DNA of 56,220 bases from Candidatus Sulfotelmatobacter sp. (GTDB taxonomy: Bacteria > Acidobacteriota > Terriglobia > Terriglobales > Acidobacteriaceae): the NCBI GenBank assembly GCA_030041415.1, contig JASHNX010000022.1, positions 1 to 56,220 of the forward strand, in the 5' to 3' direction. The stretch's first letter is position 1. Each line of letters begins with the position of its first letter. The position numbers and the translations under genes are program-made. This document shows positions 1-56,220 of this stretch, in pieces. Below the pieces are notes generated by a model that had not been told where the DNA came from, ran no database searches, and saw only the letters and a program-made list of their open reading frames with translations.

Positions 1-1832
1 CCGAGGCAAAAATTATTCGCCTCGAACAGAATTACCGTTCGACGCAAAATATTCTGCAAGCAGCCTCGTCCGTAGTCGCAAACAACATTCGCCGCAAAGG
101 CAAGAACCTTTGGACTTCGCGCCAAGGTGGGGCAAAAATCGGCTATTACGAAGCTCCCGATGGCGAAAACGAGGCGCTATTCGCCGCCGATTCCATCGCG
201 AAATTCCTGCGTGAAGCTACCGAGCACGGAGACACCCCTCGCGCCGCCGTTCTCTATCGCACCAATTCGCAATCGCGTCTTTTTGAGGAAGCGATGCGCC
301 GCTACGGTCTGAAATATCACGTGGTGGGAGGGTTTTCTTTTTACGAACGGGCCGAAATTAAGGACCTGATCTCGTACCTGAAGGTGATTCAGAATCCGGA
401 TGATTCGATTTCTTTGTTGCGCGTGATCAATACTCCCGCGCGCGGCATCGGCAAAGGAACGGTGGACACCATCGAGCGACTGGCCTTGGAAACCGGCCTT
501 TCGCTGTGGGGTGCGATTGCCGAAGCGATTCGCCGCCAACTTCTGCCACAGCGTGCTCTTGCGTCCCTAAAGAGCTTTCGCCAGCTGATCCTCGATGGCC
601 AGGCAATGCTCACTGGAACATTTGCGGAGCAAATCGAAGGAAGCGCCGAAAGAAGCCCGGCAGGTGAGCCCTTGACGCCTGAGAACGAACTCGGCGACTC
701 TACAGCCTTCGATCCAGCCGAGTTCGAAAATACTTCGTTCGACTTCGGGGAATCTGAGACGACCGCAGAATCTGTGGTGGGCGAACCTATCTCGTTTGAT
801 CGTTCCGAGATCGAAGCTAATAGCACTCACGCCCGCCCCCTGCGGGCAGAAGTGGCAGATGCGAAGTTCCCGGCACCGGTCGTCTCTACTGCTGACATCT
901 TGAAATTCCTGATAGACCGCACCGGCTACATCAAAATTCTCGAAGCCGAAGATACGCCCGAGGCTTTCTCCCGTATTGAAAACCTGCGCGAACTCGTGAA
1001 CGCAGCCATGGACTCACGCGACCGCAGCGAGACCCTCGACCAGTTTCTCGATCACGCCGCCCTCATCAGCGACGCCGACGACTACGATGAGCGCGCGCAG
1101 GTCACTCTGATGAGTCTGCATGCCGCCAAGGGCCTGGAGTTTCCCCTGGTTTTTCTCAGCGGTCTCGAAGAAGGATTGTTCCCTCATTCACGCACTCTGC
1201 TCCAACCCGACGACATCGAAGAAGAGCGCCGCCTTTGCTATGTCGGCATGACCCGTGCCATGGATCAGCTCATCTTGACGCGAGCTGTCTATCGACGGCG
1301 ATACGGCACCGATCTGCCGGAAGCCAGTGTGCCTTCGCGCTTTCTGGAAGAAGTACCGCCACAGCTGATTGAGGAAATCGGTGCGCTGCGCAAAAGCCGT
1401 ACCGGATCGAACACCGACTACGCAGAGAAGACGATCAACCGTGCCGGCACAAACAGACGTTTTTCCGGTTACGATGTCGACGCCCATTATTCCTACGAGG
1501 ACGAAGATCAGAGCGCGAGTTGGACACGTGGCAGGATTGCGGAGCTTCGCCAGAAGCCAGTAAATCCCGCACCCCACTACAACTCAATCGAGAACATAGC
1601 CGAGTTCTTCGCCTCGCGCGGCAGGAAGTTCTCAGTCGAGAAAACCCCACGCGAAGAGCACACAGGCAAGCGCGGATTCCGCCCTGGCCAGAAGGTGCGC
1701 CATCCCAAGTATGGCGAGGGCACCGTATTCCGCCGCGAAGGAGAAGGCGAACAAGCTAAAATTACGGTACAATTCCCTCGCTTCGGCTTGAAGAAGCTCG
1801 TGGAGAAGTATGCTCAGTTGGAGAACGCATAA
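1..1832 (+). CDS. pcrA: ATP-dependent DNA helicase PcrA/UvrD, C-terminal part (5' end outside window)
   Basis: Superfamily 1A 3'-5' DNA helicase of repair and replication-fork maintenance. The frame is open from base 3, so the Walker A half lies upstream; 609 residues are visible. Seen in order: motif IV (LEQNYRST, from base 21), a long 2B subdomain, motif V (SLHAAKGLEFPLVF, near base 1115), motif VI (RRLCYVGMTRA, near base 1230) and a C-terminal Tudor-like domain (GQKVRHPKYGEGTV, near base 1690) of the kind that binds RNA polymerase in PcrA. Odd: about 85 acidic, low-complexity residues (bases about 624-890) interrupt the 2B region, where PcrA of other phyla is compact. The 53-residue basic protein follows after 88 bases. 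Family assignment is firm; PcrA versus UvrD naming is conventional. Confidence 0.93.
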   Translation, partial: EAKIIRLEQNYRSTQNILQAASSVVANNIRRKGKNLWTSRQGGAKIGYYEAPDGENEALFAADSIAKFLREATEHGDTPRAAVLYRTNSQSRLFEEAMRRYGLKYHVVGGFSFYERAEIKDLISYLKVIQNPDDSISLLRVINTPARGIGKGTVDTIERLALETGLSLWGAIAEAIRRQLLPQRALASLKSFRQLILDGQAMLTGTFAEQIEGSAERSPAGEPLTPENELGDSTAFDPAEFENTSFDFGESETTAESVVGEPISFDRSEIEANSTHARPLRAEVADAKFPAPVVSTADILKFLIDRTGYIKILEAEDTPEAFSRIENLRELVNAAMDSRDRSETLDQFLDHAALISDADDYDERAQVTLMSLHAAKGLEFPLVFLSGLEEGLFPHSRTLLQPDDIEEERRLCYVGMTRAMDQLILTRAVYRRRYGTDLPEASVPSRFLEEVPPQLIEEIGALRKSRTGSNTDYAEKTINRAGTNRRFSGYDVDAHYSYEDEDQSASWTRGRIAELRQKPVNPAPHYNSIENIAEFFASRGRKFSVEKTPREEHTGKRGFRPGQKVRHPKYGEGTVFRREGEGEQAKITVQFPRFGLKKLVEKYAQLENA

Positions 1833-1920
1833 AGCGATCTTGTAAATTTCAAAATCGTTTTGGAGTTCAAAATTACGAATTGCTCAATTACAAGATTACT
1901 TAATTCAAAAAAAGGAATTC

Positions 1921-2082
1921 ATGGCCAATACATCGACGCTAAGTAAGGAAGAACGCAAGAAATCAAAACGCGCCGCGCGTAAGAAAGCAAAGGCGGAAAA
2001 ACCAAAAGGGCCTCGAGACTATGCCCGCGGATCAAAGAAGCGCAAAGTGAAGAAGATGGCTCGCGGCCAGTCGAAGCGATAG
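1921..2082 (+). CDS. Small lysine/arginine-rich protein, 53 aa
   Basis: A short frame with an ATG preceded at six bases by AAAGGA, a good ribosome-binding site, and ending in TAG. About 40 percent of the product is Lys or Arg, with a mixed-charge N-terminal half (KEERKKSKRAARKKAKAEK) and a GSKKRKVKK stretch near the C terminus. No membrane segment, cysteine or signal peptide. It starts 88 bases after the helicase stop, through an AT-rich spacer, and ends 95 bases before the permease start. Such composition fits a nucleic-acid-binding or ribosome-associated small protein, but I recognise no family. Codon usage and the strong RBS argue that it is real; the opposite-strand frame here looks like its shadow. 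Confidence 0.6.
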   Translation: MANTSTLSKEERKKSKRAARKKAKAEKPKGPRDYARGSKKRKVKKMARGQSKR

Positions 2083-2177
2083 CGGGTGCCCACCTTTCCT
2101 TCTTTCGGGAGAGGTGGGGAGTTCCCGGCGAAACGCTGTGCCGATGGCCGACAACATCTAAGGAGACAACTACCCTC

Positions 2178-3767
2178 TTGTCCCAATCATCCGCGGAACC
2201 CGCGCAAGCGACGCAGGGTGCGACCGTTCGCACCTCCGACAATCAACTTTTCTGCTGTAAGTCTATCGACAAGCTGATATCCGAGTCTGAAGCTCCTGGC
2301 CAGCGCCTGAAAAAGAGCCTGGGCCCTTGGTCGCTCACCGCCCTCGGCATTGGCGCCGTAATCGGCTCTGGAATTTTCGTGCTGACCGGTACGGCCGCCG
2401 CCGGCGAATATTTTCAGGCGCCGTCGATTTTGCACGCCCAGGTCCTCGACATCGTCGTGAACTTTCTGCGCGGGGGCGGCACGGCACGCGTCCTCATGCA
2501 CGGCCGCCCCGCGGCGGGACCGTCGATCGCAATCTCGTTTTTCCTGGTAGCCATCGCGTGCAGCTTCGCAGGTCTCTGCTACGCCGAATTGGCGTCGATG
2601 ATTCCCATCGCCGGCAGCGCGTACACCTATTCCTACGCCACACTCGGCGAAATCTTTGCCTGGATTATCGGCTGGGATCTTATTCTCGAATATGTCGTGA
2701 GCAACGTAGTGGTGGCCATTAGCTTTGGCGCTTATTCCAAAGCACAGCTCGCTTCCTTCAACATAGATTTACCGGACAAATGGTCGACTCCCGTTTGGGA
2801 GGCTGGCCATTGGACGGGATCTTACTTCAACATTCCGGCGTTTCTCATCGTCTTCATTCTTACCGTGCTCCTCGTGCGTGGCATCCGCGAGTCTGCCGAA
2901 GCCAACAACATCATGGTTGCCGTCAAAATCGGTGCCATCTTGGTTTTTCTTGTCGTTGGCGGGGCGCTCATCAATCCCAGCAACTGGCGGCCTTTCGCTC
3001 CCTCTGGGTTTGGCGGCATCGTTACTGGGGGTGCGATCGTCTTCTTTACTTATATCGGGTTCGATTCCGTCTCCACCGCTGCCGAAGAGGCACGCAATCC
3101 GCAGCGCGATATGCCGTTTGGCATCATCGCCTCGCTTATCATCTGCACGATTCTCTACGTCGGCGTCTCCATCGTCCTGCTCGGGATGATGAAGTACACG
3201 ACTTTTGTTTCCGGGGAAGCCGCCGACGCTCCCGTCGCCTATGCCCTGAGAATGCTTGGCGCCAGTCGCTGGTCGCGCTCCGTGATCGTGGTGGGCGCTT
3301 TAATGGGAATGATTTCGTCGCTTCTGGTTTTCCAGTACGGCCAAGCTCGCATCTGGTATGCCATGTCACGCGACCGGCTGTTCCCGAAGTTCTTTTCGGC
3401 TGTCCACCCCAAGTTTCAAACGCCCCACATTTCGACCTGGATCGCAGGATTTGCCGTTGGCATACCCGCTGGAATCTTCGCTATCAGCGACGCCGCCGAT
3501 CTCTCGAACATCGGAACTTTGTTCGCCTTCGTGCTTGTTTCTCTCGGCGTGATAATCCTCCGCCGTTCCCAGCCCGATCGTCCTCGCGTTTTCCGCGTGC
3601 CTCTCGTACCCTGGTTTCCTCTTATTTCGGTCATTCTTTGTGGCGGGCTCATGACTGGACTGACCGTCATTACCTGGGTACGGTTTATTGTCTGGCTGGT
3701 CCTCGGGCTGCTGATTTATATCTTCTACAGCCGCCATCGCAGTGAATTTGCGAAGAAGCCAAGCTAG
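2178..3767 (+). CDS. APC-superfamily amino acid permease (cationic amino acid transporter type)
   Basis: Inner-membrane amino-acid transporter of the APC superfamily, about 12 helices, 529 aa. TM1 carries the unwound-helix signature GIGAVIGSGIFVLTG (residues 57-71), TM2-TM3 read CYAELASMIPIAGSAYTYSY, and a later helix has FTYIGFDSVSTAAEEARNPQRD, all typical of bacterial CAT/YfnA-like members. Start: TTG, with AGGAG 12 bases upstream and no ATG before TM1. Odd: about 36 residues (77-112) are inserted between TM1 and TM2, where YfnA-type proteins have only a short loop; a LDIVVNFLRGGG segment in it could form an extra amphipathic helix. Substrate cannot be told from sequence. It appears monocistronic. 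Confidence 0.88.
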   Translation: MSQSSAEPAQATQGATVRTSDNQLFCCKSIDKLISESEAPGQRLKKSLGPWSLTALGIGAVIGSGIFVLTGTAAAGEYFQAPSILHAQVLDIVVNFLRGGGTARVLMHGRPAAGPSIAISFFLVAIACSFAGLCYAELASMIPIAGSAYTYSYATLGEIFAWIIGWDLILEYVVSNVVVAISFGAYSKAQLASFNIDLPDKWSTPVWEAGHWTGSYFNIPAFLIVFILTVLLVRGIRESAEANNIMVAVKIGAILVFLVVGGALINPSNWRPFAPSGFGGIVTGGAIVFFTYIGFDSVSTAAEEARNPQRDMPFGIIASLIICTILYVGVSIVLLGMMKYTTFVSGEAADAPVAYALRMLGASRWSRSVIVVGALMGMISSLLVFQYGQARIWYAMSRDRLFPKFFSAVHPKFQTPHISTWIAGFAVGIPAGIFAISDAADLSNIGTLFAFVLVSLGVIILRRSQPDRPRVFRVPLVPWFPLISVILCGGLMTGLTVITWVRFIVWLVLGLLIYIFYSRHRSEFAKKPS

Positions 3768-3788
3768 ACCGTGGAAGCGCGCTGCCAT

Positions 3789-4934
3789 TCAGGGGACTTT
3801 TTCGCTCGCATCTTCCGATCGAGCGCTTTCATTCCCATGCACATCTACCGCTGACACCGAATAAAAATACTCTTCCGCAAAAACAACCTTCGTATCACGG
3901 AAGGCCGGAGTTTTTATCAGTTCGGAGTTCAACTTCTCCGGAAGCCGTCCTGCTTCGTGCCGATAAATGTTATAGCCGGCAAGGTCCGCATCAGTCACCG
4001 GAATCCAAACGAGATCGATGAACGGTTGCTGGCCGGGACCGGAGAATACGGCTTGCAAACCAGTGGGAACGGCAGGCGGGAAAACATCGTCGGCAAAGAC
4101 CTTTACCTCGGTCGTGTCGTCGCCCTCGACTTCGACCGGCGCTTTTCCTGGCACGGCCATTACGCTGACAACCGTACCGCGATAGTAATAAGTTTTTTCC
4201 CATTCGAACGTTCGATCAAGAAAGGTATCTTGCGCAACAGGCAGATTTGTTGAAGATGCTTGGGGTTCGGCACCGCCACCAATAGCGCACTCGCCGGCAT
4301 CGAGTTCTGCGACTCTCGTCTCGACTCCGCCGGACAAAAGCCGCCGATAGATGCGAAATACATACCTCACATCTGCGGCCGCTGTCCGCCGATCGTCGGG
4401 ACATTGCCAGGTCAACGAGACGCCCTGGGCTGTAACTTCTGCAGAAAAATTGCTGAAAGGGGGCAGGGTGGAAACGAGAGGCACGTGAACTTGATTGGAA
4501 AGCCCCGCGCCTCGCGCGGCCGTATTAAGGACTTCAACGGCGTAAGTGGCGAAGCCCGACGGATTTTCTTGCTCAATCGCCGACGGCAAAGTGTCGACAA
4601 AAGAAGCAGTCAATCTTTTTGCGACCGAGCTTTTTTCAGCCCCGAAGTTGGACGGCGGCGCAGCCTCTCCTACAGGTTTTCCGCATTGCTTGAGGACCGG
4701 GTCGAGCCCACGGCAGATTTCCGTGTTTCCCAGGTATCGCACGCTTCGGCGGTCGGTGGTGCGGCGAGGAATCGTCCAAGTGAGCGTCACCTTGTCGCCC
4801 TTGCGAGCCGCGTGCAAATCGACGGGCGGCTTCGGCAACTCCAGCGATGGTGGCAGCGGCGGGCCTATCGATGCACACCCGCCCAGCCCCGCGCAAACCA
4901 GCGCCATCAAAAATTGTTTACCCGGAATCTTCAT
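3789..4934 (-). CDS. Lipoprotein with fibronectin type III repeats
   Basis: Predicted lipoprotein of 381 aa. The start is placed at the ATG (base 4934) that gives a lipoprotein signal peptide: MKIPGK, a hydrophobic core and lipobox GLGGC with the lipidated Cys at residue 20; the frame runs further upstream but lacks signal character. A PPLPPSLELPKPP linker leads to repeated beta-sandwich modules: an N-terminal one (DKVTLTWTIPRR), a middle one (VSLTWQCPDD) and a clear C-terminal FnIII domain (IDLVWIPVTDADLAGYNIYR, then YFYSVSAVDVHGNES). Such proteins are extracytoplasmic binding or scaffold factors; no catalytic motif is visible. It begins 40 bases downstream of der on the same strand and may be co-transcribed with it. 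Confidence 0.75.
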   Translation of the reverse strand: MKIPGKQFLMALVCAGLGGCASIGPPLPPSLELPKPPVDLHAARKGDKVTLTWTIPRRTTDRRSVRYLGNTEICRGLDPVLKQCGKPVGEAAPPSNFGAEKSSVAKRLTASFVDTLPSAIEQENPSGFATYAVEVLNTAARGAGLSNQVHVPLVSTLPPFSNFSAEVTAQGVSLTWQCPDDRRTAAADVRYVFRIYRRLLSGGVETRVAELDAGECAIGGGAEPQASSTNLPVAQDTFLDRTFEWEKTYYYRGTVVSVMAVPGKAPVEVEGDDTTEVKVFADDVFPPAVPTGLQAVFSGPGQQPFIDLVWIPVTDADLAGYNIYRHEAGRLPEKLNSELIKTPAFRDTKVVFAEEYFYSVSAVDVHGNESARSEDASEKVP

Positions 4935-4974
4935 TCGCAGAAACAACAGGGTACACGCGCACTCCCAGCGCTTG

Positions 4975-6495
4975 CTAAGTTCTCGCTTTATTTTTAATCC
5001 GGATCGGAGTTCCCAGAAAACCAAACGCTTCGCGAATCCGGTTTTCCAGAAACCTCTGATAGGCAAAATGTAGCTTCACTGGCCGATTCGTGAACAATAC
5101 AAATGTTGGCGGTGCAACTGACGCCTGGGTCATGTACAGGATTTTCACTCTCCGTCGCAGCGGAACCGAGGCACGCTCAAAGTCCACCCGTTCGATAAAG
5201 CGGTTCATCTGCGCTGTCGAAATTCTTTTCCGCCTCTCGAGGGAAACCTCCTCAATCAGAGGAAACACCTTCCCCACGCCGTTTCCGCTCTTTGCAGAAA
5301 TAAAAACCACAGGAGCATAGCTTAGAAATTTCAAATCGTACCGTAGCCGCTCTTCATAAGCCGCTTGGTCCCCAGGCCGCCGGCTTTCTCGCATCCGCAT
5401 CGCCTTCGATGGTCTTCGGGTTTTCTGTGCTCCGCTGATCATGAGATCCCACTTATTAACCACGATAATCACGGACCGCCCACTCTCGTGCGCATATCCC
5501 GCGATTGCCGCATCCAATTGGCTCACACCCTCGGTCGCATCGATCACCAGCAATGCGATATCGACCGCTTCCAGATGTTTCCGCGCCATGACCACGGAAA
5601 GCTTTTCGGCCATCAAATGCGTTTTGCCTCTGCGCCGAATTCCGGCGGTATCGATGAATCGAAGCCGTCGACCGTTGCGCTCGACTACTTCATCGACGGC
5701 GTCGCGGGTGGTTCCGGGAATTGGCGACACAATTGCCCGATCCGATGCCGTCAGCGCGTTTAGCAGAGTCGACTTTCCGACATTCGGATGCCCGATAATC
5801 GCGACCTTTGTTTCATAGGCGGGTTCGGACCTGGATTCAGCTTCCGACGTTTCTTTGCTCGAGCCGTTCTCGGTCCGCGGCGCACGGTCGTTCCCTCCCC
5901 CGGCGCCGTGTTCCTCTGTGCTCTCTGCGCCCTCCGTAGTCGATCTTTCTTGTCGCAGCACCCCAAGAACGGCGTCGAGCAAATCGTCCACACCGCGACC
6001 GTGCTCGGCAGAAATCCCATACATTTCTCGAATTCCAAGCCGGTGAAAATCATCGATCAGCCCAGACTGTTTTTCGCTGTCCACTTTATTGACCGCCAGA
6101 AACAGCGGCTTGCCTGTGCGGCGCAGCAATCGTGCCAGTTCTAGATCGGGGGACGCGAGTTCGCTGCGACCATCCACTACCATCACGATCGCCGCGGCAC
6201 CATCCAGCGCCACACGCGCCTGACGAAAGATTTCTGCCGGAATAAAATCCTTTTCCTCCGGGAGAATTCCTCCGGTGTCGACCACTCGCAACTGCCGCCC
6301 TCGCCATTCGGCTTTGCCATACAGCCGGTCCCGCGTAATTCCAGGCTCGTCGCCAACAATCGCGCGCCGCGAGCCAACGATGCGATTGAATAGCGTCGAC
6401 TTTCCCACATTTGGTCTGCCCACAATGGCGAGCGTGCGGATGCCAGCTTCCGCCTTCGAACTGATATTCGTCGAGTTGTACACAGGATGAACCAA
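4975..6495 (-). CDS. der: Ribosome assembly GTPase Der (EngA)
   Basis: Essential double-GTPase acting in 50S ribosomal subunit maturation. Two G domains are read directly: G1 GRPNVGKS (26-33), DTGG and NKVD, then GHPNVGKS (235-242), DTAG and NKWD, followed by a KH-like C-terminal domain ending in GTPIRIKNKART. It is 506 aa against roughly 435-490 usual. The excess is the inter-domain linker (about 182-228), a low-complexity stretch rich in Glu, Thr, Ser and Gly, part of which is encoded by a purine-rich repeat at 5906-5940. No ATG lies before the first G domain; the TTG at 6495 is used here, without an obvious ribosome-binding site. Divergent from the DinG-type helicase, whose GTG starts 49 bases away. 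Confidence 0.95.
   Translation of the reverse strand: MVHPVYNSTNISSKAEAGIRTLAIVGRPNVGKSTLFNRIVGSRRAIVGDEPGITRDRLYGKAEWRGRQLRVVDTGGILPEEKDFIPAEIFRQARVALDGAAAIVMVVDGRSELASPDLELARLLRRTGKPLFLAVNKVDSEKQSGLIDDFHRLGIREMYGISAEHGRGVDDLLDAVLGVLRQERSTTEGAESTEEHGAGGGNDRAPRTENGSSKETSEAESRSEPAYETKVAIIGHPNVGKSTLLNALTASDRAIVSPIPGTTRDAVDEVVERNGRRLRFIDTAGIRRRGKTHLMAEKLSVVMARKHLEAVDIALLVIDATEGVSQLDAAIAGYAHESGRSVIIVVNKWDLMISGAQKTRRPSKAMRMRESRRPGDQAAYEERLRYDLKFLSYAPVVFISAKSGNGVGKVFPLIEEVSLERRKRISTAQMNRFIERVDFERASVPLRRRVKILYMTQASVAPPTFVLFTNRPVKLHFAYQRFLENRIREAFGFLGTPIRIKNKART
5906..5940 (-). repeat. Purine-rich short-period repeat inside the der linker
   Basis: Read on the minus strand this stretch is a run of GGAGG, GCAGAG, AGCACAGAGG and AACACGG units with a period of about 8-10 bases. 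From memory, near-identical CACGGAG/CACAGAG strings occur as dispersed intergenic repeats in Acidobacteria and other soil bacteria. Here the copy is translated in frame and supplies the TTEGAESTEEHG part of the linker between the two G domains. Repeat identity is inferred from resemblance; no second copy was noticed in this window. Confidence 0.5.
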
Positions 6496-6544
6496 AGTCT
6501 GCGACCGATACCGGCAAGTCAGGAATGTTTATTATAGAGACTCC

Positions 6545-8611
6545 GTGTCCCTCGCTTCCCAGCCCGGCTCGACGTCGTTGGCAAGCAAGCCCAACAAGGG
6601 CAAGGACGCATCTCTGTATGAGTTTTTCGCTCCCGCTGGAGTGCTAGCTCGCACGCATCCAGCCTACGAATTCCGTCGTGGCCAGTTACAGATGGCACAA
6701 GCGGTCGAACAGGCGCTCGAAGAAAAACGGCACTTGATCGTCGAGGCTGGTACTGGGACCGGAAAGACGCTCGCCTATCTATTGCCGGTGATCCGTTCCG
6801 GTAAGCGCGTCATCATTTCCACCGGCACAAAAAATTTGCAGGAGCAGCTTTTCTATAAAGACATCCCATTTCTCGAACAGGCCTTGTTCGGAGATCAAAG
6901 TTCGCAGAGGCTTTCCGTCTGCTACATGAAAGGGCGAAGCAACTATCTTTGCCGGAAAAAGCTCTACGACCTTACCAGCGCTCCGGTCCTGAGCGGCCTG
7001 GAAGAGATTGAGCAATACCGCGCTATCGCGGCCTGGGAGAAGAATACGGTTACAGGAGACCGTGCCGAACTTGCTGAGTTGCCCGAAGCGAGCCAGCTCT
7101 GGCACAAGCTCGATGCCCGCGCCGAAGCCTGCGCCGGGCAAAAATGCAGTGAGTTCGAGCGTTGCTTCATCACCGAAATGCGCCGACGTGGCTTGGAAAG
7201 CGACATCATCGTCGTCAATCATCATCTTTTCTTTGCCGACCTCGCCATCAAGCTGCAGGCCGATGGTGCGGCCGATGCCGGAATCCTGCCGGAAGCGGCA
7301 GCCGTGATTTTCGATGAGGCCCACGAACTCGAAGATGTAGCTGGGAACTATTTCGGCATCTCCGTTGGCAATCTGCGGGTGGAGGAGCTCGCCCGCGATG
7401 TGGAATCATCGCTTCAACACAATCGTATTCTGACGCCTTCGCTCTCCGGAGCGATCGGAAGCCTGCGGGAGAAATCCCAATTCTTCTTTTCGTTACTACC
7501 CTCAGGAGAAGGCCGCTTTGCGTTTGATTCTCGCCGCGAATTTCTCGAAGAAAATGGAGATGAATTTCTGGCATTGAATCAGGCTTTGACCCGCCTGGTG
7601 GGCGAAATGGAGAGCCTTCCGCAGAAGCCGGAAGAGCTTTTCGACCTCATTCGTCGTACCCAGGAAATTCAAGCGCACCTCAGCTTCGCCATGGAGTCTG
7701 ATGACCGCAACACGGTTTTCTGGATCGAGCGCCGTGGTGGACGCGCGCGAACAACCTTGTCGCAGAGAAACAGAGTCGAGGCTAAAGATGCCTCGCAGGG
7801 CCGCCAGAATGTTTTTCTTCAGGCCACGCCTATCGATGTCGGGCCGATTCTCCGCGAGTGCTTGTGGTCGAAACTCGATTGCGCCGTGCTCACGTCTGCT
7901 ACGCTCGCTGTCGGCGCTGGGTTCGGTTACATCCGACAGCGTCTTGGACTGGAAAACACCCGCGAAGCCGTTCTCTCTTCGCACTTTGACTATCGAAATC
8001 AGGCGCTATTCTACGTCCCGTCCGATCTGCCCGACACCCGGACGCTACAGTTCACAACCAAAGCAGCCGATCGAATTCGCAAACTTCTCGAGATCACCCG
8101 CGGCCGCGCCTTCGTACTTTTCACCAGCTACGCACAGATGAATGAGATTTATGATCGCCTCCTGGGCGAGATCGAGTATCCAGTACTCAAGCAAGGCGAT
8201 GCGCCGAAGACTGCCCTGCTTGACGAATTTCGCATGACTCCCAATGCAGTTCTGTTTGCTACCTCGTCGTTTTGGCAAGGGGTGGATGTGCAAGGAGAAC
8301 AACTCAGCTGCGTAATTATCGACCGCCTGCCCTTCGCCGTGCCCAGCGATCCGGTCGTTGCCGCCCGGGTAAAGGCTATCGATTCTTGCGGCGGCAACGC
8401 GTTTTTCGACTATCAGGTTCCCGCAGCGGTAATCACTCTCAAACAAGGGTTTGGACGCCTCATTCGCTCACTCCACGACCGCGGAGTGCTGGTTCTGCTC
8501 GACAACCGCATTCTGAAGAAACAATATGGCCGGGTTTTCATTGAGAGTCTGCCGGATTACCGGAAAACAACGGACTTGCACGCGGTGGAAGAATTCTTTG
8601 GTGCACCATGA
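6545..8611 (+). CDS. DinG/YoaA-family ATP-dependent helicase with iron-sulfur cysteines
   Basis: Superfamily 2 (XPD-like) 5'-3' DNA helicase of repair. Walker A EAGTGTGKT (68-75), DEAH box at 257-260, and a C-terminal helicase half with ATSSFWQGVDVQGEQL and QGFGRLIRS. Four cysteines at about 136, 196, 201 and 207 sit where XPD, DinG and YoaA bind a 4Fe-4S cluster, so it is likely an Fe-S helicase. It lacks the N-terminal exonuclease domain found in many Firmicutes DinG proteins; 688 aa fits the YoaA/DinG type. GTG start, 49 bases from the start of divergent der; no strong ribosome-binding site. Confidence 0.9.
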   Translation: MSLASQPGSTSLASKPNKGKDASLYEFFAPAGVLARTHPAYEFRRGQLQMAQAVEQALEEKRHLIVEAGTGTGKTLAYLLPVIRSGKRVIISTGTKNLQEQLFYKDIPFLEQALFGDQSSQRLSVCYMKGRSNYLCRKKLYDLTSAPVLSGLEEIEQYRAIAAWEKNTVTGDRAELAELPEASQLWHKLDARAEACAGQKCSEFERCFITEMRRRGLESDIIVVNHHLFFADLAIKLQADGAADAGILPEAAAVIFDEAHELEDVAGNYFGISVGNLRVEELARDVESSLQHNRILTPSLSGAIGSLREKSQFFFSLLPSGEGRFAFDSRREFLEENGDEFLALNQALTRLVGEMESLPQKPEELFDLIRRTQEIQAHLSFAMESDDRNTVFWIERRGGRARTTLSQRNRVEAKDASQGRQNVFLQATPIDVGPILRECLWSKLDCAVLTSATLAVGAGFGYIRQRLGLENTREAVLSSHFDYRNQALFYVPSDLPDTRTLQFTTKAADRIRKLLEITRGRAFVLFTSYAQMNEIYDRLLGEIEYPVLKQGDAPKTALLDEFRMTPNAVLFATSSFWQGVDVQGEQLSCVIIDRLPFAVPSDPVVAARVKAIDSCGGNAFFDYQVPAAVITLKQGFGRLIRSLHDRGVLVLLDNRILKKQYGRVFIESLPDYRKTTDLHAVEEFFGAP

Positions 8612-8692
8612 TTGGAGGGCGATGTAATCATGGGCGGTCCTTGGAATTGCAATTCTGGTTAAGCTGGCTACATCCGAGAGTCAAAGAGGACT

Positions 8693-8905
8693 TTATCGAT
8701 AACCATTTGCAGGACGCGCAGCTTTCGAAACGACGAGTCTTGCTTTCCTGGGCGTCACTCTTGGGGTCCGGCGCGGTGTGGCAGCAACCATCACAAATTC
8801 TTCTTCCATGGCCACGAACTCGACATGGTCGCCCGCGCGAAGCCGCAGCGCGGCGCGAATTTGCAAAGGAATGGTAACTCGACCGCCCGAACTAATCTTT
8901 GGCAT
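8693..8905 (-). CDS. AbrB/SpoVT-type swapped-hairpin DNA-binding protein
   Basis: Small transcription factor or MazE-like antitoxin. The N terminus is a canonical AbrB-fold hairpin: KISSGGRVTIPLQIRAALRL, then GDHVEFVAMEEEFVMV; a basic tail (RRTPRVTPRKARLVVSK) follows. The ATG at 8905 is chosen because it begins exactly at the domain and has AGAGGG about five bases upstream. A second candidate is the ATG at 9010, which overlaps the hydrolase stop as ATGA and has GGAG upstream; it would add 35 residues outside the domain (105 aa in total). No toxin gene of the MazF or VapC kind is adjacent, so a stand-alone regulator, possibly coupled to the hydrolase, is more likely. Confidence 0.72.
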   Translation of the reverse strand: MPKISSGGRVTIPLQIRAALRLRAGDHVEFVAMEEEFVMVAATPRRTPRVTPRKARLVVSKAARPANGYR

Positions 8906-9006
8906 TGGTCCCTCTTCCGAGATTACCTGCCGAGCTGACTGACGGCGAATTAGATCTCGATAACGCGATAGCCGGAAAGTCCGTTTCGACTTCGTTCCCA
9001 TTTCCG

Positions 9007-10953
9007 TCATCGCCGCTCCTCATCCGTTCCCGGCCCCTTCACCACCCCCACGATGATTCCAGAAGGCTGCGCTTTGTCGTGATAAACGCGCTCTGTTGCC
9101 TTCACAAAATCCGAAGGCTTGGCAAATGGAATATCAACAAATGTTTGCGGATTACGGTCCGTCAGCGGGAACCAAGAACTCTGAATCTGCACCATGATCC
9201 GGTGGCCCTGCCGAAATGTATGGTTTATGTCCTGCATGGTGAAGTTGATCTCCTCGACTTTGCCAGGGGTAAACGGCTCCGGCTTCTCAAAACCATGACG
9301 GAACCTTCCGCGAAAGGGCTCGCCGCGCACTAACTGCTGATAGCCTCCCATCTTGAATTCAGGCGGTCCTACATCGGTTCTAGGCTTGTCCTTGTCCTCC
9401 GGGCGCGGCGTATCGAACCGGCTGTCGGGATAGTCCGGCGGATAAACGTCGATCAACTTCACATCAAAATCCGAGTCGGTTCCACTCGTCGAAACAAACA
9501 GCTTCGGTGCGATGGGGCCCGCGACGGTCACGTCGTGCCGCAACACTGGCGTTTCGTAAGTCAGAACATCCGTTCGGCTGTCGGCAAATCGCTGGTCAGA
9601 ATCCATGTATTCCTGCGGCACATTGGTCGAAACATAATTCACGTAAGGGACCGGCTTCGCCGGATCGCTCACATACTCATCGAAGGCGGACGCTTTCTCC
9701 TCCGGCGGATCGAATGACAGCTCGCCTCCAGCCCGCAGATACAGTGTCATGGTTTCCGCTTCCTTCGGAGGCCACTCGGAGTATCGGCGCCAGACATTCG
9801 TTCCTGTCTCGAACACAAATGCCTTTGGGAGCTTCGCATCCGGCGCTCCCTTCAGATACTGTTCGAAGAATGGAAACAGAATGTTTTTCCGGTAATAGTC
9901 GCCCGTATCGGAGGCGAATTCGACGCGCCCCAAATGATTGCCATCGTAGCGGCCCCATCCACCATGCACCCATGGCCCAATCACGAGGGCGTTGAAGATA
10001 TCCGAGTTGTATTGACCGATCGCGTGAAATGTGCTGAACGGCCCCTGCAAATCTTCCGCATCAAACCATCCTCCCACGGTGAGCACCGCGCAATGAATAT
10101 TCTTCATGTGCGGAGCGAGATTTCGCGCCTTCCAATAATCGTCGTAAGTGTCGTGCTTCATCTGGTCGTCGAACAGCCAGCTCATGCCCGCGAGATACTT
10201 ATCAAGATTTGCGATCGGCCCAGCATTCAGATAAAAGTCGTAAGCGCTCGTGGTGCCATAATCGAACGGCACACGCACTTTGGGCGGCAATTCCGGGTTT
10301 TCCTGCGGTTTAAACGAGCTGTAAAAACCGAAATTCGCATTGAGCATGAACGCGCCGCCGTGATACGCGTCATCCCCCATGAATAGATTCGTCATCGGCG
10401 CCTGCGGTGACGCCGCCTTCAGCGCAGGATGTGAATCGATGATGCTCGCCGAGGTAAAAAATCCGGGATAAGAGATCCCCCAAATGCCAACATTGCCATT
10501 GTTATTCGGGACGTTCTTGAGCAGCCAATCGATCGTGTCGTAAAGGTCGGTCGAGTCGTCCACATCCTTATTCGATTTCTTGTTGTCGATGTGCGGCCGC
10601 ATTTCGACGAATGTTCCTTCCGACATGTAGCGGCCACGCACATCCTGAAACACGAAAATATATCCTGACTTGTAGAAATCAGGGGATGGATCCAGATTCT
10701 TGCGATATTGATCGACGCCGTAGGGCGCCACGCTGTAGGGCGTGCGGTTGATCAAAAACGGATACGCGCGCGAACTATCCTTGGGCACGTAGACGGCGGT
10801 GAAAAGATGCACGCCGTCGCGCATTGGAATTCGATATTCATACTTCGTGTAATGCTCCCTGAAATCGAACTCGGAAGTATCTGGCTTGCTTTGCGCGAAT
10901 GCGGCGAAAAACGAGAAAACAAGAATCAGGAATATCGAAACCGGTCGCATCAT
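9007..10953 (-). CDS. Secreted CocE/NonD-family hydrolase (X-Pro dipeptidyl-peptidase-like)
   Basis: Serine hydrolase of the alpha/beta-fold X-Pro dipeptidyl-peptidase S15 / CocE class, cleaving peptides, acyl esters or beta-lactam side chains. Signal peptide MMRPVSIFLILVFSFFAAFA then QS. The nucleophile elbow GISYPG has Ser161, a GPWVHGGW block supplies the likely catalytic His, and the C-terminal jelly-roll domain (FDVKLIDVYPP, then GHRIMVQIQSSWFP) is characteristic. The start is set at 10953 by AGGGGAG five bases upstream; an ATG three bases later is nearly as good, and an upstream in-frame start would place 19 residues before the signal peptide. 648 aa is normal. Substrate unknown; export suggests peptide scavenging. 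Confidence 0.88.
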   Translation of the reverse strand: MMRPVSIFLILVFSFFAAFAQSKPDTSEFDFREHYTKYEYRIPMRDGVHLFTAVYVPKDSSRAYPFLINRTPYSVAPYGVDQYRKNLDPSPDFYKSGYIFVFQDVRGRYMSEGTFVEMRPHIDNKKSNKDVDDSTDLYDTIDWLLKNVPNNNGNVGIWGISYPGFFTSASIIDSHPALKAASPQAPMTNLFMGDDAYHGGAFMLNANFGFYSSFKPQENPELPPKVRVPFDYGTTSAYDFYLNAGPIANLDKYLAGMSWLFDDQMKHDTYDDYWKARNLAPHMKNIHCAVLTVGGWFDAEDLQGPFSTFHAIGQYNSDIFNALVIGPWVHGGWGRYDGNHLGRVEFASDTGDYYRKNILFPFFEQYLKGAPDAKLPKAFVFETGTNVWRRYSEWPPKEAETMTLYLRAGGELSFDPPEEKASAFDEYVSDPAKPVPYVNYVSTNVPQEYMDSDQRFADSRTDVLTYETPVLRHDVTVAGPIAPKLFVSTSGTDSDFDVKLIDVYPPDYPDSRFDTPRPEDKDKPRTDVGPPEFKMGGYQQLVRGEPFRGRFRHGFEKPEPFTPGKVEEINFTMQDINHTFRQGHRIMVQIQSSWFPLTDRNPQTFVDIPFAKPSDFVKATERVYHDKAQPSGIIVGVVKGPGTDEERR

Positions 10954-11100
10954 GATTGCTCCCCTGGTAACAACCACAGAACGAATAGGCAAGCTAACCG
11001 GGCCGAGCACAACCCGTCAAGCCCGCCGCCCCGCGTTACAATAATCTTTTAGCCAATGCTCGCGATCCGCGCCGTATTTCCCGGACGCGCCGAGGATTCC

Positions 11101-11478
11101 ATGTTCGAAGTCACGGTCGACGATTCGTTTGCCGCGGGCCATTACCTGCGCAACTACAAAGGCAAATGCGAAAATCCGCACGGCCACAATTACAAGATTC
11201 GTGTCACCCTCGCTGGAGCCGAACTGGACAAAGCCGGCCTTCTGCTCGATTTCAAGGATCTGCGCGACGTGATGCGCCATGTTATCGAGCGTCTCGACCA
11301 TCAGATGATCAATGACATTGAACCTTTTACCGTTATCAATCCGTCAGCGGAAAATCTGGCTAAATATTTCTACGACGAATCGAACGCTCGGCTGAAAACC
11401 GCAACCAATGGCCGCGTCCGCGTTAAAGATGTCACGGTATTCGAGACCGATACCACGACCGCAAAGTACAGCGAGTGA
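11101..11478 (+). CDS. queD: 6-carboxy-5,6,7,8-tetrahydropterin synthase QueD
   Basis: Second step of queuosine/7-deazaguanine synthesis: dihydroneopterin triphosphate to 6-carboxytetrahydropterin. T-fold protein with zinc ligands H14, H27 and H29 (NPHGHNY) and the catalytic Cys23 in KGKCENPHGH; HRLDHQ-type catalytic residues appear as ERLDHQM. The start at 11101 is preferred because GAGG lies five bases upstream and it begins at the fold (MFEVTVDDSF); an ATG 45 bases earlier lacks a ribosome-binding site. 125 aa is normal. Its stop overlaps the queE start (TGATG), so the two are translationally coupled. Confidence 0.92.
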   Translation: MFEVTVDDSFAAGHYLRNYKGKCENPHGHNYKIRVTLAGAELDKAGLLLDFKDLRDVMRHVIERLDHQMINDIEPFTVINPSAENLAKYFYDESNARLKTATNGRVRVKDVTVFETDTTTAKYSE

Positions 11479-12161
11479 TGCAGATTACTGAAATCTTTAA
11501 ATCGATTCAGGGAGAATCAACCTATACCGGCCTGCCCTGCGTCTTCGTGCGCCTCACCGGATGCAATCTGCGCTGTTCCTGGTGCGATAGCGAATACACC
11601 TTCACCGGTGGCAGAAAAATGTCGCAGCAGCAAATTTTGGCTGAAGTCGAGCACCTTAGTCCGACCGGCGGCCTCGTCGAAATCACCGGCGGCGAACCCA
11701 TGCTGCAGGAGCGGGAGGTCTTGCCGTTCATGCGGCAATTGCTGGAAACAGGCTATCGCGTCTTGCTTGAAACCAGCGGAGAGCGGCCGCTGGCGCAAGT
11801 TCCGGTCGAGGTAGTAAAGATCGTCGATGTGAAATGCCCCGATTCGGCGGAAGGCGGGAGCTTCAACCTCGAGAACCTGCCAGCCATGAGTTCCCACGAC
11901 GAAATCAAATTCGTACTCGCCAGCCGCGGAGATTACCAGTTCGCTCGCGACTTCGTTGGCCAACACAATCTTGCCAAACGGGTAAATGCGGTTCTGTTTT
12001 CGCCTGCTTTTCGCAAGGATGCAACTGGCTCTCGCGACGCGTCCCATTATCTGCTCGATCCGCAACAACTGGCCGAGTGGATGCTCGCCGATAACGTCCC
12101 CGCACGTCTAAGCCTGCAAATGCACAAATTCATTTGGGACCCTGCGCAGAAAGGAGTTTAG
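11478..12161 (+). CDS. queE: 7-carboxy-7-deazaguanine synthase QueE (radical SAM)
   Basis: Radical S-adenosylmethionine enzyme that contracts 6-carboxytetrahydropterin to 7-carboxy-7-deazaguanine. The 4Fe-4S motif CNLRCSWC (C29, C33, C36) is the usual CX3CX2C, preceded by the typical SIQGESTYTGLPCVFVRLTG. ITGGEPMLQ is the SAM-binding GGE motif and LETSGERPL follows. 227 aa. ATG shared with the queD stop as TGATG; a GTG three bases earlier is less likely. Middle gene of queD-queE-queC. Confidence 0.93.
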   Translation: MQITEIFKSIQGESTYTGLPCVFVRLTGCNLRCSWCDSEYTFTGGRKMSQQQILAEVEHLSPTGGLVEITGGEPMLQEREVLPFMRQLLETGYRVLLETSGERPLAQVPVEVVKIVDVKCPDSAEGGSFNLENLPAMSSHDEIKFVLASRGDYQFARDFVGQHNLAKRVNAVLFSPAFRKDATGSRDASHYLLDPQQLAEWMLADNVPARLSLQMHKFIWDPAQKGV

Positions 12162-12240
12162 CTGAAATTGTTCGACTGTCGACTGTCCGATTCATGCCGG
12201 AGTCGCACAAATCGGCAGTTGCAGAGCGGCTCATACGCCA

Positions 12241-12927
12241 ATGTTCCCCTCCCGCCAACGCGCCATCGTTCTCCTCAGCGGAGGTATGGACTCCTGCGTC
12301 TGCGCTGCTCTTGCCGCCCGCGATTACGATGCAGCCGCACTTCATGTCAGCTACGGGCAGCGCACCGAAGAACGCGAGCGACAGTCATTTCTAGCTATTT
12401 GCCGGCGCCTCAACATTCACGATCAACTCGCGATCCGCAACGAACTTTTTCGCGCCATCGGAGGATCAGCGCTCACCGACGAAAGCATTTCCGTGCCCAC
12501 TTCGGAAAGTATCGGCGATGCGGTTCCCGTCACCTACGTTCCCTTCCGCAACGCGCATTTTCTCTCCGCTGCGGTCAGCTGGGCCGAAGTTCTCGGCGCT
12601 ACGAAAATCCTCATCGGCGCGGTCGAACAGGATAGTTCCGGCTATCCCGATTGCCGCCCTGCCTATTACGAGGCTTTCAATCATGTCATTCAAACAGGCA
12701 CAAAACACGGCAGCATCGAAATCCTGACCCCGCTCATTCACCTGCGGAAATCTGAAATTGTGCGGCTGGGCCTTGAATTGGGCGCACCCTTCGATTTAAC
12801 TTGGTCATGCTACAGTCGTGAGGATCGAGCTTGCGGGGTCTGCGATAGTTGTGTGCTGCGCCTACGCGCCTTCGCAGCGGCCGGAGCGCATGATCCGATT
12901 CCGTATGTAGCTGCGGAGAAGCTTTAG
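12241..12927 (+). CDS. queC: 7-cyano-7-deazaguanine synthase QueC
   Basis: ATP-dependent conversion of 7-carboxy-7-deazaguanine to preQ0 (7-cyano-7-deazaguanine). N-terminal PP-loop SGGMDS (13-18), HVSYGQR, and a C-terminal zinc cluster CYSREDRACGVCDSC. 228 aa, standard length. It lies 79 bases after queE with no clear ribosome-binding site; that spacer carries a GACTGTCGACTGTC direct repeat. With queD and queE it completes preQ0 synthesis from the QueD substrate; queF, tgt and queA are not in the window, so whether the product goes to queuosine or another deazapurine cannot be judged here. Confidence 0.94.
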   Translation: MFPSRQRAIVLLSGGMDSCVCAALAARDYDAAALHVSYGQRTEERERQSFLAICRRLNIHDQLAIRNELFRAIGGSALTDESISVPTSESIGDAVPVTYVPFRNAHFLSAAVSWAEVLGATKILIGAVEQDSSGYPDCRPAYYEAFNHVIQTGTKHGSIEILTPLIHLRKSEIVRLGLELGAPFDLTWSCYSREDRACGVCDSCVLRLRAFAAAGAHDPIPYVAAEKL

Positions 12928-13045
12928 TTTTGCGGCTGTTTGTGCCCATCATGCCAAGTCGAAAAATCGCTCTGCGGCAAGTCCGATGTTATCAAGCGAC
13001 AATCAGCAGTCATTTTTCCGCCATTCAGTGGGCTGGGAGGCCGTC

Positions 13046-14206
13046 ATGAAAAAGCATTTCGCCGTATCGGTACTTATTCTGCTAATGCTCGGCCTCTGTG
13101 CGCCGCAGCTCTTTTCGCAAAACGGAACCGTGAAGGGCGTTTGCAAAGATCTGCAAGGCAATCCTGTCGTCGATGGCGTGGTCGTCTATGCCAACCAGGA
13201 CAACGGCCAGAAATACTCGCTCAAGACGAATAAGAAGGGCGAATATTTCTCTCTTGGTCTCACGGCGGGCACCTACAACGTGACTTTGTACAAAAATGCG
13301 GACGACGCCAAAGCTAACAAAGAGATGTTCCACATCGATCACTTCCAGGTCCAGGCCGAAGAAACGACACTGGATTTCGATCTGCAGAAGGAGCAGCAGA
13401 AACAGGCCCAGGGCCAGGGTCTGACCCCTGAACAACTCAAGGCGCAGCAGGAAGCACAAGCAAAGATCGCCAAGGAGAACACGACGATCAAGCAGTTGAA
13501 CGATATGATCGTCAGTGCCAGCGCCGCCTCCAAAGCGGGAGACTTCGATACCGCGATCAAGACCCTCACTGAGGCCACTCAGGTGGATGCCACGCGCGAT
13601 GTGCTTTGGGCGCAGCTCGCCGATGCTTACCGCAACTCGGCCCTCAAGCAGACCGACCCTGCTGAACGAACCCGTCGCTTGCAAGAAGCTGCTGGCGATT
13701 ATCAGAAAGCCATCGACATCAGGCAGAAAGCCATCGACGCCTCCACCAAGAAAGATCCTCAGGATGGCCAGCGGCTCGCGGCCTATTACAACAATATGGG
13801 CGAAGCCGAGGCTAAGTCCGGCAAGCCAGACGAAGCTATCAAGTCTTACAACCAGGCTGCTCAACTTTATCCCGAGAACGCCGCGGGCTATTACTACAAC
13901 GAAGGTGCTGTCTTGACGAATGCCGGCAAGGTCGATGACGCAATTGCGGCCTTCGATAAGTGTATCGCCGCCGATCCCAATAAAGCCGATGCTTACTATC
14001 AAAAGGGCGTGAACATGATCGGTAAAGCCACCCTGCAGGGGGACAAGATGGTCGCGCCGCCAGGCACAGCCGAGGCTTTCCAGAAATATCTTGAGCTTCA
14101 GCCCAACGGTCCATATGCGGATGTGGCGAAACAGATGCTCACCAGCATCGGGGCATCTGTCGAGACAGGGTACGGAAAGAAGAAAGCCTCGAAAAAGAGT
14201 GAGTGA
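13046..14206 (+). CDS. Secreted TPR protein with carboxypeptidase-regulatory-like domain
   Basis: Exported 386-residue protein of unknown specific role. Start fixed by GGGAGG five bases before the ATG and by the signal peptide (MKKHFAV to LFSQ, cleavage near residue 25). Next is a transthyretin-like CarboxypepD_reg module (VKGVCKDLQGNPVVDGVVVY, then GEYFSLGLTAGTYNVTLYK), a Gln/Lys-rich helical linker, and tetratricopeptide repeats (AYYNNMGEAEAKSGKPDEAI, then GYYYNEGAVLTNAGKVDDAI). This layout recurs in Acidobacteria envelopes and suggests protein-protein assembly in the periplasm. Flanking genes give no pathway. The 243 bases downstream show no RNA gene or convincing terminator. Confidence 0.8.
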   Translation: MKKHFAVSVLILLMLGLCAPQLFSQNGTVKGVCKDLQGNPVVDGVVVYANQDNGQKYSLKTNKKGEYFSLGLTAGTYNVTLYKNADDAKANKEMFHIDHFQVQAEETTLDFDLQKEQQKQAQGQGLTPEQLKAQQEAQAKIAKENTTIKQLNDMIVSASAASKAGDFDTAIKTLTEATQVDATRDVLWAQLADAYRNSALKQTDPAERTRRLQEAAGDYQKAIDIRQKAIDASTKKDPQDGQRLAAYYNNMGEAEAKSGKPDEAIKSYNQAAQLYPENAAGYYYNEGAVLTNAGKVDDAIAAFDKCIAADPNKADAYYQKGVNMIGKATLQGDKMVAPPGTAEAFQKYLELQPNGPYADVAKQMLTSIGASVETGYGKKKASKKSE

Positions 14207-14449
14207 CTTTTCGGTTTTCTGGGTCAAACGTGGTCAGGGAAGCCGAATGCCTTGACTGTCTTCCCAACTACGCGAACAACAGCGAGTTCGCGCGCAAATC
14301 GTAGCGTAGCGAAGGTTACTAAGGGCTATGTCCAACGCGTCCTTACCTTTCCCGCCAAGACGCGCTAAATTAACGCTTAGAAGCTAGACCCTGAGCTCCC
14401 GTCTGCGGTGTTGTCAAATTCCCTAGAAGATAACCTGTCCGAGGATGGA

Positions 14450-15604
14450 ATGGCATCGCCTGGCATCGCCGCAATTTCAGTTGCACTTGAAGATCACTCC
14501 GGCAACGGCAAAGTAGCTACCCCCGCATTGCTGAGTGCTATGCTGCGCTCGGCCGATAAGATCAGTGATCTGGTCTTCTCCCCAGGACGTCCGCCGCAGG
14601 TTCAGGTTTATGGACAGCTGATTCCAGTGCAGGTGCCCAAACTCGCCTCCCTCACACCCGACGACACGAGGCACATTGCCGCAGACCTGATCGGCGACAA
14701 CAAGCAAGCCATGTCGTCCTTGCGGGAATACGGCTCGTGCGATATCTCGTACGGTTTATCCGGCGTGGCGCGTTTTCGCGCAAACATCTTTATCCAGCGT
14801 GGCAGCTGTGCGGTGGTCATGCGCGTGATCCCCACCACCATCCCGGATTTTGAGTCGCTTCGTCTGCCCAAGCATTTGGCCGAAGTGGCTAAGTTACGCG
14901 ATGGAATCGTCCTCGTAACCGGCCCTGCCGGCTCCGGCAAGTCCTCGACCCTCGCAGTCCTGCTTGATTGCATCAATCGCGAGAAAAGCTATCACGTCAT
15001 CACCATCGAAGATCCGATCGAGTTTCTACACAATCACAAGAGCTGCACGATTCACCAGCGCGAACTGCACAGCGACACTACGAGCTTCGCCCACGCTCTG
15101 CGTTCAGCCCTCCGCCAGGCGCCAAAAGTGATTCTCGTCGGCGAGATCCGCGATCGCGAAACTATCGAGATCGTTTTGGAGGCCGCCGAAACCGGGCACC
15201 TCGTGCTTTCCAGCCTCAACACTATGGATGCATCTAAGACCGTTGAGCGCATCGTTTCCTCTTTCTCGCCCGGCGAGCAGCAAGGAGTGCGGGAACGCTT
15301 TGCCAAGTCGTTCCGCTACATTATTTGCCAGCGGCTGGTGCCGAAATCCGATCGCAGCGGGCGGATCCCGATCGCAGAAATTCTTAAGGCCACACAGCGC
15401 ACGCGAGAGTGCATCGAAAAAGGCGAGCGCGAAGGCAAAACCCTGCTCGATGCCATGAAAACGGGCGCCCCGGAGGGGATGCAGCATTTCGATGGAGAGA
15501 TCGCGCAACTCGTGCGCGATCGTGTCATCGAACTAGAAACTGGACTCTCTTTCGCTAGCAACGCAACCATCCTCGGCCAAGAACTCGCCCGCCAGCCGTT
15601 TTGA
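14450..15604 (+). CDS. PilT-like type IV pilus retraction ATPase
   Basis: Hexameric secretion/twitching ATPase of the GspE superfamily. An N-terminal PAS-like domain (SDLVFSPGRPPQVQVYGQL) precedes Walker A GPAGSGKSST, the Asp box ITIEDPIEF, Walker B ILVGEIRDRETIEIVLEAAE and a His box reading SSLNTMDA, where PilT usually has HT in place of LN. The C-terminal GMQHFD resembles PilT. The ATG at 14450 has GAGG five bases upstream; a GTG at 14408 would add 14 residues without a ribosome-binding site. No other pilus gene is adjacent, so it is an orphan copy, perhaps an accessory PilT/PilU paralogue. Confidence 0.87.
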   Translation: MASPGIAAISVALEDHSGNGKVATPALLSAMLRSADKISDLVFSPGRPPQVQVYGQLIPVQVPKLASLTPDDTRHIAADLIGDNKQAMSSLREYGSCDISYGLSGVARFRANIFIQRGSCAVVMRVIPTTIPDFESLRLPKHLAEVAKLRDGIVLVTGPAGSGKSSTLAVLLDCINREKSYHVITIEDPIEFLHNHKSCTIHQRELHSDTTSFAHALRSALRQAPKVILVGEIRDRETIEIVLEAAETGHLVLSSLNTMDASKTVERIVSSFSPGEQQGVRERFAKSFRYIICQRLVPKSDRSGRIPIAEILKATQRTRECIEKGEREGKTLLDAMKTGAPEGMQHFDGEIAQLVRDRVIELETGLSFASNATILGQELARQPF

Positions 15605-15718
15605 ATCACCTTCAACAATGTGGGGGCTCGGATCCCGCATCTGTCGGCCCCAGTTCCTGAATAAGAGCTTGAGTTTGCCCAGCGATGAAACAAGGGACGC
15701 CTGTTTTATCATCTCTAG

Positions 15719-16984
15719 ATGGTTGCAACGCCAACTCGATCGCTGGTGCTAAGTTTCGAAGAAGCCCGCCGCTCAATCGAACGGCACGCTTTGGGAATTA
15801 TCGCGCGCGAAACCGAAACTGTTGGCCTACTCCAAGCTGCGGATCGGGTGCTCGCCGAACCGATCGCCGCGGATCGCGACATCCCTCCATTTCCCCGTTC
15901 CACGCGAGATGGATATGCGGTTCGCTCTACTGACCTCGTAACTATTCCCGCGAGACTGAAGGTGGTCGGCGAGATCAAGGCCGGTCCTAGCGACCAGCCT
16001 CGCAAGATCGAATCGGGAGAGACGTATTCGATCATGACCGGTGCTCCCGTTCCCTATGGAGCCGACGCCGTTGTCATGATCGAGCACGCGTCTCAAGGGT
16101 CAGGGGTAGTGAAAATCGAACGATCGGTGTCATGCGCAGAAAATATCGTCCCGCAAGGAGCCGAGGCCAAGTGTGGCACCCTTCTGATGGATCGCGGTAC
16201 GCGCCTCAATGAATCCGCCATCGCCCTCGCCGCCTCGGTGGGCAAATCGGACCTGCAAGTCTTCACTCGACCGAGCATCGCAATCCTGACCACAGGCGAT
16301 GAAATCGTCGACCTCAACCAGTCCCCCGGTCCTTCGCAAATTCGAAATTCCAACAGTTACTCGCTCGCAACGCAGATCCGGCAGGCTGGCGGCAATCCCA
16401 TCATTTTGCCGATCGCGCCTGACGAATCCCGACGGCTACGCGAACTGATCGAGCAAGGCTTTCAATCCGATCTTCTGATAATGACCGGTGGCGTCTCCAT
16501 GGGGCGCTATGACTTGGTGGAACAAGTCCTAGCTGAACTCAAAGCGGAATTCTTTTTCACGGGCGCGAAAATCCAACCGGGCCGTCCAGTGGTATTCGGC
16601 AGGGTGTTGCGTGATGCTGGAGCGTTTGCAGTCGAGAAAACTGAACACAAGTATTTTTTCGGCCTTCCCGGCAACCCCGTGTCGAGCATGGTCACGTTTG
16701 AACTCTTCGCTCGCCCCATGCTGGAAGCGCTGGCCGGAATGAAAGCACGTCCGCTTACATTTGTTCATGCCCGGCTCAAAGGGGAAGTTCGCGTCAAGTC
16801 GGGCCTTACCCGATTTCTGCCGGCAATGCTCTCGGGAGACTATGCAGATTCCTATGTCGATCTCGTCCCCTGGCAGGGTTCGGGTGATATCGCTGCCCAA
16901 TCCCGCTCGAACTGCTATATCGTCATTCCGCCAGATCGCGAGCATGTTCCCGCGGGAGAATGGGTGGCGATTCTCCCCCACTGA
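15719..16984 (+). CDS. moeA: Molybdopterin molybdenumtransferase MoeA
   Basis: Inserts molybdate into adenylylated molybdopterin, the last step of molybdenum cofactor synthesis. Family signatures: PPFPRSTRDGYAVRS near residue 56, MTGAPVPYGADAVVMIE, the MoCF-biosynthesis block ILTTGDEIVDLNQSPGPSQI and ITGGVSMGRYD-type (MTGGVSMGRYD), KIQPGRPVVFG, and GLPGNPVSSMVTFELF. 421 aa, standard length. First gene of a tight plus-strand cluster moeA, moaC, receiver-DUF4388, mogA. Start ATG at the domain boundary; no strong ribosome-binding site. Confidence 0.95.
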   Translation: MVATPTRSLVLSFEEARRSIERHALGIIARETETVGLLQAADRVLAEPIAADRDIPPFPRSTRDGYAVRSTDLVTIPARLKVVGEIKAGPSDQPRKIESGETYSIMTGAPVPYGADAVVMIEHASQGSGVVKIERSVSCAENIVPQGAEAKCGTLLMDRGTRLNESAIALAASVGKSDLQVFTRPSIAILTTGDEIVDLNQSPGPSQIRNSNSYSLATQIRQAGGNPIILPIAPDESRRLRELIEQGFQSDLLIMTGGVSMGRYDLVEQVLAELKAEFFFTGAKIQPGRPVVFGRVLRDAGAFAVEKTEHKYFFGLPGNPVSSMVTFELFARPMLEALAGMKARPLTFVHARLKGEVRVKSGLTRFLPAMLSGDYADSYVDLVPWQGSGDIAAQSRSNCYIVIPPDREHVPAGEWVAILPH

Positions 16985-17009
16985 ACATGTAAGATTTAAC
17001 ATGTAAGAT
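16984..17009 (+). repeat. Imperfect tandem repeat between moeA and moaC
   Basis: The 12-base unit AACATGTAAGAT occurs twice, at 16984-16995 and 16998-17009, the first copy overlapping the moeA stop. The copies lie just upstream of the moaC ATG, and each contains an ATG followed directly by TAA. It may be a slippage duplication; a regulatory role is speculative. Confidence 0.6.
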
Positions 17010-17018
17010 AGGCTTTTC

Positions 17019-17558
17019 ATGGCGAACCTTTCGCACTACGACTCCGCTGGCCGCGCACGCATGGTTGACGTGTCCGATAAGTCCACCAGCCGGCGCGAAG
17101 CCGAAGCGAGTGCCTTCGTGCAAATGCCGGAGGCGGTACTTGAAGCGCTCCCGAAAAATCCTAAGGGAAATCCATTCGAAGTCGCGCGCATTGCGGGAGC
17201 CATGGCGGCCAAACGGACCTCCGATCTCATTCCCATGTGTCATCCGCTCCCGTTATCGCACATTGATGTGGATTTGCGCCTGTGCGAGAATGGCGTCGCT
17301 ATCACCACCAAAGTCGTAACCACGGCCAGCACGGGCGTCGAGATGGAGGCTTTAGTAGCAGCCCCGGTTTGCGCGCTGACCATCTACGACATGGTGAAAG
17401 GGATCGATAAGAGCATCGCAATTCGAGAGATCGTACTGGAGCGCAAATCCGGCGGAAAAGGCGGCGAATACCGGCGGAAAACGGCGCTCGCAGCCCCGAA
17501 GGCTGAGTCTTCCCGTCGTAATGGAAAAGGTCGTAGAGCGCAGCAGCGCGCAAAATAG
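17019..17558 (+). CDS. moaC: Cyclic pyranopterin monophosphate synthase MoaC
   Basis: Acts with MoaA to make cyclic pyranopterin monophosphate, the first intermediate of molybdenum cofactor synthesis. Signatures: MVDVSDKSTSRREAEASAFV, KRTSDLIPMCHPLPLSHIDV (catalytic and substrate residues) and TGVEMEALVAAPVCALTIYDM. 179 aa, slightly longer than usual because of a basic tail (RRNGKGRRAQQRAK) after the fold ends near residue 155. moaA is not in the window. Lies 34 bases after moeA and two bases before the next ATG. Confidence 0.95.
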   Translation: MANLSHYDSAGRARMVDVSDKSTSRREAEASAFVQMPEAVLEALPKNPKGNPFEVARIAGAMAAKRTSDLIPMCHPLPLSHIDVDLRLCENGVAITTKVVTTASTGVEMEALVAAPVCALTIYDMVKGIDKSIAIREIVLERKSGGKGGEYRRKTALAAPKAESSRRNGKGRRAQQRAK

Positions 17559-17560
17559 TC

Positions 17561-18397
17561 ATGGCGAACGACGTCAAACTGCTTTTGGTCGATGACAACC
17601 CGATGGTGCTCGGTATGCTTCAGAAGGCGCTCGCCCCCTTCGCACAAGTTGTCAGCGCCGGCGATGCGGCGGACGCCCTCCTCAAGGCAGTGGACGATCC
17701 TCCCGAGTTGGTCGTCTGCGATTACCGCATGCCTGGGATGGATGGCCGGCAACTGGTGGAGAAGTTGAAGAGCAGACCGGCGACGGCAAATTTTTCTGCG
17801 ATCTTAATGGCGAGCCGCGCCGATATTGACGAGCGCCTCTCCCCGCAGGACGCTGCTGATGACTACCTCGCCAAGCCTTTTTTTCTGAAAGAAGCGACGC
17901 GACGAATCAAGCGCACCGTCGACCGGATCGCGCTCGAAAAGATGGCAAAGACCGCTCCTTCGGACGGCGTGGTGCGCGGCAATCTTTCGCAAATGAACGT
18001 CATCGATCTCATGCAGTCGCTCGAAATGGGACGCAAGAGCTGCCAACTCAGCCTCAACAATGGCGCCGACAAGTGCGAAGTCTTCTTCGTCGAGGGCCAG
18101 GTCAAGCACGCAACTTATGGATCGCTGGTGGGCGATCAGGCCGTTTTCAAAGTTCTGCGCTGGACCGGTGGAAACTTCGAACTCAACTTTGAAGGCAAGA
18201 CCGATCAGGAAACTGCCCAGTTGAACACGCAAGGCCTGCTGATGGAGGGCCTGCGGTTACTGGATGAATCGCAGCGCGACGGCGGCGCAGGACCGGTTGA
18301 GGAAAGCGCGAGCAGTTCGACGGCGCCGGCCCCGAGCCCCGCAGCTTCAGGCGAGCGCGGTCGAGAAGAGGAAGAAGATGTCCTCCTCGACAGCTGA
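17561..18397 (+). CDS. Response regulator with receiver and DUF4388 domains
   Basis: Receiver domain (residues 5-120) with the acidic pair D11-D12, phosphoacceptor D54 and Lys105 in LAKPF. The conserved Thr/Ser before the signalling loop is Ala84 here, so phosphorylation output may be altered. A DUF4388 domain follows (about 148-215: GNLSQMNVIDLMQSLEMGRK, then VFFVEGQVKHATYG), a PATAN-like module of regulators in Acidobacteria, Deltaproteobacteria and Cyanobacteria, then a low-complexity acidic tail. No DNA-binding domain, so it probably acts by protein contact. It sits two bases after moaC and overlaps mogA by 20 bases, tying it to the molybdenum-cofactor operon without an obvious reason. 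Confidence 0.85.
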   Translation: MANDVKLLLVDDNPMVLGMLQKALAPFAQVVSAGDAADALLKAVDDPPELVVCDYRMPGMDGRQLVEKLKSRPATANFSAILMASRADIDERLSPQDAADDYLAKPFFLKEATRRIKRTVDRIALEKMAKTAPSDGVVRGNLSQMNVIDLMQSLEMGRKSCQLSLNNGADKCEVFFVEGQVKHATYGSLVGDQAVFKVLRWTGGNFELNFEGKTDQETAQLNTQGLLMEGLRLLDESQRDGGAGPVEESASSSTAPAPSPAASGERGREEEEDVLLDS

Positions 18398-18896
18398 CGC
18401 GCAGAACGATCCTGCTCTGCATTTCACCGCGTCTGTCATTACCGTCAGCGATTCCTGCGCTCGCGGCGAGCGCAGCGATCTTTCCGGGCCCGCCGTGGGC
18501 GATGTGCTGCAACAATCCGGCTTCCGCGTCGTCGCCACGCAGGTCGTGCCGGATGACTCCATGCGCATTCAAAATGCCCTGCTCCACGTTGCGCCGAAAG
18601 TGCGCCTTATAGTGACCACGGGAGGAACAGGAATTGCGCCACGCGACGTGACGCCAGAAGCCACCGAAGCGATCTGCGACCGCCTGATCGACGGCATCTC
18701 CGAACGTATGCGACGCGAGGGGGAAAAGAAAACTCCATTCGCCGCGCTTAGCCGCGCGGTTTGCGGGGTGTATGAAAAGACTCTGATCCTGAATTTACCC
18801 GGCAGCCCGAACGGCGCTGTCGAATCCCTGAAAGCCGTGATCGAGCTCCTTCCCCACGTATTAGAATTGCTAGACGGAAAAACGGAACACTTCTAG
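18378..18896 (+). CDS. mogA: Molybdopterin adenylyltransferase MogA/MoaB
   Basis: Adenylylates molybdopterin before MoeA inserts molybdate. MoCF-biosynthesis fold with SVITVSDSCARGERSD, TTGGTGIAPRDVTPEAT and LPGSPNGAVESLKAVIELLPH. The ATG at 18378 is chosen because GAGGAAGA lies two to five bases upstream and an earlier in-frame start adds 38 Arg-rich residues read from the end of the preceding gene. 172 aa. It overlaps the receiver-DUF4388 gene by 20 bases, so translation is probably coupled. MogA and MoaB cannot be separated confidently by eye. Confidence 0.9.
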   Translation: MSSSTADAQNDPALHFTASVITVSDSCARGERSDLSGPAVGDVLQQSGFRVVATQVVPDDSMRIQNALLHVAPKVRLIVTTGGTGIAPRDVTPEATEAICDRLIDGISERMRREGEKKTPFAALSRAVCGVYEKTLILNLPGSPNGAVESLKAVIELLPHVLELLDGKTEHF

Positions 18897-18956
18897 CAAC
18901 TCTGCAGTAGGCTGGCAAGCAAATCGATCCGGAAATCTGGACCCGAGGAAAGTACC

Positions 18957-19229
18957 TTATTTCGTCGGCGGCACGTATTCCTTCGGCACGGCCGAACCTT
19001 CGCCGAAAAAGTATTGCTCTAACTGCTTTACGATTACTTCCTGGTCTTCGCGCCGGGCAGGGTTCAGGCGATATTCGTTCAGCAGCATCTTGCAGTGCTC
19101 GCTCCACATGCGCCAAGCTTCCTGAGAGACATTGTCATAGATTTTGCGGCCGAGTTCGTTATCGAACGGAGCCTCATCCAACCCTGGCATGTTTCGTTGA
19201 AATTTCACGCAAAAAACAGTGTGCGCCAT
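18957..19229 (-). CDS. yggX: Fe(2+)-trafficking / oxidative damage protection protein YggX
   Basis: Small cytosolic protein linked in enterobacteria to iron trafficking and protection of Fe-S clusters from oxidation. 90 aa, the family length, with the invariant Cys at residue 7 (MAHTVFCVKFQ), LGRKIYDNVSQEAWRMW and MLLNEYRLNP matching the E. coli pattern. A ribosome-binding site AAGGA lies four bases before the ATG. The frame ends 60 bases from convergent mogA. It lies 146 bases downstream of the FKBP gene on the same strand. YggX is mostly described from Proteobacteria, but similar proteins occur in Acidobacteria. Confidence 0.9.
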   Translation of the reverse strand: MAHTVFCVKFQRNMPGLDEAPFDNELGRKIYDNVSQEAWRMWSEHCKMLLNEYRLNPARREDQEVIVKQLEQYFFGEGSAVPKEYVPPTK

Positions 19230-19375
19230 AGATTCCTTCTCGATAAAAAATCAACTTCAAGATTACTACACGGGTGCGGGTCTCCCACGCGGCTGGGCAA
19301 CCCGCAAGAACTTGGCGGAGTAAGCTGGTCATCACCAAACCGAACCTGCCCGCTCTTAAAACGACATCAACAACA

Positions 19376-20248
19376 TCATTGCTTCTGCTGACCCGGGTTT
19401 TGCTGCGCATCCGGCTTCTTTTCACTATTCTCTGCCGGCTTCTGCGGCGGCTTGATGTTGACCAGCTCGACCTCGAAAATCAATGTGGAATCCGGGCCAA
19501 TCTCCGGCCCTGCGCCGCGACTGCCGTATGCCAGGTCCGGGGGAATGAATAGCTGCCACTTCGAGCCGACGGGCATGAGTTGCAGCGCCTCGGTCCATCC
19601 TTTAATGACGCCGCTCACAGGAAATGTTGCCGGACCTCCGTGCTTCGCCGAGCTGTCGAACTCTTTTCCGTCAATCAGCGTGCCTCGATAATTGCATTCG
19701 ACCGTATCGCTCGCTGTCGGCTTCGGCCCGGTGCCCTGGGTCAAGATCTTGTACTCAAGTCCGCTGGGGAGGGTAACCACACCTTCTTTGCCTTTATTGC
19801 CGGCCAGAAAGTCCTCGCCCTGCTTTTTATTTTCCGCCGCTGCCGCTTGCATCTTCTCCTGTTGTTTCTGGCGGACTTGATTTTGCACCTGCATCAAAGC
19901 GTCCTGCGCCTGTTCGTCCGTAAGCAGCGTCGTGCCGCCGGCAAGGGCATCTTTCAGTCCACGCTCGAGGATAGCCGGATCGACCGAAACATCCTGCTTT
20001 TTGAAATTCGCTCCCATCTTCATGCCGAGGGCGTAGCTAAATTTATCTTTATCGGTCTTAAGGGTAAGCGGCACCGGGTGCTTGGCCGCCGTCGCCGGCT
20101 TCTTTGCCGTTGAGGGATGCGAGGCGCCGCTCGACGGGGGCGGGGCCGTTTGGGTCGCTGGGGCTGAGCTTTGCTGCGCCAGAATGCTTCCCGGCAGCAG
20201 TAGCCCAGCCACAAAAAAGGTGATGACCGCGGTCAAAGTTTTTTGCAT
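19376..20248 (-). CDS. Exported FKBP-type peptidyl-prolyl cis-trans isomerase
   Basis: Periplasmic or envelope foldase of the Mip/FkpA type. Signal peptide MQKTLTAV to SILAQ (about 24 residues), Pro/Ala/Ser-rich linker, N-terminal dimerisation helix domain (KFSYALGMKMGANFKKQ to VRQKQQEKMQ), then a complete FKBP fold (LPSGLEYKILTQGTGPKP, YRGTLIDGKEFDSS, GVIKGWTEALQLMPVGSKW, IPPDLAYGSRGAG) and a Pro/Gln/Lys-rich tail. The start at 20248 is set by the signal peptide; the frame extends 44 codons upstream without signal character. 290 aa. Divergent from the large receptor gene. Confidence 0.9.
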   Translation of the reverse strand: MQKTLTAVITFFVAGLLLPGSILAQQSSAPATQTAPPPSSGASHPSTAKKPATAAKHPVPLTLKTDKDKFSYALGMKMGANFKKQDVSVDPAILERGLKDALAGGTTLLTDEQAQDALMQVQNQVRQKQQEKMQAAAAENKKQGEDFLAGNKGKEGVVTLPSGLEYKILTQGTGPKPTASDTVECNYRGTLIDGKEFDSSAKHGGPATFPVSGVIKGWTEALQLMPVGSKWQLFIPPDLAYGSRGAGPEIGPDSTLIFEVELVNIKPPQKPAENSEKKPDAQQNPGQQKQ

Positions 20249-20410
20249 GCAGATATTGTCACATTGTGCGGCTAACTCCGCAAACGGAGACACCGCAGCG
20301 GTAGGGCCTTGCCCCGCCGACACAGGAAGACAGCAATTCCCACGGCCAAAGGATCGCCAGCACGTTGAGCCCGCGACCATCTATCAATACATAAAATTTT
20401 ACAGAGTGAA

Positions 20411-20427
20411 ATAGCGTAGAACGCTAT
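20411..20427. promoter_or_regulatory. Perfect palindrome in the FKBP/receptor divergent region
   Basis: Seven-base arms ATAGCGT and ACGCTAT flank a three-base centre, 54 bases before the receptor start and 163 bases from the FKBP start. It lies just downstream of an AT-rich stretch (ACATAAAATTTTACAG) that could hold a promoter. A dimeric regulator site or a short RNA hairpin are both possible; no partner is known. Confidence 0.4.
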
Positions 20428-20480
20428 CATCGCATCACTGGGCGCAATTTCGGTTTTGGAGGTTTGGGCGCGAGTTGAGT

Positions 20481-23400
20481 ATGCGACGGAGCAGTCCGGG
20501 GGTCGTCAGGGCGATCGCCTGCGCCGCGCTCTTTTGCCTGTGTGCTTTCGTTACGATTCACGCCGAAGGGCAGACAGCACCGTCCCTGGCAAAAGCCGGA
20601 ACGATTCACGGCATTGTGAAATCAGGGAACATCGCAATCCCGGGGGCGACCGTAACGATTACTGCGGCTGGCGCCTCATCGACGGGAGCCGTCAAGACCT
20701 GGACAGACGTTGATGGCAGCTATTCGGCTGACGTGCCGGCGTACGGCACATACACTGTGCGGTTAGAAATGACCGCGTTCGCCAATATTAAGAAAGAAAT
20801 CACCATCGATGCGACGCATATCAACGAACCGGCAAACTTTGAGTTGACGCTGTTGTCGCGCACGCAGCAGGCGAGTCCTGCTCAGCGGCGGCAGTATGCT
20901 TCCATTTCAGGGCAACGGGGATTTCAGAGCTTGCAAGCCTTGCAGAACATAACCGGCCAGGACTCCGGAGCGAACTCGATGGCCGACGTTGTGCCCTCGG
21001 GAATGCCGGTTCCTGGAATCGATCCCAACAGCGCAACGGAATCGATTGCGGTCTCAGGCAATACGTCGAATCCATTTAATTCGATGAGCGGACCAGAGTT
21101 GGAACAGCGCATCAACGAGGCTCGGGAGCAGGGCGGGGGCTTCGGAACACCGGGAGGATTCGGCGGACCGGGCGGCGGAGGTTTTGGTGGAGGGGGTGGG
21201 GGCGGTGGCCGAGGTGGTGGAGGCATGATCATCGGGCGGCGTGGCTTTGACATTAATCATCCCCATGGCTCGATCTATTACGGTGTAGGTGATTCGGCGC
21301 TGAACGCCGCGCCCTATGCGCTGACGGGCGAACCGCCGGTGAATCCGGGATACTTGCAAAACAGCTTTGGAGGTTCCATCGGGGGGCCGCTGAACATTCC
21401 GAAGATTTACCACGGCGGAACGAAAACTTTTTTCTTTATCAATTTTAACGGTAAGTATGGAGACAATCCCTACGAGCAGTTTTCCACGGTTCCGACCCTG
21501 CTGGAGCGGCAGGGAAATTTCTCACAGACTACTTACACATCAGGCGCGGAAGCAGGGCAGACGGTGGCAATCTACGATCCTGCAACGAACACCCCGTTCC
21601 CGAACGACACTATTCCCAAGATCAATCCGATTGCGGCCGGGCTGCTGGCCTATATTCCCGTGCCAAACCTGCCGGGCAGTTATCAGAATTTCCGCTTTGT
21701 GACGACAGCGACGAATGACAGCGACGATCTAAACGCGCGCGTCAATCACACCTTTGGCTCGGCACAGGCGTTCGGAAGAGGCCGCGGACGAAATGCTCCC
21801 CGCAACAATTTGACGTTCGGCTTTCATTATCACCAGTCTAATTCGACGATTACCAATCCATTTCCGAGTGTAGGCGGGAACACGAACGTCCGCAGTTTCG
21901 ACGTTCCCATCGGCTACGTCCGAAGCATCGGAAAACTGACGAACAGCCTGCGATTCGACTTCAATCGCAGCCGCACACGGGCGCAGAACTTATATGCGTT
22001 TAACGATGACATCGCGGGCGATCTGGGAATTACGGGAATTTCCGCCAATCCCTTCGACTGGGGCTTGCCCAACCTGACGTTCACCAACTTTGCGAGCCTG
22101 CAGGATACGAATCCGCAGCTACTGCGCAACCAGACTTACACGGTTTCCGATTATGTTGTCTGGAGCCATGGCAAACACTTCTGGCGCTGGGGCGGCGATT
22201 TTCGCCGAGTGCAACTTAACACAGAAACTGACAGTAATGCCCGTGGCTCATTCATATTTACCGGGCTAAACACATCGCAAATCGTCGGCGGTAACGCCGT
22301 CCCCGGCACGGGATACGATTTTGCCGACTTCCTGCTTGGATTGCCGCAGCAAACTTCGTTGCAGTACGGATACAACAACTACCACTTTGCCGGAAACTAT
22401 TGGGACTTGTATGTGCAGGATGAGTGGAAGGTGCGCGGCAACCTCACGCTGAATCTCGGCGTTCGTTACGAATATGTCTCGCCGTTCACGGAAGAAAATA
22501 ATCGCATCGCGAATCTTGCTCTTTCACCCGGAGTCTTGAATCCCGCCCTTGGTAATCCGGCCGTTGCTTTGGTTTTGCCAGGACAAGTTTCGCCATATAA
22601 CGGCTCGTTACCCGCAAGCCTGATGCATCCCGACCGAAGCAATTTCGCACCACGCATCGGCTTTGCCTGGAAGCCGCTTTCGAAAACCGTGGTGCGGGGA
22701 GGGTACGGCATCAATTACAACACGGGGGCGTACCAGACCATCGTGCAGCAGTTGGCGTTTCAGCCGCCGTTTTCGCTGGCGGAAACGAATATTCAAACGA
22801 TTCCGGGAAGCCTGACGCTGGAAAACGGGTTCCCTCCGCCCGCACCGAACGGCATCACGAATAACTACGCGGTAAATCCCAACTACAGGCTCGGGTACGT
22901 GCAGATTCGCAATCTCGATATTCAGCAGCAGATTCGGCCGACCTTGTTATTGAATATCGATTACACCGGCACGAAGGGAACGAACCTCGATATTCTGGAA
23001 GATCCTAACCGCACGGCAACCGGCATTCGCATCAATAATGTGCAGGCTTTCACGTATGAGAATTCGCTGGCCGATTCCGAGGCCAATGCCGGATCGGTGC
23101 GCGTTCGCAAGCGTTTGTCGCACGGATTCGCGATTGGCGGCCTCTACACATTCTCAAAATCGCTGGATGATGCGTCTTCGATTGGCGCGGGAGCGACATC
23201 GGCAGCAGGTTCTCCCGGCCTGGGCGCTGGTGGCACTGGCGCCATGGGCGGCGTCAGCAGCAGTTCATCAACAGCAACTGGCGCATCCAATCTGGCGCAG
23301 AATCCGTTTGATCTTGCGGCAGAGCGCGGACTTTCGAGCTTCAATCAGACGCACAAGTTCACCGCCGATTATCTTTGGGAACTGCCGTTTGGAAACGATA

Positions 23401-23891
23401 AACACTGGCTTACCGGAAATAGTCCGCTGCGAGCGATTTTTGGCGATTGGCAATGGAGCGGAGATTGGACGATTGCATCCGGACTTCCATTTACGCCGCG
23501 AATTTTGGGGAATTATGACGACGTGAATCGAGGCACGAACGGCACGCTGCGGCCCGATCTGGTTCCTGGACAGTCCGTGAGCATCTCGAATCCATCCATC
23601 GCACGGTGGTTCAATACCTCAGCATTCGTCGCGCCTCCAACTGGGCAATATGGCAACGCGCGGCGTAACAGTATCATCGGACCGCCTACGAAACAGTTTG
23701 ACATGGCGTTTACGAAGGTGATCTCTCTAAAAGAATCGAAGATGCTGGAGTTGCGCGCGCAGGCAACAAACATCTTCAATATGCCCGATTATTCGACCAT
23801 CGACACTTCGCTGACTTCACCGACCTTTGGGCGGGTGACGGGAGTCAGCGCGATGCGCCAGTTTACGATGACGGCGAGGTTCCGGTTCTAG
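20481..23891 (+). CDS. Oar-like TonB-dependent outer membrane receptor with carboxypeptidase-regulatory domain
   Basis: Very large (1136 aa) outer-membrane beta-barrel of the Oar/TonB-dependent type abundant in Acidobacteria. Signal peptide MRRSSPGVVRAIACAALF onward; CarboxypepD_reg module (GTIHGIVKSGNIAIPGATVT, then GSYSADVPAYGTYTVRLEM); plug-like region with NSFGGSIGGPLNIPKIYHGG; then barrel strands (NYWDLYVQDEWKVRGNLTLN, LGVRYEYVSPF) and a terminal Phe (MTARFRF). Unusual: a near-pure Gly tract with some Phe and Arg at about residues 215-250, between module and plug. Start: an ATG two codons after a TTG, with GGAGG 12 bases before the TTG. The ligand is unknown. It is followed nine bases later by the VWFA gene, probably in one operon. 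Confidence 0.85.
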   Translation: MRRSSPGVVRAIACAALFCLCAFVTIHAEGQTAPSLAKAGTIHGIVKSGNIAIPGATVTITAAGASSTGAVKTWTDVDGSYSADVPAYGTYTVRLEMTAFANIKKEITIDATHINEPANFELTLLSRTQQASPAQRRQYASISGQRGFQSLQALQNITGQDSGANSMADVVPSGMPVPGIDPNSATESIAVSGNTSNPFNSMSGPELEQRINEAREQGGGFGTPGGFGGPGGGGFGGGGGGGGRGGGGMIIGRRGFDINHPHGSIYYGVGDSALNAAPYALTGEPPVNPGYLQNSFGGSIGGPLNIPKIYHGGTKTFFFINFNGKYGDNPYEQFSTVPTLLERQGNFSQTTYTSGAEAGQTVAIYDPATNTPFPNDTIPKINPIAAGLLAYIPVPNLPGSYQNFRFVTTATNDSDDLNARVNHTFGSAQAFGRGRGRNAPRNNLTFGFHYHQSNSTITNPFPSVGGNTNVRSFDVPIGYVRSIGKLTNSLRFDFNRSRTRAQNLYAFNDDIAGDLGITGISANPFDWGLPNLTFTNFASLQDTNPQLLRNQTYTVSDYVVWSHGKHFWRWGGDFRRVQLNTETDSNARGSFIFTGLNTSQIVGGNAVPGTGYDFADFLLGLPQQTSLQYGYNNYHFAGNYWDLYVQDEWKVRGNLTLNLGVRYEYVSPFTEENNRIANLALSPGVLNPALGNPAVALVLPGQVSPYNGSLPASLMHPDRSNFAPRIGFAWKPLSKTVVRGGYGINYNTGAYQTIVQQLAFQPPFSLAETNIQTIPGSLTLENGFPPPAPNGITNNYAVNPNYRLGYVQIRNLDIQQQIRPTLLLNIDYTGTKGTNLDILEDPNRTATGIRINNVQAFTYENSLADSEANAGSVRVRKRLSHGFAIGGLYTFSKSLDDASSIGAGATSAAGSPGLGAGGTGAMGGVSSSSSTATGASNLAQNPFDLAAERGLSSFNQTHKFTADYLWELPFGNDKHWLTGNSPLRAIFGDWQWSGDWTIASGLPFTPRILGNYDDVNRGTNGTLRPDLVPGQSVSISNPSIARWFNTSAFVAPPTGQYGNARRNSIIGPPTKQFDMAFTKVISLKESKMLELRAQATNIFNMPDYSTIDTSLTSPTFGRVTGVSAMRQFTMTARFRF

Positions 23892-23899
23892 CTGCGATT

Positions 23900-26056
23900 A
23901 TGACCATGAGTCCATTCCGGGGGACGCGACGTATTGTGGCAGCGCTATTGGTATGTCTTCTGGCATCTTCTCCTCTGCTGTCGCAGGATCAAGCCGAGTA
24001 CACGTTTCGAGTAGAGAGCGAAATGGTGCTGGTGAATGTGACCGTACGAGATAAGAACGGAAATTTCGTTGGCAATCTAAAACCGGAAGATTTCACCCTT
24101 CTCGAAGATAACAAGCCGCAGAAGATTGTCTCGTTTGATTTGGAGAATGTGGATGCGGTGGCCGTGCAAAGCGTGCCGCCGGCCAAGACACTTTCGAATC
24201 AGCTTTCGACAAACCAATTGTCACAAACGGCAAAGCCGCAAGCCCCCAATCCAGCTGCGAGCGCCGCAGACAAGCTTGCCGATCAGTTTAAAGATCGCCG
24301 CTTGATCATTCTGTTCTTCGACCTTTCTGCCATGGAACCGGATGAGATCGATCGCGCAGTCACGTCGGCGGAGCACTATGTCGATACGCAAATGGCTCCA
24401 GCGGACGTGGTGGCAATCGTTTCCCTCGGCAGCGCCCTGCAGGTGAATCAGGACTTCACCTCCGATCGCGATCTTCTAAAAAAGCAGTTGCAGGCTTTTG
24501 GGGAAGGCAGCGGCCAAGGTTATGAAGAAGGCACGACGGGAACGACCGAAGGCACACCGGATGCAGGCCAGGCATTCACTGCGGACGATACGGAATACAA
24601 CATTTTCAATACGGATCGCCGGCTGGAGGCATTGCGGTCGGTAGCGAAGAAGCTGTCGCATCTGCAGCAGAAAAAATCTTTGATTTATTTTTCCAGCGGT
24701 ATGGATCGTACCGGCATTGAAAATCAGTCGGAACTGCGCGCCGCAACCAACGCGGCCGTGCGGTCCAATATGGCGATTTACACCATGGACCTGCGGGGAC
24801 TGCAGGCGCTGGTTCCCGGCGGAGAGGCGCAGAACGCCAGTCTGCGCGGAACGTCGCCATATTCTGGCCAATCGATGATCAATGCACTCAACTCAAACTT
24901 CACGACACAGGAAACTCTGGTTACGCTCGCGAGCGATACAGGAGGAAAGGCTTTTCTCGATTCGAATGATTTCACGCAGATATTCAAAGGCGTGCAGCAG
25001 GATACGTCGCAATACTATCTTCTCGGCTACCGCAGCACAAATACCGCAAAAGATGGACGCTACCGGCGAATCAGTGTGAAAGTGAAGTTGCCGGGCGTCA
25101 AAGTTGACTACCGCCGAGGCTATTATGCTGCAGCCGATTACAAACATTCGACGAAAGACGATAAAGAGCTGCAGCTTGAAGAAGAGCTGGCCTCCGAATT
25201 GCCGACGACCGACTTACCGCTTTACTTGAGCGCGGCCTATTTCCGTCTGGAGCCAGCGAAGTTTTATGTTCCGATTTCGCTAGTGGTGCCGGGTTCGCAA
25301 ATCCCGTTCACGCGCAGCAGCGACCGCGATAAGGCGACTCTCGATGTGATCGGGATGGTGATGGACAGCGAACATCATCCGGTCACGAGAATTCGCGACA
25401 CGGTCAACTTGGCGATAAACACTATCTCAGAAGTACAGAAAAAAAACGTTCAGTATGACACCGGCGTGAGTCTTCCTCCGGGAAAGTTTCATTTGAAATT
25501 CGTGATTCGGGAAAACGAGACTGGCCGCATGGGGTCGTTCGAAACTGATTTCGTTATCCCTGACCTGAAGTCCCAGCCCCTCGAAATGAGCTCCATCGTG
25601 CTGGCGAGCCAGATGCAGCCCGCGAAGAAAGGTGTCACTGCAAATCCGTTGATTCGCGACGGCGAGGAGATCGTTCCGAATGTAACGCACGTTTTTTCGT
25701 CGGGCCAGGATCTGCGGCTCTACTACGAAGTTTATGATCCGGCGCGGTTGAATGTGCCCGGAACTGCGGAAGGAGCGGCGGGCAAGAACATCATCCACCT
25801 GCTGAGCAGCGTTGCGTTTTTCCGCGGCAAAGCAAAGGTATTTGAGAGTTCACAGGTCGAACTCACCAGCCTGAACGAACGCGATCGCAAGGCAGGAGTC
25901 TTCCAACTCGATCTGCCGTTGAACTCCCTCAAGCCTGGTTTCTACACCTGCCAGGTCAATGTGATTGATGATGCGGCTGGGCAGTTTCTTTTTCCTCGAC
26001 TGGCGCTGTTGATTCGGCCGCAAGGAAAGGCCGCAGTGCCATCAGCAACGAACTGA
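23900..26056 (+). CDS. Secreted VWFA-domain protein of the acidobacterial type
   Basis: Exported 718-residue protein. Signal peptide MTMSPFRGTRRIVAALL to LLSQ; N-terminal beta domain typical of this group (VESEMVLVNVTVRDKNGNFV, LKPEDFTLLEDNKPQKIVSF); von Willebrand factor A-like domain (RRLIILFFDLSAMEPDEIDR, then DVVAIVSLGSALQV and KKSLIYFSSGMDRTG). The metal-site motif reads DLSAM rather than DxSxS, as often in this family. A C-terminal beta-rich half (about 430-718) follows. The architecture matches the VWFA-related acidobacterial domain family (TIGR03436, from memory). Located nine bases after the receptor, it may act as its envelope partner. Molecular function is unknown. Confidence 0.83.
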   Translation: MTMSPFRGTRRIVAALLVCLLASSPLLSQDQAEYTFRVESEMVLVNVTVRDKNGNFVGNLKPEDFTLLEDNKPQKIVSFDLENVDAVAVQSVPPAKTLSNQLSTNQLSQTAKPQAPNPAASAADKLADQFKDRRLIILFFDLSAMEPDEIDRAVTSAEHYVDTQMAPADVVAIVSLGSALQVNQDFTSDRDLLKKQLQAFGEGSGQGYEEGTTGTTEGTPDAGQAFTADDTEYNIFNTDRRLEALRSVAKKLSHLQQKKSLIYFSSGMDRTGIENQSELRAATNAAVRSNMAIYTMDLRGLQALVPGGEAQNASLRGTSPYSGQSMINALNSNFTTQETLVTLASDTGGKAFLDSNDFTQIFKGVQQDTSQYYLLGYRSTNTAKDGRYRRISVKVKLPGVKVDYRRGYYAAADYKHSTKDDKELQLEEELASELPTTDLPLYLSAAYFRLEPAKFYVPISLVVPGSQIPFTRSSDRDKATLDVIGMVMDSEHHPVTRIRDTVNLAINTISEVQKKNVQYDTGVSLPPGKFHLKFVIRENETGRMGSFETDFVIPDLKSQPLEMSSIVLASQMQPAKKGVTANPLIRDGEEIVPNVTHVFSSGQDLRLYYEVYDPARLNVPGTAEGAAGKNIIHLLSSVAFFRGKAKVFESSQVELTSLNERDRKAGVFQLDLPLNSLKPGFYTCQVNVIDDAAGQFLFPRLALLIRPQGKAAVPSATN

Positions 26057-26124
26057 CATCTACACTGGCGCCTTTCTTTGTCCAACGCGCAGCGCTCGTT
26101 TATCCTGAAGTCGGGTGAAGCACG

Positions 26125-27543
26125 ATGAGCCGTAAGGCCTGCGTGATCGGCGCTGGACCAAATGGATTGGCGGCGGCCATCGTTTTAGCGAAGGCAGGCC
26201 TGCAGGTAGAGGTATTGGAAGCTGAAACGATTCCCGGCGGCGCGGTTCGCACCCTGGAATTGACTCTTCCCGGTTTCCGCCATGACTTCGGATCAGCGGT
26301 ATATCCTCTGGCGGCGGGTTCGCCTTTCTTTTCGTCACTGCCGCTTCGCGATCATGGCCTGCAATGGATTCACTCGCCTGCGGCCGTGGCGCATCCTCTT
26401 GACGATGGTAGCGCGGTGGTACTGGAACGCGATTTTGATGTTGCTAAATCTTCTTTGGGAGAAGATGGCGCAGCCTGGATCGATCTCATGCGGCCGTTTG
26501 TCGATCACTGGCCGGAATTTGTCGCCGAGGCGATGCATCCGCTTCCGTTCATACCCAAACATCCTTGGTTGATGACGCACTTTGGAATGCTTGCCGTGCA
26601 ACCGGCCAGTTTACTGGTCCGGCGCTTCGAAAATGACCGCACGCGGGCACTGTTTGCCGGATTCGCGGCCCATTCTTTTCTGAGGCTGAGCGAGCCTTTG
26701 AGCGGGGCATTTGGATTGCTAATGGGGATATCGGCGCACGCTGTGGGATGGCCGATTGCGCGTGGCGGAGCGCAGGCGCTGACGAGTGCGCTATGCGGAG
26801 TGCTTTCGAATCTGGGTGGAAAGGTTGTTACCTCGTCGCCGGTGCAGAACCTGGAAGAGATAGGCGAATGCAACTTGTTCCTCTGCGATGTTTCGCCAGG
26901 CAGCCTGGTCAAACTTGCGGGCGAGAAGTTGTCGCGGGGATCCAAACTTCGGCTTTCGGGCTTTCGGCACGGACCCGGAGTTTTCAAAGTGGACTATGCC
27001 CTGAAATCGCCGGTTCCATGGAAGGCAGCAGAATGCCTGCGTGCGGCGACGGTGCACGTAGGCGGAAGTTTCGCTGAAATTGCAGAATCGGAAGCGGCCG
27101 TGCGAGGAGGAAGGATTGCGGATCGTCCTTTTGTTTTAGTGGCACAGCCGAGCTTGTTCGATGACACACGCGCTCCTGCCGGCAAGCACACCCTGTGGGC
27201 CTATTGCCATGTTCCATATGGGTCAACCATAAATATGTTGGAGAAGATTGAGTCTCAGATCGAGCGCTTCGCGCCGGGTTTTCGCGACTGTGTGCTAGCG
27301 CGGAACGTTCTGTTTCCAGCGGATCTCGAGCGCATGGATGCGAACCTCGTTGGCGGGGACATTTCGGCGGGGATTCTCGATGCCCGCCAAATTCTTTTTC
27401 GGCCGACCTCGAGGCAGTACGCGACCTCGGCGCGAAACATTTATCTGTGCTCGGCGTCAACGCCGCCGGGAGCGGGCGTGCACGGCATGTGCGGATATCA
27501 CGCGGCGAGAATGGCGTTGTCGAGAATGGACCGCCCAAGCTAG
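26125..27543 (+). CDS. FAD-dependent oxidoreductase (PYROXD2 / phytoene-desaturase-like)
   Basis: Flavoprotein of the amine-oxidase/phytoene-desaturase fold. N-terminal Rossmann FAD motif GAGPNGLAAAIVLAKAGLQV with a downstream LEAETIPGGAVRT, and a C-terminal FAD contact region (IYLCSASTPPGAGVHGMCGY) typical of the PYROXD2-like NAD(P)/FAD oxidoreductases. 472 aa. A GARGGAQAL-like segment (IARGGAQALTSAL) matches the substrate-domain signature. No carotenoid genes are nearby, so a carotenoid substrate is not implied. It starts 68 bases after the VWFA gene and ends convergent to the lipase-maturation gene, 53 bases away. Confidence 0.85.
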   Translation: MSRKACVIGAGPNGLAAAIVLAKAGLQVEVLEAETIPGGAVRTLELTLPGFRHDFGSAVYPLAAGSPFFSSLPLRDHGLQWIHSPAAVAHPLDDGSAVVLERDFDVAKSSLGEDGAAWIDLMRPFVDHWPEFVAEAMHPLPFIPKHPWLMTHFGMLAVQPASLLVRRFENDRTRALFAGFAAHSFLRLSEPLSGAFGLLMGISAHAVGWPIARGGAQALTSALCGVLSNLGGKVVTSSPVQNLEEIGECNLFLCDVSPGSLVKLAGEKLSRGSKLRLSGFRHGPGVFKVDYALKSPVPWKAAECLRAATVHVGGSFAEIAESEAAVRGGRIADRPFVLVAQPSLFDDTRAPAGKHTLWAYCHVPYGSTINMLEKIESQIERFAPGFRDCVLARNVLFPADLERMDANLVGGDISAGILDARQILFRPTSRQYATSARNIYLCSASTPPGAGVHGMCGYHAARMALSRMDRPS

Positions 27544-27596
27544 ATGAAATCTTCCGGCCGAGACCAACTCGCAGCGGCTCATCTTCGCGGCGATTT

Positions 27597-29255
27597 TCAA
27601 TCTCGCGGCCCGATCGTTGGCATCTCAATCGCCTGTATGGTTCCATCGGGTTCGCGCTCGATCGCCGGAGCGTAGAGCCCGACAAGTTCCCGCCTCCACC
27701 ACAAACCGGTTGTGTGCTTCTCTGCCATTGTCGTAAACCAATATTGCCAGAGCACTGCTCGAATCTCGCGCGGAGCATGGTTCCCAAACGGATTGCTCTT
27801 GAATAAATTGAGGACATCTATGTCATTTTCGAGCAGCTTCACCTCAGTACGCGGCACGATAGAGTAATCCTGCCATTGCCCAAGCGAGGCAAACCACAAA
27901 TTCCAATCAAAACGCGGCTGATAAGGAGCATATAGACCAGGTTGTTCATTGAGCGCTTGTGGCTTGAAGCGGAATGGATACGCAACCCAGGTTTGACCGT
28001 CATCGGAACCCTGAAATTCGATTTCATATCGACCGCGGGTCATGATGCCAAACAACCCGTAGCGATTGGCGATGCGAAAGGGTTCGAGCGCTTCCACTGG
28101 CGCGGCGGGCAATGGAAGTTGCCAGAACATCCAGACCATCTCTAGCGTGCTTGCATAAAAGATCCAAAGCAGCGTAAAGCTGGCCAGCGACAGCTTGATG
28201 ATGTGCAGACGCCCTCGAAAAGAGTGCTCATGCGTGGCTTGCGCCAGAACCGGATCGCTGACGGCCGGAAACAGCCGCTGGAAAGCGGTTTCAGAAGCTG
28301 GCTGTTGCGCTTTTTCGAGATTTGGGTCCGCCCGTGGCAAGGATTCTTTCCATCGCTCCGGCAGAAAGCGCCAGAGAAACCGATCGTCGAGCAGGAGAAA
28401 TCCAAGACAGAGAACCAGATAATTCAAGAATGTGTAATTAGCCGTCAGAATGACGCCGATCTCCCACGGGGTCACGATGAAGAAGCAAACGATGCGCCAG
28501 CGACGGGGTAGAAACGCCATCCAGGCGAGCCCCAGTTCGAGAACGATAGTCGCGACGGCCGTGGAATAGTGGAACCAGTGGGGCAGGTGCTGCACGTACC
28601 AGCCAATCCACGTGGGCAGCGGGCCGTTCTGGTAGTACTCGTCCATGGCGGTGAAATGCCGCCACTCGGGATCGCCGCCGAGCATTTTCGCCAGACCGGA
28701 TTCGAAGTAGATTCGAAACCACTCCCACTGCAACAGAAAGAGACTGGCGCGGGAGGATGGAGCGTTGGCGCCGAGGCCAGGCCGGAATCCGCGAGGAGCA
28801 AGAAAGAGCGCAATAAATCCTGCCTCAAGCAACATGCCATCCGATTGATAGCCGGAAAAATCCTGCGCAGCTGCCACGAATGAAAGGAAACAGGCGAAGC
28901 AGATGAAAAGGTTCCCGCGCGGCCAAAGATTCGCGACGAGCAATACTGACGCGAGCATACCAACCCAGCACAAGGCGACCACCGCATGGTTGCCGCTGGC
29001 AAGCCAAAGCAGAGAAGGAGCAAACCAGACGCCACGGGCGGTTCCGAGCTGATGCGCAACTGCCTTCAGATATTCCCCTGCCGGCAGGATTCCGTTTGGG
29101 CCGATGAGCCCGCGAATCTGGAAGGCAAGCGAGAAAAATGCGGAAAAGTAGATCAGGCCGAGCGCGCGCAGAAAAATCCAGCGTGGGACGAAATGGTTTC
29201 GCGAGCCGCGTTGCGAGTCGAACAGCCAATAAAAAACTTCGAGCGCGCGATCCAT
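27597..29255 (-). CDS. Lipase maturation factor family membrane protein
   Basis: Multi-span membrane protein (552 aa) homologous to vertebrate LMF1/LMF2 and bacterial relatives. Landmarks: VFYWLFDSQRGSRNHFVPRW at the N terminus, several hydrophobic helices, FRIYFESGLAKMLGGDPEWR with WRHFTAMDEYYQNGPLPTW (a hallmark), then a C-terminal domain with EIEFQGSDDGQTWVAYPFRF and PRFDWNLWFASLGQW. In animals the family folds secreted lipases in the ER; the bacterial role is unknown. ATG at 29255. Divergent from the KdsC-like gene; that intergenic stretch of about 150 bases shows no clear sites. Confidence 0.88.
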   Translation of the reverse strand: MDRALEVFYWLFDSQRGSRNHFVPRWIFLRALGLIYFSAFFSLAFQIRGLIGPNGILPAGEYLKAVAHQLGTARGVWFAPSLLWLASGNHAVVALCWVGMLASVLLVANLWPRGNLFICFACFLSFVAAAQDFSGYQSDGMLLEAGFIALFLAPRGFRPGLGANAPSSRASLFLLQWEWFRIYFESGLAKMLGGDPEWRHFTAMDEYYQNGPLPTWIGWYVQHLPHWFHYSTAVATIVLELGLAWMAFLPRRWRIVCFFIVTPWEIGVILTANYTFLNYLVLCLGFLLLDDRFLWRFLPERWKESLPRADPNLEKAQQPASETAFQRLFPAVSDPVLAQATHEHSFRGRLHIIKLSLASFTLLWIFYASTLEMVWMFWQLPLPAAPVEALEPFRIANRYGLFGIMTRGRYEIEFQGSDDGQTWVAYPFRFKPQALNEQPGLYAPYQPRFDWNLWFASLGQWQDYSIVPRTEVKLLENDIDVLNLFKSNPFGNHAPREIRAVLWQYWFTTMAEKHTTGLWWRRELVGLYAPAIEREPDGTIQAIEMPTIGPRD

Positions 29256-29407
29256 GGAGAGAGTTTATACCGATGGAGGTCTGGCCCTCAGCACAAGCAA
29301 TTTTCCATCCTGCAATCGGAAGCACGGACCAACAGAATTAGGATGGTTTGCGCCCGGTCGGGCTCTGGCTTTACCTTTGAAGTTCGTTGAATTCTCCGGA
29401 GGGTTCA

Positions 29408-29962
29408 TTGCCTGCTTTGAAGATCTCCCCTGCGCTGAAAAAACGGGCAGCACAAATCAAGGTATTGCTGATGGATGTTGACGGCACGCTCACGGATGGC
29501 GGGGTCACTCTGCTTTCGCAGCCTGACGGAAGCGCGCTGGAAATCAAGACGTTCGACGCGCACGATGGCCAGGGTCTTACGCTGGCACAGACCGCTGGGC
29601 TGCGCACTGGCTGCATTACCGGCCGAGAAAGCGCCGCATTGTTGCGCCGCGCTCGCGAGATGAAGATCGAATTTATCTACATGAAGCAGGCGCTGAAGAT
29701 GCCCGCTTACGAAGAAATCCTGCGTAAAGCGGATGTGCCCGACGCGGCCGTCGCCTATGTGGGGGATGACCTTCCCGATATTCCTCTGATGCGGCGGTGC
29801 GGCCTGGCCGTCGCAGTGGGCGACGCCGTTCCAGAGGTAAAGAAAGTTGCGCACTACACCACCAAGGCCCTCGCCGGACGCGGAGCGGTGCGCGAGGCAA
29901 TTGAGCTGATTCTGGAATCCAAAGGCATCTGGGAGTCGATGATCGACAAGGCTCGCGCCTGA
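29408..29962 (+). CDS. kdsC: KdsC-like HAD phosphatase (3-deoxy-D-manno-octulosonate-8-phosphate phosphatase)
   Basis: HAD-superfamily subclass IIIA phosphatase making Kdo for lipopolysaccharide. Motif I DVDGTLTDG (nucleophile D23, acid D25), motif II ITGRES, and motif III/IV YVGDDLPDIPLMRRCGLAVAVGDA; the HYTTKALAGRGAVREAIELI tail segment is KdsC-specific. The start is uncertain: a TTG at 29408 has GGAGGG four bases upstream (184 aa); a TTG at 29387 would add seven residues. No other Kdo gene is adjacent, so a related sugar-acid phosphatase is possible. Confidence 0.87.
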   Translation: MPALKISPALKKRAAQIKVLLMDVDGTLTDGGVTLLSQPDGSALEIKTFDAHDGQGLTLAQTAGLRTGCITGRESAALLRRAREMKIEFIYMKQALKMPAYEEILRKADVPDAAVAYVGDDLPDIPLMRRCGLAVAVGDAVPEVKKVAHYTTKALAGRGAVREAIELILESKGIWESMIDKARA

Positions 29963-30033
29963 GCAAGGCGGTTCCGTCCTCGATCTGAACTTTGGATTTG
30001 TCCCATCCTGCGGCACCGAATCCGAATCGATGG

Positions 30034-30063
30034 AAAAAGATGGCCCCGCGGATTAACGGGGCC
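30034..30063 (-). terminator. Rho-independent terminator after the OFA transporter gene
   Basis: On the minus strand a seven-base-pair stem (GGCCCCG / CGGGGCC) with an eight-base loop is followed by ATCTTTTT. It lies about 50 bases beyond the transporter stop, in the right orientation to end that transcript. On the plus strand the stem is followed by A residues, so it is not an efficient plus-strand terminator. Confidence 0.75.
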
Positions 30064-30112
30064 AAAAAAGCTCATGTCTTTCTGAGCCGGCCTAGACGCG
30101 AGATGCGAAACT

Positions 30113-31471
30113 TTACGCCACCCCGCGCGCTTTTGCGGGAGCTGCAGCCATGTCCATCGCCGGCGATGGAGTATTCGATCGCTTTACCACGCGCGCTGCT
30201 AGCGGTTTCAGCCACAATAGTGCCATAAATGCGGCAACGAGATCGCAGATAATCATGGCCCAAAAAACCTTGGTCCACGATCCGGTCTTCGCGAACAGCC
30301 AAGCGGCACCCGGGGCTGCGAAGAAGGTCGCGGCGCCCTTTGCTGTGTAAAGAAGTCCGTAGTTCGTAGTAGCCCACTTGTTACCGTAGAGATCGCCGGT
30401 GATCGAGGGGAACAGCGAATAGATGTTACCCCAGGCGAAGAAACACAATCCGGACAACGCCACGAACCACACCGGCCGATTGATCAACTGCAGCAAAAGC
30501 CAAACGGCCATAGCTTCCAGGACAAAAGAAATAAAAATTGCGTTCTCCCGTCCGATATGATCCGAGACCCATCCCCAGAATGGCCGCGTCAAACCATTCA
30601 GCAGCCGATCAACCGTTATAGCCATGACAAGCGCCGTCATGCCAAACGCGACCACGACGTTATCGACGTGGTAAGACGACGCCATGGGGTTGAGTTGCAC
30701 CGTGACCACGATGCCGCCGAAGGCCAGCATCGTCAGCATGAGATAGAGCACGTAGAAGGATGGTTGCCGCAGCATTTGAACTGGCGTCATATCCACGGCC
30801 GAGGTTTTTACTTTTGCTTTGATCTTGGCTTCTTTCTCTTTCCAATTTGGCGGCGTCCATCCCACGGGCGGCTTGGCCAGAAAAAGCGCAGACACCAGCA
30901 CAACGATCCCCTGAATGAAGCCCCACACGATGAACGTATGCTGGTAGCCGGAGGTTTTCAGCATATTTGCGACGGGAGAGATAGTGCTTGCCGTCCCGAT
31001 TCCGTAGGCTCCGGCGGTCAAACCTACACACAGGCCCCGGCGGTCGGGGAACCACTTGAGCGCGTTGCCGATGGTGCCGCCATATACCGCACCGGCCCCA
31101 ATTCCGCCGAGACCGTACCAAAAATACAGGCTGCGAAGAGACTCGGCATAGCCGGAACCAATCCATCCCAGTCCAACCAGGAATGCACCTACGCCAAGCA
31201 TCAATCGTGGTCCAATCGAATCGACCAGAAATCCTTCAAAGGGAACGAGCCAAGTCTCGAGGGCAATGAACAACGTGATCGTCCATTGCACGGCAACCAG
31301 GCTCACATGGAGGTGCGCCTGGATGGGTTTGGTAAACAATGTCCAGGCATACTGCAAATTAGCTATCGCCATCATGGCAACGATGCCTGCGATAAGCTGT
31401 ATCCAGCGGTTAGGAATGCGAGACGTGTGAATCAGGGAATTCGGGGAGACGCCAGTTTCATAGGAACTCAT
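30113..31471 (-). CDS. OFA-family MFS transporter (OxlT-like, probable oxalate transporter)
   Basis: Twelve-helix major facilitator protein of the oxalate/formate antiporter family, 452 aa. Landmarks: NLQYAWTLFTKPIQAHL in TM1, GLGGIGAGAVYGGTIGNALKWFPDRRGLCVGLTAG reduced to GGIGAGAVYGGTIGNALKWF, GLTRPFWGWVSDHIGREN and NYGLLYTAKGAATFFA. Arg296 and Lys378 are 82 residues apart, close to the spacing of the substrate-binding Arg272 and Lys355 of Oxalobacter OxlT (recalled), supporting a dicarboxylate such as oxalate. GAGGTGA lies seven bases before the ATG. It has its own promoter and operator and a terminator, and is linked to the oxidoreductase operon by the shared operator. The exchanged counter-ion is unknown. 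Confidence 0.87.
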   Translation of the reverse strand: MSSYETGVSPNSLIHTSRIPNRWIQLIAGIVAMMAIANLQYAWTLFTKPIQAHLHVSLVAVQWTITLFIALETWLVPFEGFLVDSIGPRLMLGVGAFLVGLGWIGSGYAESLRSLYFWYGLGGIGAGAVYGGTIGNALKWFPDRRGLCVGLTAGAYGIGTASTISPVANMLKTSGYQHTFIVWGFIQGIVVLVSALFLAKPPVGWTPPNWKEKEAKIKAKVKTSAVDMTPVQMLRQPSFYVLYLMLTMLAFGGIVVTVQLNPMASSYHVDNVVVAFGMTALVMAITVDRLLNGLTRPFWGWVSDHIGRENAIFISFVLEAMAVWLLLQLINRPVWFVALSGLCFFAWGNIYSLFPSITGDLYGNKWATTNYGLLYTAKGAATFFAAPGAAWLFAKTGSWTKVFWAMIICDLVAAFMALLWLKPLAARVVKRSNTPSPAMDMAAAPAKARGVA

Positions 31472-31553
31472 GGGTGTTTCACCTCACCACAGAACCATGG
31501 ACTTATGACACAAACCTAAGAACCCCAGCGGCTGCGCCGCGAGTCGTGCGGTA

Positions 31554-31578
31554 TACTGGTCCAGTTATTGAACCAGTA
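31554..31578. promoter_or_regulatory. GntR/FadR-type operator candidate at the OFA transporter promoter
   Basis: Perfect seven-base arms TACTGGT and ACCAGTA separated by 11 bases. TGGT/ACCA half-sites are typical of FadR-subfamily GntR regulators, although those usually have a shorter spacer. The core TGGTCC-N9-ACCAG recurs at 41532-41551 before the GntR gene. Its near edge (31576) is 12 bases downstream of the transporter -10 element, so it would cover the early transcribed region and block transcription when bound. Confidence 0.62.
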
Positions 31579-31587
31579 GCGGCACGG

Positions 31588-31616
31588 ACTTTATCACCAT
31601 CGCACTCCAGTGTCAA
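31588..31616 (-). promoter_or_regulatory. Sigma-70 promoter of the OFA transporter gene
   Basis: On the minus strand: consensus -35 TTGACA (31616-31611), 17-base spacer, -10 TAAAGT (31593-31588). The expected start is near 31581, leaving a leader of about 110 bases before the ATG at 31471. The operator candidate lies immediately downstream. Confidence 0.65.
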
Positions 31617-31674
31617 GGTAATACACAACGCAAGCGCATTTAATCCGTAGTGTTTTCTCCGGCCACGAAACAAC

Positions 31675-32469
31675 ATGGATCAAACTATTCAGCAGCAGAT
31701 CGAAACATATCTTTCGCATCTTGATGGCCTGATCAGGCGCGGCAAAGAGCTTCGAACGACGCTTATCGAGAACCCGGCCGATGGTTCTGTACTCATGGCG
31801 ACCCGCCGCTGGCAAGAAGATTGCGGCGCGACGGTCAATCAGCTTTCTGGCGGCAGCAAAGCTCACTGGCTCGCCCGTGCCTTCAGTCAGGCGTTCTTGA
31901 AACGCTCTTCGGATGGAAGCGCCGCCCAAGGCGCGGCACCGGCTGAGATCGTTCAGCAACTGCTCGCCGTGCTCGAGCAGGCCGCCAACACTCTCTCGCA
32001 TGTGAGCAAGGACACGCTTGTCTCGGCAACCAACGATGCTCCGGCCCCGCATCGGTTTGATTTCGTTCATAACGCGGAAATCCGTCCTGTGCTGGAGGGA
32101 GCTTATGCCGATGGGCAAAGTGCGTTCGACAAGGGGGACTTTCAGTTGGCGCTGGTTACTTATTGCGGGATCCTGGAAGCGATCATAACCGACGCGCTGG
32201 AGCACAAAGGATTGGCGGCGCTGTTCGATTCGGGGGCGCCTGCGCAAAAGATCTCCGAGTGGTCGTTCGAAACGCGGCTTGCCGTTGCTGAGAAAGCCGG
32301 ATTGATTCGCGGGTCCGCGGCTCGCCTCACGGAAGTCGCGAGATCGTACCGGGATCGAATGAATGAAAAAGGAGAGGCGATTCCCGAAGGAATCGTTTCC
32401 GAGCGCGACGCGCGACGCACTGGGCAGGTACTTCATGTAATTATGCGCGACCTCGATCCCGGCCGCTAA
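31675..32469 (+). CDS. Hypothetical protein, HEPN/DUF4145-like C-terminal half
   Basis: 264 aa, divergent from the transporter and sharing its promoter region. The N-terminal half is helical (QQQIETYLSHLDGLIRRGKE). The C-terminal half has the layout seen in DUF4145/HEPN-type proteins: LALVTYCGILEAIITDALEH, then WSFETRLAVAEKAGLI, RSYRDRMNE and SERDARRTGQVLHVIMRDL. The usual R-x4-H of catalytic HEPN ribonucleases is not evident; RSYRDRMNE occupies its place. No signal peptide or membrane span. The minus-strand frame over the same bases looks like a shadow. Function unknown; no toxin partner recognised. Confidence 0.6.
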   Translation: MDQTIQQQIETYLSHLDGLIRRGKELRTTLIENPADGSVLMATRRWQEDCGATVNQLSGGSKAHWLARAFSQAFLKRSSDGSAAQGAAPAEIVQQLLAVLEQAANTLSHVSKDTLVSATNDAPAPHRFDFVHNAEIRPVLEGAYADGQSAFDKGDFQLALVTYCGILEAIITDALEHKGLAALFDSGAPAQKISEWSFETRLAVAEKAGLIRGSAARLTEVARSYRDRMNEKGEAIPEGIVSERDARRTGQVLHVIMRDLDPGR

Positions 32470-32498
32470 TTATCACGCCAAAGCAGAAATCTCACGCC

Positions 32499-32819
32499 TC
32501 AGTCCTCTAAATCCTGCCGAAACACCGGCTGCGCTGGATCGACACTACCCTCGATTACTCCCATCAGCAGGTTCCCGTATGCATTTCTCGCTTCCTCGAG
32601 AGAGTTGTAGCCGCGTTCGCGCTGCAATCCTCCTTCTGAGTAAACGAGCGTGAAGTAGCGTCCGGAAGAATATTGCAGCTCCTGCAAGCTGCCAGGAATA
32701 TCTGGATCACCTTGCTGCCCGAGTACGTCCATGAGGGCCACGGTCCACTTCCTGCCCTTCGGATCGCTGACAACCTCATGCTCCAGGTACTGCCATTCGT
32801 CCATGCGCCAGAGAGCCAT
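32499..32819 (-). CDS. Hypothetical protein, last gene of the oxalate operon
   Basis: 106 aa, soluble, acidic, no signal peptide or cysteine cluster. It begins WRMDEWQYLEHEVVSDPKGR and holds a compact alpha/beta pattern with YFTLVYSEGGLQ and GYNSLEEARNAYGNLLMGVI. I do not recognise a family. The ATG follows the receiver-gene stop by two bases, so it is almost certainly the final cistron of the transcript. Its C terminus is convergent with the HEPN-like gene, 29 bases away. Position suggests an accessory of the oxidoreductase or of its receiver protein; nothing in the sequence defines a reaction. Confidence 0.7.
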   Translation of the reverse strand: MALWRMDEWQYLEHEVVSDPKGRKWTVALMDVLGQQGDPDIPGSLQELQYSSGRYFTLVYSEGGLQRERGYNSLEEARNAYGNLLMGVIEGSVDPAQPVFRQDLED

Positions 32820-32821
32820 AG

Positions 32822-33184
32822 CTAATCCAGTAACTGTCCCAGCGCCCGGCCAACCTGCGAGGCGGTAAACGGCTTTGGTACCAGTAAAACGTTACGGGCT
32901 TTTCGCGATCGCAAGCTCTTCTCTGCTTCCTCCGGCGTGTCGCTGATAATCACCACCGGCAGTTCAGCATGTTTCTCGTCCTGGCGCACGGCGTCGAATA
33001 GAGCTTCGCTCATCTCGTACGAAGTGCAATCGAGAATCACCGCTTCCGAGTGATGCTCCATTGCAAGTTCGTTGACGGCGCTCGTGTATCCCTGCGCGAA
33101 AACCTCGTAACCAAGATCGCGCAGGGAAAACGTAAGCAGTTCGGCAATCTCCGGCGTGTCGTCAATCAGCAGAACGTTCCGCAA
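32822..33184 (-). CDS. Single-domain response regulator (receiver only)
   Basis: CheY-like receiver of 120 aa with no output domain. D8-D9 acidic pair (LLIDDTPE), phosphoacceptor D52 (AVILDCTSYEM), Ser in VVIISDTPEE, and the conserved Lys in LLVPKPF. Start is a TTG three bases after the preceding stop; no better start exists before the first strand and no strong ribosome-binding site is seen, so it is probably translated by coupling. No histidine kinase is nearby. Placement downstream of the 2-oxoacid oxidoreductase beta subunit is unusual and suggests control of, or signalling from, this pathway. Confidence 0.85.
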   Translation of the reverse strand: MRNVLLIDDTPEIAELLTFSLRDLGYEVFAQGYTSAVNELAMEHHSEAVILDCTSYEMSEALFDAVRQDEKHAELPVVIISDTPEEAEKSLRSRKARNVLLVPKPFTASQVGRALGQLLD

Positions 33185-33187
33185 GGG

Positions 33188-33580
33188 TTATTTCTTCGTT
33201 GCCGACCCAGTTCCGGGAAGGCGCGGCTTCTTTCCTGCCGAAGGCTCCAGGTCCATCACCCAGACGCGCCCGCCGGCCGTGTAATAGGCGCGATGATCGT
33301 TCTCGATCATCGCGCCCCACGCTTCCAGCGTACGCATGGCAAACGTGACCCCCTCAAAGTTATTGCGGGCATGGTCGAGCACTTCGTTCGTGTGCCAATT
33401 GTTGGTAAGAATGGCATCGCCTGCGTGGACGCGCAGCACGGTGTAATACTTGTCGTACGCTGCTTCCGGCCGCACATCGCGAGTGGCGCCCCGCTTCTTG
33501 CCTTCGGCAACGATGTAGCTTTCCTGTCCCTCAGGTTCGACTTCCGGCTCTCGAGTTTGTGCAAGTGATTTTGTGCTCAT
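33188..33580 (-). CDS. Hypothetical protein translationally coupled to the oxidoreductase beta subunit
   Basis: 130 aa, soluble, charged at both ends (EPEVEPEGQE and AGKKPRLPGTGSATKK). The core reads YDKYYTVLRVHAGDAILTNN, WHTNEVLDHARNNFEGVTFA, LEAWGAMIENDHRAYYTAGG and RVWVMDLEP. No cysteines, so no Fe-S role. Its ATG overlaps the stop of the beta-subunit gene by four bases with GGAG upstream, implying stoichiometric synthesis. I recognise no family; the tight coupling makes an assembly factor, small subunit or regulator of the oxidoreductase plausible. Confidence 0.75.
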   Translation of the reverse strand: MSTKSLAQTREPEVEPEGQESYIVAEGKKRGATRDVRPEAAYDKYYTVLRVHAGDAILTNNWHTNEVLDHARNNFEGVTFAMRTLEAWGAMIENDHRAYYTAGGRVWVMDLEPSAGKKPRLPGTGSATKK

Positions 33581-34641
33581 ACCGTCTCCGCGACAGCTTC
33601 AGCTTCGGCCGCAGCCGCCATATTGGTAACGTTTTTGGCATCCTCGGCGCGCAGCAACGCCTCAGGAATCTGGATGCCCATCATCTTCCATTGCTGGTTT
33701 GCGAACTTCTGCATGTTGGCGACATGCTCGGCGTGCAAATGACCGAAACGTCCTTGTAGCTTCAGATACTCCGAAACCGGCCTCATGCTTGCCGGACGGA
33801 AGCTGTAGTCGAACTCGCGCTTCTCGGGATTCCATTCCCACATGGGATAAAGACCGCATTCGACCACCACGCGCCCAAGGTCGATGGATCGCGGCGTTTC
33901 ATAAACGAAGCCCTTCTGGCAGGGGGTATAGACCATAAGGTAGGCAGCGCCTTTGTGGTTGAGGCCCTTACGGACTTTGTTCATGAGATCGATGGGATAG
34001 CCGACGCTCGCGGTCGCAACGTAGCAGTGCGGATGTCCCGCCGCCATCATCCTGGCGAGATCCTTCGGATAAAGCTTCTTGCCTTCGGGAACCTCCGGTC
34101 CTGGTGGCGAGAACGTCGTCATGCCGCCATAGGGCGTGCGCGACGAAGCCTGAATACCGGTGTTGGCGTACTGCTCGTTGTCATAGCAGATGATCAGGCA
34201 ATCGTGGTTGCGATAAAGCGCGCCCGAAATTGAAGCAAGACCGATATCCGAGGCGCTGCCGTCGCCCGCTTCGCAAATGATATTCGGAAATTTTCCCTGC
34301 CATTTTCCTTTGCGGATCATCGCTTCATAAGCAGCCGACACGCCGGCCGTGAAGCTGCCCGCGCTGCCGATCTGCGTGTGTGCCCAAGGTATGTTGTAGG
34401 GCGTACACAAATAAGAGCTGTTCGCCACGTACATGCAGCCTGTGGGACCGACCAGAATTGTGTTGTCTCCGGCGGCCTTGCTCGTCATGCGGTATTGAAT
34501 CGACGGCCCGCAGCCCGCGCAGGTGCGATGGCCGGGAACGAACGGTTCGGACTGCGGCAGCTCGGGGTTATAAAAACGGGCGCCCCGGTTGGGGTTTTCC
34601 AGGATCGGCAGTACCTGCCGTTGCACTTCGATAGTTGCCAT
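33577..34641 (-). CDS. 2-oxoacid (probable oxalate) oxidoreductase, beta subunit (thiamine diphosphate and 4Fe-4S)
   Basis: Catalytic thiamine-diphosphate subunit of a 2-oxoacid:acceptor oxidoreductase, 354 aa. GHRTCAGCGPSI supplies C41 and C44, GPTGC supplies C69 and YTPCQKGF the fourth cysteine. The 25-residue step from C44 to C69 equals that of the proximal cluster in pyruvate:ferredoxin oxidoreductase. The cofactor motif GDGSASDIGLASISGALYRN with NEQYANTG is intact. GGGAGG is well placed before the ATG, and a UUCG-loop hairpin lies in the 84-base gap behind the alpha gene. A partner alpha subunit with oxalate-type residues makes oxalate the most likely substrate; pyruvate or another 2-oxoacid remains possible. 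Confidence 0.88.
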   Translation of the reverse strand: MATIEVQRQVLPILENPNRGARFYNPELPQSEPFVPGHRTCAGCGPSIQYRMTSKAAGDNTILVGPTGCMYVANSSYLCTPYNIPWAHTQIGSAGSFTAGVSAAYEAMIRKGKWQGKFPNIICEAGDGSASDIGLASISGALYRNHDCLIICYDNEQYANTGIQASSRTPYGGMTTFSPPGPEVPEGKKLYPKDLARMMAAGHPHCYVATASVGYPIDLMNKVRKGLNHKGAAYLMVYTPCQKGFVYETPRSIDLGRVVVECGLYPMWEWNPEKREFDYSFRPASMRPVSEYLKLQGRFGHLHAEHVANMQKFANQQWKMMGIQIPEALLRAEDAKNVTNMAAAAEAEAVAETV

Positions 34642-34653
34642 AATTTCCTCCCA

Positions 34654-34665
34654 GGGCCGAAGCCC
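34654..34665 (-). other. UUCG tetraloop hairpin before the beta-subunit gene
   Basis: In the minus-strand transcript GGGC-UUCG-GCCC forms a short but very stable hairpin, ending a few bases before the ribosome-binding site of the beta gene. It occupies the only sizeable gap (84 bases) among the oxidoreductase genes. There is no U-run, so it is not a terminator; an mRNA-stability or processing element is possible. Confidence 0.4.
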
Positions 34666-34725
34666 CGAATAAATCGTTTTTGTAGGAACTGCCGCCCTCG
34701 GCTGTCCGGTGAGCGAAGCCCGCTG

Positions 34726-35931
34726 TTAGTGCTCGAACCCAACCCAGTGCGTCCGCTTCTCGATCTTTCCCTTCTTCTGCGCTTCGATCATTTTTTCCGT
34801 CATCCAATAAAACTCTTTCAGCACGATCGCTTCGCCGCCCATGCCTGCCATGAACGACATCATCAGCGGACGCTTGTCGGCTTCATACAGCGCCGCCGCA
34901 GCCTCGGCATACAAAGCACCACCACTGCTGACGCTGCCCAGCGCCATGTTGGTTTCGATCACTCCCACGACTTTGAACTTGCTGAGCGAATCTTGCACTC
35001 TCTCGGTGGGGTAAGGCCGGATCGTTCTCAGCCGCACCATGCCAACTTTGATGCCGCGCTCACGCATGTGCTGAATGGCAAACCGCGCCGTCACCGCATG
35101 TGCGCCCTGCAAGAAGAAAACGACCTCTGCGTCATCCGTCTTGTACTCTTCCAGCCACGGATCGTACTTGCGCCCGAAGATTTTTCCGAATTCTTCGTGC
35201 GCCTGCTCGATCACCGCCATCGATTCTTCCATTGCCCGTGCCCGTTCAAGCTGCAGGGGAGGGCCTTGCTCGGGCATAATCTGCGGACCGTGGGAAACTG
35301 GCCGCCGCGGATCGAGCGGATATGGATGCTTGTACGGCGGCAGGAACTCTCGCACCTGGCCACCGTCCGGCAATTCCACATCACCCGTAATGTGCGACAC
35401 GAAGAAGCCGTCCTGGCAAACCATTTGCGGCAACAGCACGCGACGGTCTTCGCCGATGCGGTAGGCAATCAGGTGATTGTCGAACGCTTCCTGTGCATCG
35501 CACGACCACCCCATGATCCATCCCATATCGCGCGTCGAGAGTGCGTCGGTGTGCTCCGAGCCAAAGTCGCCCGGAGGATCCAGGGTGCGGTCGGCAATCA
35601 TCATCTGCACCGGCATGCGGCTGCCGGAGATCGGCGAGTACAGCTCGTACGCAAACTGCACGCCCACGCCCGAACTTCCGGTGAAGACTCGAGCTCCAGC
35701 CGAAGCCGCGCCGTGGGCAATGCTCAGTTGCGAGTGCTCGCTGTCGGCCACGATATATTCGGCGTCGAGCTCGCCGTTGGCGACCATCTGGGCTAGCGCC
35801 ATCATTGTGGCCGTGTACGGACGGATCGGATATGCCGCAATCACGTCCACATCAGCGTATTTCGCGGCCTGCGCCGAAGCGACGCAGCCGTTGATACGCA
35901 CCATCCTTTTCTTTGCTTCTGCTACTGGCAT
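34726..35931 (-). CDS. 2-oxoacid (probable oxalate) oxidoreductase, alpha subunit
   Basis: Alpha subunit (domains I and II) of the 2-oxoacid:acceptor oxidoreductase family, 401 aa. The substrate loop reads YPIRPYT, with Arg37 where pyruvate enzymes have Thr (YPITPSS). Further on, ADRTLDPPGDFGSEHTD gives Arg115, Asp118 and Phe123. In Moorella thermoacetica oxalate oxidoreductase the key residues I recall are R31, R109, D112 and F117: all four match at a constant offset of six. This points to oxalate, oxidised to two CO2. C-terminal QGAHAVTARFAIQHMRERGI and VGVIETNMALGS belong to domain II. GGAG is seven bases before the ATG; 27 bases separate it from the flavoprotein gene. Confidence 0.88.
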   Translation of the reverse strand: MPVAEAKKRMVRINGCVASAQAAKYADVDVIAAYPIRPYTATMMALAQMVANGELDAEYIVADSEHSQLSIAHGAASAGARVFTGSSGVGVQFAYELYSPISGSRMPVQMMIADRTLDPPGDFGSEHTDALSTRDMGWIMGWSCDAQEAFDNHLIAYRIGEDRRVLLPQMVCQDGFFVSHITGDVELPDGGQVREFLPPYKHPYPLDPRRPVSHGPQIMPEQGPPLQLERARAMEESMAVIEQAHEEFGKIFGRKYDPWLEEYKTDDAEVVFFLQGAHAVTARFAIQHMRERGIKVGMVRLRTIRPYPTERVQDSLSKFKVVGVIETNMALGSVSSGGALYAEAAAALYEADKRPLMMSFMAGMGGEAIVLKEFYWMTEKMIEAQKKGKIEKRTHWVGFEH

Positions 35932-35958
35932 GATTTCGCTCCAAATCTCGTCACTAAG

Positions 35959-37791
35959 TTAAATGTTCTTCGGCGCACGTTCGTCAAGGTGTTTCAACTG
36001 CTCGGCCTGGCGTCCGTGAAGTCCCGGCGTGATCGCAAAAGCCGTATCCATGCGCACCACCCCAGTATCAAAGTCGAGCTCCGGCACGCCTTCCAGGCAT
36101 CCCGTCGGGCATTCTTCAATGCACACGCGGCAACCTTTGCAGTAGTCGACTAGGATTTTGTAAAGCCCGTTGGATCGCTCCGGCCGTGCAATGCAAGGCT
36201 CGGGACAAACCAGGTAGCAGTTGTCGCAAGCATTGCAGGTTCCGCAACTGAAGCAGCGGTTCGCCTCTTCAACCGCCTGCTCTTCCGTGAACGATTGAAT
36301 GACTTCATCCTGCGTCTTCTTGCGCGTTTTCGGCGGGAGCAAGGTTTGCTGGATGCGCGGGAAATGCGGGAAGTAGGTCATGTTCATGCGATTCAAGTCG
36401 AAGATCACGTCAACTGGAATCGTTCGCGGCTGCAGAGCCTCCCCGCGCAGAACTTTATCCAGGTTGAACGCAACGCGCTTGCCGTCTCCGACTGCGTTGA
36501 CCACCATCAGCGGCTGGCCCGAACCGAGCTGCACAATGTCGCCCGCAGCGAAAAAATTCGTATCGCCCAGGCGTCCGAATTTGTCCGCTTTGATCGTGCC
36601 GCGCTCGTTCTTGAATTCGGCCGGCAGCCAGTTCAACGAAGCATGTTGCCCCACCGCGATGATTACATTGTCGACCGCAAACTTCTCAGGCTTCGCCTCG
36701 CGATCGATGTTGATTGGCGACGCGTTGACCGCACCGGAGAATTTCGCCGGATGCAAATGCAATGCCTCCACCTTGCCATTGCCGAGAACCGCGACGCAGG
36801 CTCGCCCGTGGATTAACTCGACGCCTTCTTCGAGCATGTCGTGCAGATCTTCCGGCACGGCCGGCATCTCTTCCTGATTGCCTTCGACTGTAATCATGGT
36901 CACTTCGATGGCGCCTTGCCGCAGCGCTTCGCGAGCGCAATCGATGGCCGTGTTTCCGCCCCCAATCACGGCCACTCGCGCGCCCAGCTTGACCTTCGAC
37001 GTCCCCATGCCGATGTCGCGCAGGAAGGGCAACCCATACAACACACCTTCTTTGTTCTCGCCTTCCGCGCGAATGCTGTTCGGATCGATTAATCCCACCG
37101 CCAACACGCAGGCATCATAATTTTTCTTGAGATCGTCCCAGGAGACATCTTTGCCGACTTCGCAGTTTGTGCGAATCTCAATGCCGAGTTGTTTCAGACG
37201 CTCAACCTCGCGATCGAGCACGTTCTGCGGCAGCACCCAGTCAGGAATGCCTCCGCGATTCAGTCCCCCCGCTTTTGGCGATTTTTCCAAAATTGTGACT
37301 TTGTACCCCAGGCGCGCCAGTTGATACGCCGCACTGTGACCGGCCGGACCGGAGCCAACAACCGCCACTTTCTTCCCGTTCGGCTTTCCCGCCTGCACGA
37401 CATCGTTCGTCAGCGCCTGGCCGAGATCCCCAAGAAAGCGCTCGACAGCACGAATGGAGATTGCCTCGTCGTACTTGCCGCGGTTGCACGCCTGCTCGCA
37501 CGGGTGATAGCACACGCGCCCCGTGACGGACGGAAACGGCATGTCTTCTTTAATAAGAGCGTAAGCGTCCAGATATTTCCCGCGCTTCACCAAATCGAGA
37601 TAGCCCTGAATTTTTTCGTTCGTGCCGCACGCGTTGTTGCAGGGCGGTAACTTGTCGCGATAGACCGGACGAATCGCGCGCCAGTTGCCGGTAGGAAAGA
37701 GATCCTGCCCCTTTTCCTGCGTGGGTGCGGGCGTGATCCCGGCAAACGGAACTGTAAGCCAATCGGGTATTTTTGTACCTTTGGTCGACAT
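35959..37791 (-). CDS. GltD-like NAD(P)H/FAD oxidoreductase fused to a two-cluster ferredoxin domain
   Basis: 610 aa. The N terminus has the Fe-S domain of glutamate-synthase small subunits (CNNACGTNEK, CYHPCEQACNRGKYDEA), then FAD motif GSGPAGHSAAYQLARLGYKV, NAD(P) motif GGGNTAIDCAREALRQGA and a second FAD contact (NFFAAGDIVQLG). Residues about 513-565 hold two CX2CX2CX3CP motifs (CNACDNCYLVCP and CKGCRVCIEECP), matching the delta (ferredoxin) subunit of 2-oxoacid oxidoreductases. No separate delta gene exists here, so this protein probably takes electrons from the beta subunit and passes them to NAD(P)+ through its flavin. AGAGGA precedes the ATG. It lies between the gamma and alpha genes. 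Confidence 0.9.
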   Translation of the reverse strand: MSTKGTKIPDWLTVPFAGITPAPTQEKGQDLFPTGNWRAIRPVYRDKLPPCNNACGTNEKIQGYLDLVKRGKYLDAYALIKEDMPFPSVTGRVCYHPCEQACNRGKYDEAISIRAVERFLGDLGQALTNDVVQAGKPNGKKVAVVGSGPAGHSAAYQLARLGYKVTILEKSPKAGGLNRGGIPDWVLPQNVLDREVERLKQLGIEIRTNCEVGKDVSWDDLKKNYDACVLAVGLIDPNSIRAEGENKEGVLYGLPFLRDIGMGTSKVKLGARVAVIGGGNTAIDCAREALRQGAIEVTMITVEGNQEEMPAVPEDLHDMLEEGVELIHGRACVAVLGNGKVEALHLHPAKFSGAVNASPINIDREAKPEKFAVDNVIIAVGQHASLNWLPAEFKNERGTIKADKFGRLGDTNFFAAGDIVQLGSGQPLMVVNAVGDGKRVAFNLDKVLRGEALQPRTIPVDVIFDLNRMNMTYFPHFPRIQQTLLPPKTRKKTQDEVIQSFTEEQAVEEANRCFSCGTCNACDNCYLVCPEPCIARPERSNGLYKILVDYCKGCRVCIEECPTGCLEGVPELDFDTGVVRMDTAFAITPGLHGRQAEQLKHLDERAPKNI

Positions 37792-37803
37792 TATGAGTCC
37801 TCT

Positions 37804-38451
37804 CTACACAGCCACTGGGTTGAGTTGCAGTACCTTCATTTCTTCAAGCGCCAGATTGAATGCGTGCTGATTGGCAATCATCGGCTGGATGGTTTTCATC
37901 TGGACGATGCCAGTCGTCTTCACTACCGCCGCGATCAGCGGAGCGGCGATGTCGGGAGCAACCAACTTGCTGCGCTCAGCCGCGCCCTCCGTGGAGAGCC
38001 GGTCGAGGCCGAGTTCGCCCAAGCGGTAATAAAGCCACTTGTGATCTGCCAGCTTCGCTGCGTCTACACAAACTAGTTGCGCCAGGCGCTCCGGCCCAGG
38101 AACAAAGCGCAGCATGTAATCCGGCGTGTAGTGCGTGTTGATGATCAGCGTCCCACCGGGCGGCATGCCGCGCATGTAATCCCACCCTTTCACCATCGTG
38201 CCTTCCACCAGCACGACGATGTTGGGGTGTTCGTTTTCATACGTCAGTTCGTTTTCCAGGATCGCATCGCTCACGCGGCAATATTTCCGCGTCGGGCAAT
38301 TCGTGCGGTCGGGATTATCAACATAGTTTTCCATCGCCTGCGCATACTTGCCTTCCTTTCGCGCCGACGCGGAGACGGAATTAACGATGTCGCGGCCTTC
38401 TTTATCCATGATGATGCCGCGCGTCCAGACTGTCAGTTCGGTATAACTCAT
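37804..38451 (-). CDS. 2-oxoacid (probable oxalate) oxidoreductase, gamma subunit
   Basis: Domain III subunit of the 2-oxoacid oxidoreductase family, 215 aa, Rossmann-like. It begins TVWTRGIIMDKEGRDIVNSV, with NCPTRKYCRVSDAILENELT, NIVVLVEGTMVKGWDYMRG and GGTLIINTHYTPDYM. In Moorella the oxalate enzyme carries gamma fused to the ferredoxin delta domain; here gamma stands alone and the ferredoxin domain is on the next gene. GAGG is five bases before the ATG. It is 22 bases downstream of the CDC48-type gene and 12 bases upstream of the flavoprotein. Confidence 0.85.
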   Translation of the reverse strand: MSYTELTVWTRGIIMDKEGRDIVNSVSASARKEGKYAQAMENYVDNPDRTNCPTRKYCRVSDAILENELTYENEHPNIVVLVEGTMVKGWDYMRGMPPGGTLIINTHYTPDYMLRFVPGPERLAQLVCVDAAKLADHKWLYYRLGELGLDRLSTEGAAERSKLVAPDIAAPLIAAVVKTTGIVQMKTIQPMIANQHAFNLALEEMKVLQLNPVAV

Positions 38452-38473
38452 GATGACCTCGCTATTGCTTTAG

Positions 38474-40666
38474 CTAACAGCTCTTCGCAGGCATGGGAAA
38501 TGATCCTTCAACGCCTGGAACCGCTTGTTCACCTGCAAACCGTTGCGAGCCGTTACAGCCAGCTTCGAGCACCGCAACAAAATCATTTCGCAACACCACG
38601 AACGGCGCGCCCCGCGTGCCGTCCTGAAGTTCCGCTATCGCCGAAAGAGTTGCCTTTTTGCAAAGACTTTCGACGTCAGCCCCGGTGAATCCTTCGGTCA
38701 TTTCGGCGAATTCTTCAAACTTAAAGTCAGCGGCCAGTGGAACTTTATGCAAGCACAAACGCATGATCTCGGCGCGTTCGTTCAACCCCGGCTTGGGGAA
38801 ATGCAGAATGTAATCGAATCGCCCGCTGCGCAATAGCGCCGGCTCGATTCTCTCCGGGCGATTGGTCGCTGCCAGCAGAATCACACCCTTCACATCATGC
38901 AGATTGTCGATCTCGCGGAGAAGCTGGCTCAAAATTCTCTGATAAATGTCGCTTCCAAAATGATCGCCGGCAAACTTCGGGGCAATGGCATCGATCGTGT
39001 CAAAGAATAAAATGCAAGGCGCAGCCCGGCGAGCTTTCTTGAAAACCTCCCGCAGCGCACGCTCGGATTCGCCGAGCCACTTCGAATAGAGCTGCGGCCC
39101 ATCGATCGCAAACAGCGGAATCTGCTTTTCTCCGGCAAGCGCCCGCGCCATCGCGGTCTTGCCTGTGCCTGAAGGACCCGCCAAAAGAATGCCTCGCGGT
39201 GGCATCAAACCAACTTGTTCGTAAATTTCGTCGTGAACATGAGAGTGTTCGACGACGCCGTGAAGAACACGCTTCACTTCATCCAGTCCGGCGAGAGAAG
39301 CGAAAGTAGACACGCTCTTTTCAATAAAAAATTCGCGGGTCGCGCTGGGCTCAACTTCTTTCAATCCGGCAAGAAAATCTTCCCGCGTGACCTGCAGCGA
39401 TTCGAGTTCGGACGAAGTTTCGCCGTCGCCCTGGAGCGGATACGCCGTCAGAAATCCGCGTAGAGCATTCATGCCGACTTCCTGGCACAGAGCTTCCAGG
39501 TCCGCGCCAACGAATCCATGAGAGTGCTCGGCAATCTCGCGCAAATCGACGTCATTGGCCAATGGCATCGAGCGCGTATGAATTCGCAAAATCTGCAGAC
39601 GCGCCTGCTGGTTGGGAACTCCAATTTCGATTTCGCGATCGAACCGCCCGGGACGTCGAAGAGCGGGATCGAGAACCTCAGGAATGTTTGTCGCACCAAT
39701 AACAATGACCTGTCCGCGGGCCACGAATCCATCCATCAGGCTGAGAAGCTGGGCGACCACCCGTTTCTCGACTTCGCCGGTGACTTCGGCACGTTTGGGG
39801 GCGACTGCATCGATCTCGTCGATGAACAAAATTGACGGAGCATGGCGCGCCGCTTCTTCGAAAACCTCGCGCAGCTTGGCTTCGCTCTCGCGGTAGAACT
39901 TGCGCATGATCTCGGGACCATTGAGATGAATAAAATGGACACGGCTTTCGGCGGCAACGGCGCGAGCGAGCAGAGTCTTCCCGGTTCCGGGAGGGCCGTA
40001 GAGCAGAACGCCCTTGGGGGCGAGAATTCCCAGTCGCTCGAATACTCGCGAATACTTCAGCGGCAGCTCGACAATCTCGCGAACCCGAGCCACCTCGCGT
40101 TCGAGTCCACCGATATCCTCATAAGAAACCGCCGGCGCCCGCGACGCGCTCTGTTCTCCCTCAACGACGCGGATATCAGTGCGCTTGCCGATCACCACTG
40201 CGCCAGACGGAATCGTGCGCACGACCTGAAAATTAACGGCCTTGGCAAAGGTCGGCACTCGAACCACATTGCCCGCCATCACCGGTACATCGATCAGATC
40301 TTCCAAGATGCGCTGGGGAGCGATGATCGCGGGCGCCGCACCAACCCACATGGGAGAAAGACGAACAGCTACCGCATCTTGCTTCTCGAGCAGCGAAACC
40401 GTGACTTGCTCCTGCAATCCTGCGTTGCAGTTACTGCGGCAAGTCCCATCGATCTGGATCATGCCCTCATGTCCGTCATCGGCAAAGTCTGCGCGGCCCA
40501 CGGCAACAGTACCCCCGGTGATCTTAAGTACGTCTCCGGGCCGCGCACCGATACGGCGAAGATCTGCCTGCGCCATACGGGCGATAGCGTGGCCCACATC
40601 CTCCACAGGCGCTTCCGCAACCCGGAGAGTGAGAACTGATGTAGATGTTGAGGACGTATCGCTCAT
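38474..40666 (-). CDS. CDC48/VCP-type AAA+ ATPase with altered D2 Walker B
   Basis: Tandem AAA+ unfoldase of 730 aa. The N domain is a double-psi barrel (LTLRVAEAPVEDVGHAIARM, then LRRIGARPGDVLKITG); D1 has Walker A GPPGTGKT near 224-231, Walker B FIDEIDAVAP and arginine-finger region RRPGRFD; D2 has Walker A GPSGTGKT near 497. D2 Walker B reads FFDTIDAIAP, Thr557 replacing the catalytic Glu, so D2 probably binds but does not hydrolyse ATP. The start at 40666 is chosen at the N domain; a GTG at 40801 would add 45 unrelated residues. Placed between the GntR gene and the gamma subunit, it may assemble or remodel the Fe-S oxidoreductase. Confidence 0.87.
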   Translation of the reverse strand: MSDTSSTSTSVLTLRVAEAPVEDVGHAIARMAQADLRRIGARPGDVLKITGGTVAVGRADFADDGHEGMIQIDGTCRSNCNAGLQEQVTVSLLEKQDAVAVRLSPMWVGAAPAIIAPQRILEDLIDVPVMAGNVVRVPTFAKAVNFQVVRTIPSGAVVIGKRTDIRVVEGEQSASRAPAVSYEDIGGLEREVARVREIVELPLKYSRVFERLGILAPKGVLLYGPPGTGKTLLARAVAAESRVHFIHLNGPEIMRKFYRESEAKLREVFEEAARHAPSILFIDEIDAVAPKRAEVTGEVEKRVVAQLLSLMDGFVARGQVIVIGATNIPEVLDPALRRPGRFDREIEIGVPNQQARLQILRIHTRSMPLANDVDLREIAEHSHGFVGADLEALCQEVGMNALRGFLTAYPLQGDGETSSELESLQVTREDFLAGLKEVEPSATREFFIEKSVSTFASLAGLDEVKRVLHGVVEHSHVHDEIYEQVGLMPPRGILLAGPSGTGKTAMARALAGEKQIPLFAIDGPQLYSKWLGESERALREVFKKARRAAPCILFFDTIDAIAPKFAGDHFGSDIYQRILSQLLREIDNLHDVKGVILLAATNRPERIEPALLRSGRFDYILHFPKPGLNERAEIMRLCLHKVPLAADFKFEEFAEMTEGFTGADVESLCKKATLSAIAELQDGTRGAPFVVLRNDFVAVLEAGCNGSQRFAGEQAVPGVEGSFPMPAKSC

Positions 40667-40811
40667 CGCAATCCGAAACCCAATCTGATCGCCGTTGTCA
40701 CTCCCGGAGTCACTCTCGCTTTGGCGCGCACGCGTTCCAGAGATTTCCTCCCGCAAGTCGAACAATTCAATGATCCCCAGTTTCGAAGCTGGACGGCCCA
40801 CTTCCGCCAGT

Positions 40812-41519
40812 TCAGAACTTATTCAGCACGATCTCTTCCACATCTTCCAGATGTCGCCACATGGCGGCGCTTGCGGCCTCACTGTCGCGTCGCTTAATCG
40901 CCGCGAGAATGCGCCGGTGACCGGAGAGTGACTTCTGCGGACGACCCGCGACCTGCAGCGAGCGGGCCCGCGTGTCGCGCAACTGCTCCATTAATATGTC
41001 GATCACTTTCAGCACGACGCTGTTATCCGAAGCAAGCGCGACGCTGTAATGGAAGTCGGTGTCTTCATCGACCGCGGCGTCTCCCTGCTTTTGCTTTTCC
41101 TCCTGACGTCGCAAGATCTCCTCCATCTCCGCAATCTCTTCGGGAGAAGCGTGAGTGGCGGCGCGGGCAGCCAGCGGCGGCTCCAACATCTTGCGAAAGT
41201 CGATTAGCTCGCCCACCAGTTCCTTGCGTCGTTTCAAAGCGTTGGCAAATGGATTCACCACCGATTCGGCTGAAATTTCTTTGACGATGGTACCGGTACC
41301 CTGCCGCGGCTCAACCATTCCGAGAAGTTCCAGGCCGCGAATGGCATCGCGAATTGAGCCGCGGCTGACGCGCAGGGTGTCGGCCAATTCGCGTTCGGAT
41401 GGAAGTCGGTCGCCAGGCTTGAGCTTCTTCAGAATGAGGCGCTCGATCTGCTTGGCAACCTCTTCGTATACGCGGTTGCGGCGCACGACTTCGAAATCGG
41501 GTTTGGTCGGAGTTGCCAT
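40812..41519 (-). CDS. GntR/FadR-family transcriptional regulator
   Basis: 235 aa. N-terminal winged helix-turn-helix (residues about 15-80: IERLILKKLKPGDRLPSERE, LADTLRVSRGSIRDAIRGLE, VEPRQGTGTIV) and C-terminal all-helical FCD ligand domain (DFRKMLEPPLAARAATHASP, then DTDFHYSVALASDN, SLSGHRRILAAIKRRDSEAA, MWRHLEDVEEIV). FCD regulators sense small carboxylates such as lactate, pyruvate or glycolate, so an oxalate-related effector fits. First gene of the oxalate operon. The operator candidate 41532-41551 lies just upstream and recurs at the transporter promoter. No clear ribosome-binding site. Confidence 0.9.
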   Translation of the reverse strand: MATPTKPDFEVVRRNRVYEEVAKQIERLILKKLKPGDRLPSERELADTLRVSRGSIRDAIRGLELLGMVEPRQGTGTIVKEISAESVVNPFANALKRRKELVGELIDFRKMLEPPLAARAATHASPEEIAEMEEILRRQEEKQKQGDAAVDEDTDFHYSVALASDNSVVLKVIDILMEQLRDTRARSLQVAGRPQKSLSGHRRILAAIKRRDSEAASAAMWRHLEDVEEIVLNKF

Positions 41520-41531
41520 CGAGACAGGAAG

Positions 41532-41551
41532 TGGTCCGATAAGTGTACCAG
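41532..41551. promoter_or_regulatory. GntR/FadR-type operator candidate at the regulator's own promoter
   Basis: TGGTCC-N9-ACCAG with an 11-base gap between TGGT and ACCA, the same core and spacing as at 31557-31576. Its near edge is 12 bases from the -10 element (41563-41568), exactly the distance at the transporter promoter. This predicts autoregulation of the regulator, and of the operon read from this promoter. Confidence 0.6.
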
Positions 41552-41561
41552 CCGACCCAGT

Positions 41562-41571
41562 GAGTATACTC
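41562..41571 (-). promoter_or_regulatory. -10 region of the gntR-oxalate operon promoter
   Basis: Palindromic GAGTATACTC containing -10 hexamer TATACT on the minus strand (41568-41563). The -35 is weak: TTGCCT with a 15-base spacer is the best fit. The expected start near 41556 gives a short leader before the ATG at 41519. Confidence 0.45.
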
Positions 41572-41621
41572 CCGTTGTCAAGCAGGCAACAGCATCTGGC
41601 GGAAATTATTTTTGCCTGCGA

Positions 41622-44600
41622 TTAGGGTTCTGGAGGCAACACGTCGTACAGCGGATCTGCTGGCGTCACCATCGGATTCCCGTCGGCCACTGACAGGGCG
41701 AAGATGCGAATCTTGTCGTTGTCGGGCAGGGCCAGCGTTTTCGCGCCCGGCGGCAAGTCGACGGCATATGCGAATAAATACGAATAACGATAGGGTACGT
41801 TTTCGCCCTTGGCATCGTGATGATGATCGCAATACCATGCCAGGTCGGCGCGTTTGATATATCCCGGCTTGAGGCCAATCATCTCGCCGTAGTCATCGTC
41901 TGAAGTATCCTTCGAGCTCCACTGGCGATCATCCCACTGGCCAATGAATCCGCCCCAGTCTTCAATATCAAGATCGATCTTTCTTGGCCCTAGGGTAAAG
42001 GTTGCCTTTTGATCGCCACCGGCAGAGGCTGCAATCAGGTACGCACGGTTGAAATGGCCAGGAGGAAGAGCGATCGATTGGCCTTTCGCTATAAGCGCGT
42101 TGGGAGAATCATTTCCAGCCCCGAGCTCGAATTTCACGTCATTGAAAGTAATCTCCGATGGCAGCTTCTCAGCCGGGAGGGTGTTTCCATGACCGTCAAA
42201 TCCATTATCTAATTTCGTTCCCGCCCGCGTAGCGGTCGCAAGATCAAAGGACAGAGTAACGGGAAACGAATGTGGCGGCGCAACTCTAGTTTTGGCTGCT
42301 GCCAACCGCAGGGCGAAGGTACGCGGTTGGAACGCCGAGAATGAGGTCAGAAGATCTCCGTGTTCGATTTTCGCCGGGCCAACCGGCTGTTCCTGCCCGT
42401 TAACCTCGCGTGTGGCAACGACTGGCGCAGCGAATTGAATGTGAACATCTTTCTGCGGCCTGCCGTCAAGCTCGACCATGCGCACAACGATCTCATCGCT
42501 CAGCTCCGCTTTCTTCAGCGCCATCACGCGAATCCTTCGATTGCTCACCTTGATCAGAGAGAACTCCCGTCCCAGTGTGCCCTCATGCGCTGAAGTCTGA
42601 AACGCGATCAGCGGATCGTTCAGACGCTGACCCTGCCAATCCGTCTGCGCTTCGCGCCATCCCTGCGCATGTCCTGCGATCCCGTAAACAAATTCGTGAT
42701 GCCCGATATCTTGGGTACCCTGGTCCGCATATCCGCCGCGTGTGCCAGGAGTCCTTATTAATGTAAGGCGAATAGTGTAATCGTTCGGCTTGTCCGATCC
42801 ATTCTTGCAATCGGTCAAAATCGTCGCGCCAAATTCTCCGCTCGCATCGGTCAAATCGATCCACTGGTGGGACGGAACTTCGAATTTTTTGGGCTGCGCT
42901 GTCGGCCGCTCGATAGTGCCGATATCCCAGTTGTAGGTCGCAATCTCATTCGAAGCCGCCAACGGGAACACTGCTTTCAGATTCGACTCTTTCGTGTTCC
43001 AGTCGATCGAATTCGCAATCTCGACCCGCTTGCCGGCATCGCCAGAGGAGAGGCGGACAGTCTGCACGAATTTCGACCCAGCGGTTTCACGCGAAATTTC
43101 AACTGCAACCCGCGCCGGACCGTTTTCTACGATGCGAATATTCGCCGGGCCGTGCACGTATTCACGCGGCGCCGCTTGCTCCTGGTCCCAATCCATGTTC
43201 CAGGCTGGCCATTGCGCCGGATTGTCATACGAGATTGCGAGCCGCGCCGGAGCGCTCAACAATTCCCTGCCGATCGATTTGTCAAAGATGCTCTCGATAT
43301 CGCCATCGACGTTGACCTTCACCTGGTAGTAGCGATTTTCGAGGCCATTTTCCGAAACAGGCAGTTCGGAAATCTGATCGACAGCTCCGCGACTCGGCTC
43401 GATGCTGTAAACGGCATAACCTACGCTCGGAGCGTTGGCCACGAAGATAACTTTGCCGTTCGAAACTTGAGCTGGCACAGCCTTCCCATCCGGGCCGGTA
43501 ACGCGCACTGCTGCCGGCATTCCGTCGAGAAACTTCACGCTGGCTTCGACAGTGTCCTCCCGCTCAACATTCAGCGGATTGAAAACCACAACCGGCACAC
43601 CTTTCACCTGCGTATCCATCCCGGCTGCTACGGCCTCCGTCGCATCCGTCAGCACCCCGGCAAACTGATTCATCGCGACTACATCATCATTCCAGGCGAA
43701 CTCGTAAGCCTTCGGGGTCGCAGTTCCGGCGGCGAGATCGTGAAAGTGCCCGCCCATCACCAGCGTCCAGGCATTATTCAAGCGCTCAAGCGGATACGGG
43801 CGAGCGCCCAGCCACTCGGCTGCGACGGAACTCTTTTCCGCTGCATCTGCCAAAAGCTCCTCTTTCCGAAGCCAGCGCTTTTGATACGCCTGCGATGTCA
43901 GCGAGCCAGCCGAGTGGTTGGTTAACTCCATTTCGCCGGTATAACGAGGCAGATTGGCCGCTTCGGCTGGAGTAATATCCAGGAACATTTGCTCGGCATC
44001 GGCGGAGATTACGTGCACCGGGCCCCCGCCAAGCTGGATGGATGGTCCTTGGGCGCGGGAAAAGCGCGAGAACTGAGAATCGACATCAAGCGGCAGACGA
44101 GCCTCGCCGCCAGAAATAATCCCTTCGAGACGCTTGACGGAGTCTTCGTTTGGCGCACCTCCGATATCGCCGGTTCCGTAATAGTGATAATCGGTGAAAA
44201 CACCGCTCACTTTGCCATTCAATTCGACGCGCCCTGCCCAATCATATTGATGGTGGCTCAACTCCTGATCGGCCCGGGCATGTGCTTCGGCCTTCTGCTG
44301 GCTACGCACAGCCAGATATTCCTCAATGTCTTTCGTATCCATCATCGAGTTGGTTGCATCCGCCCGGTCGCGTTTCTGCTGCAATGTTCGCAATTTCTGA
44401 TTAAGATCTGCGAGAAGTTGATCCGGCGGCAGCGGAGCGAGCCGCTCGCTCAAATCGCTGTTGATGCCTGCCGCATAGTCTCCGGGATTTAATCCTGCCA
44501 GCACATATTCGCCATCCGGACCGACCCAGACGCCGACATTAAACGGCGTTCCTTCCGGTGTCTGTTCGAGCGATTCCGGCCCTCCGCCAGGCGCTGAGGA

Positions 44601-45158
44601 TCCCCACACCAGCTTTTGGGTCGAAAATCCTCTTACCCCAGAATGAGCCAGAATCGTCGGCAGCGAGGCGGGGAATCCAAAGCAATCGGGCAGCATGTAT
44701 TCGGCGCTCGCTTTCCCAAACTCCTTGCGAAACCAGTTATTGCCATACAGGATCTGGCGGATGATCGTCTCCGCGCTCGGAGTGTTCACATCGCCCTCCT
44801 CCATCGATGATCCGGCTGGAAACCATCTGCCCTCCTTGACGTAACTTTTCAACCTGGCAAAATCGGCGGGATAGTACTCCTTCATCAGGCGGTAACGATT
44901 CGCGCCGCTGAAATTGAAAATGTAGTGCGGATATTTATCAATCAGCGCGAAGTTGTCGTGCAGAGTGTTGCGCAGATATTCGTTGATTACCTGGGGATAT
45001 TCCCAACGCCACTCGGTATCGAGATGCGCGTAGCCGACGACGTAAAGAGTCGGCTGTTTAGTTAGATCCGGTTTGTTGGACTCCTGGGCCTGAACTGCGC
45101 CTGAAAACACCAGGCAAAACAGAAACGCTGCGAACCAACCGTTCGACGATCTAGCCAT
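41622..45158 (-). CDS. Secreted alpha-mannosidase, glycoside hydrolase family 38
   Basis: Large exported exo-glycosidase (1178 aa) hydrolysing alpha-mannosides. Signal peptide MARSSNGWFAAFLFCLVFSG to VQAQ. Catalytic domain: metal-binding H45 and D47 (YAHLDTEWRWEYP) and likely nucleophile D158 (MLPDCFGFPASLP). A central helical region and GH38 C-terminal beta domains follow (KFVQTVRLSSGDAGKRVEIA), then about 220 extra residues with a beta-sandwich look (ITFNDVKFELGAGNDSPNAL, then ADLAWYCDHHHDAKGENVPY). The start at 45158 is set by GGAGGG eight bases upstream and the signal peptide. It ends about 100 bases before the GntR gene on the same strand but is probably a separate unit. Confidence 0.88.
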   Translation of the reverse strand: MARSSNGWFAAFLFCLVFSGAVQAQESNKPDLTKQPTLYVVGYAHLDTEWRWEYPQVINEYLRNTLHDNFALIDKYPHYIFNFSGANRYRLMKEYYPADFARLKSYVKEGRWFPAGSSMEEGDVNTPSAETIIRQILYGNNWFRKEFGKASAEYMLPDCFGFPASLPTILAHSGVRGFSTQKLVWGSSAPGGGPESLEQTPEGTPFNVGVWVGPDGEYVLAGLNPGDYAAGINSDLSERLAPLPPDQLLADLNQKLRTLQQKRDRADATNSMMDTKDIEEYLAVRSQQKAEAHARADQELSHHQYDWAGRVELNGKVSGVFTDYHYYGTGDIGGAPNEDSVKRLEGIISGGEARLPLDVDSQFSRFSRAQGPSIQLGGGPVHVISADAEQMFLDITPAEAANLPRYTGEMELTNHSAGSLTSQAYQKRWLRKEELLADAAEKSSVAAEWLGARPYPLERLNNAWTLVMGGHFHDLAAGTATPKAYEFAWNDDVVAMNQFAGVLTDATEAVAAGMDTQVKGVPVVVFNPLNVEREDTVEASVKFLDGMPAAVRVTGPDGKAVPAQVSNGKVIFVANAPSVGYAVYSIEPSRGAVDQISELPVSENGLENRYYQVKVNVDGDIESIFDKSIGRELLSAPARLAISYDNPAQWPAWNMDWDQEQAAPREYVHGPANIRIVENGPARVAVEISRETAGSKFVQTVRLSSGDAGKRVEIANSIDWNTKESNLKAVFPLAASNEIATYNWDIGTIERPTAQPKKFEVPSHQWIDLTDASGEFGATILTDCKNGSDKPNDYTIRLTLIRTPGTRGGYADQGTQDIGHHEFVYGIAGHAQGWREAQTDWQGQRLNDPLIAFQTSAHEGTLGREFSLIKVSNRRIRVMALKKAELSDEIVVRMVELDGRPQKDVHIQFAAPVVATREVNGQEQPVGPAKIEHGDLLTSFSAFQPRTFALRLAAAKTRVAPPHSFPVTLSFDLATATRAGTKLDNGFDGHGNTLPAEKLPSEITFNDVKFELGAGNDSPNALIAKGQSIALPPGHFNRAYLIAASAGGDQKATFTLGPRKIDLDIEDWGGFIGQWDDRQWSSKDTSDDDYGEMIGLKPGYIKRADLAWYCDHHHDAKGENVPYRYSYLFAYAVDLPPGAKTLALPDNDKIRIFALSVADGNPMVTPADPLYDVLPPEP

Positions 45159-45279
45159 CCCTGGGCCCTCCAAGACAGAAACGACGAATGCTCCGTCGGC
45201 ATCGAGTATTGTTACACGCCTTCTCGTCAGGGCTGGCAGGAGGTGTGATCAGAAGGACGTGCGGTGGGGCACACGCGTG

Positions 45280-45295
45280 GGTGATAGGGGTCACA
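45280..45295. promoter_or_regulatory. CRP/FNR-family-like box upstream of the nickel-locus receptor
   Basis: GGTGA-TAGGGG-TCACA matches the CRP consensus TGTGA-N6-TCACA at nine of ten positions. A -10-like CATTAT at 45318-45323 would put the start near 45330 and the box centre near -42, close to class II activator spacing. An equivalent box precedes hypF. Confidence 0.5.
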
Positions 45296-45323
45296 GCCAA
45301 AGACAGGCTCCAGCAAGCATTAT

Positions 45324-45348
45324 GAAAATGAATTTCAATTTCATTTTC
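45324..45348. promoter_or_regulatory. Fur-family-like palindrome upstream of the nickel-locus receptor
   Basis: Perfect nine-base arms GAAAATGAA and TTCATTTTC separated by seven bases. Within it two overlapping 7-1-7 Fur-type motifs can be read (TGAAAATGAATTTCA is the first). It lies 18 bases before the receptor ATG, over the expected transcription start, as for a metal-responsive repressor. Whether the regulator is Fur, a nickel-responsive Fur relative or NikR cannot be told. Confidence 0.55.
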
Positions 45349-45365
45349 GTACATCGGGCATTCAC

Positions 45366-48300
45366 ATGATTCATAAGCAAGGCATCGCCAGTCAGTCTTT
45401 ATTAAGGAGTTTCAGATTCAGGCTGGGTTGTACCGCAATCGTTGCAGTTCTACTTTTCTTGCCCCCCCTTCTGCTTGCGGCAGCGAACGGAAGCCTTTCA
45501 GGAACGGTTAAAGATCCTAGCGGAGCGGTAATCCCGGGGGCCAAAATCACCTTGATCAATACTGCGGTCCGTTCGGAATACACCGCACTCTCTAACGAGG
45601 AAGGCCTGTATTCCTTCCCGGCAGTTGCCGCGGGTCAATACGATCTAATGATTGAGGCAGCGGGCTTTAGGAATGAAAGCAAAACCGGTGTCAGTGTCGG
45701 AACGGATTTGACGGCAACGTTCGATGCGGTTCTGCCTTTAGCTGAGGTCTCGCAGTCGGTAAGCGTTGAGGGGAGCAGTACCGCACTGCAAATTCAGGTC
45801 GATATGGTCGACACCCAACTCGGCGAATCGCTAAGCACGTCCCAAATGACGGCTTTGCCGCTCAACGGGCGAAGCTACACCGATCTATTGTCGATCCAGA
45901 CGGGTGTAGCGCCGGCATCGACGCTGCTCGCCAGTTCCGTGATCATGGCGGGAGTCACTGGCGGACTCTCCCCATCTGGGGATTTAAATCCTGGAAATTT
46001 GTCGATTGATGGACAAAGGGAATCATCGAACGGATTCCTTGTGGATGGAATTGATGTGCAGGAGCACATGAACGGCGGGACTTCGATCGTGGCGAACCTC
46101 GATTCGGTTGATGACTTACATGTTCTGACGAACAATTTTGATCCTGAGTACGGAAACTATAACGGCGGCATAGTGACCGTGATCACGAAGTCTGGGAGCG
46201 ATTCGTTTCATGGGAGCGCATTCGAGTTCCTACGCAATACCGATCTCGACGCCCGCGGTTATTTCGATCCAACCCGGCCTGCGTTTCAGCAAAATCAGTT
46301 TGGCGGGACTTTGGGCGGGCCGGTACGGCGACAAAGGATTTATTTTTTTACGGATTATCAGGGAACGCGCACGAATGAGGGGATTGAAACCGGTTTGATC
46401 TCGGTGCCTTCGCTGCAGGACCGATTGGGAAATCTCTCGGATCTCGCAAGCACGCTTAGCGGGACGGTGAGCGGAGGCTATCTTGCCAGCTTGCTGTCGC
46501 AAAAGCTCGGCTATCACGTCTCCGGGGGAGAGCCTTATTACACAGCGGGCTGCACGAGTTCGACGTGCGTGTTTCCGAACGCCAGGATTCCCCAAAGCGC
46601 GTGGTCGGCGCCGGCTCTCGCGCTACGGGAATATATTCCCTCACCTAATGACGGCCCGGATCAATTCTCTACATCGTCTTACGCTGAAACCGTACGCGAC
46701 GATAAACTTTCCGGCCGCATCGATGCCAGTACGCGATGGGGGCAGATTTCTTCATATTACTTTCTTGATGATTACCGGCTCGATAATCCCTATCCGGGCC
46801 AGCAAGGGGGAGCCAACGTACCGGGCTTCGACGCACTGAATTTCGGCAAAGCACAATTGCTGAGCCTTGGCGACACCAAAACATTTGGAAGCAATTCGAT
46901 GAATGAGTTTCACGTGGGATATCTCCGCTACGCCAACGTGATCGGCCAGCCGAAAGGTGGGTTGGGAGCGAGTCTCGCAGCACAGGGCTTCGTTTCCCCT
47001 TCTGGCGTTCCAGGATTCACGGTGCAGGCGCCACAGTTTCAAGGTGTGGAAAACATAGTATTTCCCGCCTTCACGATGGGCGTTCCGATCACCAATGAGA
47101 CCCAAATCAACAACACTCTCTACGCCAGCGACACGTTCTCCAAAGTGTTGGGAGCGCACACGCTCAAGTTCGGGGGACAATTTCATGTCGATCAGGTGAA
47201 CGAGCATCCGAACGCAACCTTCAATGGCACCTTCAACATCGATGGGACCGAGACCGGCTCAGCGTTTGCCGACTTCCTGATTGGAGTGCCCAGCAACTTC
47301 ACGCAATCTTCTGGCGAACCATTCTACTTGCGCAATCGGTACGAAGGCGTATTCGCGCAGGATAGCTGGCGGGCGCGTCCGGATCTGACACTCAACTTCG
47401 GGCTACGCTGGGACTACATTATGCCCTTCTGGGAGAAGTACAACGAGCTGCAGACCATCATTCCGGGCAGGCAATCGGTGCTTTATCCGGGTGCGCCGCA
47501 AGGATTGGTAGTTCCCGGCGATCCCGGAATTCCGAGCACGATTTCTCCAGCCAGGTGGGATAACTTCGCCCCCCGAATCGGTGTTGCGTACGCTCCGAAA
47601 TTCGAGAACGGAATCTTGAAGACAGTTTTTGGAGACGGAAGTAAGAGCAGTATTCGGGCGAGCTATGGGCTGTTCTACACGGCCTTCCCGGGACTTTCAG
47701 CTGGCATTATGTATGCAGTTCCTCCATTTGGCTACACGTACCTAACTCCGCAGCCGCCACTTTTGGCAACGCCTTTTGTCAGTGCGGCGAACGGCGCCGA
47801 AAATACGAATCCGTTTCCTATAGCATTCCCTTCGCACAATGTTTCGGCACAAAATCCGGATACGGCCTTTAATTGGCGGAGTGTAATCCCAATCGAGGGC
47901 GATCCCTATTTCTATTATCACAATACAACGCCGTACACCGAGAACTACATGCTCTCATTCGAGCGCCAACTCGCGCCCAAAATGCTGTTAACCACAAGTT
48001 ATGTGGGCAATCAGGGGCATCACATTCTCGGCGTAGTTTCGACGAATCCCGGCAATCAGGCTTTGTGTCTGGCTTTGAGCCACCCAGACGAGGTCGCGCT
48101 GGGAAGTCCCACTTGCGGTCCATTCAGCGAGGGTGCGCGCATCACCAGCAGCGGCGGACGCGTCTACGAAGGAACTCGCGTGGGCCTCGGCCCCAACTAC
48201 GGAGAAGTCACCGCCCAGAAAACGATTGCAAACTCTAATTACAACGCACTCGAGACCAATCTACGGTATGTCGGCCAGAGATCCGATTTTCTGCTGGCAT

Positions 48301-48953
48301 ACACCTACAGCAAGTCGATCGATCTGGGATCGAATCTGGGCGAGCAACTGAACCCACTCGATCTTCGGGCAACTCGGGCGATTTCGGCGTGGGATATGCG
48401 GCACAACTTCGTTGCCAGCTACCGGACGGATCTGCCGATTGATTTACTGTTCAAGCGTTCCGATCGACTGACCCATGGATGGAGCCTGGCGGGCACCATG
48501 CGCCTCAGCACAGGTTTTCCGGTGACCCTCTACGACGATTCCGACAATTCGTTGCTCGGAACACTCGGTAACGGCATTAACAACTATCTGCTGGATACGC
48601 CGGAGTATCGTGGATCGCCGCTCGAGATTAATACGAACCCGAGAAACGGAAGGCCGGAATTTAACACAGCGGCCTTCAGCTCTGAGAAGCTGGGACAGCT
48701 GGGCAATGTTCCGCGGCGCTTTTTCTATGGACCGGGAATCGACAACTTCGATATGACACTCACGAAGCTGGTGCACATCACGGAATCGAAATCGCTGGAG
48801 TTGCGGGCGGAGGCGTTCAATTTATTCAATCATGTACAGTTCTACGGAGCAGGTGCGGTGGATGGGGAAGTGAATAATGATTCTCATTTTGGCCAGGTGG
48901 TGAGCGCAGCGTCTCCGCGGCTGATGCAGCTTGCTGCGAAGTTCAGCTTCTAA
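45366..48953 (+). CDS. Oar-like TonB-dependent outer membrane receptor of the nickel/hydrogenase locus
   Basis: 1195 aa. Signal peptide (long N region, core VAVLLFLPPLLLAAA); CarboxypepD_reg module (GSLSGTVKDPSGAVIPGAKI, then GLYSFPAVAAGQYDLMIEAA); plug with MTALPLNGRSYTDLLSIQTG and NYNGGIVTVITKSGSDSFHG; barrel strands (GVFAQDSWRARPDLTLNFGL) and a terminal Phe (LAAKFSF). The NiCoT permease follows after 24 bases, then the hyp genes. That context, and a metal-type palindrome in its promoter, suggest uptake of a nickel or cobalt chelate, although most acidobacterial relatives are assumed to handle glycans or peptides. No cobalamin-receptor signature is seen. Confidence 0.82.
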   Translation: MIHKQGIASQSLLRSFRFRLGCTAIVAVLLFLPPLLLAAANGSLSGTVKDPSGAVIPGAKITLINTAVRSEYTALSNEEGLYSFPAVAAGQYDLMIEAAGFRNESKTGVSVGTDLTATFDAVLPLAEVSQSVSVEGSSTALQIQVDMVDTQLGESLSTSQMTALPLNGRSYTDLLSIQTGVAPASTLLASSVIMAGVTGGLSPSGDLNPGNLSIDGQRESSNGFLVDGIDVQEHMNGGTSIVANLDSVDDLHVLTNNFDPEYGNYNGGIVTVITKSGSDSFHGSAFEFLRNTDLDARGYFDPTRPAFQQNQFGGTLGGPVRRQRIYFFTDYQGTRTNEGIETGLISVPSLQDRLGNLSDLASTLSGTVSGGYLASLLSQKLGYHVSGGEPYYTAGCTSSTCVFPNARIPQSAWSAPALALREYIPSPNDGPDQFSTSSYAETVRDDKLSGRIDASTRWGQISSYYFLDDYRLDNPYPGQQGGANVPGFDALNFGKAQLLSLGDTKTFGSNSMNEFHVGYLRYANVIGQPKGGLGASLAAQGFVSPSGVPGFTVQAPQFQGVENIVFPAFTMGVPITNETQINNTLYASDTFSKVLGAHTLKFGGQFHVDQVNEHPNATFNGTFNIDGTETGSAFADFLIGVPSNFTQSSGEPFYLRNRYEGVFAQDSWRARPDLTLNFGLRWDYIMPFWEKYNELQTIIPGRQSVLYPGAPQGLVVPGDPGIPSTISPARWDNFAPRIGVAYAPKFENGILKTVFGDGSKSSIRASYGLFYTAFPGLSAGIMYAVPPFGYTYLTPQPPLLATPFVSAANGAENTNPFPIAFPSHNVSAQNPDTAFNWRSVIPIEGDPYFYYHNTTPYTENYMLSFERQLAPKMLLTTSYVGNQGHHILGVVSTNPGNQALCLALSHPDEVALGSPTCGPFSEGARITSSGGRVYEGTRVGLGPNYGEVTAQKTIANSNYNALETNLRYVGQRSDFLLAYTYSKSIDLGSNLGEQLNPLDLRATRAISAWDMRHNFVASYRTDLPIDLLFKRSDRLTHGWSLAGTMRLSTGFPVTLYDDSDNSLLGTLGNGINNYLLDTPEYRGSPLEINTNPRNGRPEFNTAAFSSEKLGQLGNVPRRFFYGPGIDNFDMTLTKLVHITESKSLELRAEAFNLFNHVQFYGAGAVDGEVNNDSHFGQVVSAASPRLMQLAAKFSF

Positions 48954-48977
48954 AAGTGAATTCTCGAGAAGAAGGTT

Positions 48978-50156
48978 ATGAGCACCGACGTCTGGTACCA
49001 TCGTGTGGTCGCGCCTTCGGCAACTATAGGACCGCATGGTGAATCCAATGCTTTATCCAGCGAGCTAGTCAGCGTGAGATCAGCTTCCAGCCCCAAACTG
49101 ATGGCCTTGCTTGACGACGCGGCCGATCACCTTCGCAGCCGGGTCGTGGCCATCTACGCGATTCTCTTTGCATTCAATGTTGTGATCTGGATCTGGGCGG
49201 GAATTGCCTTCCATCATTATCCTGTGCTTCTCGGCACGGCGTTGCTGGCTTACAGCTTCGGACTGCGCCACGCGGTGGATGCGGATCACATAGCGGCGAT
49301 CGATAACGTGACGCGCAAGCTGATGCAGGATGGAAAACGTCCAGTCGCGGTGGGGTTCATGTTCTCGCTGGGACATTCGACGGTGGTAGTAATCGGCGCG
49401 GCGGCAATTGCAGGCGCCGCGCTTGCGCTGCAACACCGGCTGGACACCTTTAGGAATATCGCATCCGTAGCCGGCACGCTGGTCTCGGTTTTTTTTCTTA
49501 TCGCTATCGCCATGGTCAACCTGGTCGTGCTGGCATCGATTTACCGGACCTTTGTGAGAGTGCGCCGCGGCGAGCCATATGTAGATGAAGACCTGAACAT
49601 GCTGCTCAGTGGCCGCGGGTTCATGTCTCGTCTGTTTCGGCCGATGTTTCGTATGATCACCCGCAGCTGGCACATGTATCCGCTGGGATTGTTGTTTGGC
49701 CTGGGATTCGATACGGCAACCGAAGTCGGTCTTCTTGGAATCTCGGCAGCTGAAGCAGCGAAGGGTCTGTCGTTCTGGGCGATCCTGGTCTTCCCAATGT
49801 TGTTTGCGGCAGGAATGTCCCTGATTGACACCACTGACAATATTCTCATGCTGGGCGCATATGGATGGGCTTTCGTGAAACCGATACGCAAGCTCTATTA
49901 CAACATCACGATTACATGCGTTTCAGTAGTGGTCGCGCTCGTGGTGGGAGGCATCGAAGCACTCGCCCTCCTGGTTGAGCACTTTCATTTGCAAGGCTGG
50001 TTTTGGAATGTCATTGCAGAGCTGAGTGAAAACTTCGGGACCCTGGGATATTTCATCGTCGGACTTTTCGCGCTGAGCTGGGTAGTTTCGATTGCGTTCT
50101 ACAAGTGGCGGAGATTCGACGATCTCGAGTTGAATGCAGAAGACAACCTTGCTTGA
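48978..50156 (+). CDS. NiCoT-family nickel/cobalt permease (HoxN/NixA type)
   Basis: Inner-membrane Ni2+/Co2+ transporter, 392 aa with about eight helices. The family signature is present as RHAVDADHIAAIDN (H98, D101, D103, H104), followed by FSLGHSTVVV, LFGLGFDTATEV and AGMSLIDTTDNILMLGAYGW. An N-terminal extension of about 50 residues precedes TM1. The ATG at 48978 has AAGG close upstream; a start near MALLDD would remove the extension. Lying 24 bases after the receptor and upstream of hypF-hypA-hypB, it most likely supplies nickel for NiFe-hydrogenase maturation. Confidence 0.92.
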   Translation: MSTDVWYHRVVAPSATIGPHGESNALSSELVSVRSASSPKLMALLDDAADHLRSRVVAIYAILFAFNVVIWIWAGIAFHHYPVLLGTALLAYSFGLRHAVDADHIAAIDNVTRKLMQDGKRPVAVGFMFSLGHSTVVVIGAAAIAGAALALQHRLDTFRNIASVAGTLVSVFFLIAIAMVNLVVLASIYRTFVRVRRGEPYVDEDLNMLLSGRGFMSRLFRPMFRMITRSWHMYPLGLLFGLGFDTATEVGLLGISAAEAAKGLSFWAILVFPMLFAAGMSLIDTTDNILMLGAYGWAFVKPIRKLYYNITITCVSVVVALVVGGIEALALLVEHFHLQGWFWNVIAELSENFGTLGYFIVGLFALSWVVSIAFYKWRRFDDLELNAEDNLA

Positions 50157-50213
50157 GTCCGCGGAAATTACTTACGCCGCCAGCGAGGAGGATGCAGGGC
50201 CGATAATCAGACT

Positions 50214-50339
50214 TTGCATAAACACCCCGAGTCCGAACAGCGCATCAAGGCATTGGAAGAGCAAGTGAAGAAGCTTGAGCAAGAGACGCACGACCTGCAG
50301 CACAAGATGCAAACTCGCGAGCACCCGCATACCCATTAG
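50214..50339 (+). CDS. Possible 41-aa His-rich coiled-coil protein downstream of the nickel permease
   Basis: Short frame starting at a TTG and ending in TAG. The product begins MHKHPESEQRIKALEEQVKK, continues as a leucine heptad helix, and ends EHPHTH: histidines cluster at both ends of an amphipathic helix. It is in the same frame as the permease, 57 bases after its stop, and open back to that stop, so it could also be reached by readthrough. Against it: no ribosome-binding site near the TTG and short length. For it: metal-binding residues directly beside nickel genes. The frame on the opposite strand looks like its shadow. Confidence 0.35.
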   Translation: MHKHPESEQRIKALEEQVKKLEQETHDLQHKMQTREHPHTH

Positions 50340-50352
50340 GTCATTCGGAGCC

Positions 50353-50387
50353 CGCCACACACCCAAGACCGCTGTAGTGGTGTGGCG
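50353..50387. repeat. Inverted repeat before hypF
   Basis: Perfect eight-base arms CGCCACAC (50353-50360) and GTGTGGCG (50380-50387) enclose a 19-base loop. The right arm touches the CRP-like box. No U-run follows, so it is a poor terminator; an RNA structure or second regulator site is possible. Confidence 0.45.
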
Positions 50388-50401
50388 TGATGCACGTCAC
50401 A
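50386..50401. promoter_or_regulatory. CRP/FNR-family-like box and promoter of hypF
   Basis: CGTGA-TGCACG-TCACA matches the CRP consensus at nine of ten positions. A -10-like CACAAT at 50423-50428 predicts a start near 50435, which puts the box centre at -41.5, the class II activator position. The leader before the hypF ATG (50440) would be about five bases, agreeing with the absence of a ribosome-binding site there. Confidence 0.55.
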
Positions 50402-50439
50402 GCATAGTGTGCGGGTGACGGGCACAATATGAATTGCGG

Positions 50440-52806
50440 ATGCCGGATGCCTGCCTAATTCGAGTTCGGGGAGTGGTGCAGGGCGTAGGCTTCCGTCCCT
50501 TCGTTTATCGTCTGGCGGTCGCGCATGGGTTGAATGGCTGGGTCTTGAACGGCGAGGAAGGGGTCGAGATTCACGTCGAAGGCGAGATGGTGAATCTGAG
50601 GGCCTTCGCTAACGACTTGAGAAGCGAAGCGCCTCCCGCCGCCGTGATTGCCGAAGTCGATGTCCAACCGACGCAGCCGCGCGGGTTCAACCAGTTCAAG
50701 ATTCGAGAAAGCGAGCATCGGGACCACCCGACTGTGCGGATCTCGCCTGACCTCGCGATTTGCGACGATTGCCTGAGGGAGCTATTTGATCCAGCCGACC
50801 GCCGCTATTTGTATCCCTATATCAATTGCACGAATTGCGGCCCACGCTACAGCGTGGTTCTGGCACTCCCTTACGACCGGCCGATGACCACGATGAGGGG
50901 TTGGCCCCTCGATGAACTTTGCGGGCGAGAATACCGCGACCCTGCAAATCGCCGCTTTCACGCGCAACCGGTCGCGTGCCCCCAGTGTGGTCCTTATTAT
51001 CACCTGCAGCCGGGCAAAGACGGTGCAGCGGGAACGCAAGGAAACGGTCGACAACCTTCGCAAGACGACAAGTGTGTTGAAAAGGCCGCAGACATTCTCC
51101 GGTCGGGCGGCATCGTTGCGGTGAAAGGCCTTGGCGGCTATCACCTGGCCTGCGACGCGCACAATGGAAGAGCCGTCGCAGCCTTGCGCGAACGCAAATA
51201 CCGAAAAGAAAAGCCCTTTGCCCTGATGACAAAAGACATTGGCGTAGCGCGAAGCTTGGTTGAACTCCCCGCAGAAGCTGAAGCTCTGCTCATGTCTGTG
51301 GCACGTCCGATCGTGCTGGCGACGGCAAAAGCCGATCTCGACCAGGTTGCCCCGGATAACAACGAACTCGGGGTGATGCTTCCGTACACGCCGTTGCAAC
51401 ATTTATTGTTTGCCGCCGGCGCGCCGGATGCTCTAGTGATGACCAGTGCTAACCTGTCGAGCGAGCCGATCGCGTACGAGGATGATGACGCTCTGCAACG
51501 ACTCGCAGGAGTTGCCGATTCTTTCCTGATCGGCCAGCGGCCGATTGCCCGCCGGATTGACGATTCGGTAGCGCGGATTGGGGCATTTGGCCCCGTAATT
51601 TTGCGCCGCGCGCGCGGCTACGCTCCGGGAGCAGTCACATCGCTGCCGGCGAAAGGCCCCATTCTCGCCGTCGGTGCCGATTTAAAAAACACGATCACCT
51701 TGGTGGTCGATGGGCAGGCCTTTGTGAGCCAGCACATCGGCGATCTCGACGAGTACCAGTCTTTGCGAGCCTTTCAGGAGACGATTGAAGATCTCGTCTC
51801 CATGTACGAGGTTCGCTGGGACGATCTGCTTTTGGTGCATGATCTTCATCCCGAATACCACTCGACAAAGCACGCGGCAACCAGACTGGCCTCGGGCACT
51901 CATGCAATTCAGCATCATCGGGCGCACATCGCATCGGTTCTCGCTGAGCGGCAGGAATGGACGAAGCCTGTTATTGGAGTTAGTTTCGACGGTACGGGAT
52001 ATGGCGACGACGGCTCGATTTGGGGAGGAGAGATTTTTGTTGGCAGCATAAATGAAGGATTTACGCGCGTAGCTCATTTGCGCACCGCATCTCTAGCTGG
52101 GGGCGATGCAGCCGCTCATTATCCGGTGCAGGCGGCGGCCGGATTTTTGGCGCAGATAGACGAGTTGCCCACCCCGGGTTCGCGAAACTCCGTTTTGCCG
52201 AATGTTCTCGCGGCTCCGTTTAGCTTTCCGGGTCGCTATCGCAATGCCATCGAATTAGTGCGCAAAAACGTTCGCACCTTCCCTACGACCTCGATGGGAC
52301 GATTGTTCGACGCCGCTGCAGCGTTGCTTGGATTCACTCGCGAAGTTACTTTCGAAGGCCAGGCAGCAATGTGGCTGGAGCAACGCGCGCGCTCCGCTGC
52401 GCAGTCGGGTGCATATGCTTTTCCTTTCGCAAACGGCGAGCTCGATTTTCGGCCGCTGCTTCTCGCTGTCGTCAAGGATCGCAAACAGGGCCGAAACATC
52501 AATGAAATCGCGCGTGCATTTCAGGCAGGAATCGCGCAAGGCTTGTGCGACGCTTTGCAATCGATATCCCGGAATCAGCAAGTGGATACGGTTGTCCTTT
52601 CGGGTGGAGTATTCCAGAATGAGTTGCTGCTAGAGGATCTGAAGCGTTTATTGTCGTCGGGAGGGTCTTTGCAGATCTGGACGAACCACGAAGTTCCTCC
52701 AAACGACGGCGGGATCAGCCTTGGTCAGGCTGCGTTGGCGGCCTTTGGCCGCTTCGATACCGCGCGGGATTCAACTCCTCGGGCGGTGGAGTTCACTCAT
52801 GCATGA
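50440..52806 (+). CDS. hypF: Carbamoyltransferase HypF (NiFe-hydrogenase maturation)
   Basis: Makes the thiocarbamoyl group on HypE that becomes the CN ligands of the NiFe site. Domains in order: acylphosphatase (RVRGVVQGVGFRPFVYRLA, from about residue 8), zinc fingers, YrdC-like (SGGIVAVKGLGGYHLACDA, KPFALM), and Kae1-like carbamoyltransferase (HDLHPEYHST, QHHRAHIASVLAE, SFDGTGYGDDGSIWGGE, LSGGVFQNELLL). 788 aa. Odd: the first zinc finger is complete (CDDC, CTNC), but the second has lost its first Cys (LDELCGREY where MCxxCxxEY is usual). The ATG at 50440 is preferred over a TTG two codons earlier. Overlaps hypA by eight bases. Confidence 0.95.
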   Translation: MPDACLIRVRGVVQGVGFRPFVYRLAVAHGLNGWVLNGEEGVEIHVEGEMVNLRAFANDLRSEAPPAAVIAEVDVQPTQPRGFNQFKIRESEHRDHPTVRISPDLAICDDCLRELFDPADRRYLYPYINCTNCGPRYSVVLALPYDRPMTTMRGWPLDELCGREYRDPANRRFHAQPVACPQCGPYYHLQPGKDGAAGTQGNGRQPSQDDKCVEKAADILRSGGIVAVKGLGGYHLACDAHNGRAVAALRERKYRKEKPFALMTKDIGVARSLVELPAEAEALLMSVARPIVLATAKADLDQVAPDNNELGVMLPYTPLQHLLFAAGAPDALVMTSANLSSEPIAYEDDDALQRLAGVADSFLIGQRPIARRIDDSVARIGAFGPVILRRARGYAPGAVTSLPAKGPILAVGADLKNTITLVVDGQAFVSQHIGDLDEYQSLRAFQETIEDLVSMYEVRWDDLLLVHDLHPEYHSTKHAATRLASGTHAIQHHRAHIASVLAERQEWTKPVIGVSFDGTGYGDDGSIWGGEIFVGSINEGFTRVAHLRTASLAGGDAAAHYPVQAAAGFLAQIDELPTPGSRNSVLPNVLAAPFSFPGRYRNAIELVRKNVRTFPTTSMGRLFDAAAALLGFTREVTFEGQAAMWLEQRARSAAQSGAYAFPFANGELDFRPLLLAVVKDRKQGRNINEIARAFQAGIAQGLCDALQSISRNQQVDTVVLSGGVFQNELLLEDLKRLLSSGGSLQIWTNHEVPPNDGGISLGQAALAAFGRFDTARDSTPRAVEFTHA

Positions 52807-53164
52807 ACTCTCCATTGCGATGAGCATAGTCGAACTCGCGGAAGAAGAAGCCACAAAACGTGGAGTCCAAGTCGAGGCTGTGCATTTGAGGCTTGGGGCG
52901 CTATCTGGGGTTGTGAAGGAAGCGCTGCTCTCCTGCTATGAAATGGCTTGCAACAACACACCGCTGCAAGGCTCGCGTCTGATCGTGGAGGATGTTCCGG
53001 TAGTGATTTTCTGTCCCACCTGCGATGCGCAACAGACTTTGAGCTCAGTGCAGCAATTTACCTGCCCGGAGTGCGGCACTCCGTCGTGGGAAGTTCTGCA
53101 AGGCAAGGAACTCGAAGTATTTGCGCTGGAGGTCAACGAATGTGTGCCGAACCGCGCCTCATAG
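52799..53164 (+). CDS. hypA: Nickel metallochaperone HypA
   Basis: Delivers nickel to the hydrogenase large subunit together with HypB. N terminus MHELSIAMSIVELAEEEA with the nickel ligand His2; zinc site C72, C75, C89, C92 (CPTC, CPEC). 121 aa, standard. The start is fixed by the invariant MHELS, although the frame is open further upstream inside hypF. It overlaps hypF by eight bases and hypB by 25, so all three are translated together. Confidence 0.95.
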   Translation: MHELSIAMSIVELAEEEATKRGVQVEAVHLRLGALSGVVKEALLSCYEMACNNTPLQGSRLIVEDVPVVIFCPTCDAQQTLSSVQQFTCPECGTPSWEVLQGKELEVFALEVNECVPNRAS

Positions 53165-53823
53165 AGGTCCGAAAAAATGTTCTCAAGCAGAACGACATTA
53201 TCGCCCGCGCCTTGCGAGATTGCTTTCGCGGCGCGGGAGTTTTCGTGGTAAGCCTGGTTTCAAGTCCGGGCTCGGGGAAGACTGCATTTCTCGAAAAAAC
53301 CCTGACTCTTCTGCGTGCGAAATATAGGGTAGCTGCGTTAGTCGGAGATTTGGCTACGGAAAACGACGCGGAGCGTTTGGCGCGCAGCCAGGTCCCGGTA
53401 AAGCAGATCACGACCGGAACGCTGTGTCACCTCGAAGCGGCTATGGTGCAGAATGCACTCGCGGGGTGGAACGTGAACGATTTGGACTTTCTGTTTATCG
53501 AAAACGTTGGCAACCTCGTCTGTCCATCTTCGTACGATCTCGGGGAAGAGCTTCGGTTGGTTTTGCTTTCCGTTACCGAGGGCGAAGATAAACCATTGAA
53601 ATATCCGACAATTTTCAACAGCGCGGACGTCGCAGTGATCACCAAAATGGACTTGGCTGAGGCCGTCGAATTCAACAGGGACATCGCTTATAGGAATATC
53701 CAGGCCGTGCGTCCAGGCATGAAAGTAATCGAGGTTTCAGCAAAGACTGGCACTGGCCTCGACGGCTATTTTGCTTTCCTGGATGACCGCCTGAGCGAAA
53801 TGCGCAAAACCGTATCACTTTAG
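53140..53823 (+). CDS. hypB: Hydrogenase nickel incorporation GTPase HypB
   Basis: GTPase driving nickel insertion. G1 SSPGSGKT (41-48), switch regions, and TKMD for guanine recognition; the G-domain metal site C96-H97 and C128 is intact. Starting at the ATG at 53140 with GGAGGT seven bases upstream gives 227 aa and an N terminus MCAEPRLIEVRKNVL. It lacks both the CxxCGC motif of E. coli HypB and the His-rich nickel store of other HypB proteins, so nickel storage may lie elsewhere. Last gene before the convergent TetR gene. hypC, hypD and hypE are absent from the window. Confidence 0.95.
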   Translation: MCAEPRLIEVRKNVLKQNDIIARALRDCFRGAGVFVVSLVSSPGSGKTAFLEKTLTLLRAKYRVAALVGDLATENDAERLARSQVPVKQITTGTLCHLEAAMVQNALAGWNVNDLDFLFIENVGNLVCPSSYDLGEELRLVLLSVTEGEDKPLKYPTIFNSADVAVITKMDLAEAVEFNRDIAYRNIQAVRPGMKVIEVSAKTGTGLDGYFAFLDDRLSEMRKTVSL

Positions 53824-53841
53824 TTGCGTTGGACGGCGATG

Positions 53842-54480
53842 TCACTTGGGGCGCGGCCGCGCTCCGCCTAGCACGAGGCTGCAAAGATGGTCGACAAACT
53901 CAGGCGTCAGTTTGTCGTGCCGTATGAGAAAACGCATATAAATCGGCCCATATAGCGAATCCAGCAGCAAGTCTTTGTCAATGTCTTTGCGCAATTCCCC
54001 GCGGCGAATTCCGCGTTGCAACGTAGCATAAGCTTCCCGCCGGCGCGGCCAGAGGAAACGGTTGCGGAAAGCAGAAATCAGTTCCTTGTCGCTCTGTCCG
54101 CCGGCAAGAATTGCAGAGACGATTCGACCCCGGCGGCCGCGAAAAATCTTGATTAGTTGGCGCATCTGCTGGCTCATGTCTGAGCGAACAGAGCCGGTAT
54201 CTGGGAAATGCAATCTTCGTGTGGCACTACTGGCAAAAGCGTCTGCGATGAGCGCCGCCTTATGCGGCCACCAGCGGTAAACCGTCGCCTTTCCGACATT
54301 GGCGTCGGCAGCGACCTCCTCGATAGTCAAATCGGCAAAGCCATTCTTGCCCAGAAGGCTCAAAGCACTCCGCAAAATGGAGATACGGGCCGCTTCGCTC
54401 CGAGGGCGTCCGGGTGCACGGGTTCTATCGCCCTTACCGTGGTCACCAGTCTTTATAGCCGCCTTTTGGCGCATGAGCAT
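53842..54480 (-). CDS. TetR/AcrR-family transcriptional regulator
   Basis: 212 aa repressor. N-terminal basic arm, then helix-turn-helix (ILRSALSLLGKNGFADLTIE, EVAADANVGKATVYRWWPHK, then AALIADAF) and a helical ligand domain (MSQQMRQLIKIFRGRRGRIV, then LLLDSLYGPIYMRFLIRHDK) of the TetR_C_11-like type. Divergent from the RND permease gene, the classic arrangement for an efflux repressor. Start ATG at 54480; another in-frame ATG two codons later is possible. The convergent hypB ends 18 bases from its stop. Confidence 0.9.
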   Translation of the reverse strand: MLMRQKAAIKTGDHGKGDRTRAPGRPRSEAARISILRSALSLLGKNGFADLTIEEVAADANVGKATVYRWWPHKAALIADAFASSATRRLHFPDTGSVRSDMSQQMRQLIKIFRGRRGRIVSAILAGGQSDKELISAFRNRFLWPRRREAYATLQRGIRRGELRKDIDKDLLLDSLYGPIYMRFLIRHDKLTPEFVDHLCSLVLGGARPRPK

Positions 54481-54481
54481 A

Positions 54482-54499
54482 ACTTACCATATAATAAGT
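54482..54499. promoter_or_regulatory. Possible TetR operator in the efflux divergent region
   Basis: Arms ACTTA and TAAGT separated by eight bases, abutting the TetR start codon and covering the TTATTAT stretch that could be its -10. Size and place fit autorepression, but five-base arms in AT-rich DNA are weak evidence. Confidence 0.3.
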
Positions 54500-54630
54500 A
54501 AACTCTTTTGTGGAATCCGATACGAGGAGTATCGAATCTAATTTCGCATCTCTAGGTTCGCTTGCAGTAACGCGCCATTAACAAAGTTGCTGCATAGTCT
54601 CTTCTGTGGGTTCGGGGTGGTTCTTAAGCA

Positions 54631-56220
54631 ATGTGGATTGTCGCATTAGCGCTCAGGCGTCCTTATACCTTTGTGGTGATGGCGCTCGTCATCATCATCC
54701 TGTTCGGCGTCACGTTGTTCCGCACTCCGGTTGACATTTTCCCCAGCATTGATATTCCGGTGGTTTCCGTCGTTTGGTTTTACAGCGGAATGTCGCCGCA
54801 AGACATGGCTGATCGCATCGTGGCGAACTCCGAGCGCGGTATTACGACGACTGTCAATGACATCGAGCACATGGAATCGCAGTCGGTTTATGGACTCGGT
54901 GTGATCAAGGTTTTCTTCCGTCCGGGCACGAACCTTCAGGGCGCGATCGCACAAATTACTGCGATCTGCCAAACCACCGTTCGCAGCCTCCCCATCGGCA
55001 CCACGCCGCCGCTGATTATTTCTTATAGCGCTTCGACCACGCCGATCGTTCAACTCGGCCTGAGCAGCAAGACGCTTCCCGAACAGCAGCTTTTCGATCT
55101 CGGACAAAACTTTCTACGAACGTTTCTCGCGACGGTTCCCGGTGCAGCCACTCCTTATCCTTACGGCGGAAAACTTCGCCAGATTCAGGTCGATCTCGAC
55201 CTCCCCAAACTTCAGGCTTACGGCCTGCAGCCGAACGACATCGTGAATGCTGTCAACGCGCAAAACATCATTTTGCCCAGCGGCACGATCAAGATGGGAC
55301 CGCTCGAATACAACGTTGAGATGAACGGCACTCCCGAGACGATGCCAGAATTGAACAATCTTCCGGTAAAAACCGTGAATGGCTCTACGCTGTATATGCG
55401 CGACGTGGCGCACATTCGCGACGGTTTTGCGCCGCAGACTAACATCGTTCGCCAGGATGGAAACCGTGGCGCTCTGATGTCGATCTATAAGAATGGCAAT
55501 GCTTCCACGCTGCAGATTGTCGCTGGAGTGAAATCGATTGTCCAACAGGCAGCGCAGTCACTTCCACCAGCCTTAAAAATTACGGCACTCTTCGATCAAT
55601 CGCTGTTCGTACGCGCCTCGATCCAAGGCGTATTAAGAGAAGGCATCATTGCCGCGCTTCTTACGGCAGTGATGATTCTCATCTTTCTCGGCGACTGGCG
55701 TCCAACCATCGTCATCGCGATTTCCATTCCGCTGTCGATCTTCGTTTCCATTATTCTTCTCGGTGCGATTGGCGAAACCATCAACATCATGACGCTCGGG
55801 GGGTTAGCGCTCGCCGTCGGCATTCTGGTGGACGACGCGACCGTAGAAATCGAAAACATCGAGCGCAATCTCGCCATGGGCAAGGAGATGCGGCAGGCCA
55901 TTCTCGATGGCGCCCAACAAATCGCAGTACCCGCTTTCGTTTCGACGCTCAGCATTTGCATTGTCTTCGTGCCGATGTTTTTCCTGACCGGCGTTGCGAA
56001 GTTTTTGTTCGTTCCTCTCGCGGAAGCCGTAAGCTTCGCCATGCTCGCCAGCTATTTGCTGTCACGAACTCTAATTCCTACTCTCGTGATGTACATCATG
56101 CGCGGGCACGAGCATCGTGAAGGCGGACCGAAGTCGTTTCTCGGCCGCTTTCAGCGCGGCTTTGAACGCAAATTCGAGGATTTTCGGCGCGGCTACGAAG
56201 CTCTTCTCGAGACGACGATC
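54631..56220 (+). CDS. RND-family efflux permease, N-terminal part (cut by window edge)
   Basis: Inner-membrane proton-driven exporter of the AcrB/HAE1 type; 530 codons are visible and the frame runs off the window. TM1 region MWIVALALRRPYTFVVMALV with VDIFPSIDIPVVSV, porter domain (FFRPGTNLQGAIAQITAICQ), TM2-TM4 with GDWRPTIVIAISIPLSIFVS and the proton-relay segment GGLALAVGILVDDATVEIEN (the DD pair). No heavy-metal (CzcA) signature stands out, so drug or metabolite export is more likely. No membrane-fusion protein or outer channel precedes it; they may follow outside. Start ATG; the upstream GGGGTGG is a distant ribosome-binding site. Divergent TetR gene. Confidence 0.9.
   Translation, partial: MWIVALALRRPYTFVVMALVIIILFGVTLFRTPVDIFPSIDIPVVSVVWFYSGMSPQDMADRIVANSERGITTTVNDIEHMESQSVYGLGVIKVFFRPGTNLQGAIAQITAICQTTVRSLPIGTTPPLIISYSASTTPIVQLGLSSKTLPEQQLFDLGQNFLRTFLATVPGAATPYPYGGKLRQIQVDLDLPKLQAYGLQPNDIVNAVNAQNIILPSGTIKMGPLEYNVEMNGTPETMPELNNLPVKTVNGSTLYMRDVAHIRDGFAPQTNIVRQDGNRGALMSIYKNGNASTLQIVAGVKSIVQQAAQSLPPALKITALFDQSLFVRASIQGVLREGIIAALLTAVMILIFLGDWRPTIVIAISIPLSIFVSIILLGAIGETINIMTLGGLALAVGILVDDATVEIENIERNLAMGKEMRQAILDGAQQIAVPAFVSTLSICIVFVPMFFLTGVAKFLFVPLAEAVSFAMLASYLLSRTLIPTLVMYIMRGHEHREGGPKSFLGRFQRGFERKFEDFRRGYEALLETTI

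Follow-up and report, generated by a model that had tools for sequence, protein, structure and literature searches.

Oxalate oxidoreductase cleaves oxalate into two molecules of CO2 and is known from anaerobic acetogens. A 56,220-nucleotide stretch of DNA from Candidatus Sulfotelmatobacter sp. (GenBank assembly GCA_030041415.1, contig JASHNX010000022.1), which we analysed as a whole and refer to as the window, encodes an alpha subunit for which a preliminary description had proposed an oxalate-type active site. Unlike Moorella, the organism is to our knowledge not an acetogen. The locus raises the question of whether its enzyme acts on oxalate and, if so, by what route the acid enters the cell and its electrons leave the complex.

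Identity of the alpha subunit

In a phmmer search of the PDB, residues 12-400 of the window alpha subunit aligned without gaps to residues 6-394 of 5c4i_A, the alpha subunit of the Moorella thermoacetica oxalate oxidoreductase (PDB 5c4i, 5exd, 5exe; Moth_1591-1592 are its beta and alpha subunits), with an E-value of 8.9e-154, 58% identity, and a score of 516 bits, versus 232 bits for the second-best solved relative, the Methanosarcina pyruvate enzyme 9bt4. The preliminary description had placed R37, R115, D118, and F123 at a constant distance of six residues from R31, R109, D112, and F117 of the Moorella enzyme across about 85 residues. All four coincide in this alignment, R37 within YPIRPYT in place of the pyruvate-type motif and the other three within the loop ADRTLDPPGDFG, and the offset of six is constant along 389 residues, which is far beyond chance; D122 corresponds to Moorella D116. 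Against NF045791, the NCBIfam equivalog of this alpha subunit in oxalate oxidoreductases, the subunit scored 586.3 bits (cut-off 500). The NCBIfam models of this enzyme are narrow, as a same-clade alpha subunit from Actinomadura reached just 503 bits with the same model. Alpha subunits of related acidobacterial genomes were 85-97% identical to that of the window, and an oxalate oxidoreductase over the cut-off was found, patchily, in 8 of 25 genomes of the genus.

An AlphaFold2 model of the subunit had a mean pLDDT of 86 and fell below 50 solely at residues 1-5 and 116-123, and Foldseek ranked 5c4i_D and 5c4i_A first among its matches (TM 0.93/0.95). The second low-confidence stretch is the switch loop, and an uncertain loop in an otherwise confident model agrees with, but does not prove, a loop that moves.

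The active-site residues were compared in an alignment of 124 alpha sequences, to which ten PadG proteins were then added. Every member of the oxalate clade (54-100% identity) carried [YF]PIRPYT together with LDPPGDFG. A sister clade (41-46% identity) carried YPIRPY[DT] and NRALDDPG[AN]FG, keeping R31, R109, D112, and F117 with alanine or asparagine at the position of D116. PorA-type alpha subunits had YPITP[QS] and lacked D112 and F117, and PadG had YPITPQ and TRD.LTPQ.VW, without equivalents of R31, D112, or F117. Because all of the PorA and PadG rows examined have an equivalent of R109, R115 does not discriminate; the proposal that the residue set is diagnostic of oxalate enzymes held for R37, D118, and F123 against PorA and PadG, but not for R115. 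Similarly, the named residues were absent as a set from the pyruvate-type and phenylglyoxylate enzymes, but the sister clade has all four. In these alignments, R37, D118, and F123 mark both YPIRP clades, and it is D122 that sets the characterised oxalate clade apart from its sister. This provides a simple marker: YPIRPYT with LDPPGDFG for true oxalate oxidoreductases versus YPIRPY[DT] with LDDPG[AN]FG for the sister clade, which is widespread and uncharacterised.

A published discussion of these residues describes YPIRP as a unique motif and assigns substrate binding and the bait-and-switch mechanism to Arg31, Arg109, and Asp116 rather than Asp112 (PMC5020499). The preliminary description had given D112 as the switch-loop residue, which is conserved in the window as D118 but is not the aspartate named in that work. 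The exact switch residue in Moorella may be Asp112 or Asp116; as D118 and D122 are both kept in the window, the residue match stands in either case.

An IQ-TREE phylogeny of 88 alpha subunits, in which the long outgroup branches flagged by the program were kept, recovered an oxalate clade that included 5c4i_A and the window alpha with support of 100/100 and in 100% of 200 bootstrap trees. Support was 100/98 for the sister clade and 100/100 for both clades jointly, apart from PorA and PadG. The oxalate-type identity of the subunit is thus backed by sequence, tree, predicted fold, and a curated family model, as well as by the gene neighbourhood described below. Two other identities were rejected: pyruvate-type by the YPIRP motif, the tree, and the score with the PorA model (349.4 bits, cut-off 550), and phenylglyoxylate dehydrogenase by the motifs, the tree, and the score with the PadG model (263.9 bits, cut-off 700). 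The Methanosarcina PorA pyruvate:ferredoxin oxidoreductase (9bt4) has the same fold and domain order as the window alpha (TM 0.90) and the R109 equivalent, but it carries YPITPQT, lacks D112 and F117, and falls on another branch of the tree.

Operon and electron module

The alpha gene lies in a run of minus-strand genes separated by short gaps, in the order GntR/FCD regulator, AAA+ ATPase, gamma, 610 aa flavoprotein, alpha, beta, 130 aa protein, receiver domain, and 106 aa protein (Table 1). In the PDB, the top matches of beta and gamma, like that of alpha, belonged to the Moorella complex 5c4i. The best NCBIfam models for beta and gamma were OxalOxredbeta (445.5 bits) and OxalOxreddelta (172.3 bits), both under their cut-offs of 590 and 230, respectively. 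Beta retains the CAGC, TGC, and PC cysteines and the TPP motif AGDG...YDNEQYANTG. The Moorella and window enzymes have in common the alpha, beta, and gamma sequences, YPIRPYT, the full switch loop, and the TPP and cluster ligands of beta. They differ in that the Moorella delta subunit is a fusion of gamma with a two-cluster ferredoxin, whereas the window encodes gamma on its own and has the ferredoxin joined to an FAD/NAD(P) protein.

Table 1. Positions of the genes and motifs of the oxalate oxidoreductase locus within the window
Feature	Position	Strand	Remarks
Oxalate/formate MFS antiporter	30113..31471	-	452 aa; TIGR04259 476 bits, cut-off 335
106 aa protein, no known family	32499..32819	-	Last of the co-directional run; conserved neighbour in acidobacterial loci
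Stand-alone response-regulator receiver domain	32822..33184	-	PF00072 30.6 bits; conserved in acidobacterial operons
130 aa protein, no known family	33188..33580	-	Shares 4 bases with the end of the beta gene; conserved in acidobacterial operons
Beta subunit (TPP-binding, proximal [4Fe-4S])	33577..34641	-	354 aa; PDB 5c4i_C, E 1.6e-116
Alpha subunit of oxalate oxidoreductase	34726..35931	-	401 aa, ATG start; TPP-enzyme pyrimidine domain and domain II
Switch loop ADRTLDPPGDFG (alpha residues 113-124)	35560..35595	-	R115, D118, D122, F123
YPIRPYT motif (alpha residues 34-40)	35812..35832	-	R37 = Moorella R31, substrate arginine
Electron module	35959..37791	-	610 aa; Fer4_20, FAD/NAD(P) (GltD/NfnB-like), C-terminal 2x[4Fe-4S] ferredoxin
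Gamma subunit (first part of Moorella delta)	37804..38451	-	215 aa; 5c4i_B residues 14-210, E 5.9e-44
CDC48-type AAA+ ATPase	38474..40801	-	TIGR01243 765 bits; start uncertain, GTG as listed
GntR/FCD regulator	40812..41519	-	First gene of the apparent operon; PF00392, PF07729

The 610 aa protein carries Pfam Fer4_20 and Pyr_redox_2 in its first 450 residues, and its C-terminus matches OxalOxreddelta 258-315 (E 6.8e-14); its ferredoxin domain takes the place of the ferredoxin part of Moorella delta. The protein contains the motifs CNACDNCYLVCP and CKGCRVCIEECP. It has Fer4_20 and the FAD/NAD(P) Rossmann domains in common with flavoproteins of the GltD/NfnB type (PDB 4ylf_B, 9n5u, 9bov), and differs from them in being fused to a PorD-like two-cluster domain, in lying in a 2-oxoacid oxidoreductase operon, and in the replacement of the YRR motif. 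A role in glutamate synthase was set aside because the C-terminus matches the delta ferredoxin and the gene lies between gamma and alpha. A functional parallel in outline is the NAD-linked phenylglyoxylate dehydrogenase PadEFGHI, which joins a 2-oxoacid oxidoreductase core to an NAD+-reducing flavoprotein, but PadG forms a separate clade from the window alpha in the tree, and the 25 best models listed for the 610 aa protein included none for PadH.

The nucleotide loop of the 610 aa protein reads VTMITVE instead of YRR (window loop VTMITVEGNQEEMP), actinobacterial members have S-L-E at this site, and Val-Glu or Leu-Glu replaces the 2'-phosphate-binding YRR of the NADPH loop in all of the acidobacterial and actinobacterial fusions examined. 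NAD+ is therefore the predicted coenzyme, such a reading from a loop motif being often right though not certain. The oxalate/CO2 couple has a more negative potential than NAD+/NADH, so a flow of electrons from oxalate to NAD+ is feasible. The flavoprotein might instead be an NADP-linked or bifurcating Nfn-like module that passes the electrons of an oxalate oxidoreductase to ferredoxin or NADP+, as NfnA and Nfn subunit chains are among the nearest solved relatives of the 610 aa protein, which contains a two-cluster ferredoxin domain; we regard this as unlikely, given the loss of both NADPH-loop arginines in the two phyla and the finding of no second flavoprotein subunit in the operon.

Among the loci compared, the flavoprotein fusion was found only in Acidobacteria and Actinobacteria (e.g., Actinomadura sp. 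NBRC 104412), where it occurs together with gamma and alpha at the acidobacterial loci and at 4/4 actinobacterial loci. The other oxalate-clade members compared had a separate ferredoxin of ~100-150 aa or the Moorella-type fusion, and in view of these varied layouts we treated the gamma-ferredoxin fusion as variable rather than defining. The acidobacterial and actinobacterial alpha subunits formed one group in the tree (100/99; locus L081 was left out of the tree), so the fused form is most simply read as having arisen once.

Partner genes, transport, and a second operon

The CDC48-type AAA+ ATPase recurs as a conserved operon partner in the oxalate oxidoreductase clade. When the count was restricted to loci whose flanks on both sides of alpha reached 6.5 kb or more, its gene was present in 19 of 23 oxalate-clade loci versus 0 of 11 sister-clade loci (Fisher 4.8e-6), and it occurred in 8 of 41 related genomes, 7 of these being among the 8 with an oxalate oxidoreductase over the cut-off (Fisher 2.8e-6), although both Fisher values are inflated by linkage and shared ancestry. 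The ATPase of the operon was the sole match in its genome at E <= 1e-140. The association spans Bacillota, Pseudomonadota, Thermodesulfobacteriota, Nitrospirota, and Acidobacteriota, and in Moorella stamsii (L054) the gene adjoins the oxidoreductase as it does in the window. We infer that the ATPase probably serves the complex in its assembly, repair, or reactivation. The literature searched contained no paper linking oxalate with CDC48/AAA proteins or describing an AAA+ partner dedicated to a 2-oxoacid oxidoreductase, and nothing relevant linking oxalate with Sulfotelmatobacter.

GntR regulators were found near 33 of the 59 oxalate-clade loci, and the GntR/FCD protein of the window probably senses oxalate. 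At the other end of the operon, the 130 aa protein had no Pfam or NCBIfam match and a mean column identity of 77% over 14 loci, and its predicted structure (pLDDT 71, mediocre) had no fold match in the PDB at E <= 0.001. The receiver domain and the 106 aa protein, which had no Pfam match, end the operon and were found among the loci compared only in acidobacterial ones. Scans for promoters and terminators gave no more signals than shuffled sequence. Beyond the regulator, positions 41622-45173 encode a 1183 aa protein resembling glycoside hydrolase family 38 alpha-mannosidases, after which a divergently oriented gene (45366-48953) encodes a 1195 aa outer-membrane beta-barrel protein.

The oxalate/formate antiporter gene is separated from the 106 aa gene by one gene on the opposite strand, and its product also scored barely over the cut-off of an L-lactate transporter model (324.9 bits versus 320). 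In the host genome (95.6% complete), there was no match to frc and the matches to oxc were distant and far below the cut-off, and a CoA-dependent route in this genome was rejected on these grounds. As context for oxalate as the substrate, the antiporter and the lack of a CoA route carry the most weight, and they support the prediction that oxalate is cleaved to two CO2 without CoA. Elsewhere, a Betaproteobacteria bacterium (L045, genome G434) combines an oxalate oxidoreductase with an oxalyl-CoA decarboxylase that scored over the cut-off (1001 bits, cut-off 739.4), so the two oxalate routes can coexist.

TctC/TctA carboxylate transporter genes lie by several loci of both YPIRP clades (L061:10429-11439, L067:5659-7188, L097:7011-10072), where they seem to take the place of the antiporter, and TctCBA genes were found at seven sister-clade loci and likewise at several oxalate-clade loci. 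As these carriers are not oxalate-specific, and as the sister clade has all four of the residues named earlier, the alpha/beta core could be thought to use another small dianionic or polar 2-oxoacid, such as mesoxalate or glyoxylate, with YPIRP indicating a charged second group only. This is highly improbable, since the window alpha falls within the characterised Moorella clade with every loop residue, D116 included, and relatives of the oxalate/formate antiporter lie beside 21 of the 59 oxalate-clade loci.

The host genome has a second operon of this kind, on contig C342 (L018:2034-7937), which consists of a GntR regulator, a gamma-ferredoxin fusion, alpha, beta, and, directly downstream, an oxalate/formate antiporter (393 bits, cut-off 335). 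Its alpha subunit belongs to the sister clade, with YPIRPYD/LDDPGAFG and alanine at the D116 site. With its own GntR regulator, its Moorella-like fusion, and its adjacent antiporter, this operon (G000:C342) could be the genome's real oxalate enzyme and that of the window a diverged accessory copy. We consider such an arrangement very unlikely: the alpha subunit of the window shares 58% identity with the Moorella enzyme, retains D116, and is conserved at 85-97% identity in related acidobacterial genomes, whereas the C342 alpha is 41% identical to that of the window and has alanine in place of D116. The sister clade occurs in Rokuibacteriota, Armatimonadota, Chloroflexota, Myxococcota, archaea, and others, and because some of its loci lie beside oxalate/formate or TctABC transporters it does not contradict an oxalate function; it may represent a second oxalate enzyme or an enzyme for a related acid.

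Proposed mechanism and significance

The product of the window operon is thus likely an oxalate oxidoreductase, dependent on TPP and iron-sulfur clusters, that converts oxalate to two CO2, with electrons passing most likely to NAD+. Oxalate would be taken up by the OFA-family antiporter, or else by a related carboxylate carrier, and be cleaved by the bait-and-switch chemistry of Moorella, in which R37 and R115 would attract and hold the oxalate dianion and the mobile loop 115-124 would then bring in an acidic side chain, driving decarboxylation. The two electrons would move from the cluster of beta to the two-cluster domain of the 610 aa protein, then to the flavin, and most likely on to NAD+, and the NADH would feed the respiratory chain. 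The sequences themselves show the homology, the conserved residues, the membership of the clade, the content of the operon, and the loss of the NADP-type arginines; from these we infer the substrate, the direction of the reaction, the electron acceptor, and what the ATPase does. Several points weigh against this reading, namely the scores of beta and gamma under the NCBIfam cut-offs, the non-Moorella electron module, the match of the antiporter to the lactate model, and the patchiness of the enzyme in the genus. Enzymes of this type are usually oxygen-sensitive, and the presence of one in an organism with respiratory oxidases (three haem-copper oxidases in the host genome) needs explaining.

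The core of the enzyme belongs to a known family; what appears to be new, as read from the genes, is the NAD-type electron module, the acidobacterial host with respiratory oxidases, and the AAA+ partner. We give even chances to the broader proposal that Acidobacteriota and Actinomycetota hold a single-origin branch of oxalate oxidoreductases in which the cleavage of oxalate is linked directly to NAD+ and aerobic respiration without recourse to the CoA-dependent frc/oxc route, and that in the wider clade most members have a CDC48-type AAA+ ATPase dedicated to the complex. Oxalate is a large pool of soil carbon. Surveys of bacterial oxalate breakdown target frc, oxc, oxdC, and oxlT only, and one from 2023 placed the remaining types of pathway in eukaryotes or in particular bacteria, acetogens among them (PMC10192776). 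If the window operon acts in the way proposed, soil acidobacteria and actinobacteria would have a CoA-free, NAD-linked route of oxalate oxidation that such surveys have missed.
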